A program made the position numbers and the translations under genes. The notes under the pieces are model-generated. The model ran no database searches. It was not told the DNA's origin and worked only from the letters and a program-made list of their open reading frames with translations. Below are positions 1-64,000 of a stretch of 64,000 bases of DNA, piece by piece; position 1 is the stretch's first letter; every line of letters starts with the position of its first letter. The DNA is taken from contig CM049315.1 of the NCBI GenBank assembly GCA_026874595.1, forward strand, positions 68,643,916 to 68,707,915. Reading direction: 5' to 3'. The DNA comes from Sipunculus nudus. Lineage: Eukaryota > Annelida > Sipuncula > Golfingiida > Sipunculidae.

Positions 1-1760
1 TACAATACATCAGCGTTCAAACAGTGTTGTATGAATGATCTCTTGGTTATCTTCATGCTTATTCTTGTTCAAGTATTTTTGAAATAAAGTGTATTTTATG
101 AACTACAAGACACTCTGGTATAGATTTATAATAATATCAGCAATCTAGGAATTAAAGGAACATCATGAGCATCACAATCTGAAATTGGCAAAAATAACCA
201 AAGATATCCGGATCGAAATTTTTTATTTTGTAAAATTATTAGCACCAGTACCTTAAACATTGCCAAGCTTTGACCATGGCACATTTTATTCCTGTAAGCA
301 CTACCGATTTGATTTTCACAGCATATACAAATAAGGATTTAATCTGTCAAACTATTAAATTTGAAAATAAAAGCTCACAAACAACTAGTTATTAAAGTTT
401 TTCTTTTTTTTTTTTGGGGGGGGGGGGGCTCTAATGTATTCGCTTGCATTACCAAGATCCAAACTGCCCACTGTTGGTCACTGGAGGTCACTTAATACAG
501 CAATTCCTGCATACCCGATTAGAAATGCATCCCTCAGGAGCACCCCTGCTGTCAAAGGTGCACAGTTATATTCAAGTCCCTCCAGATACCCCGACCACAC
601 AGCAATATACATCAAGTGTAATTGAATGATTGGTATTGTTTGAACTGTATATCCAAAACTGAAAAGCTATTTCATCTCCATTGTAATCTAAACAATGCAA
701 TGCTGTGGTAATTTGGCACCTTTAAAGAAATTAATCGCCTTTTGAATATTTTTAATCAAGTTATGATTCTAAATAAGAGTAAATCCATCAGTGTGCATAT
801 TGTGATGTAATATGAGCAATGTAAGCGATAAATGATGCTGAGATTTAGAATTTTGAATTGACTTTAACATGTAAATCAAGATATATATATATATATATTA
901 TTTTCAATCTTTGAAAATTATAAACTTTATCAAATATGATAATATAAAAAGTGAGTATCTAATGAAAACTTTCTTTCTTTATTTTCCTGCCTCAGGAGAA
1001 TGGGAAATAAAATGATCAGCCTTGTTCGTCTACCTGTCCGTCTGTCCATTTCTAAATATTAAATAATTATGCATCTACTGTTTTCCTGTACTAACTGTTG
1101 AATAAAATTTCATACCCCATATGTATAGACCCCCCCCCCCCCCAACCACCAAAGGTCCTTGCACTTGTACACTGGGGACGTTAGTTATATGGCAACTGTA
1201 TAAAATTTATTAAATTGAAAAAGATGGTATGATAAAACAATTAGGATTTAATTGAACAAACGTGTCAACTGCTGAGGTTCTAAAAACTTATCAAGGAGTC
1301 AACCACTAATCATGGTAATAGTATAGATCTCATGTTTACAAATTGCTCACATGCTTCAGTTTCATCGTTAGAAAACACATGATCAAATCATAAAGTATTA
1401 TTTGTAACAATTTTCTTACTTTTCAGTTCAAATCAATCATATCAACCAATATCTAGCCTACACTACCTTTTCCTCTCAGCCTTTATCTTCATTAGTTTTT
1501 TTTTTTTTAGATTTTTACCTTCAAGATCAACTTCAGCTGAGCACTATAATCCACGGGTCCCTTGTTTTAATCACCATATCTATAAAATCATGTACATATG
1601 TATGTCACATGTTAAATTAGACGTTATCTTGTCCATCCTTATCACAAAGTGTCAGTTGTGTGTTACGCACAGGGTTGCCAGCAGTCAACTTCAAAAATTA
1701 TCTCTGACTTTCAAACTTAAACTTTATTCTTTTAATATTGCGCTTTATTATACATATATA
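1..1760. other. unassigned AT-rich flank
   Basis: No open reading frame here resembles a known protein, and the longest are about 60 codons. Visible landmarks are a T12-G13 homopolymer junction at 404-428, a TA run at about 882-898 and a poly-C run near 1130-1143. This is probably host intergenic DNA or very old repeats, lying just outside the first LTR of element R. No polypurine tract precedes position 1761, which supports that position as the true left edge of R. Confidence 0.5.
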
Positions 1761-2086
1761 TGTGACCGGGTATAGTGCCGTCAGTTTCTGTTGTTATTTA
1801 TTTGTTGTGGTCTGTGTACGTGCAAGAGTGCACACACTGTGGAATTATTCGTCAGCAGCGCGCCAACGCTGTAATCCACCTCGGAGCATAGCACCTGGGT
1901 TGTCACCTTTGACCCGATAATTAATTTCCGTCAATTTATGATTTGTCTGCAATAACAAGGTATAATTATATGTATGATGCATTAGTAAGCGTTATATTTA
2001 ATATAGGTAATACCATCCAGTGCTTATATGATTTTGTAATACACTGGATGAACTTACACAATTATTAGTAATATTGTTCATTTGCA

Positions 2087-2095
2087 TATAAATAG
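2087..2095 (+). promoter_or_regulatory. TATA box in LTR1
   Basis: TATAAATAG lies about 330 bp into the LTR and is conserved in LTR2 at 33648-33656. It is the likely core promoter of element R. Transcription would then start around 2115-2120, upstream of the predicted intron donor. The start position is inferred. Confidence 0.55.
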
Positions 2096-2183
2096 TGTAC
2101 CTGGTTTTCCCGATTAACGTCACTTGGCAGGCATGCAACTATTGAACCGGAGAGTTCAATGTCATGTGTTTCTCTCTTTCCAG

Positions 2184-2693
2184 GTACGTAATTTTCAGTG
2201 TATATCCTGAATTAGTGTGTCAATGTCAATTCAGTAGAGTAGGTCAGTCAATATATTGTGATAATAACGGTAATATTATCATACACGTACTATTTCGCTA
2301 AATTAGGTCCAAAAGGTAAAATATTCTATGGCCAAATGTGGTCGTCTGTAATATCGTATACTATTCATTAGAGTATGTCAGTCATTATATTTTCATTATA
2401 ATTGTAATATCATCATAGTTATTATTACGCGTTTATTTTGCTTAAAATGGTCAGAAAGTTTGATTTATCTATGACGAAAGGTGGTCATCCGATCAGATGT
2501 AATGTTCTCAATGTGTAAACACATTGTAAGTGCCGCACATGGTGTTAGCGAAAGTTAACTGTAATTTCTGAAAACTGAGTATATTCTGTGTATATTTCCT
2601 ATTGTACATTTGTCGCCGGTTTAATTGTATATATGACTTGGTAGGCAACTATTGAACTGGAGAGTTCAATTTCATGTGTTTCTCTCTTTCCAG
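2184..2693 (+). other. predicted intron inside LTR1
   Basis: A strong donor (CAG before GTACGTAA) at 2183/2184 and a strong acceptor (pyrimidine tract TTTCTCTCTTTCCAG) ending at 2693 bound a 510-bp GT-AG interval. LTR2 has the equivalent interval at 33741-34250, also 510 bp. The roughly 50 bp before the donor and the roughly 50 bp before the acceptor are near-identical, so one duplicated block supplies both sites. If used, splicing would shorten the 5' untranslated leader. There is no transcript evidence. Confidence 0.45.
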
Positions 2694-2816
2694 CACACTA
2701 AACCTGTAAAGCACATTTTGTGTCGTGATTCGGATGGTGTTTGTGACTGATCGACGTGATTTGTGATTGTCCTTACCAACCCCAATCTGACAACCTGACA
2801 ACTACTGTTACAGAAA

Positions 2817-2834
2817 TGGCGCCCAATGTGGGGC
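2817..2834 (+). other. primer binding site of R copy A
   Basis: The 18 bases after the LTR and a GAAA spacer match the complement of the 3' end of tRNA-Lys1,2 (TGGCGCCCAACGTGGGGC) at 17 of 18 positions. This site primes minus-strand DNA synthesis and fixes the LTR boundary. Confidence 0.75.
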
Positions 2835-4133
2835 TGTACATCTCCTGATAAGACACACTGCCAAGTGGGGCTACGAGAGGCCTACAAGACGAGCAGGATG
2901 CAGTCATTGCCGGAGGGTGATCCATTTTTTCATTGGAGCTTTTCTGTGTACTGGTCGATGGCTTTTTCCGCTTCAGTGGATGTAAAGTAAAGACTGTTCG
3001 TCACCCATTTGCAGGTGTTCTTCTGTGTGGAAAGACGTTTGAACTGTCAGAGGATTTTCCGCTTGATGTGTTTCATTTTCTTGAACCTTGTTTTGTGCAT
3101 GGACCTTCACCGTGGGGACTTTGACAGTGTACGTCGCTGGACTTTGGATTTTTGTACTCATTTGGAGGACATTGTATTGGATATATTGTGCATATGGATA
3201 TTTAGACTTGTATATTATGTAGTTCATACGGAGCAGCGGCAGCATGAAGGTAATCGATTTTTTTGTATTTATGAGAACTGTTGAATTATTTCCCTGCATG
3301 TAAACATACTACTGGTTTTCCTGTTGTAAACGAATTCATGAATACACGTGACTGTACGAGTCACTGTAAACATCTAGTTATGGCCGCCCTATTATAAACA
3401 ATACACGTGACTCTGGTCATGGGAGCCATGTGCACGTGTTTTTAAATTCATGGTTTGATGTAAACACAGTAACTGCATTTCTGTCTTGTTTCTCCTGGTT
3501 ACAAGTGATCCCTGGAATGGTTCAGCTTTTAGAGTTTATCATGTAAACTTCTCATTTTTCGTCCATGACTCAGTGATAGCAAAAGCTAGGCTCTAACAAT
3601 TTTTTAACAAGTATTGTGTTAAAAATACACGTGTCGGTTTTTGCCATGTGCTTTTGGTTGTCCACCAAGTTCCAATTTAGGTGATAGCCGTGGGATTTGA
3701 TCAGGTTGATTTCCGGGTATTTCAAGTCCGTGATTCAGATCACACAGTAAAAACGGAAACTGGAAACAAATATTTTCGATTAAGCTACATTTCATTATTT
3801 CATGTAATAGTCATTTGGACTATTTTGTCTATGTGATATTTTCGCATTTTGGATACGTAATTTACTAGCAGTATTCTTGTACCGGAAGAATATACACCAA
3901 GGTCATGTACATTTAAACTTTGTACCCGACTTTTGGTCACTGTTTACTTTTGTTCAGACATATATTCGATTTCTCACTAACTTTTGGTCAGTGAGTGTTT
4001 ACATTTTTACATATACAGGTATTTAACATTCGACTTCGTCACTGATATTTTTATTAGTATTAACATATGTTCAGACATATATTTGAATTTGTCACTCATT
4101 TTTGCTCACTGTTAAATTTTCTTAGTAATTGTA
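2835..4133 (+). other. 5' leader of element R copy A
   Basis: Untranslated region between the primer site and gag. The part from about 3609 is repeated in copy B (34449-34930). About 730 bp (2880-3608) is present here but absent in copy B. The distal part has repeated phrases around GTCACT and TTGGTCAGTG and a TTTAACATTC block near 4021 that recurs at 23211. Short ORFs here are not conserved in copy B and I do not regard them as genes. Confidence 0.6.
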
Positions 4134-4371
4134 TCCGCCAAAAAAGTGTTTGCGGGTACTATGTTTTAAGTCGGACGCCGCCGCCGCCGCAGAGGTTACC
4201 GGGAAACTCCTCCATAACCACTTGGTAGAATTTTTTTTTTAATTCGGAATTATGATCGGTCACATGTGACTGCTGCGCCCTCATTTTTGGTTGACCTCTG
4301 ACCTTTCCTCTTTGCCCAGCGTCCATTTGTGCGTCTGTTTCCACACATAAACCTACATATATCGGGAACCG
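4134..4371 (+). mobile_element. Helitron 5' end fragment
   Basis: It starts with TC just after a host A and carries a short palindrome close to the end. The sequence parallels the complete Helitron at 10945-12112 up to a GGGAACCGT phrase near 4370. The matching 3' end is at 22477-23209, so this looks like one Helitron interrupted by about 18 kb of later insertions. No Rep/helicase coding sequence is visible, so it is non-autonomous. Confidence 0.6.
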
Positions 4372-4550
4372 TATGGACGGACGTAATGGTAATTAAAATT
4401 AATGTAATGAAGAAGTAAAAGGCAGTTGAAAATAAGTGACCAAATTAAGGCAGAAGAAGATGGTTATAAAAACTTTTTCTGTTCATACAAGTGTCGTGCC
4501 TCATACGAGTCATAGAGGTGCACGAGTTATTCTAAATTCGTACCGAGTTG
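4371..4550 (-). repeat. inverted copy of an R-internal segment
   Basis: This stretch is the reverse complement of most of the segment at 24084-24298, which also occurs at 30929-31139. It starts where Helitron homology stops, so it marks a rearrangement or insertion junction. It is too short and degraded to code. Confidence 0.65.
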
Positions 4551-5642
4551 TCTTCTAAATGTCTCAACAGATACATACCCCTATAATGTTGCTTCATGAA
4601 TACTTGTAAGGATCGTGTAAGGCTACTCCCCCACAATAATTATCCAAACATATCACAACACTACGAGGCCACATCATTCCCCTGACGCCATGTTGCACAT
4701 TCACAACCTGTTCGGCAAACTTTATACGAACCGTGTTGAAACCAACTCCTGGGGCTATACACTCATGCATGACATCCGGGGGGGGGGGGGGGGGGGGGGG
4801 TTCTCCCCCCAAATCAACAGAGAATATATGAATAACATAGGCCTATATTTTTTATGATTTACCTTTTTGTTTCTTTGCACACCTTCTCTCCCGTCTTCAT
4901 GAACGGTAACGGGGATGAACGTTGTTACAGAACCTAATATCAACAGATCACGTAGTCGTGACGAGCCTAAATTTGTTATGGAGATCAATAAAATCAGATT
5001 CTGTACCACTAGGCAGCGTGAAATGTCTAGGGGAATGAAAAAAGAAGTCAGTGTTTTTTTGTTAACAAAAAATTATAATTTATTCTTAAAACAACCCTAA
5101 CCCTATATAAGATCCGTCACAAATTTAGAAAAAAAACTTATCGAAAAAGGTCCACAACTGACTTACACGCTTCTGTTTCCGCTGGGATACTTCTCTCCTC
5201 GCTAAAACACAGCCCCTTATTTATAACTTCTACCCCTAGCTGAGAACTTTCCATTTCTCGAACAATCCAAAGAACTCAATAGTACACGTTACAGGAAACA
5301 TCAAGAACAACGAATGCTGTGTTTCTACATATCAGGGTTCTCACGTGGGCCTGCCCGGCTCGGCCAGGCGAGAAAGCCCCAGACTAGCATGACCTCTGTG
5401 TTTTCACGTGGGCCGCACCCGGCCAGCTAGAACAAGGAACGCTGTAGCATAACAACGCCAGGGCTTAAGCCAAACACGAATCAGAATGTCAACAGCGCAC
5501 AGTAAAAGAGACATGTCAACAGCTCACAATAAAGCAGACATATGTAACAACGTGAACTGATATTGTCCACTTATGATATTGTCAACTTATAACGTATATA
5601 CAAGCTGGCTATGTAACAAATATTCACACACATCAAAACTCA
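4551..5642. other. non-coding stretch with poly-G tract
   Basis: No recognisable gene. It contains a 23-base G run (4778-4800) followed shortly by a C run. A CACGTGGGCC phrase occurs twice (around 5342 and 5406), and a GTCAACAGC phrase is repeated around 5490-5525. It lies downstream of the Merlin-like transposase remnant and may be part of that element's flank. I could not identify its terminal inverted repeats. Confidence 0.4.
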
Positions 5643-6307
5643 CTATGCATAAAACTGGCAGCTGGCTTTGCTGGACTTCTCGTTATACAGGGTTTTGACG
5701 GATTTCAAAAATTCACAAAATAAATTCTTCCCCTGATGGCGTAATCTCCATATGTAAACGCCGAGGTAGCTTTGTAAGTTGGACAGATCTAACACCGAAT
5801 CTCGGCATACCCACACCTTTTTTTCACCTTTTGCCAATCCCCTTCTATTGAATTCGTGTGGCATCCTGTCTCCGGGTTTTTAAAATTCTGACTGTGGTTC
5901 ACAGTCTCATGCTGGTACACATGATCACTCAAACAATCGTACGACGTCCAGTAATCAGAGCGTATGATAGAGCCGGCTTTAATGTATTTCTTGATAAGTG
6001 GCAGCAGCGTGTCGGTCGATCTGTCAGGGACTATAAACATAAACACTTTAGTTTTATCCCTCTGTTCCCTCCCTCCAAAAACCAAATCACCCTTGACCAT
6101 ATGACCTCTGTGGTATTTTCGTTTTGAAAATTTTGACTCGTCGATCTGAACGATCACCCCATTTCCCCCGATTTGTGCATCACCCGTCTGTGAAAGGATA
6201 TTGTGTTCACATACCTCTCTGCAAATGTTACACCAGTCAACACAAGTATTGCTGCTCACTTTGAGTTCCCCCATCATCTGACATTGTGTCATGCCTGTGG
6301 ACCACAT
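5643..6307 (-). pseudogene. Merlin/ISXO2-like transposase, catalytic part
   Basis: Two overlapping reading frames (6307-5789 and 5864-5643) cover the catalytic domain of a Merlin-type (IS1016/ISXO2-like) DDE transposase. Visible motifs in order are a Cys-containing DWCNICREVCE segment, IDESKF (first acidic residue), LVFGG, a DRSTDTLLPLI segment, IRSDYW (second Asp), a VNHSQNF segment, and HTNSIEGDW (catalytic Glu). This is the conserved order for the family, which cuts and pastes elements carrying 8-9 bp target duplications. A frameshift separates the C-terminal tail. The missing N-terminal SIR-GSWF segment is at 21193-21375 on the same strand, beyond LINE-1, so the gene appears split by that insertion. 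Merlin genes are usually around 300 codons, and the two parts together roughly fit. Confidence 0.8.
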
Positions 6308-6316
6308 ATTTTTTTA

Positions 6317-7053
6317 TGCCATTCATATAAAGGTTTAATAGTAAACCATAACACCTTACACAACTATGGTGATACATGCAATAACATGTTATAACGACAG
6401 CCTTTATGAAAGAACTGCAGATTCATCAAGAGCTCATGCATATCCATTAATACATCTGCCTGAGAAAGAATACAAAATACAACATAACAAGCATATATAA
6501 CATTTGTGATTTGAATGACATGTCTATCAATATAGATAAAACAATTGAGCCTTGCAAAATAATGCTGCAGACTTCTAATAAAAACTGTAGAGGCTACCTG
6601 AGTTAATTAGCTTTAACCTTGAGCTATGTAAGTACAGAAAGGCTATACAAATATATTGTTATACAAGTTCGCCTTTTCAAATTTTCGTGGATCATTTATT
6701 TATTTATTTTTTGGAATGAACACCAGATCCTTGGTAGTGTTTTGTTATTTTTTGCACAAATCCCCATATACACCAGTTCAAGAACTGAAGCAAGTTTTTT
6801 TATTAACACCACCAAAACAATACAGTTCATATATAATAAGACATTACAAGAAAAGACAGTACATGAAATTCAAAATTTAACACTACAGTCATAACACTAT
6901 AAATATACATAGAAATGTAAAGAAAACAAATCCATATTCTATATTTATCAGTTGGAATAACAAAGTTCCTTTATACCGTAATTTACTACTAATGTATTTC
7001 ATTTTCTTTAACTTTTGGATCCAGATCATCGATAATTTACTTGTCTTATGTTT
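6317..7053 (-). other. probable LINE-1 3' untranslated region
   Basis: AT-rich DNA downstream of the LINE-1 C-terminal coding remnant. It ends near an A7 run (T7 on the + strand, 6308-6316) beside the Merlin-like transposase. Small ORFs at 6619-6894 overlap in different frames and show no protein-like pattern. Confidence 0.4.
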
Positions 7054-7371
7054 TTAATCTAAAATGTAATCCCAAAGTGATATCCATTTAAACAAATTTT
7101 CTTCTTTACCTCCACCTTCAATTCTTTTCTGGTACCTCAAAAATTCTTTAAATTTATCAATGTTCAATGTATGCGATTCATTCATAATATAAATATAATA
7201 TTTAGCATGTAAAATAATCTTATTTTCTCTCTTCTTCAAATTATCTGATATTCCAAGAATAATATTTCTTTCTATAACTAAATCTATTGGTATACAAAAT
7301 GAATTACTGATGGCTGTCCAAAACGGCTGAACTATTGGACACTTGAAGAAAAAATGTGCAATATTTTCCAT
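7054..7371 (-). pseudogene. LINE-1 ORF2 C-terminal zinc-binding region
   Basis: A 105-codon frame begins with a MENIAHFFFKCPIVQPFW segment, typical of the cysteine/histidine region near the C-terminus of L1-clade ORF2 proteins (pattern C..C...H.F..C...FW). The rest is the usual Lys-rich tail. It lies downstream of the reverse transcriptase pieces on the same strand. A start codon is not meaningful here because this is an internal fragment of a longer broken frame. Confidence 0.65.
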
Positions 7372-7937
7372 GTCTTATTGGCAATATCTACAATATGGAT
7401 CTCCAACAACACCACATTTATACAGTTTTTCATTTAAAAATAAATATCCTTGTAATATTTTGTATTGGAATTCAATTATCTTTCTATCTCTACATATTAA
7501 AAACCCAATGCTGTACATGACATTCCAATCATTTTCGACAATATCATACTTTGAACTGTATTTCTCTTTACTATTATGTTTATCAAAATTTATCAGACTT
7601 TCAAAATAGTCATATGTTTCCTTGGATTTAATATTTCTAATCGTTATATTTCCTTGTTTAGTGTTACAGCTTTGGTGAGGATAGTCTCCCTCAATACGTG
7701 TTTGTCTCTCAGACTTTGCTCTCTTTATTTAACATATTATTGTTCTATACACAAGATAATCAAATTTATTGGCCCCTTGGTTAGCCCAATGACAAAAACT
7801 TACAATATCTATATTTTCTCTGTACATCTGGTTTGTATACAAAAGCCCTGCTTCATCAAATTATTTACAGAATAAAGATTTACCTGCTGCTGATATATTT
7901 ATATTATTCCAGATAAAGGGGCTAGAAAAGGTTTGAT

Positions 7938-8547
7938 TTAATACGGATGTTTTTTCCATGCTATCAGAGCACTGATATATATTTCTTGTAATTTATTTTT
8001 TAATAATTTAGCATCATACTCACATTCCATTAATAACTCTATTGTTCCAAAACAATGACAGAAAAATTCAAAGAACAACTTCCAGTCCTTTTTAAAGTTA
8101 TCTAAATATTTCTTCAGCCGTATAACATGTTGAGTCTCAATGAAACTCTCTATATCTAACATATTCATTCCTACCTCTGATATTGGCTTTATGAATATTT
8201 CTCTTCTCACTTTACCCCTTTTCTTCCCTTTCCATATAACAGCTCATATTATTTTATTAAGTCTATCCTTATACTCTTTTGTTAATGGAATGCTTGCAGT
8301 TAAATGTGCAAGTTTGGAGAAACACACAAAACACATTTTTTACGATTAGTATCCTAGCATATAAAGTTAAATTCCTCCGTCTCCATAAATTTGTTATTTC
8401 ATATTTATTTTGAATGTTTTGTTTAAAATTATATTTGTCCATTCGGGCAAGGTCATTTGTCACATAGGTACCTAACACATTTACATGGTATTGCCATCTA
8501 AGCTCCAATGGTTTATTTCTTCTATCCTTAAATTTCCCCAACCACAT
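7938..8547 (-). pseudogene. LINE-1 ORF2 region after reverse transcriptase
   Basis: Frame 8547-8269 starts just inside TE-1 with a KTEAMWLGKFKDRR segment, which follows the reverse transcriptase palm in L1-like ORF2 proteins. It continues with a GTYVTNDLARMDKYNF segment. Frame 8210-7938 has the later MNMLDIESFIETQHVIRLKK motif of the connection region. Frameshifts separate the two. Frame 8547 begins where TE-1 ends, and the preceding reverse transcriptase segment resumes on TE-1's other side at 12300. TE-1 therefore split one ORF2. Confidence 0.7.
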
Positions 8548-8639
8548 GGCTTCTGTTTTTAGCTCAGCTGACTGAAAGTCATCTGAGCTATAGCGATCAC
8601 TCTTTGTCCGTCGTCCGTCTGTCCGTCTGTCCGTCCGTT

Positions 8640-10944
8640 AACCAGGCACAAATCGTAACCGCTGGACCTAGAACCTTGTAACTTGGGATTCTGAGAGGTC
8701 CATAAAAAATCTCCTTGGAAACCAGAAATTAGGTCTCTGTTACCCATATCCTTAGCGCTATGTGGCCCCAAAGTACCCCCCAGAAAAGTAAAAAATTTCA
8801 TACAAAAACTTCAATATCTCATTAACTACTTGACTGATGGTCATGATTTTTGGCATACATTTTGATCATGAGATGTTACATCACTTCCTGCAGACTGGTG
8901 GCGCCACCTGTATTTTTTTACGATTTTTTTTCTCTATTTTTGAGACCTTTAAAAATGTGAACATCTGTTAACAAGGCACAAATCATAAAGACTGGACTTA
9001 GAATCTTAATTCTTGACACACTGAGAGGTCCATGAAAAATCTCCTTGGAAACCAGAAATTAGGTCTCTGTTACCCATATCCTTCGAGCTATGGGGCCCCA
9101 AAGTACCCCCCAGAATAGTAAAAAATTTCATACAAAAACTTCAATATTTCAATAACTACATCACTGATGGTCTTCATTTTTGGCATACATATTGATCATG
9201 AGATGTTCGATCAGTTCCTGCAGACTGGTGGCGCCACCTGTACTGTTTGATTTTTTACGATTTTTTTCCTCTATTTTTGAGACCTTTGAGGATGCTGTCA
9301 TCTGATAGCGTGGCACAAATCGTAACGACTGGACCTAGAATCTTCATTTTCGACACACTGAGAGACCTATGAAAAGTCTCCATAGAAACCAGAAATTAGG
9401 TCTCTGTTACCCATATCCTTCGAGCTATGGGGCCCAAAATTACCCCCCAGAATAGTAAAAAAATTCATACAAAAGCTTCAATATTTCAATAACTACATCA
9501 CTGACGGTCTTCATTTTTGGCATACATATTGATCATGAGATGTTCGATCAGTTCCTGCAGACTGGTGGCGCCACCTGTACTGTTTGATTTTTTACGATTT
9601 TTTCCTCTATTTTGAGACCTTTGAGGATGCTGTCATCCGTAGCGTGGCACAAATCGTAACGACTGGACCTAGAATCTTCATTTTCGACACACTGAGAGAC
9701 CTATGAAAAGTCTCCATAGAAACCAGAAATTAGGTCTCTGTTACCTATATCCTTCGAGCTATGGGGCCCAAAATTACCCCCCAGAATAGTCAAAAATTTC
9801 ATACAAAAACTTCAATATCTCATCAACTACATCACTGATGGTCATGATTTTCGACATACATATTGATCATGAGATGTTTCATCAGTTTGTGCAGACTGGT
9901 GGCGCCACCTGTATTTTTCAATGTTCACAAATTGTTTTCTCCATTTTTGAGACCTTTAAGGATGTAGTTATCTGTCAACAGGGTACAAATCGTAACGACT
10001 GGACCTAGAATCTTCGTTCTTGACACACAGGGAGACCCATGATAAGTCTCCATGGAAACCTGAAATTTGGTCTCTGTTACCCATATCCTTTGAGCTATGG
10101 CACTCCAAAGTACAGCTCAGAATAATGGAAAATTTGATACAAAAGCTAAAGTATCTGAACAACTAATGCAGAGGTAACCATAATTGTTTGCATCGATATT
10201 GATCATGGAGTGTTTCATAAGTTTCTGCAGACTGGTGGCACCACCTGTATTTGTTCGTTTTTTTTTACGAAATTTTTCTGTATTTTTGAGACCTTTAAAG
10301 ATATGAACATCTGTTAACAGGGCACAAATCATAAAAACTGGACCAAGAATCTTCATTCTTGACACACAGGGAGACCCATGAAAAGTCTCCATGGAAACTT
10401 GAAATTAGGTCTCTGTTACCCATATTCTTTAAGCTGTATGGGTCCAAAATACCCCCCCCCCCCCAGAATAATGGAAAATTTGATACAAAAACTGCAGTAT
10501 TTCAATAACTACAACACTGATGGTCATGATTTTCGGCATACATATTGATCATGAGCTGTTCCATCAGTTTCTGCAGACTGGGTGTGCCACCTCTATTTTT
10601 TTTCAAATTTTTACGAATTTTTTTTCTTTTTTTTGAGACCTTTAAAGATGTGGTTATCTGTCAACAGGGTTCAAATCGCAACAACTGGACCTAGAATCTT
10701 CATTCTTGTCATGCAAGGAGGCCCATGAAAGGTGCCTGTGGAAACTTGAAATTAGGTCTCTGTTACCCATATCCTTCAAGCTATAGGACTCCGAAGTATC
10801 CCTCAGAATAATGGACAATTTGATACAAAAACTGAAGTATCTGAACAACTAATGCAGAGATCACCATGATTTTTTGCATGGATATTGACCATTAAGTGTT
10901 TTTATTAGTTTCTGCAGACTGGTGGAGCCACCTGTATTTTTGTA
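8640..10944. repeat. tandem ~335-bp units inside TE-1
   Basis: Seven diverged units share phrases such as AACGACTGGACCTAGAATCTT (shifted forms), AGGTCTCTGTTACCCATATCC and GCAGACTGGTGGCGCCACCTG. The palindrome GGTGGCGCCACC, exact or with one or two changes, falls at about 8897, 9237, 9564, 9898, 10233, 10580 and 10920, giving a spacing near 335 bp. ORFs in this stretch are repeat translations and not genes. Confidence 0.8.
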
Positions 10945-12112
10945 TCTGCCAAAACGAAGTTTTGCGAATACTATGTTTTTGACCGAGTTCCTCCACCGCG
11001 GTGGCATTCGTTTCCAGAGAGCTCCTCGGAGACTAATGGACCGATTTTTCCCAAACTTACACCTATTATCGGGTCACATGTGAACTGGTGCCTAACCAAT
11101 TTGCTTTGACCTCTGACCTTTCCTCTCTATCCAGTGTCCATTTGTGGGTCTGTTTCCACTCATAAACCCTCATATCTCGGGAACCGTTTGACCGATCAGG
11201 AAATAAAATTGATACAAATGTAGCCCTTGGATTGCTTTATAACATACACAAAAAATGGTGGCGCCACCTGTAACCATGTTTGCACAGTGTCCATCTGTTC
11301 ATCTGCCTTGGGTTAAAATCACTCATATCTCTGCAGTGAATTGACTAATTCACCTGAAATTCGTCATGCGTATACATCCAGGATAGCTTTCTTGATTTTA
11401 TGACAGGTGGCGCCACCTACGTTCACGTTCACGCTGATGACATCCAAGCTTATATCTTGGGAATTGTTTGACCGATCAGGAAATAAAATTTTTACAAATG
11501 TAGCCCTTTGATAGCTCTGTAACATACACAAAAAATGGTGGCGCCACCTGTAACAATGTTTGCACAGCGTCTGTCTGTTAGTCTGCCGTGGCCTAAAATC
11601 ACTCATTTCTCTGTAGTGGTTCGACATGACTGCCTAAAATTTTGCAGGTTTATACATCGTGGACAGCTTTCTTGATTTTATGACAGGTGGCGCCACCTAC
11701 ATTCTAGTTAACGCTGCACTCATCCAAGCTCATATCTCAGGAAACATTTGACCGATTGGGCCAAAATTGTGCATGTGTTTAGATCTCACATAGGTCTTTA
11801 TCATACACAAAACTGGAGGGGTTACCTGCAAAGATTTTTGCACAGTGTTTGTCTGTTTGTCTGCCATGGGCAAAAATCGCTCATATACATGTAGTGGTTT
11901 GACTTTTCTGCCTAAAATTTTGCAGGTGTATACAACTTGGACAGCTTTCTGGATTTGTGGTAGGTGGCACAACCTACATACACATTTAGGCTGCAGACAC
12001 CCATGCTAATATGCAACATACCTCACTCTATTTCCCCTTGCCACTCAATCCATGCCTCACTATCCGATTTTGGCAGATACATGTAGTCACTTGTCGGTTA
12101 CCCGTATTCTAG
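10945..12112 (+). mobile_element. complete non-autonomous Helitron
   Basis: It begins TCTGCC after a host A and ends CTAG before a host T, the insertion signature of Helitrons, which roll-circle transpose between A and T without target duplication. A palindrome (CAAAAC/GTTTTG) lies just inside the 5' end. A hairpin-forming stretch precedes CTAG by about 10 bases, and it is better preserved in the sister copy at 23188-23209. TE-1 sequence continues on both sides. The 1168-bp interior has four exact GGTGGCGCCACC palindromes (11257, 11406, 11537, 11696) and no protein-coding frame. It would need Rep/Helicase supplied in trans. Confidence 0.7.
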
Positions 12113-12299
12113 TTTTAAAAGTTTACACATTTTTCTCTATTTTTGAGATATATAAATACAGACTAAATCTTGGCCTGTTGGTTAATCTGTTTGATGCTTC
12201 AGTTGAATGGGTATATACTACCATTCTAATGATAAAATTTCCTTTTGCGAATCTCTTCCCAGTCAGCTGAGCGTCATGACCCATGGGTCACTTGTTTCT

Positions 12300-13217
12300 C
12301 TGTTTATATGTAAACCCGAGTATTTTGCAATTTTTTTTAAAAAATAAGTCAAATACATTTTTAACTGAATCTGTATCTTTAACTATAACAGTAGTATCAT
12401 CTGCATAAAGCACTAATTTTAATTCAATTTGTTTTTAATGTGTATACCACTTATATCTGGATTACTTCGAATTGATACAGCTAATATCTCCAAGCACAAA
12501 ATAAAAAGGTAAGGTGAAAGGGGATCTCCCTGTCTCACTCCTATTTCAATCTTAAAATAACCTGACGAAAAACCATTATTTAGTATACATGCCTCAACAA
12601 TACTGTACAAAACTTTCACCCATTTAATAAAGCTGACACGAAAATTAAATCGTTTAAGTGTTGCAAAAATATATTTCCAATCTAATGTGTCGAAAGCCTT
12701 TTCTAGGTCTATTTTGAGAAGTATACCATCCAAATTTCTGTGATTTGTATAATAAACAGCATCCAAAATAGTTCTAACTGCCTCTGTTATGGATGTACTT
12801 TTCATAAAGTCATGTCGATTTTCATGAATCAGTTTTGATAAGACTGTTTTTAATCTAAATGATAAAGCTTTTGTCATAATCTTATAATCAATATTTTATA
12901 AAGAAATAGAACGCCAGTTTTTTTATTATAGTCCTATCTTTGTCTCTCTTTTCAACCAGAGTGATAACTGCTTGTTTCTGTGATGCTGTCAAACTACCAG
13001 TATCCGAGGAATAATTAAAGCTATTAACCATCACCAATCCTAGTTTTTCCAAAATATGTATAATAAATCCTGCTGACAAACTATCGTTACCTGGAGATTT
13101 ATTCTTTTTAAAGGTATTTAATGCTTTAAAACATTTCTCCAAAGACAAAGGTCCCTCACACATTTCCTGATCTTCAGGTGAAAGGTTTGGAATGTATTTA
13201 TTCCTAAAAAAAATCAT
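12300..13217 (-). pseudogene. LINE-1 ORF2 reverse transcriptase
   Basis: Frame 13217-12888 carries the finger motif around KKNKSPGNDSL. Frame 12877-12419 carries LLKIDLEKAFDTLDW (first catalytic Asp region) and GVRQGDPLSPYLFILCLEIL. A stop at about 12417 is followed by LYADDTTVIV, which holds the intact YADD catalytic pair. These are the ordered motifs of an L1-clade reverse transcriptase that copies LINE RNA at the genomic target. Breaks at about 12885 and 12417 make it a pseudogene. The sequence stops at the edge of TE-1 (12298) and resumes at 8547. Confidence 0.85.
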
Positions 13218-13594
13218 TAAACTCTATATTTTCTGTTGAACATTGTTTTGAGGCATACAGATTTTCAAAGAATCTTTTTTCTTCCTCTAAAATATCTTAG
13301 TTCCTATTATAATGTGTCCATCTATTAATTTCTTAATTTGTTTCCCATTTCCATTTCTTTTTTCTAGATTATTAAAATACTTTGTACCTTTTTCTCCATG
13401 TTCAATCCATCTTATTTTTGCCCTGGTTATTATTCCTTCAGTTTTTGCATCATATAAATCCTCTAATTCATTATTAAGTTGTTTGTATCTTTCAATTTCC
13501 TCCTTTGTCTTCTATCTTTTGTATTTCCCCGATCAAACACAGTTCTCTCTCTCGTGTCTCCCAACATTTAGTTTTTGCATACCGTATGGTTTCT

Positions 13595-14898
13595 TACGGT
13601 GGCTCGTGTAGGACATGCACAAAATTATTTTTTATCTCATTCCCACGCGAAAGTATCTCGTGGCCACGCGATAATCATCTCGTTCCCACGCGTTAGTATC
13701 TCGTGGCCACGCGATAATGATCTCGTGGCCACGCGATAATGATCTCGTTCCCACTCGATAATTATCTCGTTCCCACGCGATCGTATCTCGTTCCCACGCG
13801 ATAATTATCTCGTTCCCACGCGTTAGTATCGCGTGGCCACGCGTTAGTATACCATGCTAGCTGAAGCCCTCATTTAGACAAGAATGTCTGTGGCCAGTTT
13901 TATATCGAGCGTCGATGCAGCTTAAATTGTATGTCTGTATTTCGTTGTATGTGCGTTTGCGCCGAATGCTTTGAGGTAAATTTTAGCAGTTTTCATTGCG
14001 TTAGTTCAACATTCCGTTGCGTTGGTTCAACTAGCCCATTTTTATTTGTTTATAGAAAACTGTATTGAGTTTGTTTTAGGGTAAGGGTGATATAAACCCT
14101 TGTGTACCAAACATATGAATTAAACTGAAACACTTGTTTGTATTTTACCTTCCTAGAAAATCCTATTTTTTAGTGCTAGGGTTGGGGTTATTTAATTTCG
14201 GGTATACCGAATAGGGTAACCAACATGTCGGTTTGTTTTATGTCTCAAGGGAGAAGCTTACAACAAAAGGTCTCAGCCATGCCACTTCATTATGACGGGG
14301 GGAGGGGTTAAGGAGACCTTTTTACGAGAAATTTGCTCATTCTTCCCCTTCACATCTTTCTTCTACAATAAAACTTCAGTTATGTAATTATAGGTGGCGA
14401 AACCGGGGGGCCGGGGCCCGAGCCCCCCCCCCAATAATTTTTTTTGATGATGGGTATAAAAACATCCACTCTATTATTATTGGGTATTATATATATATAT
14501 TCCGCAGACTCCGGGATTCGAGGTGAAAAAAAAATACTGCGAAGTTGATATTCTGTGTAAAAATGAAACCATTGCCAGACAGATAACAATTAATCTCCCT
14601 ACAATGAGGTACTGTTTTACTAAATAAGCATTGACCAATAAAATTCAACAGAATGCAGTAGTACCCATACAGTTTTTCAAAATTTTCCAAACCTTTGGAG
14701 GGTGAGATTCCCTCCCACATCCTCCCCCGTCGGGGATTACCCCATCAAATCCGCCCCTCTGCCATTTGTGTCAGGCTACGGCCCTTATTTATAAATATGT
14801 ATATACATATATATATATATTAATAATAATATATATAATATATATGTATATATAATATATATATTTATTATATATACTAATATATATTATATATATTC

Positions 14899-14958
<60 letters not shown>

Positions 14959-15449
14959 TATTGGGTATACTCTTGGGCCCCCAATGAAAATTTGGTTTCG
15001 CCGCCAATGGTAATTCATATTATGAACATTTATTATGACAAGTATTTTACCCGAACTAGCCCCCCCCCCTTTTCCCGCTCACACATTCTCTAAAAAAGAT
15101 GGCCCACGAGTGTTGTACGAGTCCCCGTTGCATAATTTCAGGTCTCAGCATATTAAGCCCGCTCTAAATTCAATCAAATAATTAACCATAGTCTTCATCC
15201 AGTGTATAGAAACATGCCTTAAGGATTTAAGATGTAGGTCTTACTGTATTGTCCATCTACATTTATCTCGTTCCCACGCGATAATTATCGCGTGGCCACG
15301 CGATAGTATCGCGTTGGAACGAGATAATTATCGCATGGCCACGAGATACTAACGCCTGGGAACGAGATAATTATCGCGTGGCCACGAGATACTAACGCGT
15401 GGGAACGAGATAAAAATAATTTTGTTCATGTCCTATGCGAGCCACCGTA
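13595..15449. mobile_element. TE-3: terminal-inverted-repeat element, 6-bp duplication
   Basis: The left end TACGGTGGCTCGTGTAGG is inverted at the right end, and similarity continues through an AAAATTATTTTTATCTC phrase into the subterminal arrays. The exact duplication GTTTCT lies outside both ends (13589-13594 and 15450-15455). Both subterminal regions (about 13625-13850 and 15260-15412) are arrays of short phrases combining CGTGGCCACGCGATAAT and CGTTCCCACGCG. No transposase is present. It interrupts LINE-1 between endonuclease and reverse transcriptase: coding resemblance ends in RKET on one side and resumes with IRYAK on the other. Confidence 0.8.
14390..15009. mobile_element. small inverted-repeat element nested in TE-3
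   Basis: GGTGGCGAAACC near 14392 is inverted as GGTTTCGCCGCC near 14994, with GTAATT on both outer flanks (14384-14389 and 15010-15015). The interior has a second GGGGCGGATTTG-type inverted phrase near 14750 and a long imperfect TA microsatellite (about 14800-14957). It could be a hAT-like MITE. The assignment is tentative. Confidence 0.5.
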
Positions 15450-15455
15450 GTTTCT

Positions 15456-15691
15456 TTTCTGATTTTGAATTTTAGAAACTCCCAGCGAAGGTTTCGATTA
15501 TCATCATTATCATCCCTTAACCAATCTTCTAGCTTTGAAAGCATCAAGTCCAAGTAAACCCTGTCCTGTAAGAGCTTATTATTAAATTTCCAGTAACCTT
15601 TTCCCCTTCTCTCTGATATATCTTCTTTTAAAGAAAGTATTACTCCAGAATGATCTGATTTGAAAGCAGGAATTATTTGAACATCTGACAC
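15456..15691 (-). pseudogene. LINE-1 endonuclease C-terminal part
   Basis: The frame contains AFKSDHSGVILSL, the C-terminal SDH motif of apurinic-like endonucleases in LINE ORF2, followed by a KGYWKFNNKLL segment and a FLKFKIRKET segment typical of the linker to reverse transcriptase. It ends at the TE-3 insertion. The middle of the endonuclease (15692-16178) is too decayed to read in one frame. Confidence 0.75.
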
Positions 15692-16178
15692 TGTCTTGTT
15701 ATTCTGAAGATGTAAGAAAATAATCTATTCTGGTATAAATTTTCTTAGATGTTTGTCTCCATGTATATTTATATAAATAAGGGTGTTTGATTCTCCAGAT
15801 GTCTTGTAAGTCTAATCTTCCTTTTATATTGATTATTTCATTTATTGCTCTTGTTTTTAGGATGACTGATCCACCTTTTTCATTATCTCGTGTTAGAGCT
15901 GTATTCCAGTTTCTCCCATCAGTATATTATCCTCTTGTTTCACATTGAATAATTCTGATTTTTTTAATAATTTCTTTGAAAAACACAACTTGCTTACACT
16001 CATCATTTCGAGTATTGAATATATATGTATGATTATAAATGTTGTTTCATTAACCTCTAATTACAAAATAATTAATCTTCCCTCATCTTTATGTCTCTTT
16101 ATATTCGCACTGTAAATTTCCCGATATGAAACAAGCTACCCCTCGACTATGTTGACTTCCATGACTCATTATAACATA

Positions 16179-16409
16179 TCATCCCCATTCATTTTTCCAA
16201 GTAACTTCATCCCCTGGCTCACTGTAGGTTTCCTGTATTAAAAGTAAGCTCGCTTTATGTTTCCTGGCCCAAGTGAAGATGGACCTTCTCTTTTTGAAGT
16301 TTCTTAAACCTCTCACATTTATACTTAGTAGTTTAATATCTGACATATAAAGTTTTTTTTCTTTGTAAAATTTGTTAAACGGTTGCATATAAAAGCAGAA
16401 ATACTCCAC
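16179..16409 (-). pseudogene. LINE-1 endonuclease N-terminal part
   Basis: The likely ORF2 start is the internal Met of the segment MSDIKLLSINVRGLRN. It shows the N-terminal Asn motif (SINVRGL) and LLLIQETYSEPGDE, which holds the metal-binding Glu of the LINE endonuclease. This enzyme nicks target DNA to prime reverse transcription. The upstream codons are unlikely to be part of the protein. Truncation by frameshift follows near residue 76. Confidence 0.75.
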
Positions 16410-16803
16410 TGGGTAAAAGAGTTAATGAATTTGTTTAAATTTACATTTTGATTGATAGAGACATGCAGATGCATATATAAGTGGATGATTATCTGTACAT
16501 TATTCTTATATTGTACCAGATTTTCTAGATCTACCAAAAACTATCAGTATAGAAAATCCTGTCATATCTTATTTACCATCTATGGATATCATAATATATA
16601 CCACTTATTTTTCATTTTGTTTCTCCCTTTGAAATCCTTGGATATGAATTCTTATCATCGAGCTGCAGACCACTTTCCTTTGCTCGATTATTTTAAGTGA
16701 CTAACAATAGTGGTCTCCAATTTTAATTATGTATATATTTTTTTTAATTTTATGTTTTGAAATTATTACAGACTTTTTTTCTCTACTTTTCATATAAATA
16801 TAT

Positions 16804-16975
16804 ATGACAGACCTTCCTGCGACCCTCCGGTCGCACGAAGAGGGCTCCTTCCTGCGACCCCCCTCACGTGACCTGGTATGCACATGTACCGGGTCGCAGG
16901 AATTCCTGGTGGCTTCGTGCGACCTGTGTTGGCCAAGCGCGGTCGCACGAAGCCGGGGCCTTACAGGGGGGCGGG
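16804..16975. repeat. GC-rich island of interleaved inverted repeats
   Basis: In an AT-rich neighbourhood this stretch repeats TTCCTGCGACC (two direct copies and one inverted as GGTCGCAGGAA) and GGTCGCACGAAG (two copies, plus an inverted CTTCGTGCGACC). It can fold into several alternative hairpins. Function unknown. It may be an end of a small transposon or part of the boundary of the neighbouring MULE-like fragment. Confidence 0.6.
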
Positions 16976-17509
16976 GAACTCACCTACTAATGTAATTTGT
17001 GATAGATGGAAAGAAAATGTTAAAGAAATTTGACTCGTTAGTAGTATACGTTGTACATTTCATTCAAAATTAATAACAAACCATCTATTTGTGATAATTA
17101 TTTTTTCATTACAGCACTCTCGCACACATTCTTTCATTGCAACGCAACATAAAGGCATCATTGACAACTGAGAAGACTTTATTTGTAAATTTGAAATTCA
17201 TAATATATACACAATAAGTACATAAATTAGAATTCTAATTCTACTTTCACAATATATACATACAACAGAAACTGTCCATGAAACAAAACTTGTAACCAAA
17301 TGCACAAATATCATTTTTACAATGAGTGGAAACAGTATCAATGTTGGCCATGAAGTATACACATTAAGCATACATACAGAATAAAACATAAAAAAGTTTT
17401 AAAACACAGAGTACTATAATAGTATACACATAAACTTTATTGAAAATGAGATGGCACACGCATGCAAAAGACACTGAGGTACTAGTACAAACTTATTAAA
17501 TTGGAGGAA

Positions 17510-19275
17510 TTTTACATTTGTAACTGCAGAAGTAAGATAAATCTGGATTTTCAAATTATTTTTAGTCAATATGTTTACAACTTTGATGGTACCACTCTGA
17601 ACACCCATCGCACTGATCCATGTCTCCACACGGATAACCATAATAGCTTTTTTTCTGAATACAACTGCCTACAAATGCAAAATACTTCTATATTTTCAAT
17701 CCTTTCTTTCGATTAAGGGGCAATACTAATATTACTTTGGAGAAATTCTGTAAGTCGGCCTTTCTCAAGGTGACTGCGCAGTGAACCTTTTGATATAGTT
17801 GCATTGACTGGGATCACTTCCATGAGCTAATGCAGTAGCAAAGGTGACAGCAAATGGATAACAATCGCTGCTGCCCTCCTGTATTTGCACCGAATGTGAT
17901 TGTATAGTTAGTTGGAGATGTTGCCTTTACTATTGCGCAGATTTGATGAAATGTGCCTTTTGGAATTTCTTGATCGATGGAATTATATAATGAAACATGA
18001 TTTGGAGCAGTGTTAACAGTAGAAATAGTGACCCAATTTTTATACCTGCCGCAGTGAATTATCTGAATCATGTTTTTACTTAAATTTTTAAATGACTTAT
18101 TTTGTGCCAAAACTGGATCTTGTAAACCGTTAATATGTGGAAATTGTTGTTTTAAAATAATTTGAGCAGCGTTCAAATGTGTATCAGATAACCAATTATC
18201 AGGGCCTAAAAGAATATCCTGATCTGTATAAGTGAGTTTTCATGCAGAAATCCAGGGGTTTGCATTAAGTTTTCTTTTTTTTCTGTGTATTACAATTGCT
18301 TTTGACTTCGTTTTTACCTGAAAACACTGTAAATGATTTTTTTTGTTCCTTTTGTCCCTACGTCTTTTAATATTTGTTAAAGGGAGCGTGTTGCCCAGTT
18401 CTTCAGTGCATACCTTTTTATCAAGGCCATCACACGGTACTCTGATGTTCCCCAACTGAGGTGTTTAAGGCTCTGTTTGCACATTGGTTCTAGTCAAATC
18501 TGGCAGTTTGTCATTTTCAATGTTAAAATTATCAAATTTGGTGGTGTCCGAAACATTATGGTCAGATTCTCTTTTCAATGGTTGTGGGCGTTCAGCTTTT
18601 TCTGTTTTATCTGGTACGTCTGATATTTTACCCGTGCTCTCAAAGCTTAAGTGAACTTCTTTATTTAACCGCCACTCCCTTGAAAGAACTTCTAATATTT
18701 TAGTTTTGGAGAAAAATTCTTCTTCGCCACAGGTGGAAAGGAAAGATGCTAAATCCTTTGTAGTTTCAGCAGCTCTTACATATTTTTCATTTTGGGATTA
18801 AAAGTTCTTTTTATTTTTTACTGGGGGTAAAACGGGTTGATCAAATATTGGCATATCTTGTTCAATTAATTTTTCATTGTTTTCTTTTTTTCCATCGAAT
18901 AGGAATAAGTTCTGGACTGAAATGGGGCATATCATTGTCTTTTCTTACTCTAAAAATGTGTCTACAAGGCAACTTATACTGGTACCAAAACCTACAGGTA
19001 CGTTGAGTAGCATCTATGTTCATCTTGCATATGGTTTCATTTTTAACCAAAAACTCAAAGTTATTATCTGTCTTGATGATAGACCCTGCAATTTTTTCGG
19101 ACATCTCGATTTCGGGATTAATAATCAATACTCCTTGTTTTGTACATACATGAGCTATTTGGACATGCAATTCATCAACTTGTCGGGAGTCCAGACTTAC
19201 TTTCAGTGCATCAAATTCACTTTTATTTGCATATTTTCTACTGATTTTATGTAATTGATTTGTCCCTGCAAACAT
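17510..19275 (-). pseudogene. MULE-like protein fragment: SWIM finger, Ulp1 protease, PHD finger
   Basis: Reading on the minus strand, frame 19275-18874 ends in a SWIM zinc finger (CRFWYQYKLPCRHIFRVRK) followed by an IPIRW segment, the typical C-terminus of Mutator-like transposases. A poorly conserved, Lys-rich linker with several stops follows. Then comes a C48/Ulp1-like cysteine protease: DNWLSDTHLNAAQIILK, GLQDPVL, QIIHCGRYKNWVTIS, LYNSID, and after a frameshift near 17875 GSSDCYPFAVTFATALAHG. A SHLEKGRLTEF segment corresponds to the usual post-catalytic helix. A PHD-like finger lies at about 17690-17510 (FCICRQ in one frame, then QCDGCSEWYHQSC and YFCSYKC). The nucleophile Cys is kept, but the usual catalytic His and Asp positions read Asn. 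The DDE transposase core upstream is missing. Ulp1 domains in MULEs are known from plants (KAONASHI-type). Confidence 0.7.
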
Positions 19276-20279
19276 TCATCTAAGTGAAAATGTGGTCGGA
19301 TGTACATTTTCAGTTTCTGATATATTAAAACATCGATATAAATATATTAAAATATAATTGACCAAGATCTTCATACAAAATTTTCAAATCTTGAAGTTTG
19401 ATTTATGCGTGGGCGTGTCCCTTGGTTCCACTATTAATTCCCACTGAAAACTATAACCTTAATTTTCGCGCAGTATCTGACCATAAATTATAAAGTTTAA
19501 TATATATATCTTACCTTATTAACACACATTTAACCTCAGTGACCCACCACCTATGAAAAGTAAGCTCTTAATTATCAAATTGAAAATAGTATTGATAATA
19601 CGGATTTCCAGCCCATCTTACAAACCGCTCAAATATTATATATCTCACGACAACCAGTATATGCAAACCCAAATATGAGTTTGTTTATATATAATTATTA
19701 ACAATACAAGTTCAGCATTTAATAATTACTTTTCACTACATACTTCTTACCAACAGTGTCAACACGGACAGCACGAGAAACGGCAACTCGCCTGGAATCA
19801 AAACCAATAACATTACATTGCACTGTTCAAGACTTGCCCTTATTTAAATTTTGACGGATTCTTTACCTTGCATTTTAAGAAATATTAAATACTCACCAGT
19901 AAACCCCTCCATCTAACATTAGTAACAGGTTTCAACTCATATTATGTTTATATATTTCCATACACGGTTATGGGTTAGGTTCACACATTAAGCTAGGGAA
20001 TCAATAAGTCCCTCATAAACATTGAAAAGTCTTTACCATCCAGAGTAACCAAACATGAGCGTCATATGGCGCTTCCTGCTCGAAAGGTTTGTACTACTTG
20101 TTCATATTCCCTGCAGATGGCGCTGTCCCTGTTTTAGACGCTGATTGGTTAACACCAAGTATTTATAAGTCCGTGCCAGTCAAGTTCTATTATTCTGTCT
20201 GCGGTTTCAACTGACCTCATCGTTTAAATATCCTTTATGCATTCCGAGGTCTGTAATCCTCGGCTTCAGTGTTCTCTAT
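19276..20279. other. spacer between MULE-like fragment and LINE-1 ORF1
   Basis: No recognisable coding sequence. The first part is AT-rich. From about 20050 GC content rises, with repeated ATGGCGCT phrases (about 20068 and 20117), a GATTGG box near 20144 and a TATTTATAAG box near 20160. It could be the flank of the MULE-like insertion. Its boundaries are not resolved. Confidence 0.3.
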
Positions 20280-20996
20280 TCAATATGATCCTTTCCGTTC
20301 ACAACCAGTTTTTCTTTGTGGAACGTAACCTTCAGTCCAACGTTATGCATTTGTGGGAGAGTTTTTTTTTTCTCAGCTCCCAATCTGCTTTTGTAAAATC
20401 CTCAACTACCAATTTCGCCCTTCTGGTCCTCTCTTCTTCGTTTTCTTCAGTATTTCCCGTCTGTCCTCCCTGCTGTATAACCCGACTATGATCTGCCTGT
20501 CCCTATTGTCTTTCCATTGTCCAGTTCTGTGTGCCACCTCTGTCCCTTCATTCAGTAACTCGGCTCCTCCAGCACTTGTCGTTTTAACATTTTTATCACA
20601 GTTTGACGTGTATTTTCTCCCTTCTCCTCCTCCTTTTCCCCCCTTTCACTCGTATGTTGTATTCACGGCTGTGTCTGTCTAGTTGGTTTTTTAAAAGCAT
20701 CGTTCATTTCTTGTTTACATGATTTCAACTCTTGTTTTACTTTCATCCCATTTCACCTCCAGCTCTTTCACTCTGTTTTCTAATGTTATTTTGTCTTCTT
20801 TCAAGTCTTTAACTTCTTGCTGGGTAATTTCCAAACTTTCTTGTAAATTCTGTGAGCTATTTCTAATCTGTTCACCCAGTTCTGTACGCATTTGTTCACA
20901 CTGGGCCTTTATACTGTCCGCCACTGTTGTAATCAATCTTTTCCACCGTTTCTCCAGTGCACTGAAGCTAGCATTGCTCGCCTCGGCCATCTCCAC
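20280..20996 (-). pseudogene. LINE-1 ORF1 (coiled coil plus RNA-binding remnant)
   Basis: The first 93 codons (20996-20715) form a long heptad-rich coiled coil with Glu/Lys spacing (QESLEITQQEVKDLKEDK region), as in L1-type ORF1 proteins, which trimerise and bind LINE RNA. After a stop, broken frames down to about 20280 retain an EYNIRVKGGK segment, an EVAHRTG segment and NRDRQIIVGLYSREDR, which match the RNA-recognition and C-terminal regions. ORF1 precedes ORF2 of LINE-1 in the correct orientation. The start is placed at 20996 although an upstream in-frame extension is possible. Confidence 0.65.
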
Positions 20997-21183
20997 TGTG
21001 GATGGTGTATCAGGTAACTGGAGTTCGCTTTCTCTAGAGGAATATGACTCTATAGTGTCAGGGGTTTCACTTTCACTGACCTTTCTGCACCTTTGGCTTT
21101 TGTTGTTGTCTTGGTGGCATTCTGCTATTCTTTGCAGGCTACTAATTTATATTTATGCGGAGACCCTAAACGACCCGTCTCAT

Positions 21184-21204
21184 GCCGCCATGTTAGTCAC
21201 GTGA
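21184..21204 (-). promoter_or_regulatory. YY1-like and E-box motifs at LINE-1 5' end
   Basis: On the minus strand TCACGTGA (an E-box palindrome) is followed by AACATGGCGGC, a good match to the YY1 site, close to the inferred 5' end of LINE-1. Human L1 uses a YY1 site near its start to position transcription. The same role here is an analogy only. Confidence 0.35.
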
Positions 21205-21375
21205 CCCAATGAAGCAAGCCTTATACGTCAGCTTGATGATTTCTTCACTGGTGAGATTGGCAAAACTAAACCAACTCCCATGTCTGATAGACAAACGCAC
21301 ATCGTGTTTTTGGGGTTGTTTTTTCTGACAAAGCCATTTGTAGGTATCACTAGTAGTGCTTTCGGCGGTACTCAC
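21193..21375 (-). pseudogene. Merlin-like transposase, N-terminal part
   Basis: A 60-codon frame contains DTYKWLC, a VRLSIRHGSWFSF segment and LTSEEIIKLTYKAC. This resembles the segment that precedes the DDE domain in Merlin/ISXO2 transposases (a Cys-containing strand, SIR-GSWF, L..EI..L.Y). Its C-terminal continuation is found at 6307-5643 on the same strand. The frame runs out at CFIGS, exactly where LINE-1 appears to begin. The upstream start and any intron are unclear. Confidence 0.6.
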
Positions 21376-21735
21376 AAGTGACTTAGCTTGTCCACATTGA
21401 TAACCCGTTCTTTTATCCTTAAGCGATTAACCCTCCATCAGCCAATTGATTGTGCTCTTTTGAAATTAAAATCTGTTGCATCAATGTCTCCCACGTTATG
21501 TTGTCTAAAGGTGGGAGATTCTTCCGCTGATAGCTGCCTTTGCTAATATGGTACTGTGTTGCAGCATTTCTTATATTTTTTTTTCACCCACCAATGTACA
21601 CTGTGTTACTGCATCAGTAACATGACTATGTTTCTGTACATTGCTACGTGGTCTTACCATCAACCTGGGCTTATGATTAACTCTGGGCCGTCGAGCAACG
21701 GTTTTTGCCGTCCTCTCACGGAACCTCCAGAACTG

Positions 21736-21966
21736 TCATTTTTGGATTCCTTCACTCTTTTGGGGATTCCGTGTCATCATGACCAGTTTTTCTTTTTCTG
21801 TCGCACGTTTGTGAGGCTTTCTGGGTGACACCTGTCTCTTCAATGACGATACTATCAAGTTTTTTTTTCGAAATCTAGGTATCATCGGGGACTCGAAGTC
21901 CATGTCGGACGACATCATGTCTGCCGTTAACGTCAACAGATAAACTGCCTTGGCAATATTGACCAT
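21736..21966 (-). CDS. unrecognised basic ORF upstream of Merlin-like fragment
   Basis: A 76-codon frame with a hydrophobic start and a strongly basic middle (PRFRKKNLIVSSLKRQ, SPRKPHKRATEKEK). I do not recognise it. It is on the same strand and about 360 bp upstream of the Merlin-like N-terminal piece, so it could be an upstream exon or a DNA-binding extension. It could equally be chance. Confidence 0.2.
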   Translation of the reverse strand: MVNIAKAVYLLTLTADMMSSDMDFESPMIPRFRKKNLIVSSLKRQVSPRKPHKRATEKEKLVMMTRNPQKSEGIQK

Positions 21967-22087
21967 TATTTATTACATAACTAACTATTACATAACCATT
22001 GGACTGTGCAACGCGAGTGACCGAGTGTACTGAACGACCTTTAACATAAATATAACCCCCGAACATTGGCCTGCATGAATGCCTTGA

Positions 22088-22141
22088 TGGCATAGGGATT
22101 ACATTCCTAGCAGCTGTGCGGAAGGTCGGCGGATCGATTCC
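22088..22141 (+). repeat. tRNA-like SINE head (A and B boxes)
   Basis: TGGCATAGGGA (22088-22098) fits an RNA polymerase III A box. GGATCGATTCC (22131-22141) fits a B box with one change, and the spacing of 32 bases is tRNA-like. The acceptor arms do not pair well, so a tRNA-derived SINE or tRNA relic fits better than a functional tRNA. Confidence 0.4.
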
Positions 22142-22476
22142 AGTATACACCAATTTATCTTTATTTGTTTGCATGCTTGTAACAATCATTGATTTCTCTT
22201 TCAGATTTCTTCAGAGATGCGAACATTATACCCAGGGTTCACATCGGCAGTAGAAGTGACAGATCAAATAAGGGATCAGGGAGATGGATATGCAGGAAAA
22301 ACAAGACAGATGCAGTGACAATATATTTTTTTTCAATCCCCCCCCCCCCAAACAAAAATTCTACACCCCATTTTTTACTCTATCTCCATCAAATATATTG
22401 CCCTCTTTAGCTTGAGGACTATTCCTTTATCCATGTTTTTGGATTCATGGGTAGGTACTAATTCTATAGTCTCTCC

Positions 22477-23209
22477 AGTTTTGCATGTGTATATATCCTA
22501 GACAGCTTTCTTGATTTTATGACAGGTGGCGCCACCTACATCTAAGCTCATATCTTGGGAACCGTTTGACCGATTAGGCCAACATTTTGCATGGGTATAG
22601 ATCTCACATAGCTCTTTATCGTACGCAAAACTTGTGGCGCCACCTGCAACTATTTTTGCACAGAGTCCATCTGTCCGCTGCTGTTGGATAAAATCACTCA
22701 TATCTCGGCAGTGGTTTGACATGTCTGCCTAAAATTTTGCAGGTTTATATATCTTGGACAGCTTTCTGGATCTTGTGGCAGGTGGCGCCACCTACATTTA
22801 TGTTTACGCCCCAGACATCCAGGCTTATATCTCAGGACTAGTTTGCTGTATTCTCCTAAAATATTGCATATCACATAGCTCTTTATCATACACAAAACTG
22901 GAGGCGCCACTTGCAGCCATTTTTGCATAGCGTCCGTCTGTTTGTCTACCTTGGGCTAAAATCACTCATATACAAGTATTGGTTTGAATTATCAGCCTAA
23001 AATTGTGCATATGTATACAACTTGGACAGCTTTCTGGATTTTGTAGTAGTTGGCGCAACCTACATACACATTTCGGCTGCAGACATCCATGCTAATATGC
23101 AGCACACCTCCCTCTATTTCCCCTTGCCACTCAATCCATGCTTCACTTCACCCGTTTCACTTTGATTTCGGCGATACACGTAGTCGCTTGTTGACTACCC
23201 GTATTCTAG
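22477..23209 (+). mobile_element. Helitron 3' end fragment
   Basis: The sequence parallels the distal part of the complete Helitron, including ACAGCTTTCTTGATTTTATG and GGTGGCGCCACC palindromes at 22525 and 22781. It ends with a perfect GTAGTC/GACTAC hairpin, 7 unpaired bases, CTAG (23206-23209) and a host T. Element R leader resumes immediately. With the 5' piece at 4134 it forms one Helitron split by later insertions. Confidence 0.65.
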
Positions 23210-23793
23210 TTTAACATTCAACTTCGTTACTGGTATTTATAGGAAGTCTTTACATTATTCAGACACTTGAATTTAACACAAGTCTTTATCATCTCACTAT
23301 TGGTCAGTGTTAACACTGTTAATTATCAAATTCGTTTACATTTGTTTTTGTCACTGACATTTTGTCACTGACATTTGGTCAGTGTATGTTGACACTTCTC
23401 AGATGCTAGTCGTTTAAATCATTTGAGTTTTGTTACCCGACTGAAGTCATCGTACGATCAATCATTTTGATATTTTCATTTAATCAGATATTTAAATAGT
23501 TATATAATTGATGAATTTATGACATACGAGCTCGCTAGCTAAAAATATATCCATTTGAAATTTTGTTTACATTTGGTTTCGGTGATTGACTGAACTTGAT
23601 TTAGTATTATCACCTAGTTATTATTAAGCTCTGTGATTTAACTGGGTCAACGTTTCAGTTCAATATTTATACTCACCATTTATATACCAAGTTATCATTT
23701 GAGACTTTGTTTGCATTTGTGTTGGTGATTGACTGAACATGATTCAGTATAATCACTTGATTATATATACAAGAATTTTGTCAGTATTCTAAG
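23210..23793 (+). other. R copy A leader, distal part
   Basis: The leader resumes after the Helitron with a block (TTTAACATTCAACTTCG) that also occurs at 4021 and 34870, so the leader held tandem ~115-bp units. Phrases such as GTGATTGACTGAAC recur around 23585 and 23725. No coding sequence is visible. Confidence 0.5.
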
Positions 23794-23849
23794 TTGGTCA
23801 CAGAGTTGTCAGTTACTTGCCATCAGTTTATACTTCTGCCAACAGTTGT

Positions 23850-24151
23850 TACATTTGGCAAGATAGCGCTTATTGACCGCAGCTTGTTGTTGCAAAATTC
23901 ACCTGTGGATTTCCAATTAAGTGACATCACTCACTTTATAAAGCTACATGGGGATTCACAGTGTGCTGACAGAATTATTCCCCGTGACAACTCAGCCTTC
24001 ATTGTATTCCTTAAAGCTGATGATGTTGTCAGTGCTAGGAATTCCTTTCGATGGTTGCCAGTTAGGTGATCAGATAGTGAGGGTGGTAACCGTTCAGGCT
24101 GAGATAGAGGCCACTCGGTACGAATGTAAAATAACTCTCGCACCTCTCTGA
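23850..24151 (+). pseudogene. R Gag N-terminal domain (RRM-like), frameshifted
   Basis: A frame reading QLSDITHFIKLHG, RIIPRDN and SAFIVFLKADDVVSARNSF fits the order of an RRM fold: helix 1, strand 2, then RNP1-like strand 3 and helix 2. Near 24060 the reading moves to another frame (LGDQIVRVVTVQAEIEATRYEC), so the gene is broken. It lies between the R leader and the capsid region at 31132, interrupted by the P-like transposon. PNMA-family proteins, which derive from Ty3-like Gag, have an N-terminal RRM-like domain before capsid. That analogy supports the call but does not prove it. Confidence 0.4.
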
Positions 24152-24298
24152 AGCACAACACTTGCATGAACAGAAAACGTTTTTATAACCATCTTCTTCT
24201 TAATTTCGTCACTTATTTTCAACTGCCTCTTACTTCTTCATTACATTAATTCTAATCACCATTACATCCGTCCGTATATGCACAGAGCTAGTCAAGAC
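24084..24298 (+). repeat. ~210-bp direct repeat, left copy
   Basis: This segment of R, ending AGTCAAGAC, abuts the left end of the P-like transposon and is repeated at 30929-31139 beyond its right end. A third, inverted copy lies at 4371-4550. In R copy B the same transposon ends directly against GTCAAGAC, with no 210-bp repeat on that side. Confidence 0.75.
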
Positions 24299-24781
24299 AA
24301 CAGGCACCTGTCGTATAAATAGTGTCTTTACGGGTATATAGAGGGTTAACGGGTATATAAGGCATGGGACCCCCGGCACTACTATACTAATAACAGAGAA
24401 TGGCACACCACTTTTCCAGGCGACCGCTGTGACCCGCCTACTTCACCAGCTGAATTTTTATGTTTGCATAAGTAAATGCACAAGTAACACTGATCGTGTG
24501 ACCATGCACCATTTTATTAGGTATAAAATATATAACTAAAATCTAGAAAGAGATATGTGGTACATGACACAAAAATATAAATGTGCGAGTGTATGTAATT
24601 TAGCACAATAGAGTGTAGGAATGTCCGTGTGATGGTCATTCCCCATATCTGTGACTGATACGCTCGTATAGGCAAGATGCTTCCAAAAAGATGTGTTTTG
24701 TAATATTACTTATAATAACATATAACAAAAATACAAAGTCATGACATATCCTATTAAAAAGATGCAGGTACAAACAGATCA

Positions 24782-24784
<3 letters not shown>

Positions 24785-24831
<47 letters not shown>
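24785..24831. repeat. (TA)n microsatellite
   Basis: About 23 TA units near the left end of P-like copy 1. The same position in copy 2 (about 38908-38953) also has a TA run, of different length. Overlapping ORFs with YIYIYI runs are translations of this repeat. Confidence 0.9.
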
Positions 24832-24833
<2 letters not shown>

Positions 24834-25861
24834 TGTAATTACAAGTGGAAAACAAGACAGAAGAGGTGTCTACTGTATTTGCTGATGTCCACTTTGTCAC
24901 CCGATTGTTATAATGCAAGAAGTAAAGTGAACATGGGACCCGGCATGCCACACGACATCCTGTTTTTCGTGCATACCTCAAAAATGTAAACAAATACTCA
25001 ATGCATGTCGTCCAAGCAACGGAATAACAACTATATGGCCTATGGCAGAGCCGGTTTCTGGCCCATGTGACAGATGCATCAAGTGGACCCTTCAACTTTA
25101 CACCAGTCACCACTCTTCACAAAGTTCATCCTTGCACACAGTGTCTACAAAGAACTGGCGTGTTCTGTGTGATACAAAGCCATTTGCTATGTATTCACTA
25201 CTATCCGTGGAGCAAGAGAAGGCAAAGAGAGCCGTTATACAGGATCATAATATTGTTGTGACAGGTAACCTGAATGATGCAAAAAATAATATATATGCAC
25301 TACTATGCCTTGTGTCATATGAAAATAGGTATTGTGGAATGTGGTAAAAACTTTATTAAATTCAATATGTGCTGACAGAGTGATATAGTAAATCAGTGGT
25401 TATAATCATGCTGTTGTGTACTGTCAATATCATGTATGTAACCCATATTCCCATAATACATGCATTTTTGAACATGGCATCGGTTGTAAAGCCACATGTA
25501 CAATAAGAACATGGTGGAGATAGAAACAGTATATTGTAATTTGCATTTGTTTGGTAACACCATTGGCTACAAGTTTGGCCTGTGTAACTACTGTAAAATA
25601 ATGATTTGTGAGTGCACTCCCATAACTTTGTATTTACAAACTACAATCCTTCCATGCCACACTGTAAGGATAATGTATTTATCCACCAGAACCTATCATA
25701 CAGGCCACAGACACCTGTTAGAAAGACAAACATGACACACAAATGAAGTTAGGAATGATAAATGTCTGGTCACTATGCAGGAGAATACTCATACATGTGC
25801 GATTGCAGCTTGCACCATCCATGCATGTAAAGTCAACAGTGAATTTCCATATCTTTAACAT

Positions 25862-26630
25862 TTACACTGCCTTCGCAAAAAATATATTTATTTCTGGAGC
25901 ATTAACGCCGTGTGTTGGGGAAAAAAGCAAATGGAAAGCGAAAACCATCATAACCAAGAAAGCGAACTGCAGAGTATGTTTTGCCATCTGCACATCATTC
26001 GTATCGGTCGTGAGCTTTGTCATGGCTGCACATTTCTGGCCTGTTTGTACTAGTCCTCGGAACTGGAAGTTACTGTGCATGTCATTATCCTGTTGTATGG
26101 CCATTTCATCAAAGATGATTCCCCCAGCCCTTGATGCCTGCTGCCTTTGAGCTTAAGTACCCATCAATTTTAACAGCTCACAGCTTCTGCTTCATGACAT
26201 TTTTATTCCTCTGCAGAAGTGTTTCACTTGGCAATATTAGGAGGCCAGAGTTTCTCAGTTCACTATATGCCTTTGGACTGCGGTTCCACACTGTTAAACA
26301 AGGCATGATGATATGTTTGTTCCATCGATGTCCCCTTTGACCTTTGCTTGAGATAAGACAGTTACGTTGTGCAATTATCAGTGTTTTCATGTGCTCTGTA
26401 GCACCTGGTAGCAGCTTGTCTATCAAGCCAGTAACTTCACTATTTTCTTCCTCATGATTCACAGCAGGATCTGGTGCATGAGGTATTGTCTGGCACTCCC
26501 TGCACACACGGGTAGCAGCTGAGAAACTGATCACACCTTCACAATTAATAGAATGCAAACGGTTTTCTGTGATCCCAAACGAGGTCCACACCTTCACATG
26601 ACATGAGCTGCTCATTGGCACATCTGTCAC
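25862..26630 (-). pseudogene. P/THAP9-like transposase fragment, copy 1
   Basis: Frame 26630-26178 has a Cys pair (CRECQTI), an acidic stretch, then HRWNKHIIMPCLTVW, RSPKAYSELRNSG and LILPSETLL. This order is seen in P/THAP9-like transposases before the RNase H-like core. Frame 26104-25862 starts at the motif IIFDEMAIQQD, whose Asp aligns with the first catalytic acid of P-element transposase, followed by an FRGLVQTG segment. A frameshift separates the two parts. The later catalytic residues and the DNA-binding THAP domain are not visible. Introns in the original gene are possible. Confidence 0.6.
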
Positions 26631-26784
26631 CTTTCCTTGGCAAACTATCTATTATGTCTGTGATCATACTGATATTTTTCGGGGATGCCACACAAGTATT
26701 CTGTAAACTGATTGTCTAATCAATCACAATTGAGCCAATGCTGCATGTCAATGTGCCATCAGCATTGAATATTATCTCCTTTCT

Positions 26785-27015
26785 CTAGCGCAGACTATTA
26801 ATGGTACGGCAAGTAAGTTTTATATAATGTAATAAAGTGTTACTTTCTTTGGCCAACATGTATGGCCCTGGCATGTACCTTTTTACAACTTCTAATGTGT
26901 ATGCAAAATCACTGGCAGGCTTATCCTCTGGTGTTTCTTTTACTGCAGCCTTAAACGCGATCCCCGTATATGCCCATGTTAACCGGCCATTATACATTTT
27001 CCTCCTGCTTTTCAC
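26785..27015 (-). CDS. possible upstream exon of P-like transposase
   Basis: A 76-codon frame with LTWAYTGIAFKAAVKE and a KRYMPGPYMLAKE segment lies just upstream of the transposase fragment on the same strand. I do not recognise a domain. Copy 2 lacks the sequence between about 40665 and 40690 that corresponds to it, so it cannot be checked for conservation there. Confidence 0.25.
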   Translation of the reverse strand: MKSRRKMYNGRLTWAYTGIAFKAAVKETPEDKPASDFAYTLEVVKRYMPGPYMLAKESNTLLHYIKLTCRTINSLR

Positions 27016-28339
27016 GCAGCTAATATAGTCCAGAGATCAGTTTGCCATACATCTGTTTATTCATAGGTGTGATGCGTTTTCCTGTACATTCTGCGTTGTA
27101 CTTATTAAACAGGATATTCTTGATGACATGCCCATCTTTGTGAGGGACCACAGTGTGATGTAGCCTTCAAATATGATGATGCTATCTTAATTACAGATTA
27201 TATTTTCAGATGGTACTACAGGGCTCAAAAAATATTATTGGACCTAATGGTCCTCGAGACATGATCACATTCAAAGACTGTGGTCCTCAACATTTTTACA
27301 TGTCTCACAAAAGTTAATGACTCTCCCACAGAACATTTGATAGGTAATTGGGCAAATATACTTTTGAAATGTCCACGTTTTCTGGATATTCATTCTACTA
27401 CTGCTACAGAATATGAAGATTGATAGGTTATTACAACTACTAAATGATGGTACATTTTGCTCTTCCACGGGGACATGATTGTACTGGCTTAGTATTCCTC
27501 ATCATATTTTATTCGCCAAAAAATGGGATGAGTGGATTTATCGAGCCCTGGTACTGTGTTGTCTAATGGTTTGTGTCTACAAATGTATTCATAAATTATT
27601 TCAGCATACGTGTTTTTAATACGCTTCAATTCAGTGAGAAAACAATATGACCATATATGTAATACATCCTCATATACCATGCTAGTTTTCTTCTAACATG
27701 TCACAATAATTTCCTCCAACAGTTGAATATTATAATAATCTAAACACATGGCCACACACGTTTCTATCACATAACATATATTATACAATTGGATCAGGGT
27801 TAGATATCTTATTCACAGGTGGCTAAATTAATTGAATTTATACAGAGTCATCCTGATTAGGTAAAACAGGTTCTGTCCTTCTTGGGTGTTTAGTGTCTGT
27901 GTATGTTAGCATCTGGGGTGCTTCAACAGGTTTTCCCATCATAACTCGGAGTAAATTGATCACAAATAACAACATTATACAAGAAATGCTGTTGTTCATT
28001 TGGTTTTGGGTTTTTTTTTCTGAAATTGAGAAGTATTGGCCAGTAATGGCTACATGGGCATTTTTAAGTACTTACTGGGTCAGCTTTAGCCGGCTTTAGC
28101 CAGCGGCTGAAGCCTGGGATGGCTCTTACCAGCCAACCCTGATGTTTTAATATGTTCTTATTTCATGTCATTGTGATTGATTCCACTTTCTATTCATTTA
28201 ATGAACATTTTGGAGAATACATGCATCCCAGCAGCTTTCCACCAATAAAACAATGCAACACTTAGGAAACAATATGATCATCATACAGGCAGATATAGGC
28301 CATTTCAGAGGGTAGATATAGTTATTTAGGTTGAAATCA

Positions 28340-28490
28340 ATTATCATTCATGATTAGTAATAGTAATAGACTATTACAGCTTTATTTTTCATGTAATAGT
28401 AATAGACTAAAATTTTTTAGCTGTAATAGTAATAGAAACAGAAGGTAAAGTTATAGAGTAATACATATTACTTTCTATTACTTCCTGTAA
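28340..28490. repeat. TAATAG-rich block in P-like copy 1
   Basis: Repeats of GTAATAGTAATAG occur in both orientations, giving potential to fold. A related block lies at about 29790-29880. Both blocks are present in copy 2 (about 42040-42170 and 43255-43335), so they are part of the element. Confidence 0.7.
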
Positions 28491-30302
28491 CACCATTGGT
28501 CATGAAGCATATCAGCAAATAATGCTGAACTGACTCAGTTCTTGTTTAGTGATTGCCCAGGATGTGCCTATTATTAAGGCAAGCAGGGGCCAGCTGTTAT
28601 ACAGGTGGTGTCAACTGGTGCTAATTACACAGGAGTACTGGACAGAGCAGGTTTCAGCCAATTAACCTATACCTATATCACTATCTGACTTTTCATTACT
28701 TGACCATGAATAAACAGAGGCATGTTTGATGTTGAGACAGATAATGTATTATTATTGTGATATGTAAATGCATCTTATCTCACATCAATCAATTACATGT
28801 ATATTCTGAATTGCATCAAACTTGTTTTTACCAACAAGTTAGCATTTCAATAATACAAATTGCAATAAAACACAAGGAAAAATATAATATTGAACCAGAG
28901 GCAGAACAGACCCAAAATGTTCATGAACAGCTTAAGATGTTTTCACTACCCAAAATGTAATGCAGCCTACAATGCTAAAAACTACTACCAGTACTTATAT
29001 CACTTGAATAAACCCATACTACGAGTACATGTTTTATCTTTTTTTTTATATATAATGTTCTTTTAAAACTATTCTGTTAATACTTGTCTGTTTTTTTACA
29101 GTGGCAATTTTGCAGCACCCTTTCAACATCCTCAATCATGCCTTTTTATGTATTGAACATGTGATGAAATCATGAGGTATACAGTATTTTTATGGAATAT
29201 ATAAGTTTGGATTGGGAAATGGGATATAGCTCTTTATTCATTTACATACATACTGATTCATCAGCTTTGATACTGAATAATCATATTCAGTAATCATAAA
29301 TAATTCCTCTGGTGAAAATTTCAAGTTACACTGACTTTAATTAAACATGTATTAACTATATGGAAGAAAATGAAATATAAACTGAAGTATGTAAGATTGA
29401 TACATTTAAGTGAAATATATATGACGAAAATATGTAAATATATTAATTTAAATTAATATTTTCCATATACCTGGTCCTTTACAATTGGCATGCTTTCAAA
29501 TTACATGTATATTCATACAATTATCTTACATGTCTTCTTGTAAGGGCCACATAATCATCATAAAGGTTTCAAAATAAAAATAAACATAATTAAACATGCT
29601 TGTATAGCTATGATCTGCAGTATCATCGTAAAAATGTCACTGTAAACGACAGACAAAGTAAAACAAATTATGTAAATAAGTGTAATATAACTTGGTGATA
29701 TGTAGGTGCTTGTCATATTAGTGTAAAATGTAACTGCAGTGTTAGGTAATATTGATGTTGACTGCAGAAGGTCCAGAATCTCCTATCAGTATAAGTAATA
29801 GTAATAGATACACAAGTAATAGTAATAGTAATCTTAATATCAGAAATTGAAAGTTATAGTTATAGTAATAGAAGTGGTGTAATAGATCCCATGTCTGCTC
29901 AGGGATGGACAGACAATAGGAGAACACACACACACACTGCTATAGTGTAGCTCAGTATGGCGAGAGTGGTCTTAAGTCAAACATTCTACATGAGAATTCC
30001 TGACACACAGGGATTATATAGCTAAATAAGGAATATATATACGTCACAACAGCACTGCCTGACAAATATATGAAAAAAATAATTTGGAATATAGGGCAGC
30101 TAGGAAGCCTGGAAAATACATATTTCTTCTGTTACTGACTGATATTAACTGACATCCATTTTGCCACTTGTGGTAATATACTATAATCATGTATACATAT
30201 ACTATTAAAAATATTAATTGGAATCGACGGTAAAAATCGATAATTGAATTAGTACTAGCAGATCACACACACGCCACGCTTCACATGGCTCAGACACTAT
30301 GT

Positions 30303-30626
30303 TCATATACTAGGTATGCATGTCATATTGCATACAGAAATTAAATACTTTTTTTCTACATACCATGTGATGATGTGACTAGTATCTCTTTCAGTGGTCA
30401 TGTTCGCCGTGTCATCCACCAGATCAAGCAGACTCCCGAGTCTTGTGCATGTAACCAGGTAACGTGCACTTCTGTTGAGATTTCCCGCACTTTTGTTTAG
30501 CAGCGGAGCACATAATTCAGTTCCTGAATATTTTGCAGTTTCGCCAGAGGCTTCCCCATTCAGCCCGGCACTGGTATATCCGGGACACTTGTACCGACAT
30601 CGACAAAGCGGAAGTTGGCACTGCAT
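30303..30626 (-). CDS. conserved Cys-rich ORF near right end of P-like copy 1
   Basis: The first about 80 codons, starting MQCQLPLCRCRYKC and running through a SARYLVTCTRLGSLLDLVDD segment, are preserved as an open frame in copy 2 (44082-43819) with only scattered substitutions. The tails differ. It sits just inside the right terminal repeat and points inward, as expected for a first exon of the transposase. I do not recognise a domain. The four early cysteines could bind metal, but they do not fit the THAP pattern. Confidence 0.4.
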   Translation of the reverse strand: MQCQLPLCRCRYKCPGYTSAGLNGEASGETAKYSGTELCAPLLNKSAGNLNRSARYLVTCTRLGSLLDLVDDTANMTTERDTSHIITWYVEKKYLISVCNMTCIPSI

Positions 30627-30928
30627 GGATTATTCATTTGGACAGGATCTGACGAGGAATTAATAACAGCGAGCTTGTATGAACCTAATGCTGATTTCAG
30701 TAGGTACAACAATCTTTCTGCTTTGTAACAATCAGCGTTCTTGTGCATTTTACTTATGTTAACATAACAATTCAGCTGGTGAAGTGGGCGCGTCACAGCA
30801 GTCGCCTGGAAAAGTGGTGTGTCTTTCATTATTATTAGTATAGTAAGGCCGGGGGACCAATGCCTTATACCTGTTGACCCTCTTTTTTCCCGTAAAGACA
30901 CTATTCATACGATAGGTGCCTGTGAGGC

Positions 30929-31139
30929 TGGTAACCGTTCAGGCTGAGTTGGAGGCCACTCGGTACGAATGTAGAATAACTCACACACCTCTCTGATGCA
31001 CAACACTTGCATGAACAGAAAACGTTTTATAACCATCTTCTTAATTTCGTCACTTATTTTCAACTGCCTCTTACTTCTTCATTACATTAATTCTAATCAC
31101 CATTACGTCCGTCCGTATACGCACATAGCTAGTCAAGAC
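30929..31139 (+). repeat. ~210-bp direct repeat, right copy
   Basis: Second copy of the segment at 24084-24298, starting TGGTAACCGTTCAGGCTGAG and ending GTCAAGAC. It begins four bases after the right end of the P-like transposon. It retains the VTVQAE and EATRYEC coding resemblance of the R Gag N-terminal domain. Confidence 0.75.
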
Positions 31140-32800
31140 AGTGCGTTAGTGATTCTACATTCGCTCCGGACACTCTAACGCAGATTTACTATACCCTGCC
31201 TAAATCTAAACTTGATTTTAAAGGTCTTGTTAAACTAATGTCTTCGCTGTCAGTTGAAGACAGGCAGATGTTGACAGAGGCTCTTGCGGCAACGTCAGAG
31301 ATGTTTGGAATACCCAAGCAGGCAGAGCAAGCCACTCGCATGGAAGTGAGACCATTGCCCAAGAAATCGGACCAGGCCACCCTTGTGGAGGAGGGTCAAC
31401 TATTTCATTCGCCTTGGCGTACTTCAGTGAGGACACCTATTGGATCACCGCATGTGGCTTATCGGTTGCCCACATCTTAGGGAATGTACACGTGCACCTG
31501 TATCAACCGATTTTGGTTGAGAGGTATGAGGGCCCAGCAAGTACGTACTTAACTACCCACCTGCTGTTACGTCACCAAGTCTATATCTATATGGTTACAT
31601 GCTCCCAGCAAATCCAACTCGATTGACGACTTTCTCAGGAGAAGGGATGAAAGGAGAGACGTCTTATCAGTAGTGAAATCACGAGGTACGCAATCTGATC
31701 AGACTGAATCTATATCCAGATCATCACATCGTACTGGCCATCGTCAAGTGGTTGAAGGGACAGGCAGGACAATTCGCGATCATTTTGGGGGAGGAGGCAA
31801 CCCCTGCTGAGATAGTCAGCAAGTTAGACTAGATCTATGGCAATATGTTACTGTCGGAGGTCGGCATGGAACAGTTCTTCTCCGCAAAACAGCAGAAGGG
31901 CGAAACTATAGCAGAGAGGAGCTGAAGGCTGGAGGATTTCTTTTCGCGTGGCAACAAGTCGCTTATTGTAGCCACTGCTGGACCGAACGTATTAAAGTCA
32001 AAGTTCTTCACACGAATTCGATCGGAGCAGATCCAAAACGAGATTCGCCATAAGGTTGAGAATGCCACATACGAACTTGAGACCCGAAGATGGCAGTGGA
32101 CCATGAAAAAACATTGCACCGCAATCTGCTTCTTCCGATAGGATATTTGTCTCCGGATGTTTCAGAGAATAACACTCAGCATGACACACAGGATATACCA
32201 AGAATCAGACAGTTACACCAACGCCGAAACGTTCGGTTGAAACCGGAAGGGTTGATGATACTCTTAGCTCTGGGGAAGCAGATTCTGAGGAGGAACCTGT
32301 AATTGTCATGCCACAGCCAAAACCTAGAAGAAAACCGTGTCCCCAGCGATTTCAAAACTCCAACATCCCGGAAAAAGCCAAAACCGACCCCAAGACGACA
32401 TTCAGCAAGTGAGGCAACGCCGGTTTCAAATGATTGTAATGAGCTGACTGATAGGACACCAGAGTCAATAAAAAATAAGGGACCTGACGTTCCGCGGGAT
32501 GTTTTGGAGATTGGTGCTGCCACTGATGCAGTCCACACAGTTGAAACTGACAAAATCGTGGGCGACCCGGAAGACCTGCCACGTACTTCAGACCAGTCTC
32601 TTCCCAGTATGGCAAGACGTTAAAACCGTACCAGAAAAACGCCAACGTGGTATGATCCTTGTTCCTATGAACAAACCTGTTACTCACCAGACCAAGAATT
32701 TCAAGAGCCTTCTATCATTCAAAACCGAATAGTCAATCTAAAGAAGCTAATAGACGCCCTTTCCTCTTTAATGTCATAACAATATATGACATATGTATTT
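31132..32800 (+). pseudogene. R copy A: Gag capsid joined to integrase tail
   Basis: A frame from 31147 (SDSTFAPDTLTQIYYTL) to a stop at 31480 gives the Gag middle region. The capsid follows in broken frames with remnants of the residues seen intact in copy B (Gln-Ala-Gly-Gln, IRSEQIQNEI). Near 32085 Gag passes straight into LHRN-type sequence, which normally lies near the C-terminus of Ty3-like integrase polyproteins. The basic RTRK tail is followed by a WYDPCSYEQTCYSPDQEF segment. Protease, reverse transcriptase, RNase H and the integrase core are absent, and copy B has the same junction. Many stops and indels show it is dead. It is more decayed than copy B. Confidence 0.7.
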
Positions 32801-32829
32801 ACTTAGGTTTCAGCAAAAAAAAAAGTAAA

Positions 32830-33311
32830 GAATAGAACAATTTATGTAAAATAGGCCCTATGATATATTGCTTTTACTGATATATTCAAATCACATGCCT
32901 AATATTACAAATTCCTTGGAGAGATATGATTAACATATTATAATTTATTACTAAACAGCGTGAGCGTACTTGAGCACATAATGGTGAAATTGCAGAAATA
33001 TTGGTATAATTTGGGATATCGTCATTCATATGTGAAATGGTCATGGTACACTGTCGTATGCTTTTAAAGACTTACGATTATTTGATATTGTAATGTTTTT
33101 GTAATGTGATAGTTTGTAGATATTATTATATGGAGGCACTTATCATGTAAGCGATGTTATGAGATAAGTTACTTGCTGATAAAATTGTCTGGGTTAATTG
33201 CTGCTGTCTCCATCGAATTGATGTATACACATACATATATATTGTTGCATGTAATATATGGTTAAGTGATACTATTTTATTTCGTACTGAATGTCGGGAC
33301 GACATTGCCTA
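32830..33311 (+). other. R copy A 3' untranslated region
   Basis: AT-rich sequence between the last codons and the polypurine tract, collinear with 63675-64000 of copy B (shared phrases GAGAGATATGAT and AACAGCGTGAGCGTACTT). No coding potential. Confidence 0.7.
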
Positions 33312-33324
33312 GGGAGGGGGGAAA
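33312..33324 (+). other. polypurine tract of element R
   Basis: GGGAGGGGGGAAA lies immediately before the TGTGAC start of LTR2. This is the plus-strand primer in reverse transcription and marks the 3' end of the internal region of copy A. Confidence 0.8.
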
Positions 33325-34383
33325 TGTGACCGGGTATACTGAGGTCAGTTTTGATTGTTATTTATTTGTTGTGGTCTGTGCATGTGCTAGTGTACAAACT
33401 GTGGTATTATTCGCCAGCAGCGCGCCCACGCTGTAATCCACGTCGGAGCATAGCACCTGGGTTGTCACCTTTGACCCGATAATTAATTTCCGTCTATTTT
33501 TGATTTGTCTGCAACAACAAGGTATAATTAAATGTGTGATGTAGTAGTAAGCGTTAATTTAATATAGATAATACTATCTACTGTTTATATGTTTTTGTGA
33601 TATACTGGATGAACTTACTCAATTATTAGTAATATTGTTCATTTGCATATAAATAGCGTACCTAGTTTAGCTGCCAAGTTTCACGATCAACGTTACTATT
33701 GAATTGGAGAGTTCAATGTCATGTGTTGCTCTCTTTCCAGGTACGTAATTTTCAGTGTATATCCTGAATTAGTGTGTCAATGTTAATTCAGTAAGATAGG
33801 TTAGTCAACATATTGTCATAATAACGCTAATATTATCATACACGAACTAATTCGCTAAATGTGGTCCAAAAGGTAAAATATTCTATGGCCAAATGTGGTC
33901 GTCTGTAATATCGTATACTATTCATTAGAGTATGTCAGTTATTATTCTTTCATAATAATGATAATGTAATCATAGTTATTATAACACGCTTATTTTGCTA
34001 AAAATGGTCAGAAAGTTTGATTTATCTTTGACCAAAGGTGGTCATCCGATCAGCTGTAATGTTCTCCATGTGTAAACACATTGTAAGTGCCGCACATTGT
34101 GTTAGCGAAAGATAACTGTAAATCCTGAAAACTGAGTATATTCTGTGTATATTTCCTATTGTACATTTGTCGCCTTTTTAATTATATATATGACTTGGCA
34201 GGCAACTATTGAACTGGAGAATTTAATGTCATGTGTTTCTCTCTTTTCAGCACATTAAACCTGTATAGCACATTCTGTGTTGTGCTTCGGATAGTGTTTG
34301 TGACTGAGAGCCGTGATTTTTATATGCGGCCCACTACCCCACTTATCGTCCTCATCAACCTCGGTCTGACAACTACTGTTACA
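33325..34383 (+). repeat. LTR2 of element R, shared by copies A and B
   Basis: 1059 bp, TGTGAC to GTTACA, closely similar to LTR1, with the same TATA box (33648-33656) and predicted 510-bp intron (33741-34250). It has a polypurine tract on its left and a primer binding site plus leader on its right, so it is at once the 3' LTR of copy A and the 5' LTR of copy B. The two LTRs differ by many substitutions and short indels, which indicates considerable age. Confidence 0.85.
33741..34250 (+). other. predicted intron inside LTR2
   Basis: Donor CAG/GTACGTAA at 33740/33741 and acceptor TCTCTCTTTTCAG ending 34250. Length and both splice motifs match LTR1. The donor and acceptor again sit at the ends of two copies of a block containing ACTATTGAA, GGAGA and ATGTCATGTGTT. 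Confidence 0.45.
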
Positions 34384-34387
34384 GAAA

Positions 34388-34405
34388 TAGCGGCCAACGT
34401 GGGGC
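34388..34405 (+). other. primer binding site of R copy B
   Basis: Located four bases after LTR2 and matching the tRNA-Lys1,2 complement at 16 of 18 positions. It shows that sequence downstream of LTR2 is the 5' end of another element copy. Confidence 0.7.
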
Positions 34406-34930
34406 TGTACATCTTCTGATATGACACAATGGCAAGTGGAGCTACAATGTAACAAGTATTGTGTTTAAAATACACGTGTCGGGTTTTTGCCATGTGCTTT
34501 CGGTTGTCCACCAAGTTCCAATTTAGGTGATAGCTGTGGGGTTTGATCAGGTTGACTTCCGGGTATTTCCTTTCCGTGATTCAGATCCCACAGTAAAAAC
34601 GGAAACTGGAAACAATATTTTCGATTAAGATACATTTCATTATTTCATGTAATGGTCATTTGGACTATTTTGTCTATGTGACAATTTCGCATTTTGGATA
34701 CTTAATTTACTGGCAGTATTCTTGTACCGGAAGAAATATACACCAAGGTCGAGGACACTCCGATATTGTACCTGACTTTTGGTCACTGTTTACTTTTGTT
34801 CAGGCATATATTGGTTTTTTGTCACTGACTTTTGGTCAGTGAGTGTTTACATTTTTACATATACAGTTATTTAACATTCGACTTCGTCACTGATATTTTT
34901 ATCAGTGTTTACATTTGTTCAGATGTATAT
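34406..34930 (+). other. R copy B leader (partial)
   Basis: Collinear with the copy A leader (2835-2880, then 3609-4080), lacking about 730 bp in between. Homology stops near 34930, where an inverted-repeat element and then the BEL/Pao element begin. It includes the GTCACTGACTTTTGGTCAGTG-type phrase near 34818. No genes. Confidence 0.65.
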
Positions 34931-35632
34931 GTAAATGCACAATTCAAACTACATGTATCTCCTAGAGAGCTTTTTCTTTTTAACTGGTGGCATATCTCTC
35001 TTTCACATGTAGAATACTAGTCCAAGTACTTGCGTCAACAATACCTGTCAAGAACTATTACCTTCCATTTTGTATAAAACCAGCTGGCAGCGTTACTGGA
35101 TATAGCAGCTCTGTTACTTAATATACAAGTAGTATCATCATCATAATTATCCATATTGGGATCTGTTTTCTTCATTCTTATTGTGCTGTGCATATAACAT
35201 TTTATATGGACCTATATAGTTAATACATAACAGATAACAAGACATTTTATAATGAATGAAAGACATTACACATACCTCTGTGTGGCCTGAAGGCAAATCT
35301 ACTGCACCACATGTTACAATTCTGTTCACTGGTCAAAGCAGGAAATGACATCAATGTCATGTGCCCAATGTTGACACTGACCTCTGACATAAACCTCATT
35401 TCAATATTAAACAAGCTTCTTAAACACCAGCCAGAGTGGCACAATGCATGCTACACTGGTCCCCAGAGCCACCAAATAAAGGGAACCCGGTTCAAATCCA
35501 GAACAAGGCATTAACATTTTTTCCATGAAATTACGCTTTTATCCATTTTAAACAAAGTAATTAATACCTTTCTTAAACATAAAATCAATATTAAATGAAT
35601 TCACATGTAGTTTGATTTGTGCATTTACACAC
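34927..35632. mobile_element. inverted-repeat element, about 700 bp
   Basis: The left phrase GTAAATGCACAATTCAAACT is found inverted at about 35607-35632 with one mismatch over 26 bases. The interior has no coding sequence but holds a tRNA-like segment with a good B box. It lies at the break point of the R leader, between it and the BEL/Pao remnant, and may be a MITE or a SINE-containing composite. A target duplication is not evident. Confidence 0.45.
35437..35499 (+). repeat. tRNA-derived SINE segment
   Basis: An A-box-like TGGCACAATGC (35437-35447) and a perfect B box GGTTCAAATCC (35489-35499), 41 bases apart, indicate an RNA polymerase III promoter of tRNA origin. No cloverleaf with paired acceptor stem is apparent, so this is a SINE head or tRNA relic. 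Confidence 0.5.
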
Positions 35633-35791
35633 TCGGCCTCTTATGCATAGGAACTATGCATAATTATTCCCGGATTACAAATGCACATAAACATTATTAC
35701 ACATTATTAGAATAATGGATTCATCTGTTAACATGTAATACTTATTGTATGAAGACAAATGCAAAATGTAACATCAATATTAAAACAACGT

Positions 35792-36339
35792 TCAGTTTGA
35801 GTGGCTTTCGTGCTTTACAATAGGCAGAAGCAAAACGAGCTTATGAATTGGCCTACGAAGATCAGAACTCGAGTTCTGAGTAACACACTTCGCACGTTTC
35901 CTTTCCTGTCGGGCTCCGTTTTTGGTAATTCGACCCAAACGCCAAAGATTTCTGGGCATATTGTCGTCCCTCAGCAATACAATGTCTCCAGATTTAGGTT
36001 TCTGGTAGTCTTGCTCCATTTCTGTCTTTGCTGTAGAGTCAGCAGGTATTCTCTTTGCCATCTATACCAGAACTGATTGGCTAAATACTGAATCCTTCGC
36101 CAACGTTTCCGAGCGTAAACATCTTCTCTTTGGAATTGTCCTCGGGGCGGTTTGACGACGGATTTGAGGTTCAGGAGGTGATTTGGCGTGAGCGGCCTCA
36201 AGTCATCCGGGTCACTTAAGACACTGGTCAGTGGACGAGAATTTACAATTGATTCTACCTCACAAAGCAGAGTTCTGAAAGATTCATCATCCACACGGTT
36301 GCCAAATTCTCGGAACAAATATGACAGAAATTTTCGCAC
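35792..36339 (-). pseudogene. BEL/Pao integrase C-terminal domain
   Basis: Two overlapping frames: 36339-35971 with a CEVESIVNSRPLTSV segment and LTPNHLL, and 36061-35792 with a GDIVLLRDDNMPRNLWRLGR segment. Both are hallmarks of the C-terminal (DUF5641-like) part of BEL/Pao integrases. A frameshift near 36060 separates them. The polyprotein ends after a Pro-His-Lys-Leu stretch. Confidence 0.8.
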
Positions 36340-36342
36340 AGT

Positions 36343-37044
36343 TTACACCTGTCTTTCCCAGACACCTCCCATATGACTTGCTGCAGGCGGATTGAATGTC
36401 CATTTTATGTTTTGCTGTAGCAACTGGTCTCTGAGAGAATTTTGATCCATATCCATGGTAGCTTTGTGTGATTCTCGCTCTGCTCCCACAAAATTAGTTC
36501 CGTTGTCACATCGAATCTCCTTGACAGCTCCTCTCCTGGCAATGAAGCGTCTGAGCGCATGAATAAAGGAATCGGTGTCTAAGGAATTTGACGATTCTAA
36601 ATGAATGGCTCTACTCACCAAGCACGTGAACAGTGCGCCATATCGTTTGACTTCTTTCCTGCCTTCTTTGATAAAGAAGGATGGGAAGAAGTCAACTCCG
36701 GTGAAGGTGAATGGTGGAGCAGGACTTACTCGATCCGGGGGAAGAGCTGCCACTTTTTGCTCACAGACGAGTTTGTTTAGACGACGACAGGAGACACAAT
36801 GGGTTAGCACATGCCGCACAGCTGCATTTCCATTGATCACCTAGTACTTTTCCCTTAGTCGTGCAAGTACATAGTTACGACCAGAATGTTCTAACTGTAC
36901 GACCAGAATGTCCTAACTGTTCATGTACTGATCTGATGATCAATGTTGTGATGTGACTTTTGCGTGGTAGAATTACAGGGTGTTTCATGTTTCGTGGCAG
37001 AATGGATTTTGTAAGGCGTCCGCCTACTCGAATGATATCACGGT
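36343..37044 (-). pseudogene. BEL/Pao integrase: zinc region and catalytic core
   Basis: A zinc-binding region is readable in broken frames (VHEQLGHSGR, then HCVSCRRL). The catalytic core has TGVDFF (first Asp), RCDNGTNFVG (second Asp) and ASHMGGVWER (Glu). All three acidic residues of the DDE triad are present. This enzyme inserts the cDNA. A 21-bp tandem duplication (about 36876-36920) disrupts the zinc region, and a stop follows VWERQV. Confidence 0.8.
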
Positions 37045-37989
37045 CTAAGAAAGGGTCCAGTCGGTAAATCGAGCTTTGGTTCGAAACACAGGCTCTGTTT
37101 GCTCGGCCTCGTTGACTCTGAGCTTATTTTGCTTCAGATGTTCAATCTCAGAAGGGAAATGCTGTTGCTGTATGTATTTCAAAATGTATAGCTCTGCTTT
37201 ATCCATCTCATCCACAGTCAAGGGATGACTCTCTGCTGGTTTCGTTTGACCCAAGTGAGGTTTGTTTGGCTTCTGTAATATGTGACGAAGCCGCAAAAGA
37301 TATGCCACTGCTTTCTTTAAACGGTGCCAGTTAGAATAATAGACTAGCAGTTGGTCAAGTGGCTCGCTTTGTGGATCCTCATATGGTATGACCGTGCTGA
37401 GCGAATGTACAATTTTGTCAGCCTCTGAAGAAGTATCCTCAATAATGATTGGTTGTTTAGGCCATGCATCCTCATGTTTCCTCAGAAATTCCGGTCCTTC
37501 AATCCAACATTTGTGCTTTAACATCTGAATGCTATTTTGACCCCTGGAGCCATAGTCGGCTGGGTTGTCTGTTATTGGGACGTATCGCCACTGTTTTGGG
37601 GTTGAGAACTCGCGGATCGTTCCAACTCGGTTTGCTACGAACACAGGGAATCTCTTCTTCTCACTACATATGTAATGTGGGACTGTTGTTGAATCTGTGT
37701 GATACACAATTTAGTCTGGTTTGTTGTCTAGTTCTTGGAGCATCATTTGGCCGAGGTGTACCGAGATTGTGGCCGCTGTAAGCTCCAGACGAGGTATCGT
37801 TGTTGGTTTTATGGGCGCCAGTCTAGCCTTACCTATCAGAAAAGAAGTGTGTATTTTGCCCTCCATGTTGCTTAGGCGTAAATATGCGGCAGAAGCATAC
37901 CCAATTGAACTAGCATCAGAAAACAAATGGAGTTGAGTTGATGTGACAGTTCCAAATCCTTCCGGATTCAAGCATCTGTTCACAGACAC
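37045..37989 (-). pseudogene. BEL/Pao RNase H domain and linker
   Basis: Frames 37989-37711 and 37707-37045 are separated by a single in-frame TAA. Motifs are LFSDASSIGYA (Asp), IPRLELTAA (Glu), YHTDSTT (Asp, just after the stop) and NPADYGSRG (Asp), so the four RNase H catalytic acids remain. A long linker leads to integrase. RNase H degrades the RNA strand during reverse transcription. Confidence 0.8.
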
Positions 37990-38053
37990 TTCATTTAGCA
38001 GTTGAAGATCATTCAGCCACCTTTGCCACTGTATTGTGTACTGTTCTGGAATT

Positions 38054-38670
38054 TCACCAATCTAATTCTGTTTCTTTGCACAGATCTTGCAGTATTTTCT
38101 TTGCAGGCAATGTGAATGGTGCAAGGAATCCTAAGGGATCAAAGATGGATGACACGGTAGACAGAATTCCTCGTCTTGTTTCTGGCTGAGAGTTAGTCAT
38201 GAACGAGAAGCCAAATGTGTCCTTAGAAATACACCACTTGATGCCCAAAGCACGTTCAATCGGCAATTTGTCATAATCCAGTTCGATAGTCTGTATTTCT
38301 TTTGCACGCTCTTTTTTCAGGAATGGATGCAAGCACTGCTGTGCTGTTACTGATAAATTTGGCCAAGTAAAAACCCCCTGTTGAGCAAGCAGAAGACAGG
38401 TCATTGATCAATTTGACAGCTTCCTGCTCAGTAGCAACTGATTTCAGACAGTCGTCTACATAGAAGTTTCTGTTGTTGTGTGAGACACAGGTTGTGGAAG
38501 AACATTATTCTCTGTTATCCTTCTCAGTGCATAGTTACAATTACTGGGAGAGGAAATGGCACCAAACAAGTGCACCTTCATCTGGTACTCATGCAGGCCT
38601 GAATCAAGATCACCACCTGGCCACCACAGAAAGCGCAGAAAATTACACTTATCAGATGAAACACGCACTA
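38054..38670 (-). pseudogene. BEL/Pao reverse transcriptase, N-terminally truncated
   Basis: Starts at the P-like junction with VSSDKCNFLRFLWW and GAISSPSNCNYALRR, continues through an intact YVDD catalytic motif (38451-38462), and ends with ERALGIKW and [12 protein letters not shown], typical of BEL/Pao. A frameshift lies between 38456 and 38404 and another near 38054. The missing N-terminal fingers are beyond the truncation. Confidence 0.8.
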
Positions 38671-38904
38671 GAAAGAGATATGTGGTACATGACATAAAAA
38701 TATAAATGTGCGAGTGTATGTAACGTAGCAATTATGAGTGTAGGAATGTCTCTGTGATGGTCATTCCCCATATCTGTGACTGATACGCTCGTATTGGTAA
38801 GATGCTTCTAAAAAGATGTTTTGTAATATTACTTATAATAACATATAACAAAAATACAAAGTCATGACATATCCTATTAAAAAGATGCAGGTACAAACAG
38901 ATCA

Positions 38905-38956
<52 letters not shown>

Positions 38957-39994
38957 ATTACATGTGGAAAACAAGACAGAGAGGTGCCTACTGCATTTGC
39001 TGATGTCCACTTTGTCACCCGATTGTTATAATGCAAGAAGTAAAGTGAACATGGGACCCGGCATCTTGTTCTCGTGCATACCTCAAAAATGTAAACAAAT
39101 ACTCAATGCATGTCGTCCAAGCAACGGAATAACAACTATCTGGCCTATGGCAGAGCCGGTTTCTGGCCCATGTGACAGATACATCAAGTGGACCCTTCAA
39201 CTTTACACCAGTCACTACTCTTCACAAAGTTCATCCTTGCACACAGTGTCTACAAAGAACTGGCGTGTTCTGTGTGATACAAAGCCATTTGCTATGTATT
39301 CACTACTATCCGTGGAGCAAGAGAAGGCAAAGAGAGCCGTTATACAGGATCATAATATTGTTGTGACAGGTAACCTGAATGATGCAAAAAATAATATATA
39401 TATGCACTACTATGCCTTGTGTCATATGAAAATAGGTGTTGTGGAATGTGGTAAAAACTTTATTAAATTCAATATGTGCTGACAGAGTGATATAGTAAAT
39501 CAGTGGTTATAATCATGCTGTTGTGTACTGTCAATATCATGTATGTAACCCATATTCCCATAATACATGCATTTTTGAACATGGCATCGGTTGTAAAGCC
39601 ACATGTACAATAAGAACATGGTGGAGATAGAAACAGTATATTGTAATTTGCATTTATTTGGTAACACCATTGGCTACAAGTTTGGCCTGTGTAACTACTG
39701 TAAAATAATGATTTGAGAGTGCACTCCCATAACTCTGTATTTACAAACTACAATCCTTCCATGCCACACTGTAAGGATAATGTATTTATCCAACAGAACC
39801 TATCATACAGGCCACAGACACCTGTTAGAAAGACAAACATGACACACAAATGAAGTTAGGAATGATAAATGTCTGGTCACTATGCAGGAGAATACTCATA
39901 AATGTGCGATTGCAGCTTGCACCATCCATGCATGTAAAGTCAACAGTGAATTTCTATATCTTTAACATTTACACTGCCTTCGCAAAAAATATAT

Positions 39995-40653
39995 TTATTT
40001 CTGGAGCATTAACGCCGTGTGTTGGGGAAAAAAAGCAAATGGAAAGCGAAAACCATCATAACCAAGAAAGACTAACTGCAGAGTATGTTTTGCCATCTGC
40101 ACATCATTCGTATCGGTCGTGAGCTTTGTTATGGCTGCACATTTCTGGCCTGTTTGTACTAGTCCTCGGAACTGGAAGTTACTGTACATGTCATTATCCT
40201 GTTGTATGGCCATTTCATCAAAGATGATTCCCCCAGCCTTGATGCCTGCTGCCTTTGAGCTTAAGTACCCATCCATTTTAACAGCTCACTGTGTAAGCCT
40301 GGCTTCTGCTTGATGACATTTTTATTCCTCTGCAGAAGTGTTTCACTTGGCAATATTAGGAGGCCAGAGTTTCTCAGTTCACTATATGCCTTTGGACTGC
40401 GGTTCCACACTGTTAAACAAGGCATGATGATATGTTTGTTCCATCGATGTCCCCTTGGACCTTTGCTTGAGATAAGACAGTTACGATGCGCAATTATCAG
40501 TGTTTTCATGTGCTCTGTAGCACCTGGTAGCAGCTTGTCTATCAGGCCAGTAACTTCACTATTTTCTTCCTCATGATTCACAGCAGGATCTGGTGCATGA
40601 GGTATTGTCTGGCACTCCCTGCACACACGGGTAGCAGCTGAGAAACTGATCAC
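39995..40653 (-). pseudogene. P/THAP9-like transposase fragment, copy 2
   Basis: Frame 40653-40261 carries CRECQTI, HRWNKHIIMPCLTVW, RSPKAYSELRNSG and LILPSETLL. Frame 40276-39995 carries AGIKAGGIIFDEMAIQQD (first catalytic Asp) and FLGYDGFRFPFAFFP, a stretch conserved in P-like cores. A frameshift or short indel separates the two frames, much as in copy 1, so the break may predate the duplication. Downstream catalytic residues are not readable. Confidence 0.6.
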
Positions 40654-43600
40654 ACCTTCACAATTAATTATACATTATAATTATACATCTTCCTCCTGCT
40701 TTTCACGCAGCTAATATAGTCCAGAGATCAGTTTGCCACACATCTGTTTATTTATAGGTGTGATGCGTTTTCCTGTACATTCTGCGTTGTACTTATCAAA
40801 CAGGATATTCTTGATGACATGCCCATCTTTGTGAAGGACCACAGTGTGATGTAGCCTTCAAATATGATGATGCTATCTTAATTACAGATTATATTTTCAG
40901 ATGGTACTGCAGGGCTCGAAAAATATTATTGGACCTAATGGTCCTCGAGACATGATCACATTAAAAGACTGTGGTCCTCAACATTTTTACATGTCTCACA
41001 AAAGTTAATGACTCTCCCACAGAACATTTGATAGGTAATTGGGCAAATATACTTTGAAATGTCCACGTTTTCTGGATATTCATTCTACTACTGCTACAGA
41101 ATATTAAGATTGATAGATTATTACAACTACTAAATGATGGTACATTTTGCTCTTCCACGGGGACATGATTGTACTGGCTAAGTATTCCTCATCATATTTT
41201 ATTCTCCAAAAAATGGGATGAGTGGATTTATCGAGCCCTGGTACTGTGTTGTCTAATGGTTTGTGCCTACAAATGTATTCATAAATTATTTTAGCATACG
41301 TATTTTTAATACGCTACAATTCAGTGAGAAAACAATATGACCATATATGTAATACATCCTCATATACCATGCTAGTTTTCTTCTAACATGTCACAATGAT
41401 TTCCTCCAACAGTTGAATATTATAATAATCTAAACACATGGCCACACGTTTCTATCACATAACATATATTATACAATTGGATCAGGGTTAGATATCTTAT
41501 TCACAGGTGGCTGAATCACAGGTGGCTGAGTCATCCTGATTAGGTAAAACAGGTTCTATCCTTCTTGGGTGTTTAGTGTCTGTGTATGTTAGCATCTGAG
41601 GTGCTTCAACAGGTTTTCCCATCATAACTCAGAGTAAATTGATCACAAATAACAACATTATACAAGAAATGCTGTTGTTCATTTGGTTTTGGGTATTTTT
41701 TTCTGAAATTGAGAAGTATTGGCCAGTAATGGCTACATGGGCATTGTTAAGTACTTACTGGGTCAGCTTTAGCCGGCTTTAGCCAGCGGCTGAAGCCTGG
41801 GATGGCTCTTACCAGCCAACCCTGATGTTTTAATATGTACTTATTTCATGTCATTGTGATTGATTCCTCTTTCTATTCATTTAATGAACATTTTGGAGAA
41901 TACATGCATCCCAGCAGCTTTCCACCAATAAAACAATGCAACACTTAGGAAACAATATGATCATCATACAGGCAGATATAGGCCATTTCAGAGGGTAGAT
42001 ATAGTTATTTATTTTGAAATCAATTATCATTCGTGATTAGTAATAGTAATAGACTATTACAGCTTTATGTTTCATGTAATAGTAATAGACTAAAGTTTTT
42101 TAGCTGTAATAGTAATAGAAACAGAAGGTAAAGTAATAGAGTAATACATATTACTTTCTATTACTTCCTGTAAGTCCATTGGTCATGAAGCATATCAGCA
42201 AATAATGCTGAACTGACTCAGTTCTTGTCTAGTGATCGCCCAGGATGTGCCTATTGTTAAGGCAAGCAGGGGCCAGTTGGTGTCAACTGGTGCTATTACA
42301 CAGGAGTACTGGACAGAGCAGGTTTCAGCCAATTAACCTATACCTATATCACTATCTGACTTTTGATTACTAGACCATGAATAAACAGAGGCATGTTTGA
42401 TGTTGAGACAGATAAATAGTGTATTATTATTGTATCTTAACTCACATCAATCAATATCATGTATATTCTGAATTGCAAAAAGACTTGTTTTCACCAACCA
42501 GTTAGCATTTTAATAATACAAATTGCAATAAAACACATTCAAGGAAAAATATAACATTGAACCAAATGTTCATGATCAGCTTTAGATGTTTTCACTACCC
42601 AAAATGTAATGCAGCCTACAATGCTATAAATTCCTACCAGTACTTATATCACTTGAATAAACCCAAACTACAAGTACATGTTTTATCTAGGTTTTTTTAT
42701 ATATATAATGTTCTTTTAAAACTACTCTGTTAATACTTGTCTGTTATTTTACAGCACCCTTTCAACATCTTTATTGATGCCTTTTTATGTATTGAACATG
42801 TGATAATCTTGAGGTACACAGTAATTTTATGGAATATATAAGTTTGGATTGGGAAATGGGATATAGCTCTTTATTCATTTACATACATACTGATTCATAA
42901 ATAAATATGATAATCATATTCAGTAATCATAAATAATCCTTCTGGTGAAAATTTTTAAGTTACACTGACATTCATTTAACATGTATTAACTATATGGAAG
43001 AAAATGAAATATAAACTGAAGTATGTAAGATTGATACATTTAAGTGAAATATATATGACGAAAATATGTAAAAATATTCATTTAAATCAATATTTTCCAT
43101 ATGCCAGGTCCTTTACAATTGCCATGCTTAAATTATGTAAATAAGTGTGAAATAACTTCGTGATATATAGGTGCTTGTCATATTAATTTACAAATGTAAC
43201 TGTAGTGTTAGGTAATAGTGATGTTGAATGCAGAAGGTCCAGAATCTCCTATCAGTATAAGTAATAGTAATAGATACACAAGTAATAGTAATAGTAATAT
43301 TAATATCAGAAATTGAAAGTTATAGTAATAGAAGTGGTGTAATAGATCCCATGTCTGCTCAGGGATGGACAGGCAATAGGAGAACACACACACTCTTCTA
43401 TAGTGTAGCTCAGTATGACGAGAGTGGTCTTAAGTCAAACATTCTACATGAGAATTCCTGACACACAGGGATTATATGGCTAAATAAGGAATATATATAC
43501 GTCACAACAGCACTGCCTGACAAATATATGAAAAAAATAATTTGGAATATAGGGCAGCTAGAAAGCCTGGAAAATACATATATCTTCTGTTACTGACTCA

Positions 43601-43818
43601 TATAAACTGACATCCATTTTGCCACTTGTGGTAATATACTATAATCATGTATACATATACTATAAAAAAATATTAATTGGAATCGACGAAAAAGAATCGA
43701 TAATTGAATTAGTACTAGTATATCACATATACGCCACACTTCACATGGCTCAGTATTTATATACTAGGTATACATGTCACAATGCATACAGAAATTAAAT
43801 ACTTTTTATCTACATATA

Positions 43819-44082
43819 TCATGTGGTGATGTGACTGGTATCTCTTTTAGTGTTCATGTTCGCCGTGTCATCCACCAGATCAAACAGACTTCCGAGTCTT
43901 GTGCATGTAACCAGGTAACGTGCACTTCTGTTGAGATTTCCCGCACTTTTGGTTAGCAGCGGAGCACATAATTCGGTTCGTGAATATTTTGCAGTTTCGC
44001 TAGAGGCTTCCCCATTTAGCCTGGCACTGCTATATCCGGTACACTTGTACCGACATCGACAAAGCGGAAGTTGGCACTGCAT
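43819..44082 (-). CDS. conserved Cys-rich ORF, P-like copy 2
   Basis: An 87-codon counterpart of 30303-30626, starting MQCQLPLCRCRYKC with about 10 substitutions over the shared part and no indel. Retention of an open frame in both copies while the rest of the transposase is broken is notable. The function is unknown. Confidence 0.4.
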   Translation of the reverse strand: MQCQLPLCRCRYKCTGYSSARLNGEASSETAKYSRTELCAPLLTKSAGNLNRSARYLVTCTRLGSLFDLVDDTANMNTKRDTSHITT

Positions 44083-45032
44083 GGATTATTCATATGGACC
44101 GGATCTGACGGATTTCGTCAACAAACCAGACGAGGAATTAATAACAGCGAGCTTGTATGAACCTAATGCTCGTTTCAGTTGGTGCAACAATACTTCTGCT
44201 TTGTAACAATCAGTGTTCCTTGTGCATTTTTACTTATGTAAACATAAAAATTTAACTGGTAAAGTGGGCGGGTCACAGCGGTCGCCTTGAAAAGTGGTGT
44301 GCCTTTCTCTATTATTAGTATCGGAGTGCTTATTGACACACGGTCCGAAAGTCTCGGTTACCTCGATTTGGAAGTCTCGGTTACCGTGTTTTAGGTCTCG
44401 GGTACTGAGAATGGGGAGTCTCGGTTACCGTGTGTCACCAGTGGTCAGTCATGCATACCGCAATTAAGCTGGCGCACCGTTGCCCCAATTAATCACTTTG
44501 ATCACTGGTGTCCTAGATCAAAGGGCCAGGTAACTTCAAAGGCTACCCGGGAAACTGGGCGTCATGAAATGTAGTGTTTTTTTATCATTGTGAAGACGTT
44601 TCTTTTGCCTTATTGTAACAGGGGTTTTCCAGGGTAATTGTGTAATTAAATTTTTTTTTTCACTGGCCTATTTTCCATCTTTAACGCAAATTATAAACAA
44701 AAGTAATGTTCTGTAATATAAAGGAGATGTATAATTTTACAAAAAAAAAACATTTTATTAAAGGTGGTGTTGTTTGAGAGTCATTGTGTATCCTAAGTCG
44801 AATTTAACGGCTCAAACTTTGATCTACCACCATAACGTTAATCGTTATGCATGACGTTGATATTGATAAGGTCGCTAAGAAAACGTTGCATTGCATTGTA
44901 CAAGCTATATTTGACTAATTTGAGCACATTTAGTCATAAAATATCAAATATGGTAGTTATTCTTATACAGATATCCATTTCCATTTATTATAGAATAATA
45001 AAAATGTGAAAATAATGCGTCAAAGATAATAA

Positions 45033-45379
45033 ATGAAACAAGCCTTTAAAAATTCTCTAGTTGCATATTTACCTCACCCAGGGCCGCTGCATGGCAGGGC
45101 ATGCATTAGGAAACACTGTTCAAAGGTCGAGAAGGATGATACTGAAGAAGACTGTATTGGAATATTTAATTTTATATGGAACTTGCTTGAATATTTATGT
45201 ACGGTATATTTTGTATATAATAAAAATATGTATGCATGTTTGTGTCCGTATCTTAACATGTTTATATTGTGTATATTAATTGTGTATATTTTATATAGCA
45301 TGATGAATTGTTTGGATTTTCTTTCTTTTTTTATTACAGAAACGTAGTACATGCATAACGTAACAGTACATACATACAA
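45033..45379. other. unrecognised ORFs inside element E
   Basis: Overlapping frames of 72-104 codons on both strands, hydrophobic and Tyr/Ile-rich from AT-rich DNA. They have no motif and no second copy to compare, so I do not call a gene. Confidence 0.3.
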
Positions 45380-45689
45380 ACATACATATAGAAATTAATA
45401 TTTCAATAACAATTCACATTGAATCGTGAAGATTATTCATGTAGAGGAGAGCAGGTCGGAAAGGTTTTCCCATTTTGAATAATGTTGAGTTAATTTACCT
45501 CCTCAAAGTTTCTTAGCGATTACATCATATGTTGAATAAATCTGCTTAACAAAGCTTATACATCCATGATAGTTCGGTAACATTTTGAGACATCTGCAAT
45601 TACAAACATACTTTTTAGCAACCAGTGTTAGCATATTTAACCATCTATGTTCGCTTTAACCTAACAAAACTTAAAATACTGAAAACTTA

Positions 45690-46420
45690 ACAGAGGAGTT
45701 TAATGACGAATTATTCAAAACCTCTTGTATTTTTAACCACAAGTTAGCGACAAGAGAACAATTCCAAAAAATATGTGGTAAATTTTCTCTTACTAATTTA
45801 CAAAAGGTACAAGTAGGAGAATCTATTAGCCTACATTTAGTCTATGAAGAAATGGGTTTAACGTCACCCGACGTTGTAGTTCATAAAACTGAAAATTCCT
45901 AAGTGGTACGAAATGTGTTGTGTCATAAATCTTGGAGAATCCGATATAAACAATCTCCTCTGATATATCAATTAAATCTTGTTTCCATTTCTAAACTACT
46001 AAGTCTGGAGTTACTAAATGTTTCTCTTGTTTTCTCTCATCATTAGAGTGCATGTACGGGTTGTGCTTTTTTCTAACGGCGTAAAAGTAAATTTTTACAC
46101 TTGTTCCAACAGCGGACCAAGTATTCTACCAAAGCCTTACCGTTATAATCTATGAATTAAACCAATTGAATTGTATTATCAAGTATAGGAAACTGCGTAA
46201 TTGTGTAAGATGTTTTATCATATATATACAGAATTGTTAGGGGTTCGTAATATAGGCAGAACATTCAAAACCATTGTGCCTCTCATCTTCGACGTCACCG
46301 TTTTTACATATGACACAGCCCCTTGCTTCAGTGTTTAGGTTCTTGTAGTTATTAGGTGGTATCAGCCTATATATGGTGTCTTAAATCTGTCAGTTTCAGT
46401 TCTCAGCGCAAGTATCCCAC
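45690..46420 (-). pseudogene. decayed LINE ORF2 C-terminal fragments in element E
   Basis: At about 45860-45690 a broken frame reads NLPHIFWNCSLVANLW, the L1-like C-terminal zinc region. At about 46410-46230 another reads EARGCVICKNGDVEDE, the Cys-Cys...VEDE.H pattern found near LINE C-termini. Numerous stops occur. These could be two fragments of one LINE. The inferred strand is minus for both. Confidence 0.45.
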
Positions 46421-48516
46421 ACCAAAGCCGAGCAAGTGTACTGAACTTTGCTGTCGTCGATCAGGCCATATACTTTTTACGTATATATATACTTAATTAT
46501 GTTCCGTGCACTGAGTGCTGATAAAACTGATAAAAAAATCTTAATTTCAGAACTGATCGGTATTGTTCAAGCCATTTATGTTGATTATCAGAACGTAACT
46601 TCTGGTTCAGATTACGTTGGCAATGCGGCGCTATTTCATTATATGTGTGTATTAATATACATCAATGGATTCGAGTATCTTACTTCTTTGCATCTGAGCA
46701 CTAAGTTATCCGCGACTTGCAAGGTTATAATCCAATATGAATACTTTCTTGGTTAGACTTGTGTAATCCATAGTGATTCCAAAACCGTAACATCTCAATC
46801 AAATGATATCTACATGTCAAACAACAAATGTCTCTTTCAGAGCAGCAATTACACATGCAGAACCTGTGAACACTAAAAAAGGTAACGGAGAGGTCTGTTT
46901 TGAATTTTATCACATGACGGGGTTTATGCATATCCCCATAACTCAGACGCATAATCTATAGGACTGTTACTACCATCATAGTATTTAAGTTTGTTAAGGA
47001 GTCATATAAGTATAGTATCCTTAAAATTCTTAAACTTGCTCAATACTAGACCAAGTGATTACAATCCAACAGGCGCTAGGAAATCAGAACTTTTGGCCAT
47101 AAAAAAAATGGATTTTATACCGACATAAGGCTTTCTATTTTTTTCTGCTAAGCCGTTAATATATATATTAAACAGCGTGACGGATTATATCGCCTTGTAC
47201 CTCAGATAGTACCCCCCAAAAAAATTGGTAAAAATATTATTACTTAATCATACATAAGCTGAATAACTACTATATAAACTTTTTTATGGTGTTATAGATT
47301 TTGTAATCAAATTTTAGTCCAAACAGCCGCGAGTGAAGAGTAGTTTCCTATATTTACCCATCAATAGCTTTTTTTCCTGCATGCATGCACATGCCCACTT
47401 ACTAGGGCGACGTGTTTCTATTCCTTGAGGCAAACGATTACTTAATAATGAAGTAACTAAAAAATATGATCAGGACAGGAGCGACCTTTTCGAACCCCAT
47501 TCTGATCTTTGGCTATATATAGGGTTAAGTTTGTTAAAGTAAGACACGTTATTCTGTAATCGATCAGGCCACGATGATGAGTTCTTGATAAAGATATGAC
47601 CATTCCATGGTTCGTAGTTACTTAGCCAATTTCATTTTCAGTTTGTTTCTCTGATTTTTAACATGTACACTTTGCATCGTGAAAATCTGGAAAAGTATAC
47701 ATCTCATAAAGAAGAATGTGACAAAATTCTCAGTAATCACGTCTCTATTAAAATTAGAGTAATAAAGTATCCACTTCTCCAGGTTAATAGCTATTATTCA
47801 TTTATTCAGTATCTATGTGCTTATCAAGTTTGTATATTTAGTAATAAAAAACTATGATTAACTTGCTATATTTTGTATTAATTTCAATAAAGCTTATTTG
47901 TTCCTATTATCCTTGTTTATTATTTTCTGATTAGAAAAATAATATTGAATAAAACGAGATATATGTATGTAAATTATATTTTATTTTTAAATTTTTGAAT
48001 ATATTTAAAATTTTGAAATGAGTGAAATAATTTTCATCAGGGATGTAATTTTCATCCCCGAAATTAGTAGCACCCCGCCTGGTAAAAATAGGTTTTAAAC
48101 TAATTAATATACCTAGGCGATGAAAGTAATAAACTATTATAAATGTTAAACATTTGTGTCCGAGATCAAAGGACCCCTATGGTAACACCTGATTAGTCCA
48201 AAGCTACCACTTCTCCTACACGGCCCGGTAATTAACACCTGCTATAGTAACAACAACTCGCGTTATTGACACACGGTTTCGGGTATCACGACGGGGGTGT
48301 TAGTGACACACGGTGAACGCCCTGCCATCTAGCGGGAGTGTGACAGATTTGACGCATGCGCAGTTGAACCGTGTGTTAATAAACTGGACCTTATTGGCAC
48401 ACCCCGTGTGTCAATAAGGGCGGCCTATTAGTATAGTAGGGCCGGGACTATGCCTTATATACCCGTTAACCCTCTATATACCCGTAAAGACACTATTTAT
48501 ACGACAAGTGCCTGTG

Positions 48517-48598
48517 GTCAAGACAGTGCGTAAGTGATTCTACATTCCCTCCTGACACTTTCACCCAGAGTTAATAAAGCCTGCCTAAACCTAAACTT
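48517..48598 (+). pseudogene. R copy B Gag fragment before LINE-2
   Basis: The sequence after GTCAAGAC reads SDSTFPPDTFTQ, matching copy A at 31147, then two stops. It ends at CCTAAACTT, the LINE-2 target site, and resumes at 62081. Confidence 0.7.
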
Positions 48599-48655
48599 AA
48601 TTTTTTTTTTAATTACAGAGTTACTAAAGCCTGCCTAAACTTAATTTTTTTTAAT

Positions 48656-49053
48656 TAACAAAAAAAGAGTACATAAGGATACACATAAACGATACAAACA
48701 TAGATGTACATCTACACAAATACATAATAAACACAACAATACATAAACATATAAAACAAGCATATCACTGGCTATAATTTAACCTTAGGAATGACAGAAC
48801 CAGATAAAAAAAAAGAATCACACAAAAGAACATACAACACAGAATAAAACTATTTATCCCCATAGTAATAAGTCGAAATATTATTACTTATTTGGTTTAT
48901 TTATTTTTTTGTTATTTTTTATTTATTTATTTATTTTGAAATGGAGGTTTGCTTAAGCTACTTTATGATGCTTAAAAGTTTTCCCATTAATGTGGTTTTT
49001 ATTTATTTTACCTCTTTTAATTGCTATATTTTGTTCTATTGAGTGTAAATCTC
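48656..49053 (-). other. LINE-2 3' untranslated region
   Basis: AT-rich sequence after the ORF2 stop, with TTTATTTATTTATT-type runs and A-rich stretches leading to the tail. No coding potential. Confidence 0.5.
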
Positions 49054-49569
49054 TCATATACACAGCAAGGCCCTGAAACGTAGGTAGTTTCCTGTAGCAT
49101 CTACAATTATATATATATATTTTTTGGTTTCTAGTGTAAGCATGTTTATCCAGTCATGTTCACTATTATTAAAGAGAAATTCTTTACTTGATAAATTTGA
49201 TAATATAACTTTAGACTCTTGTTCGACCATATCTGACCACAGTGTAGCTGTAAAAGAACATTCCCAGAATAAATGAACCAAAGTTTCTTCTTCCTCTTGA
49301 CAAAAAGTGTATTTACTTGAATTGATAATTTTTAACTTACATAGAAATGGATTCAAAGTCAGCCTACGATGAAGGATGTAATATTGAAATATACGTTGCT
49401 TAACCGATATCGTGGTCCCATATATCTTGGAAAATCCCTGGTACACATCCATATCTGTAACTGTGATAAAATCATCTTTCCTTTTTTTGATTGCATTTTC
49501 TGGAGGGACTATATGTTGGTCCACCAGTTGGTCATATATAAATGTTGCTGTTTTCTTATTAGTTAACAC
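49054..49569 (-). pseudogene. LINE-2 ORF2 C-terminal region
   Basis: An uninterrupted 171-codon frame with KQRIFQYYILHRRLTLN, then YTFCQEEEETLVHLFWECSFTATLW (split here as the pattern C......H.FW.C....LW), the zinc-like region at the end of L1-clade ORF2. It ends at the natural ORF2 stop. It is the longest open part of LINE-2 ORF2. Confidence 0.75.
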
Positions 49570-49761
49570 TATTAAGAAGTTTATGTAAAGTTCTAGGTGA
49601 TATCATTTCTTTGTTCTCATTGACTATGATTTGTTTCTACCTTCGTAGAATTGCTTGAACTAAACTAATATAATTCAAAAAAATTATTGACCTCATACTT
49701 ACTAATAAATTCCTTATTCTTTTAAACTTATTCGTACTTTGTACCGTTTTAACTAAATCTG

Positions 49762-50136
49762 TTACAAATATGACTCCTTTACTGAAAAGCGGTTTGTAAA
49801 ATAAAATTGTATGATTAATTTTATATGAGAATTAAACCATATACATTGTGACATAACTTCTTCATAAGTTTCTGGATCATAGAAGCTGTTATTGCACCAG
49901 TGTTGCATAATTTCTTCCCTAAAAGGATATTTATATTTCATAATATATTTTACATGTTTAGGTGCTAGATTACAATTGAAAGATAATTCTCCTAGTTTGA
50001 AAAATCCTAAAACAATTTTCCTCCAGACATTTTGTGGACTTTTATCTAAAAAACGCTTTATCCACGCCAATTTTAAAGCTACATTCTTAATTGAAATCTC
50101 AATCATATCCAGGCCTCCTTTTTCAATAGATCCCAT
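49762..50136 (-). pseudogene. LINE-2 ORF2 connection region
   Basis: A 124-codon frame begins with GSIEKGGLDMIEISIKN and ALKLAWIKRFL, the GGL...D....ALKLAW pattern between reverse transcriptase and the C-terminal region in L1-like ORF2. Flanking frameshifts isolate it. Confidence 0.7.
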
Positions 50137-50602
50137 AGCTTGTCTTTTTATTAAGTCATTGCGTCTTCCTCAAATAAATTTATATATACGTCTCTCTATT
50201 TGTTTCATAAATATTTGACTGGGTGTAGGTAGAACTGAAAGATGATATATCAACTGTGATATGACAAAATTCTTTAATTCAGTTATTTTATCAATTGGTG
50301 TAAGTTTTCGAGCATTCCATACTGCTAATATATTATTTATTTTGTTTTTTACTGACCAAAGTTTTCATGTACCATATCTTCAAGTGAGGGAGTGACCTTC
50401 ACTCCTAATAGTGTTATTCCTTTATCTCTATATACAAGACCTAAATCTTCTACCTTATTTTTCACATGGTTTATTACCTTTCCTTAATATGCCATCAACA
50501 GTTTTATCTTTATTGATTTTTAATCCAGAAAATGATTTAAAATCTTCAAACAAATATAATATTTTTTTCTATACTTTTATGATCTTCTACAAATAATGTC
50601 GT

Positions 50603-51473
50603 TTCATCTGCATACTGTAAAATTTTATTTTCTTCACCATATGTATTTATACCTTAATACCTTTTTCTGACCTTATTGCTAATGCTAATATTTTAACACA
50701 TAATATAAATAAGTAGGGTGATAAGGGGCAACCCTGCCGCACCCCCCTTGATACAGAGAAAAAGCTTGATATCGATCGATTATTGAATACACAACTTGTA
50801 ATGTCATTGTTTACTGTTTTTATCATTGAGATGAAATTAGAGTCAAAGTTCCTATGTCTGAGTATTGTGTACAGATAATTCCATTCTAAATAATCAAATG
50901 CCTTTTCAAAATGTACTGCCATCAACATTGTATTTAATTTTTTCATCTGCATAACTAATTATAGTAATAATTTTATTTATAGTTTCTCCGATATTTCTAT
51001 CTTTAATAAATCCAGTCTGGTAACTGTGAATCAATTCTGCAAACACACACTTTTATTTGTTTGATAAAAGTTTTGTAATAATCTTATAATTAGTATTTAG
51101 CAAAGTGAGTGGTCTCAAATTTTTCAAAATATTTTAAATCTTTCCCTTTTTTGGTAGCAAAGTTATAATCCCTTGTCTCTTTTTTAAAGAAAACTTACCC
51201 ATTTGCAATGATTATTGTATAGATTTAATAAAATAACTTTATATCTTTCCAAAAGAATTTATAAATTTCAGTAGTAAGGCCATCAGTGCCTGGAGATTTT
51301 CCATTTTTCATTGTATTTAAGCTTTTAAAAAATTCTTCATCATTTAATTCTTCAGACCATGTTATGTCAGTCTTGGGTATATTTATCTGATATTTATCTA
51401 GAAAGCTATTTAATTTGTTTTCATTGTATTTAATATTTGAAGTATACCTTTTATTGAAATAATCTTCTTTCAA
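50603..51473 (-). pseudogene. LINE-2 ORF2 reverse transcriptase
   Basis: Frame 51473-51225 has KNGKSPGTDGLTTEIYKFFW. Frame 50952-50647 has VHFEKAFDYLEW (first catalytic Asp replaced: the usual D.EKAFD has His-Phe before Glu) and GVRQGCPLSPYLFILCV. The YADD box follows at 50603-50614 but reads YADE. These substitutions in catalytic positions, plus frameshifts, indicate an inactive enzyme. Confidence 0.8.
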
Positions 51474-51767
51474 AATTTCTCTCTGATCAATAATTATTTT
51501 ACCATTAACATCTAATTTATTTATTACTTTCCTATTGAAGTTTCGTTTCTCAAGTTTTAGGAAATATTTTTATTCCCTCCTCATACCATCTGACTTTACT
51601 TCTTAACATAGCTGCCCTAGTTTTTTCTTCGATTAATTTATTAAATTCATTTTTAATAGATTCAAAGTGTTTTTTTTCCTAGGTCTGATAATTCTGGATT
51701 TTGCAATCTATTTATTTCTTTTTCTAAGACAGTAAGTTTGTTATTCCTTTCCTTTCTTAGCTGAGTA

Positions 51768-52664
51768 CTATAACTTATTGTAAATCCTATGGCCATTTTT
51801 TATGGTATCCCACAGCAGGGAAGGATTTGCTTCTTTGTTTTCTGATATTGTATTTAAAATACATTCTTTAATCATTTTTATATAATCTTGATCATGTAAT
51901 AGTGAATTATTAAATTTCCAAAATCCAGGTCCTGTAACATTGTGAGAATTCTTTAAACCTAAAACAATACCTCTGTGGTCCGTTTTATAACCTTGGACTT
52001 TATCTACTACATGGATAAATTCAACAAGTCCTAAAGATATTAAGAAATAATCTAATCTACTTGCTATAAAGATTGGATTATTACGTGAGGATGTATACTT
52101 TTTAACATTAGGATTAAAGTGTCTCCAGAATCTATTAAGTCTAAATAAAAAATCCACTCCTTTATCAATATACGTGTTTGATTTTTTTCAGAATGATAAC
52201 CATCTAATCTATCCATATGAGGCTCCATTACAATGTTCCAGTCGCCTCCCACAATAACATTTTCATTGCACATGTTTTCAATCTGACAAAATAAATTATT
52301 AAAGAAATTTATATCTGAATTGTTAGGTGCATATAGATTATATAATGTTACCCTAGTGTCATCTATAGTGGTATCCATAATAATGAATCTCCCATTTTCA
52401 TCACAGTTTACACTATGTATATCATGTATAACATTATTTTTTTATCAATATGGCTACGCCTCTTTAAGAAGGGTTTCCACTACTAATAGTTAAATGATGA
52501 CCCCATTTAGCTCGCCATTTCATAAGATCTTCTGGAACACTGTGCGTTTCTTGCAACATAATAATACCATATTTTTTACCTTGGAGCCAATGGAAAAGCT
52601 GTCTTCTTTCCTTACACCCACTGAATCCCCTTGCATTCAGAGATAATATATCTATGTTGGACAA
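51768..52664 (-). pseudogene. LINE-2 ORF2 endonuclease
   Basis: Frames 52664-52464 (LSLNARGFSG, MLQETHS), 52378-52064 (YNLYAPN, VGGDWNIV) and 52157-51768 (SRLDYFLIS, YKTDHRGIVLGL, WKFNNSLL) cover the ordered motifs of a LINE apurinic-like endonuclease, including the Asn, Glu, Asp-Asn and terminal Asp-His residues. Small frameshifts separate the pieces. The probable ORF2 start is the Met at 52664, preceding SNIDILSLNARG. Confidence 0.8.
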
Positions 52665-54897
52665 ATAAGAAATAAATAATTATATATAGTACTACATATA
52701 TTCAGTTCCATGTACACATGTTAATCAGAACCAGTGAGAATATATCTAAACATACAGCAATCAATTTGGACTACATAAAAGAACTTGCTGATCTGTATTA
52801 TTCTGCTAAAGTCGTGAAACAGTTCAACTATTATCACATTCTTATGCCAGTGAGATGTTATAACTCTAACAACTACAGGACAAGCAGAAGACAAAAAAAA
52901 AACCCATAAAATTACATAAAGAAACCACAAGTGGATGAGAACACATAGTTAACTTCCAAGCCCTTACAGGCAGTAAGTGCTGCTGAATACTAGAGCAGAA
53001 AGAGTGCCTGTTTTACTGCATCACCATCATGAAAACTAGAAATACAGTAATAGTGGTGATAGTAAGATGTTTTAAGTTTTTGGTTGCTTATGGCTCATTC
53101 TCAGGGTTGTATAAAAGATATAACATTTTTCTTATCCGATCTCACTTGTAACTGCATGTAACCAAGTCAGGCTAACGTAATATAATGACTGCACAAAGTC
53201 ACAGACTGTTAAATATGTATTTTCATTTAGTGGAAATCTGGTTGCCATACATTTCATAATGTTACATCCTAATATTGAGTGAAAGTATGCAATAATAAGT
53301 AATTTATTAAATAAATGAATATATACGTTAAGATATTTCTTGTGCAAAATACAAAATATAAACCGACCTGAGGATTAAAATCTGTCCCAAAGGCCCATCG
53401 TGTGGGATGATATAATGTATTATTAGATAATATAAAATAATGACTTCGCAAAATCACAGACTGTTAAATATGTATTTTCATTTTAATGTGAATCCTGTTG
53501 CCACTCATTTTTCTGTGATGAATGATGTTATGCAACAATAAATCATCATAGAAATACATGTATATATGTTAAGATTCTTCTTGTACAGAAATACAAAATC
53601 TACCCTGACCTAAGGATTAAAATTGTCCCAAAGACACTTCGTATGAGTATGATTTAATGTTTAAATTGAGAAAGCTGAAATGTTATGTAATTTATGTGCA
53701 TGATGCAATATGTAACATGCCTGTACAATTATCAAGGTTAAGGATATAAATAAGGTATAAAGTATCATTGATATCTAGTTTTCAACTGTTTCTGTAATGT
53801 AGGAAGACTATTCTTTGAAGAAGGTAAGGTATCATCAGTCTTATAATAACTGATGTGTATTACAGCTGCTTCTGAGATTAGTTAAAATATCATTAAAGTT
53901 ATGGTTTATTAACTTCTAAACTACATCTGTGCCGTACTTCAGATATCATCAGAATTAGACAGGTTGATCTACCATTATTTCTATGATGCATGCATGATAT
54001 CGTTATATTTATAATATTTAATTCCGAAAGCTTCTGTTGATGTGGGTAAGATGTCTTGAGAATTAAATTAGTTGATTCGATTATTTTTAGCCAATGCGCC
54101 TCCAAAGTGTGTTGCCTATGACATTATAAAATATGCATGTATTTTGCAGGAAATCAAACTTAGGTGAGATATGTTATTGATTAGCAATCCTTATGAGTTT
54201 AATATAAAGAAAAATGACCTAAATAGAATAAAGAAAAAGATAATCAAACTTGGGCGAGATAATCTGTAGATAAGTGGTTATGGTGAGTATTGAAAAAAAA
54301 ATAAAAAATCCATCAAAGCCCTGGTAATTTGTCGCGGTGACACCAAAAGTTGACAATTGGACAGAAATGCGGACAGACAGTGGGTATACCCCAATACTCT
54401 TTGTCATATGACTGCCGTGTGAAAACACCATATCTTTCCATTTACTAGATTGTTTTGATTGATGATTTTACTACATAAATTACATCACTCATCAGTTCTC
54501 CACCTTACCATAAAATTGGTATACCATAAGAAAGACTTTCCATGTTTTTTTAGTTTATACCATAAGTTTTTTTTCCATATCCCAGATTCATGCTTTTATA
54601 TAAATTTACTGTTGAAGGTGATTTTTTAAAATATTCATATATGTACATCGCATAAACAACATCAACGGCCCAGCCTAAGTTGGGAACATTTTTGTTTTTT
54701 TTTTATAGTCACTATTGGCAACTAACCAACGGAAAAAATCATACACCGGGACTATCAACAAATCAGGTATAATCAACACATGAATGGAACTTACAACAAA
54801 CGCACAACATCTTCAAGTAATGTCCACACATGTTCATTATCAAAACCAAGTCCTCGAGTGCCTAACAGGCGATATTTTTCTGTTAACCATTGATTAT
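52665..54897. other. LINE-2 inter-ORF region with tandem repeat
   Basis: No coding sequence recognised. A tandem duplication of about 255 bp (about 53190-53440 and 53444-53680) shares CACAGACTGTTAAATATG and a CCTGA..TAAGGATTAAAAT phrase, and further decayed TATCATCAG phrases follow. The 2.2 kb length is long for an L1 inter-ORF spacer, so another insertion is likely. Confidence 0.45.
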
Positions 54898-55219
54898 TGT
54901 AGTGGTGTTCTTGTTCCCACAGATAACGAACTCCAGCAACGGTTTACAGATGTTTTATTCGCCCCGGCTCGAGTACCAACTAACTAACATGTCCACGAAA
55001 ACTTGGGACATTAACTACGCGCATGCGCACTAGCTATAACAATAAACAAAATAACATGTAACATTTAAGCCGCTGTTAACCCTACTCTACCAGTTTCGAT
55101 TAATACAGTTCTACCACTACCCTGCCGGTAGATGTCGCCATCAGCAGAACACGAAATAATTCACTGGTTTACATTTTAATACTACTATTTGACTCTAGAT
55201 GTCGCCACAATTGATAACA
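54898..55219 (-). repeat. 3' LTR of element G
   Basis: 322 bp. On the minus strand it begins TGTTATC and ends CCACTACA. It matches 60426-60747 along its full length, and most differences are single substitutions. A polypurine tract lies directly inside it. Confidence 0.9.
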
Positions 55220-55220
55220 A

Positions 55221-55242
55221 TCTCCCCCCCCCCCCTTAAAAG
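55221..55242 (-). other. polypurine tract of element G
   Basis: On the minus strand a CCTTTTAA stretch leads into a run of 12 G and AGA just before the 3' LTR. This is the plus-strand primer for element G. Confidence 0.75.
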
Positions 55243-56093
55243 GATGAAAGACTTATAAACATCTACTAAATCACTAATTATTAAGAGTAAACATCACAAC
55301 ATATATAGGTCTACCAATTTCCAGAGGACAGGTTGTCCCTTTAACCTCGGCAGATATACACAACATCTCATTCCCCACCAACCATATGGTGAACCATTTT
55401 AACAGGTTATGAGCCTAACTATGCTTCCTCAAATGTCGCGAGAGACATCAATATCCGTTCCGTATTACAATACATTACATAAAACATATTAGAAAATTAC
55501 TCTCATACCCCACCAGCTATGGTGTCAAGCATAATTTAACAGTAATTGAACCTACCATACACATACCCCACCTACTACACAGGTGTACCAACAAACCGCT
55601 CTCTAATGTTACATAACTTTAGGGTTTAATACGAGGCATATACCATAAATATCCTCATAATATAATCATAATATCTGCGATATATGGGTCGCCAAGGAAT
55701 GTGACCCACTCATAGATTTTACCCCCTAAAGGTAGACTATGAATGACATTTCACTAAAAAAGACATTATAATAAGAATACTATAACCAGAAATCTATTTG
55801 TACTTGGTACTAAGTAGGCACTGAGTAACGTAAGCTCCACTGCTTGCCTGACACAATTTACAAGAACACACAAAACAGGCACCATTGGGGACGACATACT
55901 CATTACAGAGCCAATACTAGAGCAATACTTGATTTATAAATTTCTGGTGAGATCACCGTACCAGCTTGCTGTTCCTCAAAAAGAATACATTTTAAGTAGA
56001 CACTAACATATTTCGGTAATCACAAACAAGATTACTGTTCATAAACAAGTAGATAGCTCAACATCACACTAGTATAATTATTACACTAAAGGA
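55243..56093 (-). other. G sequence where the integrase core is missing
   Basis: About 850 bp between the integrase start and the polypurine tract. No DDE core motif is visible on either strand. A short frame reading YEWVTFLGDPYIAD near 55700 is the only protein-like patch and I do not recognise it. Repeated phrases around a GGTGGGGTATG core suggest 3' untranslated sequence. Confidence 0.5.
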
Positions 56094-56873
56094 CCAACTA
56101 AGTCTACAGCTGCGAATTCCCACGGCCTAGTGGACCCAATACTTTGCATAAAACCCTGAGGTTAACGATGTGGGTTTTACCTTCTTACATACTGAACAAG
56201 AGTCAACATACCTTTTCACATCATCATACAATCCGTCCCAAGTAAAATAAGACTGAATTCTCTTTCTAGTCTTAAAACTACCCATGTGACCTGTTGTGGG
56301 TAAATCATGAAATGCACTGATAACCCGCAGTTTCACAACAGATGGAAACCAAATCTTATATCCGTCACGGCTCTGACTCGCTAATTTCTCAGTTTTCTTA
56401 TCAAAGTCTCTCTCACCCTGTAAATAGCTTATAACTAAACCTAACACAGGATCTTGTTTTTGCATTTGTAGGAGTTCTTGATTATTAGGTAAGGAACTGG
56501 GAATATTCCTAAACTCCATAGTGGGTCTAGCATCTTGATTAGAATCGGGCGCCTGAGAATCGCTACATAAGGAACAGACAAAATCCAATTCACTAGCTAA
56601 TGTGGGATCAATATTTACACATATATCATGAAACCAACGGTCACATTGATCACAGTGGACCCAATCTATTACATCTCCTGTAGGTTTGATACAATCAGGG
56701 GATTCACATTTACCGTGATTTTGAGTTTGATCTAAGACAAATATACCTTTATTTTTTTTCAAAATACCTTTACCAGATATGCAAAGACCTAAATATATTA
56801 ATTCTGTTTGGAAAATTTTACTTTTCTTTGGATTTATCGTTAATCCTGCTTGTCTGATTTTTTCAAGAATCAA
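56094..56873 (-). pseudogene. G pol: RT thumb, PHD finger, integrase zinc domain
   Basis: A 248-codon frame opens with the RT thumb (EKIRQAGLTINPKKSKIF, YLGLCISGKGI) and then passes at once to a C4HC3 PHD finger: Cys pairs in HGKC/SPDC, HCDQC, WFHDIC and FVCSLC. A linker leads to the HHCC zinc domain of integrase (FHDLPTTGHMG, YVDSCSVCKK). The frame stops soon after, but a shifted frame continues with WEFAAVDLVGPL, the first Asp segment of the integrase core, before homology ends. RNase H, normally between thumb and integrase, is absent. PHD fingers bind histone tails and could affect target choice. That role is inferred. Confidence 0.75.
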
Positions 56874-56874
56874 G

Positions 56875-57504
56875 TCACTGATATGTTTTCTACATCAGAT
56901 GAATAAATGACAATATTATCCGAATAAACATAACAATTTGGCCAAGACAATCTTTCAGAACTTTTTATACTAATCTCTGAAATATGGCAGGGCCATTGAC
57001 TAATCCGAAGGCTAGTACTTTAAATGGATATAAATTCTGTCCCGTAGAGAATGCTGTAATTTCTCTATGTTTAGGTTCCGATTTCACATACCAGTATCCA
57101 GATTTCATGTCGAGAGTGGAAAATATGGTTACTCCATGTAAAGAAGTCAATATTTTATCAATAGTAGGCAATGGGTAAGCATCAATTTTAGTAACCGCAT
57201 TTACTTTTCGGAAATCAATACAAAGCCTGTAATCAATACCTCCTGGTTTAGGAACCATTACAATAGGACTTCTCCAGGGTGATTTAGATTCTTCAATAAT
57301 ACCATCTTTTAACATTTGAGGAATTTGCTCATCAGCAGCTTTTTGTTTTGCAGGGGATAATCTATATGGACTTTGTTTGAATGGTTCAGTTCCTTCTTTT
57401 ACTATAATTTCATGTTCAACTAAATCAGTCCAACCAGGTTTTTCTGTAATAACATCCGAAAATTCTTCAAATATAGATTGAATGTATTCTGAAACTCCAT
57501 CCAC
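56875..57504 (-). pseudogene. G reverse transcriptase palm and fingers
   Basis: Frame 57504-56965 contains a VEHEIIVKEGTEPFKQ segment, SPWRSPIVMVPKPGG, RLCIDFRKVNAVT, YPLPTIDKIL and IFSTLDMKSGYW (first catalytic Asp), typical of Ty3-like reverse transcriptase. A frameshift follows at about 56965. The catalytic box at 56915-56926 reads YSDN in place of Y-x-DD, so the second metal-binding Asp is lost. Primary role was cDNA synthesis for element G. Confidence 0.85.
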
Positions 57505-57711
57505 TATTTAAATTTTCCAAATTTTCATACATTTTTTCATGTTCTACTTTTTTAGAATAACTTGAGTTTTTGAAAAAGTACTGTGAGTTCCAAACAATGT
57601 ATTTTGAGTTCCAATGAAAGGCCACTTGACAAGAGGTTGAAGTTTCTCTGACCATGCAATTTGATAAGCAAATTCAATAACCAAACCAGCACCTGCACAA
57701 CAATCATTCCC

Positions 57712-57927
57712 TTATAACATTGGAGTTTGGAGATGTGGAGTTACAATACATTCAGTTTGGTGAGAATATCCAACACACTCGAGATCAACTAGAACATATC
57801 CAATAGCAGAGAACTCTGATCCTTCAAACCACCTCAAAACCTGATTCCTCTTCTTAACAATGGTGAGCCCTAAATCATGACACAAGTCTTCTCTGATCAT
57901 TGAAACAGAAGATCCAGAATCAACCAA
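57712..57927 (-). pseudogene. G retropepsin-like protease
   Basis: A 71-codon frame begins VDSGSSVSMI, the DSG catalytic motif of retroviral-type aspartic proteases, and continues with a GLTIVKKRNQVLRWF segment and FSAIGYVLVDL. The flap/ILG end is missing or frameshifted. It lies between nucleocapsid and reverse transcriptase, as expected. Confidence 0.75.
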
Positions 57928-58119
57928 ACTATAACATTCCTGACCATTTACTTTAAGTGTTACTAAGGGTCCATTTTGGGAAGTGGGTGGAAATCTATCA
58001 GATGAAAATACAGAACAATCCTTACTCAGAAATTTCGGAATAAACTCTTTAGTATGAACACTGAATTTTGGAATAAATTCTTTGGCATGAACATTTAATG
58101 GTTTTGAAGAATGGCATGG

Positions 58120-58401
58120 TCATTTGTCAGTTGGTTCAGCTTTTACATGTGAATTTCTTTGCTTTTGTTTGTTAGGGCAATTTCTTTGAATATGACCAAA
58201 TTCACCACAGAGAAAACATGCCGAAGAGAATCTTCCTCTGCCTACTGATTTATATTGAAAAGTATTCTTTGGAATAGCCCCAGAATTAACTGAATTTTTG
58301 GTATCAGAATCTTTCTGACCAGATTGTTTAGGTTTAAATCCAGGTCCCTTGTAAGCATAGCCTGTTTGAGGTCTTTTGAATGTCTTTTCCTCTCTCAGCA
58401 A
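58120..58401 (-). pseudogene. G nucleocapsid with CCHC zinc knuckle
   Basis: Basic 93-codon frame with one zinc knuckle, CFLCGEFGHIQRNC (C-x2-C-x4-H-x4-C), which binds the element's RNA. It is the C-terminal part of Gag, separated from the capsid frame by stops near 58460-58570. Confidence 0.85.
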
Positions 58402-58573
58402 TTTTTTCTGCAGAACATGATCATCTGCAATACCAGCTAATTCTCTGACTGTTAACCCTTCCTATTCCACCAACTTAAATTTCAAATTGTCATCAGCTAC
58501 AGAATTTAACATTTGGTCCATAACCAGTTTATCAAATATAGCTGTGACTTCCTCATCTTCCATTAATCTATCA

Positions 58574-59146
58574 CTAGGTTGTACCCCCATTCCTAAATTT
58601 AAGGCGGTAAGCACTAGGAGTTAATTGATATCTGTGCAAGATAGCATGGATCACTTTATCATAATCCCTTTGTTCTTTCTGGGAAAGTGGATGATAGGCC
58701 TGCTGAGCATTTCCAGTAAGATATGGTTTTAAATAATGACTCCATTCACTTTTAGGAATTTGATATCTATTGACCAAATTCTCAAAAGTTTTGATCCAAT
58801 AGTGGATATCATCTCTACCTGTCAGTTTAGTCATTTCTTTGATCTTAACATGGGATTGACTACCTGCTTGTTTAACCATCATCTTCTCAAGAAGATTAAT
58901 AAATCTATCATTATCCTCTTTCCTATGCTTTTCCATCTCACTAAGGACAGACTGGAGAGAAACATCTGACATACCCTTAAGAGATACTCCAGGCTCTTTC
59001 ATGTCAGGAATCTCTACTAAAGCATCTATATGCTCTTCCTTAGTATTCAAATAAGACAATTCTAAATGATTATGTTCACACAATTGAACAATATAAACTT
59101 TAGTATATCTACGCAAAATAGCTTTCTTTTCATCTCTTGAAGCCAT
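58574..59146 (-). CDS. G Gag matrix/capsid region
   Basis: A 190-codon open frame starting MASRDEKKAILRRYTK. The C-terminal half has the Ty3-type capsid pattern: YWIKTFENLVNRYQIP, W...LKPYLTGNAQQAY, and a RDYDKVIHAILHRYQLTPSAYRLKFR stretch (read here as DYD....ILHRY.LTP..YR.KFR). The N-terminal part contains a short helix-rich region that could be SAP-like. The Met start is good because the next upstream codons contain stops. The frame is truncated before the rest of capsid by a frameshift near 58574. Confidence 0.75.
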   Translation of the reverse strand: MASRDEKKAILRRYTKVYIVQLCEHNHLELSYLNTKEEHIDALVEIPDMKEPGVSLKGMSDVSLQSVLSEMEKHRKEDNDRFINLLEKMMVKQAGSQSHVKIKEMTKLTGRDDIHYWIKTFENLVNRYQIPKSEWSHYLKPYLTGNAQQAYHPLSQKEQRDYDKVIHAILHRYQLTPSAYRLKFRNGGTT

Positions 59147-59185
59147 GATGGCATTTAAAAGAAATCAACTATTATTAGTACGGAA

Positions 59186-59395
59186 TTACCTTCTTTTATT
59201 TCTAAGGATAAATGGCTCACTATCTTTTAGCTGCCGCCCAGACGACAGTTCACCAGACCCACATGAGCTATAGCTGCTGGATGCCGCCAAGGCCCCGAAT
59301 GGGTCTCCCAAGAAATAATGACACGCCAGCAATCCAACTAATATAATAAGGAGCAAAGCCCCTGGTTGATAATAAGAAAATAATAAGAGTATCAC
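59186..59395 (-). other. short hydrophobic ORF upstream of G gag
   Basis: A 69-codon frame starts with about 30 hydrophobic residues (LLIILVGLLACHYFLG), which could form a membrane segment, and ends basic. It lies between the SGNH-like ORF and gag. I have no second copy to test conservation, and chance is quite possible. Confidence 0.2.
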
Positions 59396-59682
59396 TGCCT
59401 CTTAAAATCCCACTCCTGCTCTTCCTCAGAACTAGAACATTTATTGTTCTTAATTGGCAAGCACGGGTGAGTTTATTAAAGATCTTCCGCTTTAACTACT
59501 CCCCTGGATGTACCCCATCCCTCAACAATGAGAAATTTACCTTTCTGACTACCTTCTCATAAGACTTCCCTGGCTTGCCTCTTTTCTTGATGGAAGTGCG
59601 TGTTATGTCTTTAATGGAATTGACAAAAATAAAACCGGACTGACGGGCTTAAGGGGTAATGAAATGATTGATAGTGAGTATA

Positions 59683-60213
59683 TCAAAATCTAGAGTTTTT
59701 TTGCTGGACTTCAAATTGAGCATCAGTAGAATTTAGTAAACTGAGCTTTCCAGTTTGGACATTATGTTGACAGGCAGACTTAATATTGACAGGAAGAATG
59801 GTGTTCCAAATGATAAAATAGCCATGTTGTTTGACATAAGAGTTGATATCACTAACAAGATTCTGTACACGTGTAATTCTATGAGGGTCAGGATTATATA
59901 TAATTTCTATGCCATGGGGAGTAGTTCTCTTGTTGACGAAATCACAAATACCAGCTGAAAAAATAATAGTAAATTCCGTTTTTGTATTAGAATGTGTACG
60001 ACCCTGAAGTTCATGGAACAAAGAATTCAAAGTAGCCCCGCCCCTACACACTCCAACAACGGAATCCTCAGGCGAGAGCCGCGCATTTGCCCGAAAGTAG
60101 TCGGCTAATCCCTTCCCCCTAGAATCAGAGAGGAACAGAAAGGTGGACATGGAGGGACGAGTTAACAACCAGAAATCAGAGAGAACGACAAAAAACACCC
60201 GAAGACAGGCCAA
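59683..60213 (-). CDS. SGNH-hydrolase-like ORF in element G
   Basis: An uninterrupted 176-codon frame between the primer site and gag. The segment STFLFLSDSRGKGLADYF matches block I of SGNH/GDSL hydrolases, with Ser after Asp in SDS in place of GDS. VVGVCRGGATLNSLF fits the block II glycine, TIIFSAGICDFVNK occupies the place of block III (G-x-N-D), and HGYFIIWNTILP is near block V. Conserved catalytic Asn and His positions are not obvious, so activity is uncertain. Related esterase domains are described in ORF1 of CR1-like LINEs. Finding one as a separate frame upstream of gag in an LTR element is unusual. The likely start is the Met at residue 22 (MSTFLFLSDSRG). Confidence 0.55.
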   Translation of the reverse strand: MACLRVFFVVLSDFWLLTRPSMSTFLFLSDSRGKGLADYFRANARLSPEDSVVGVCRGGATLNSLFHELQGRTHSNTKTEFTIIFSAGICDFVNKRTTPHGIEIIYNPDPHRITRVQNLVSDINSYVKQHGYFIIWNTILPVNIKSACQHNVQTGKLSLLNSTDAQFEVQQKNSRF

Positions 60214-60403
60214 AAAGGAAACTAACTAGAAAACAGAGGAAAATCACTTAGCTGAGGTAATGAAATGATTGATAGTGAGTATATCCAAATCTAGATAAAC
60301 AACAGGAAAAGGAAGTAACAAGAAACAGAGCATGATGGGAAAAAAACCGGAATCCAAAGGTGTTACCTCAAAAGCACATGGCAGCTCCAAGTGAGTCGGC
60401 AGC

Positions 60404-60421
60404 CGGCGACGTTGGGCGCCA
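60404..60421 (-). other. primer binding site of element G
   Basis: On the minus strand TGGCGCCCAACG follows the 5' LTR and a TAAA spacer. Its first 13 bases match the complement of tRNA-Lys1,2, the same primer type as element R. Confidence 0.7.
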
Positions 60422-60425
60422 TTTA

Positions 60426-60747
60426 TGTAGTGGTGTTCTTGTTCCCACAGATAACGAACTCCAGCAACGGTTTAGAGATGTTTTATTCGCCCCGGCTCGA
60501 GTACCATCTGACTAACATGTCCACGAAAACTTGGGACATTAACTACGCGCATGCGCACTAGCTATAACAATAAACAAAAGAACATGTGACATTTAAGCCG
60601 CTGTTAACCCTGCTCTACCAGTTTCGATGAATACAGTCCTACCACTACCCTGCCGGTAGATGTCGCCAGCAGCAGAACACGAAATAATTCACTGGTTTAC
60701 ATGTTAATACTACTATTTGACTCTAGATGTCGCCACAATTCATTACA
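60426..60747 (-). repeat. 5' LTR of element G
   Basis: 322 bp, TGTAATG to CCACTACA on the minus strand. It is the partner of 54898-55219. The outermost bases differ slightly between the two LTRs (TGTAATG and TGTTATC), which is odd because ends are normally identical at insertion. Confidence 0.9.
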
Positions 60748-60950
60748 TAGTCTCCCATAATCATAATAAATTTAACTCGTCACGAATTCCAGAATATAAG
60801 ACGGGGGCCAGACTGTTCTAATTGTCACTCTCCGCCTTGGTGACAAGTCTTGGAAGTAGAGAGAATTCAGCGGGAGAACCACGTGTCATCTGTTGACGGA
60901 AGAGGCTTAGTGACAGCTGCGTTTGGCATAATCTGCCCATGTTACGGTAT

Positions 60951-62001
60951 CTAAGCATCGTTGGTAGGGACCTGTTTGCCGTTAATTATCAGCCGGCCGT
61001 GCCAGAACTGTACTTTTTGTTTGTCCGTGAATGCCTGTCTGATTTGTGGCCCGGCTTTCTTCTTCAAATAATAATCTTCCCTGACCAAGTCTTCTACAAC
61101 GTGTGCGGCGTGTCCGTCCTCTTGACCTCGTTTCTCTCTTTGTGTTTTTAGTAGTGTGTTTCGTACCGGTCTTGCATAGAATCTCTCTATAATATGTCTA
61201 TGGCCCTCAGATTTTTGTTTACCGGTTCTATGAGCGTTTTCAATAGCTTCCAGCCCATTAATTGTTTCAAAATCATCATTCAGGAGTTTTTCGTTAACAA
61301 TATGCTCTGCCACAATCTTTTTACAGTCCTCCTGTTTTTGTTCTGGGATCCCAATGAGTCTCAAGTTAAACTCCCGGCTATAAGTTTCCGAGTCCAATAA
61401 CTTTTCCTTTAATGAAGAAATCTGCTGCTTTTTCTCATTGTTTTCTGATTTCAGTTCATTTACTTCAGATTTCAGAGCTTTATTTTCTGCTTCAATTTTT
61501 GCCAATTTAGTCACTGTTTCTTTTAGCTCAGCCTGTGTAAATTCAAGACTTTTCACTACAGATTCAACTTTTGAGTTCAATTAAGCATAATTAGTTTCTG
61601 CTTTCTAGACCACTTCTAATATGTGAAATCCCTTCACAAAGTGATGTTTTAAAGTCATTCAAAGCAGTCTGCATTACCTCTTGAAGTTGGGTGCACTTAG
61701 CATCTACAACGTCCATTATTGAACCACTTGCGTGAGCTGACTCTGGTTCTCGCCCGTCTTTCTGTGAATGGTTGGACTTTTTCTGCCCTTGTTTTAAATA
61801 TTTCTCCATATAGCACTTAGCATCTACAACGTCCATTATTGAACCACTTGCGTGAGCTGACTCTGGTTCTCGCCCGTCTTTCTGTGAATGGTTGGACTTT
61901 TTCTGCCCTTGTTTTAAATATTTCTCCATACTTGGTTGCTCCAAAGATGACATATCACTTTTGCTTTTTGACCGTGTAGTAATTTGAGACACCTGTGACA
62001 T
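60951..62001 (-). pseudogene. LINE-2 ORF1
   Basis: Frame 62001-61591 starts MSQVSQITTRSKSKS and includes two identical 40-residue units. After a stop and frameshift near 61585, frame 61580-60951 gives a long coiled coil (about 70 residues of heptads), then an RRM-like part with YSREFNLRLIGIPEQK and ENAHRTGK, and a C-terminal domain with HRHIIERFYARPVRN and PQIRQAFTDKQK. This is the L1 ORF1 architecture: trimerising coiled coil, RRM, C-terminal RNA-binding domain. It lies at the 5' end of LINE-2. Confidence 0.8.
61693..61932 (-). repeat. perfect 120-bp tandem duplication in LINE-2 ORF1
   Basis: Two adjacent 120-bp units read identically by eye. The length is a multiple of three, so the frame is kept, and the unit encodes the MEKYLKQGQKKSNHSQ segment twice. 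Identity suggests a recent event or gene conversion (or an assembly artefact). Confidence 0.9.
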
Positions 62002-62080
62002 ATCCAGTGAGATACTAATTTACTGAGAGAGCACATGAAAGTGTGTCCACTCATTCGGCCATATTGAACCAGAAGTCTCA

Positions 62081-63660
62081 CCTAAACTTGATGTGAAAGT
62101 TCTTGATAAACAAATGTCTTCGCTGTAATCTGAAGACAGGCAAATGTGGACAGAGGCTCTTGGGGCAACGTCAGAGATGTTTGGAATACCCGAGCAGGCG
62201 GAGCAAGCCACTCACACGGAAGGGAGACCACTACCTAAGAAATCGGACCAGGCAACCCGTGTGGAGGAGGGTCAACTATTTCATTCGCCGTGGCGTACTT
62301 CAGTTAGGACACCTATTTGAGCACCGCATGTGGCTTATCGGTTGACCACGTCTTAGGGAATGTGCACATGTGCACCTGTATCAACCACTGAGATTCCGAA
62401 GTATGAGGGCCCAGCAAGTACTTACTGCATCTACCCACCTGCTGTTAGGTCACCCAGTCTACATCTATATGGTTACATGCCCCCGGCAAATCCAACCCGA
62501 TTGACGACTTTCTCAGAAGAAGAAATGAAAGGAGAGAAGTCTTATCAGCAGTGGAGACACGAGGTACGCAATCTGATCAGACAGAATCTATATCCAGATA
62601 ATCACATCGTACTGGCCATCGTCAAGTCGTTGAAGGGACAGGCAGGACAATTCGCGATCCGTTTGGGGGAGGAGGCAACCTCTGCTGAGATAGTCAGGAA
62701 GTTAGACAAGATCTATGGAAATGTGTTACCATCTAAGGTCGGCATGGGACAGTTCTTCTCCGCGAAACAACAGAAGGACGAAACTATAGCAGAGTGGAGT
62801 TGTAGGCTGGAGGATTTCTTTTCGCGTGGCAACCAGTCGCTTATTTTTGCCACTGCTGGACCAAACATGTAAATGTCAAAGTTCTTCAAAGGAATTCGAT
62901 GGGAGCAGATCCAAAACGAGATTAGTAATAAGGCTGAGAATGCCACATACGAACTTGAGACCGAAGATGGGAATGAACCACGAAAAACATTGCACCGCAA
63001 TCTGCTTCTTCCGATAGGATATTTGTCTCAGCACACAGCATGACACACAGGATACCAAGAATCAGACAGTTAAACCAACGCCAAAACGTTCGGTTAAAAA
63101 CGGAAGGGTTGATGATACTCTTAGCTCTGAGGAGGAAGATTCTTAGGAGGAACCTGTTATTTTTTTTATGCCACAGCCAAAACCTAGAAGAAAACCGTTT
63201 CCTCAGCGATTTCTAAACTCAAACATTGCAGAAAAGCCAAAACCGACCCCAAGACAACATTCAGCAAGTGAGGCAACGGCGGTTTCAAATGATTGTCATG
63301 AGCTGACTGATAGGACACCAAAGTCAATAGAAAATGAATGACCTGAAGTTTCGCGGGATGCTTTGGAGATTGGTGCTGCCACTAATGCAGACGAAACAGT
63401 TTATACTGACAAAATCGTGGCAGACCTACCGCGTACTTCAGACCAGTCTGTTCCCAGTATGCCAAGACGTTCAAGCCGTACCAGAAAGACGCTAATGTGG
63501 TATGATCCTTGTTCCCATCAACAAACCTGTTACTCACCAAACCAAGAATCCCAAGAGAATTCTGCCATTCGAAACCGAATAGTCAATCTAAAGAAGCTAA
63601 TAGACGCCCTTTCTCCTTTAATGTCATTACATTATATGACATGTATTTACTTAGGTTTCA
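62081..63660 (+). pseudogene. R copy B: Gag capsid joined to integrase tail
   Basis: After the LINE-2 target site the frame repeats the copy A Gag middle region (one stop after MSSL). Frame 62360-62872 then gives the capsid: EKSYQQWRHEVRNLI, SLKGQAGQFAIRL, IYGNVLPSKVGMGQFF and DETIAEWSCRLEDFF. These match the Gag/PNMA pattern W...V..L....L.G.A......LD..YG......F....Q...E....W..RLE. Following a stop, GIRWEQIQNEI leads to KAENATYEL and at once KTLHRNLLLPIGYLS, normally near the end of Ty3-like integrase. The frame at 63363-63674 ends with SRTRKTLMWYDP. All enzymes in between are missing. Confidence 0.75.
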
Positions 63661-63674
63661 GCAAAAAACAGTAA

Positions 63675-64000
63675 AGAATAGAACAATTTATGTAAGATAG
63701 GCCCTATGGTATATTGATTTTATTGATATATTCATATCACATGCGTTATATTATGAAATACCTTGGAGAGATATGATAAACCTATGATAATTTTTTACTA
63801 AACAGCGTGAGCGTACTTAACCACATAATGTTTAAATCGCAGAAGTACTAGTATAATTTATGATATCATCATTCATATGTCAAATGGTCATGGTACACTG
63901 TCGTATGCTTTTGAAGACCTAGGATTATTTTATATTGTAATGTATTTGTAATGTGTAAATATCATTATATGCAGGCAACTATCATGTAAGTGATGTTATG
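63675..64000 (+). other. R copy B 3' untranslated region, continues past window
   Basis: Collinear with 32830-33160 of copy A. By analogy a polypurine tract and a third LTR should lie within about 200 bp after the window's end. Confidence 0.65.

Follow-up and report, generated by a model that had tools for sequence, protein, structure and literature searches.

A stretch of 64,000 nt from Sipunculus nudus (GCA_026874595.1, contig CM049315.1, 68,643,916–68,707,915), referred to as the window in this text, almost certainly carries a decayed copy of a cut-and-paste transposon of the Mutator-like type, reduced to its 3' half. In this family the transposase runs from a FAR1-like DNA-binding part through a DDE core of the ZSWIM1/3 type, a SWIM finger and a motif resembling an AT-hook to a cysteine protease domain of the Ulp1-like kind and, at the C-terminus, a PHD finger. 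Relatives in the same 1.43-Gb assembly show how the modules are ordered, that the transposase is matched, that targets are duplicated over 9 bp and which sequences form the ends; comparison between families shows purifying selection on the tail. As for the copy in the window, it is an ordinary fossil.

Extent and state of the window copy

Similarity to relatives delimits a decayed, 5'-truncated element copy at 16806–19321 on the minus strand, the 3' end of which aligns with the element end. A preliminary description of this DNA had given the interval 17510–19275, which lies inside the element but is too short and has to be extended to these limits. The 5' limit is 19321 by comparison with three of the four relatives tested (L011, L018 and L051) and 19204 with L010. 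Position 19321 corresponds in L011 to the point directly after the residues RIESH, which we take to be the putative catalytic Glu region of the DDE core. At the other end, the 3' subterminal region and element end (16806–16924, minus) show 82–84% identity to the 3' ends of family B, a group of relatives discussed below. The final bases at 16806 are GGGTCGCAGGAAGGTCTGTC in the window copy versus GGGTCGCAGGAAGGCCTGCC in family B.

Between 17.4 and 19.3 kb, the minus-strand frames begin with a SWIM-like finger and continue through a basic stretch and an Ulp1-like domain to a PHD finger, interrupted by several frame changes and stops. The SWIM zinc finger (18955–19002, minus) is contained in an open frame of 133 aa (18877–19275, minus) and has an Arg at the first Cys position, where relatives read QCTCRFW..LPCRHIF. 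It is followed by a basic stretch (18339–18374, minus), and relatives carry RRRGRPKG at the equivalent place, which we take to be an AT-hook-like motif. The Ulp1/C48-like protease domain (17795–18239, minus) matches pieces of L013 at 62% and 73% identity in tblastn. It has a frame change ahead of the catalytic Cys, and an Asn replaces the His of the HWV found in relatives. The PHD finger (17499–17682, minus) suffers from a mid-domain frame change and two in-frame stops. A genome search with it gave at least 42 matches, the best of which, apart from a duplicate described below, is 94% identical and has an open frame.

What remains of the element in this copy is its 3' end with the SWIM, basic, Ulp1 (C48) and PHD parts; the DDE core and the 5' end are absent. 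We found no DDE core near the copy (Pfam, 16501–26400, minus strand, three frames), nor elsewhere in the 64-kb window by tblastn with the L011, L012 and L013 frames. Lacking a DDE core and with a broken frame, the window copy cannot act.

Read from the letters of the window, the modules score weakly against their Pfam cut-offs (PHD 24, SWIM 19.6, C48 20.7 and FAR1 28.1 bits). The PHD finger reaches 25.1 bits on a piece joined from two frames and 17.8 bits in a single frame; in a single-frame reading with stops as X, it is the only one of the three modules visible at E ≤ 1. The preliminary description was right that the PHD part is assembled across frames, but not that it is the weakest module, since no other module exceeds its cut-off on the window letters, and the PHD does so when two frames are joined. 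SWIM stays below its cut-off at 14.7 bits, and so does C48 with 12.8 bits on a 41-aa piece around the Cys. A joined 176-aa read-through of the Ulp1 region matched no Pfam family. Given these weak scores, the window alone would leave the claim of three modules open; it is settled by the relatives in the same genome.

The copy lies in a block (13052–22955, at least 9907 bp) that occurs a second time on this contig (L019), at a distance of 393 kb and with 99.79% identity. L019 has broken frames and flanks identical to those of the window copy, as expected from a duplication of DNA or an assembly duplicate and not from a second insertion. The block is a recent segmental duplication or an assembly duplicate.

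The window contains several other features. A second, unrelated PHD finger (56540–56720, minus, within 56130–56894) scores 24.1 bits at a cut-off of 24 and sits within a Gypsy-like pol frame, after the reverse transcriptase has ended and ahead of the H2C2 finger of the integrase. An ISXO2/IS1595-type transposase (5792–6313, minus, 69.3 bits) is presumably Merlin-like. A TNP-like RNase H match at about 25780–26167 (minus), at 24.6 bits exactly on its cut-off, is presumably P-element-like. Fragments of LINE reverse transcriptase and endonuclease were recognised by eye at 12419–16421 and 49057–52441 (minus), and a zf-RVT match of 40.7 bits lies at 49057–49602. There is a tandem array at 8637–10941 (about 6.8 copies of a 337-bp unit), with similar sequence upstream of the L010 element. 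Repeats of 43 bp with related units (ATCTCG and CGCGATAA motifs) occur at two places, 15276–15413 and 13632–13850. The frames 26181–26648 and 40264–40674 have a stretch of sequence in common.

Relatives, module order and element ends

The relative L010 is 92% identical to the window across 16849–19204 and has a single 488-aa frame that extends from the SWIM finger through the Ulp1 Cys; the PHD finger follows immediately in another frame. SWIM scores above its cut-off in L010 (22.8 bits) and L011 (21.4 bits). C48 does so in the Ulp1 frame of L013 (29.3 bits); all remaining pieces scanned either stay under the C48 cut-off or give no match: a piece of L011 gave 19.7 bits for C48 and 21.0 bits for PHD, both below cut-off, and L010 gave no C48 match at E ≤ 1. 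All three profiles that the preliminary description had proposed to search with pass in some copy (PHD in the joined window piece and in L065), but SWIM and C48 fail in the window.

Relatives with a DDE core, which the same description had suggested looking for in mollusc genomes, turned up in the same genome. A search for a haemocyanin domain of molluscs gave no match, and its controls gave none either. A 710-aa frame in L011 matches ZSWIM1-3_RNaseH-like (PF21056, 122.2 bits), MULE (PF10551, 55.6 bits), ZSWIM1-3_helical (33.8 bits) and SWIM, all above cut-off. The N-terminus of L011 is FAR1-like (20.2 bits, below the cut-off of 28.1), and the Ulp1 and PHD parts come after the 710-aa frame on the same strand. 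The order in the relatives is a FAR1-like part, DDE core, SWIM, AT-hook-like motif, Ulp1 and PHD. In none of five copies read, L010 and L011 among them, is the whole protein encoded in one frame.

A distant lineage is represented by L065 (G000:C14:61533200–61537200), whose unbroken 1248-aa frame is matched by MULE at 34.4 bits and by PHD at 25.1 bits; the lineage is possibly recently active. The Ulp1 region between the two scores 13.8 bits, below cut-off, with HFVF, FDSL and DCG recognisable by eye. A SWIM-like motif is also seen by eye between MULE and PHD, where Pfam gave no SWIM match at E ≤ 1. The claim that the modules belong to one MULE-type transposon protein is borne out by the MULE/ZSWIM core of L011 and by the long frames of L010 and L065.

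To count module orders, three genome searches were merged, in one of which the best 150 of 241 candidates were scored, giving at least 40 PHD, 41 DDE and 111 Ulp1 places. Among the matches listed, Ulp1 lies up to 2.5 kb upstream on the same strand at 21 of the 40 PHD places and in another order or strand at none; the remaining 19 have no nearby Ulp1 match. At 11 of the 40, there is also a DDE match within 8 kb upstream. Seen from the core, the 6 kb downstream contain a same-strand Ulp1 match at 14 of 41 DDE places listed, again with no other order or strand, and no Ulp1 match at 27. Some of these 27 look like other MULE lineages, and some may have decayed. The window copy and its duplicate are both included in the counts of 21, 11 and 14. 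The order is also kept in the divergent copies L018, L051, L052 and L054. In L017 the SWIM match is missing, and in L053 DDE and SWIM were matched and Ulp1 and PHD were not matched within 4.5 kb. Together with the frames in the window, these relatives confirm that the three modules follow each other on the minus strand in the order first described. Judging from sequence comparison, SWIM, Ulp1 and PHD are real modules and parts of one predicted protein.

The genome search gave nine full-length matches to the family B 5' end, CGGCGTGCTTCGTGCGACCC, and each of them is accompanied by the 3' end GGGTCGCAGGAAGGCCTGCC nearby. All nine loci were read for target duplications: eight have exact, A+T-rich duplications of 9 bp, and eight of nine bases agree in the ninth. 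The elements measure 4637 bp (L011), 5846 bp (L012), 1996 bp (L014) and 2493 bp (L016), and the remaining five about 1.0–8.6 kb. An element of undisturbed length in the best-preserved family comprises about 4.6 kb (L011), and six of the nine copies are 1.0–2.7 kb long, i.e. internally deleted. The putative terminal inverted repeats are short and imperfect: counted by eye, 14 of 20 positions agree between the 5' and 3' ends. Self-comparison of the element detected no long terminal repeat at the ends. Of the two hallmarks proposed for inspection, 9-bp duplications and terminal inverted repeats, the former were recovered exactly at eight of nine loci, the latter as putative repeats of about 20 bp. 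There are at least 11 well-matching 3' ends, two of which (C5 and C4:39305223) have no 5' end match. Since the best 40 of 497 candidates were scored in the 3'-end search, related 3' ends may be more common.

Mutator-like elements are characterized by target duplications of 8–11 bp, mostly 9 bp, by terminal inverted repeats that are often long and sometimes absent, and in many groups by a SWIM finger after the core. The relatives have the MULE-type DDE core (PF10551 and PF21056, as scored above), which the window copy lacks, the 9-bp target duplication (eight of nine exact) and the SWIM finger after the core (21.4 and 22.8 bits).

Selection on the tail, possible function and rival explanations

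We estimated dN/dS by simple pairwise counting. Between family A (L010) and family B, the ratio was 0.11 for Ulp1, 0.13 for PHD, 0.20 for SWIM and 0.28 for the linker, at a dS of 0.7–1.2, with dS saturated in several comparisons. Recent copies differ by few changes, and their ratios scatter from 0.15 to 1.31 (within family B: Ulp1 0.25, 0.26 and 0.90; PHD 0.19 and 1.18; DDE 1.02 and 0.67; N-terminus 1.31). The window copy compared with L010 gave, as a fossil should, values close to neutrality for Ulp1 (0.79) and for the linker (0.63), and a lower one for SWIM (0.26); PHD was left out here because it is affected by its frame change. The low between-family values indicate that selection preserved the tail during the active life of the lineages and that single copies decay afterwards. 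An Ulp1-PHD tail that is under purifying selection and is tied, in an animal MULE, to a DDE core, to element ends and to target duplications looks like a piece of transposition machinery, not cargo. It becomes testable in one element why domains of SUMO or ubiquitin proteases are found in many transposons.

Peptidases of the C48 (Ulp1) family are characterized by a catalytic His, Asp and Cys and an upstream Gln. In an alignment of six Ulp1 rows (L013, L010, L052, L054, L018 and L019), the His is found in five, the Gln in all six and the Cys in five (Ser in L054), and the Asp position is occupied by Asn in five. A profile search of the PDB with this alignment returned SENP1 only (E 0.4), and a single-sequence search returned adenain, AvrA and SENP1, all at E ≥ 0.23. 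With PDB matches this weak, the proposed membership in C48 rests on the Pfam score and the motif. In viral contigs, the Ulp1 query gave five pattern matches and no confirmed one, and the SWIM query a single weak locus (L001, 37% over 43 residues). The PHD finger has 13 matches among solved structures at E ≤ 0.01, including PHF2, KDM5A, Spp1, KDM5B, PHF8, KDM7A, CXXC1, SHORT LIFE and BYE1. Several of these are known H3K4me3 readers, and their presence among the closest solved relatives suggests a targeting role.

In such a transposase, the DDE core would cut and join DNA, and the FAR1-like, SWIM and AT-hook-like parts would bind the element ends and the target DNA. The Ulp1 domain may remove or bind SUMO-like modifiers, whether these sit on repair factors or on the transposase. 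The complex might be anchored on the tails of histone H3 by the PHD finger, with H3K4me3 as the probable mark, and such tethering would bias insertion toward active chromatin. It is conceivable, though we lean against it, that the two domains form a chromatin-targeting and deSUMOylation module of the transposon's own. The C-terminal PHD finger would read H3K4me3 and steer the MULE lineage to active promoters, and the neighbouring Ulp1 domain (with His-Asn-Cys for His-Asp-Cys in most families seen) would strip SUMO at the target or from the transposase; the similar pair in Ginger1 transposons would then be a shared, exchanged module.

The several frame changes in the window copy, with SWIM and C48 below their cut-offs, could be taken to mean that the modules belong to unrelated neighbouring genes or are chance frames. 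We give this hardly any credence, in view of the same-strand Ulp1 upstream of 21 of 40 PHD places (and none otherwise, among the matches listed) and of the single frames that connect SWIM to the Ulp1 Cys in L010 (488 aa) and MULE, the Ulp1 region and PHD in L065 (1248 aa). It also seems very unlikely that the stretch is a pseudogene of a domesticated host gene of the ZSWIM1/3 kind that had an Ulp1-PHD tail. Such a gene would fit the top Pfam match, a ZSWIM1-3 model, and the purifying selection between families; however, both ends are common to nine dispersed copies, of which eight have exact 9-bp duplications and six are internally deleted.

Gene fragments are frequently captured by plant MULEs, with ULP sometimes in reversed orientation, according to the accessible text of PMC2528002, and the Ulp1-PHD tail might likewise be dead cargo, as in Pack-MULEs, with no role in transposition. 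This has a small probability, since dN/dS between families is lower for Ulp1 (0.11) and PHD (0.13) than for SWIM (0.20), and the module order is retained across several divergent lineages. Another candidate is a Ginger1 transposon, which also has Ulp1 and sometimes PHD: both domains are given for Ginger1-9_HM (PMC2836005, table), and a Ginger1-like gene, L066, exists in the same genome. But the core here is of the MULE/ZSWIM type and not an rve integrase, and the duplications are 9 bp long and A+T rich, versus CCGG or CCGT in Ginger1, so that an assignment to Ginger1 is exceedingly improbable. A Mutator-like transposon whose tail belongs to its transposase remains our preferred explanation.

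Comparison with known systems

The host genes ZSWIM1 and ZSWIM3 (PF21056, PF21600) have an RNase-H-like core, a helical part and a SWIM finger in common with the transposase described here; the difference is that we see dispersed mobile copies with target duplications. These host genes are not known to have an Ulp1-PHD tail. Literature searches found no paper linking ZSWIM with MULE and, among the matches listed, nothing relevant by title on H3K4me3 together with PHD and Mutator or on MULE in molluscs.

KAONASHI elements (KI-MULEs) resemble the Sipunculus element in joining a MULE to a ULP protease domain. As far as the accessible text of PMC2528002 goes, however, their ULP domain is reversed relative to mudrA, they have no terminal inverted repeats, and their hosts are plants. 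In S. nudus, Ulp1 is on the same strand at 14 of 41 DDE places and on the opposite strand at none, among the matches listed, which rules out the KAONASHI type. Rehavkus, to which both mentions of PHD in the accessible text of a MULE survey refer (PMC6446971), is related to MULEs, has a PHD finger and makes duplications of 9 bp. It differs in that its PHD lies inside the transposase domain and in its minisatellite; Ulp1 is not named there, and no word beginning with Ulp occurs in that text.

Ginger1 elements have Ulp1 at the C-terminus of the transposase, and one hydra family, Ginger1-9_HM, is tabulated with Ulp1 plus PHD in the accessible parts of PMC2836005. They differ by an H2C2 finger, an rve/Gypsy-integrase core and CCGG or CCGT target sites, in place of the MULE core found here. 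The L066 gene of S. nudus (G000:C10:6077800–6080200) is a Ginger1-like element with a 675-aa open frame, an rve match of 44.2 bits, an Ulp1 region just below cut-off (20.3 bits) and, by eye, a cysteine-rich CXC-like stretch.

A close likeness is found in animal Mutator elements. Bao, Kapitonov and Jurka (2010, PMC2836005) cite Ulp1-bearing Mutator elements of hydra and lancelet, and also of plants. By description, the animal MuDR/Mutator elements in this paper share a Mutator transposase and Ulp1 with ours. Ulp1 and PHD were named together only in this paper, among the matches listed in a search on Ulp1/C48 in transposons. Its figure 1e legend names an alignment comparing Ginger1 with Mutator transposases over the Ulp1 and PHD domains, with the Mutator rows that have PHD left unspecified. 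An arrangement of Ulp1 then PHD at the transposase C-terminus, as is likely for these elements by their description, is present here too. It is therefore likely that a Mutator element carrying both domains is already in print, and the preliminary view that SWIM-Ulp1-PHD belongs to no described family is probably wrong. Going by that legend, we count the S. nudus element among an already known kind of animal transposon.
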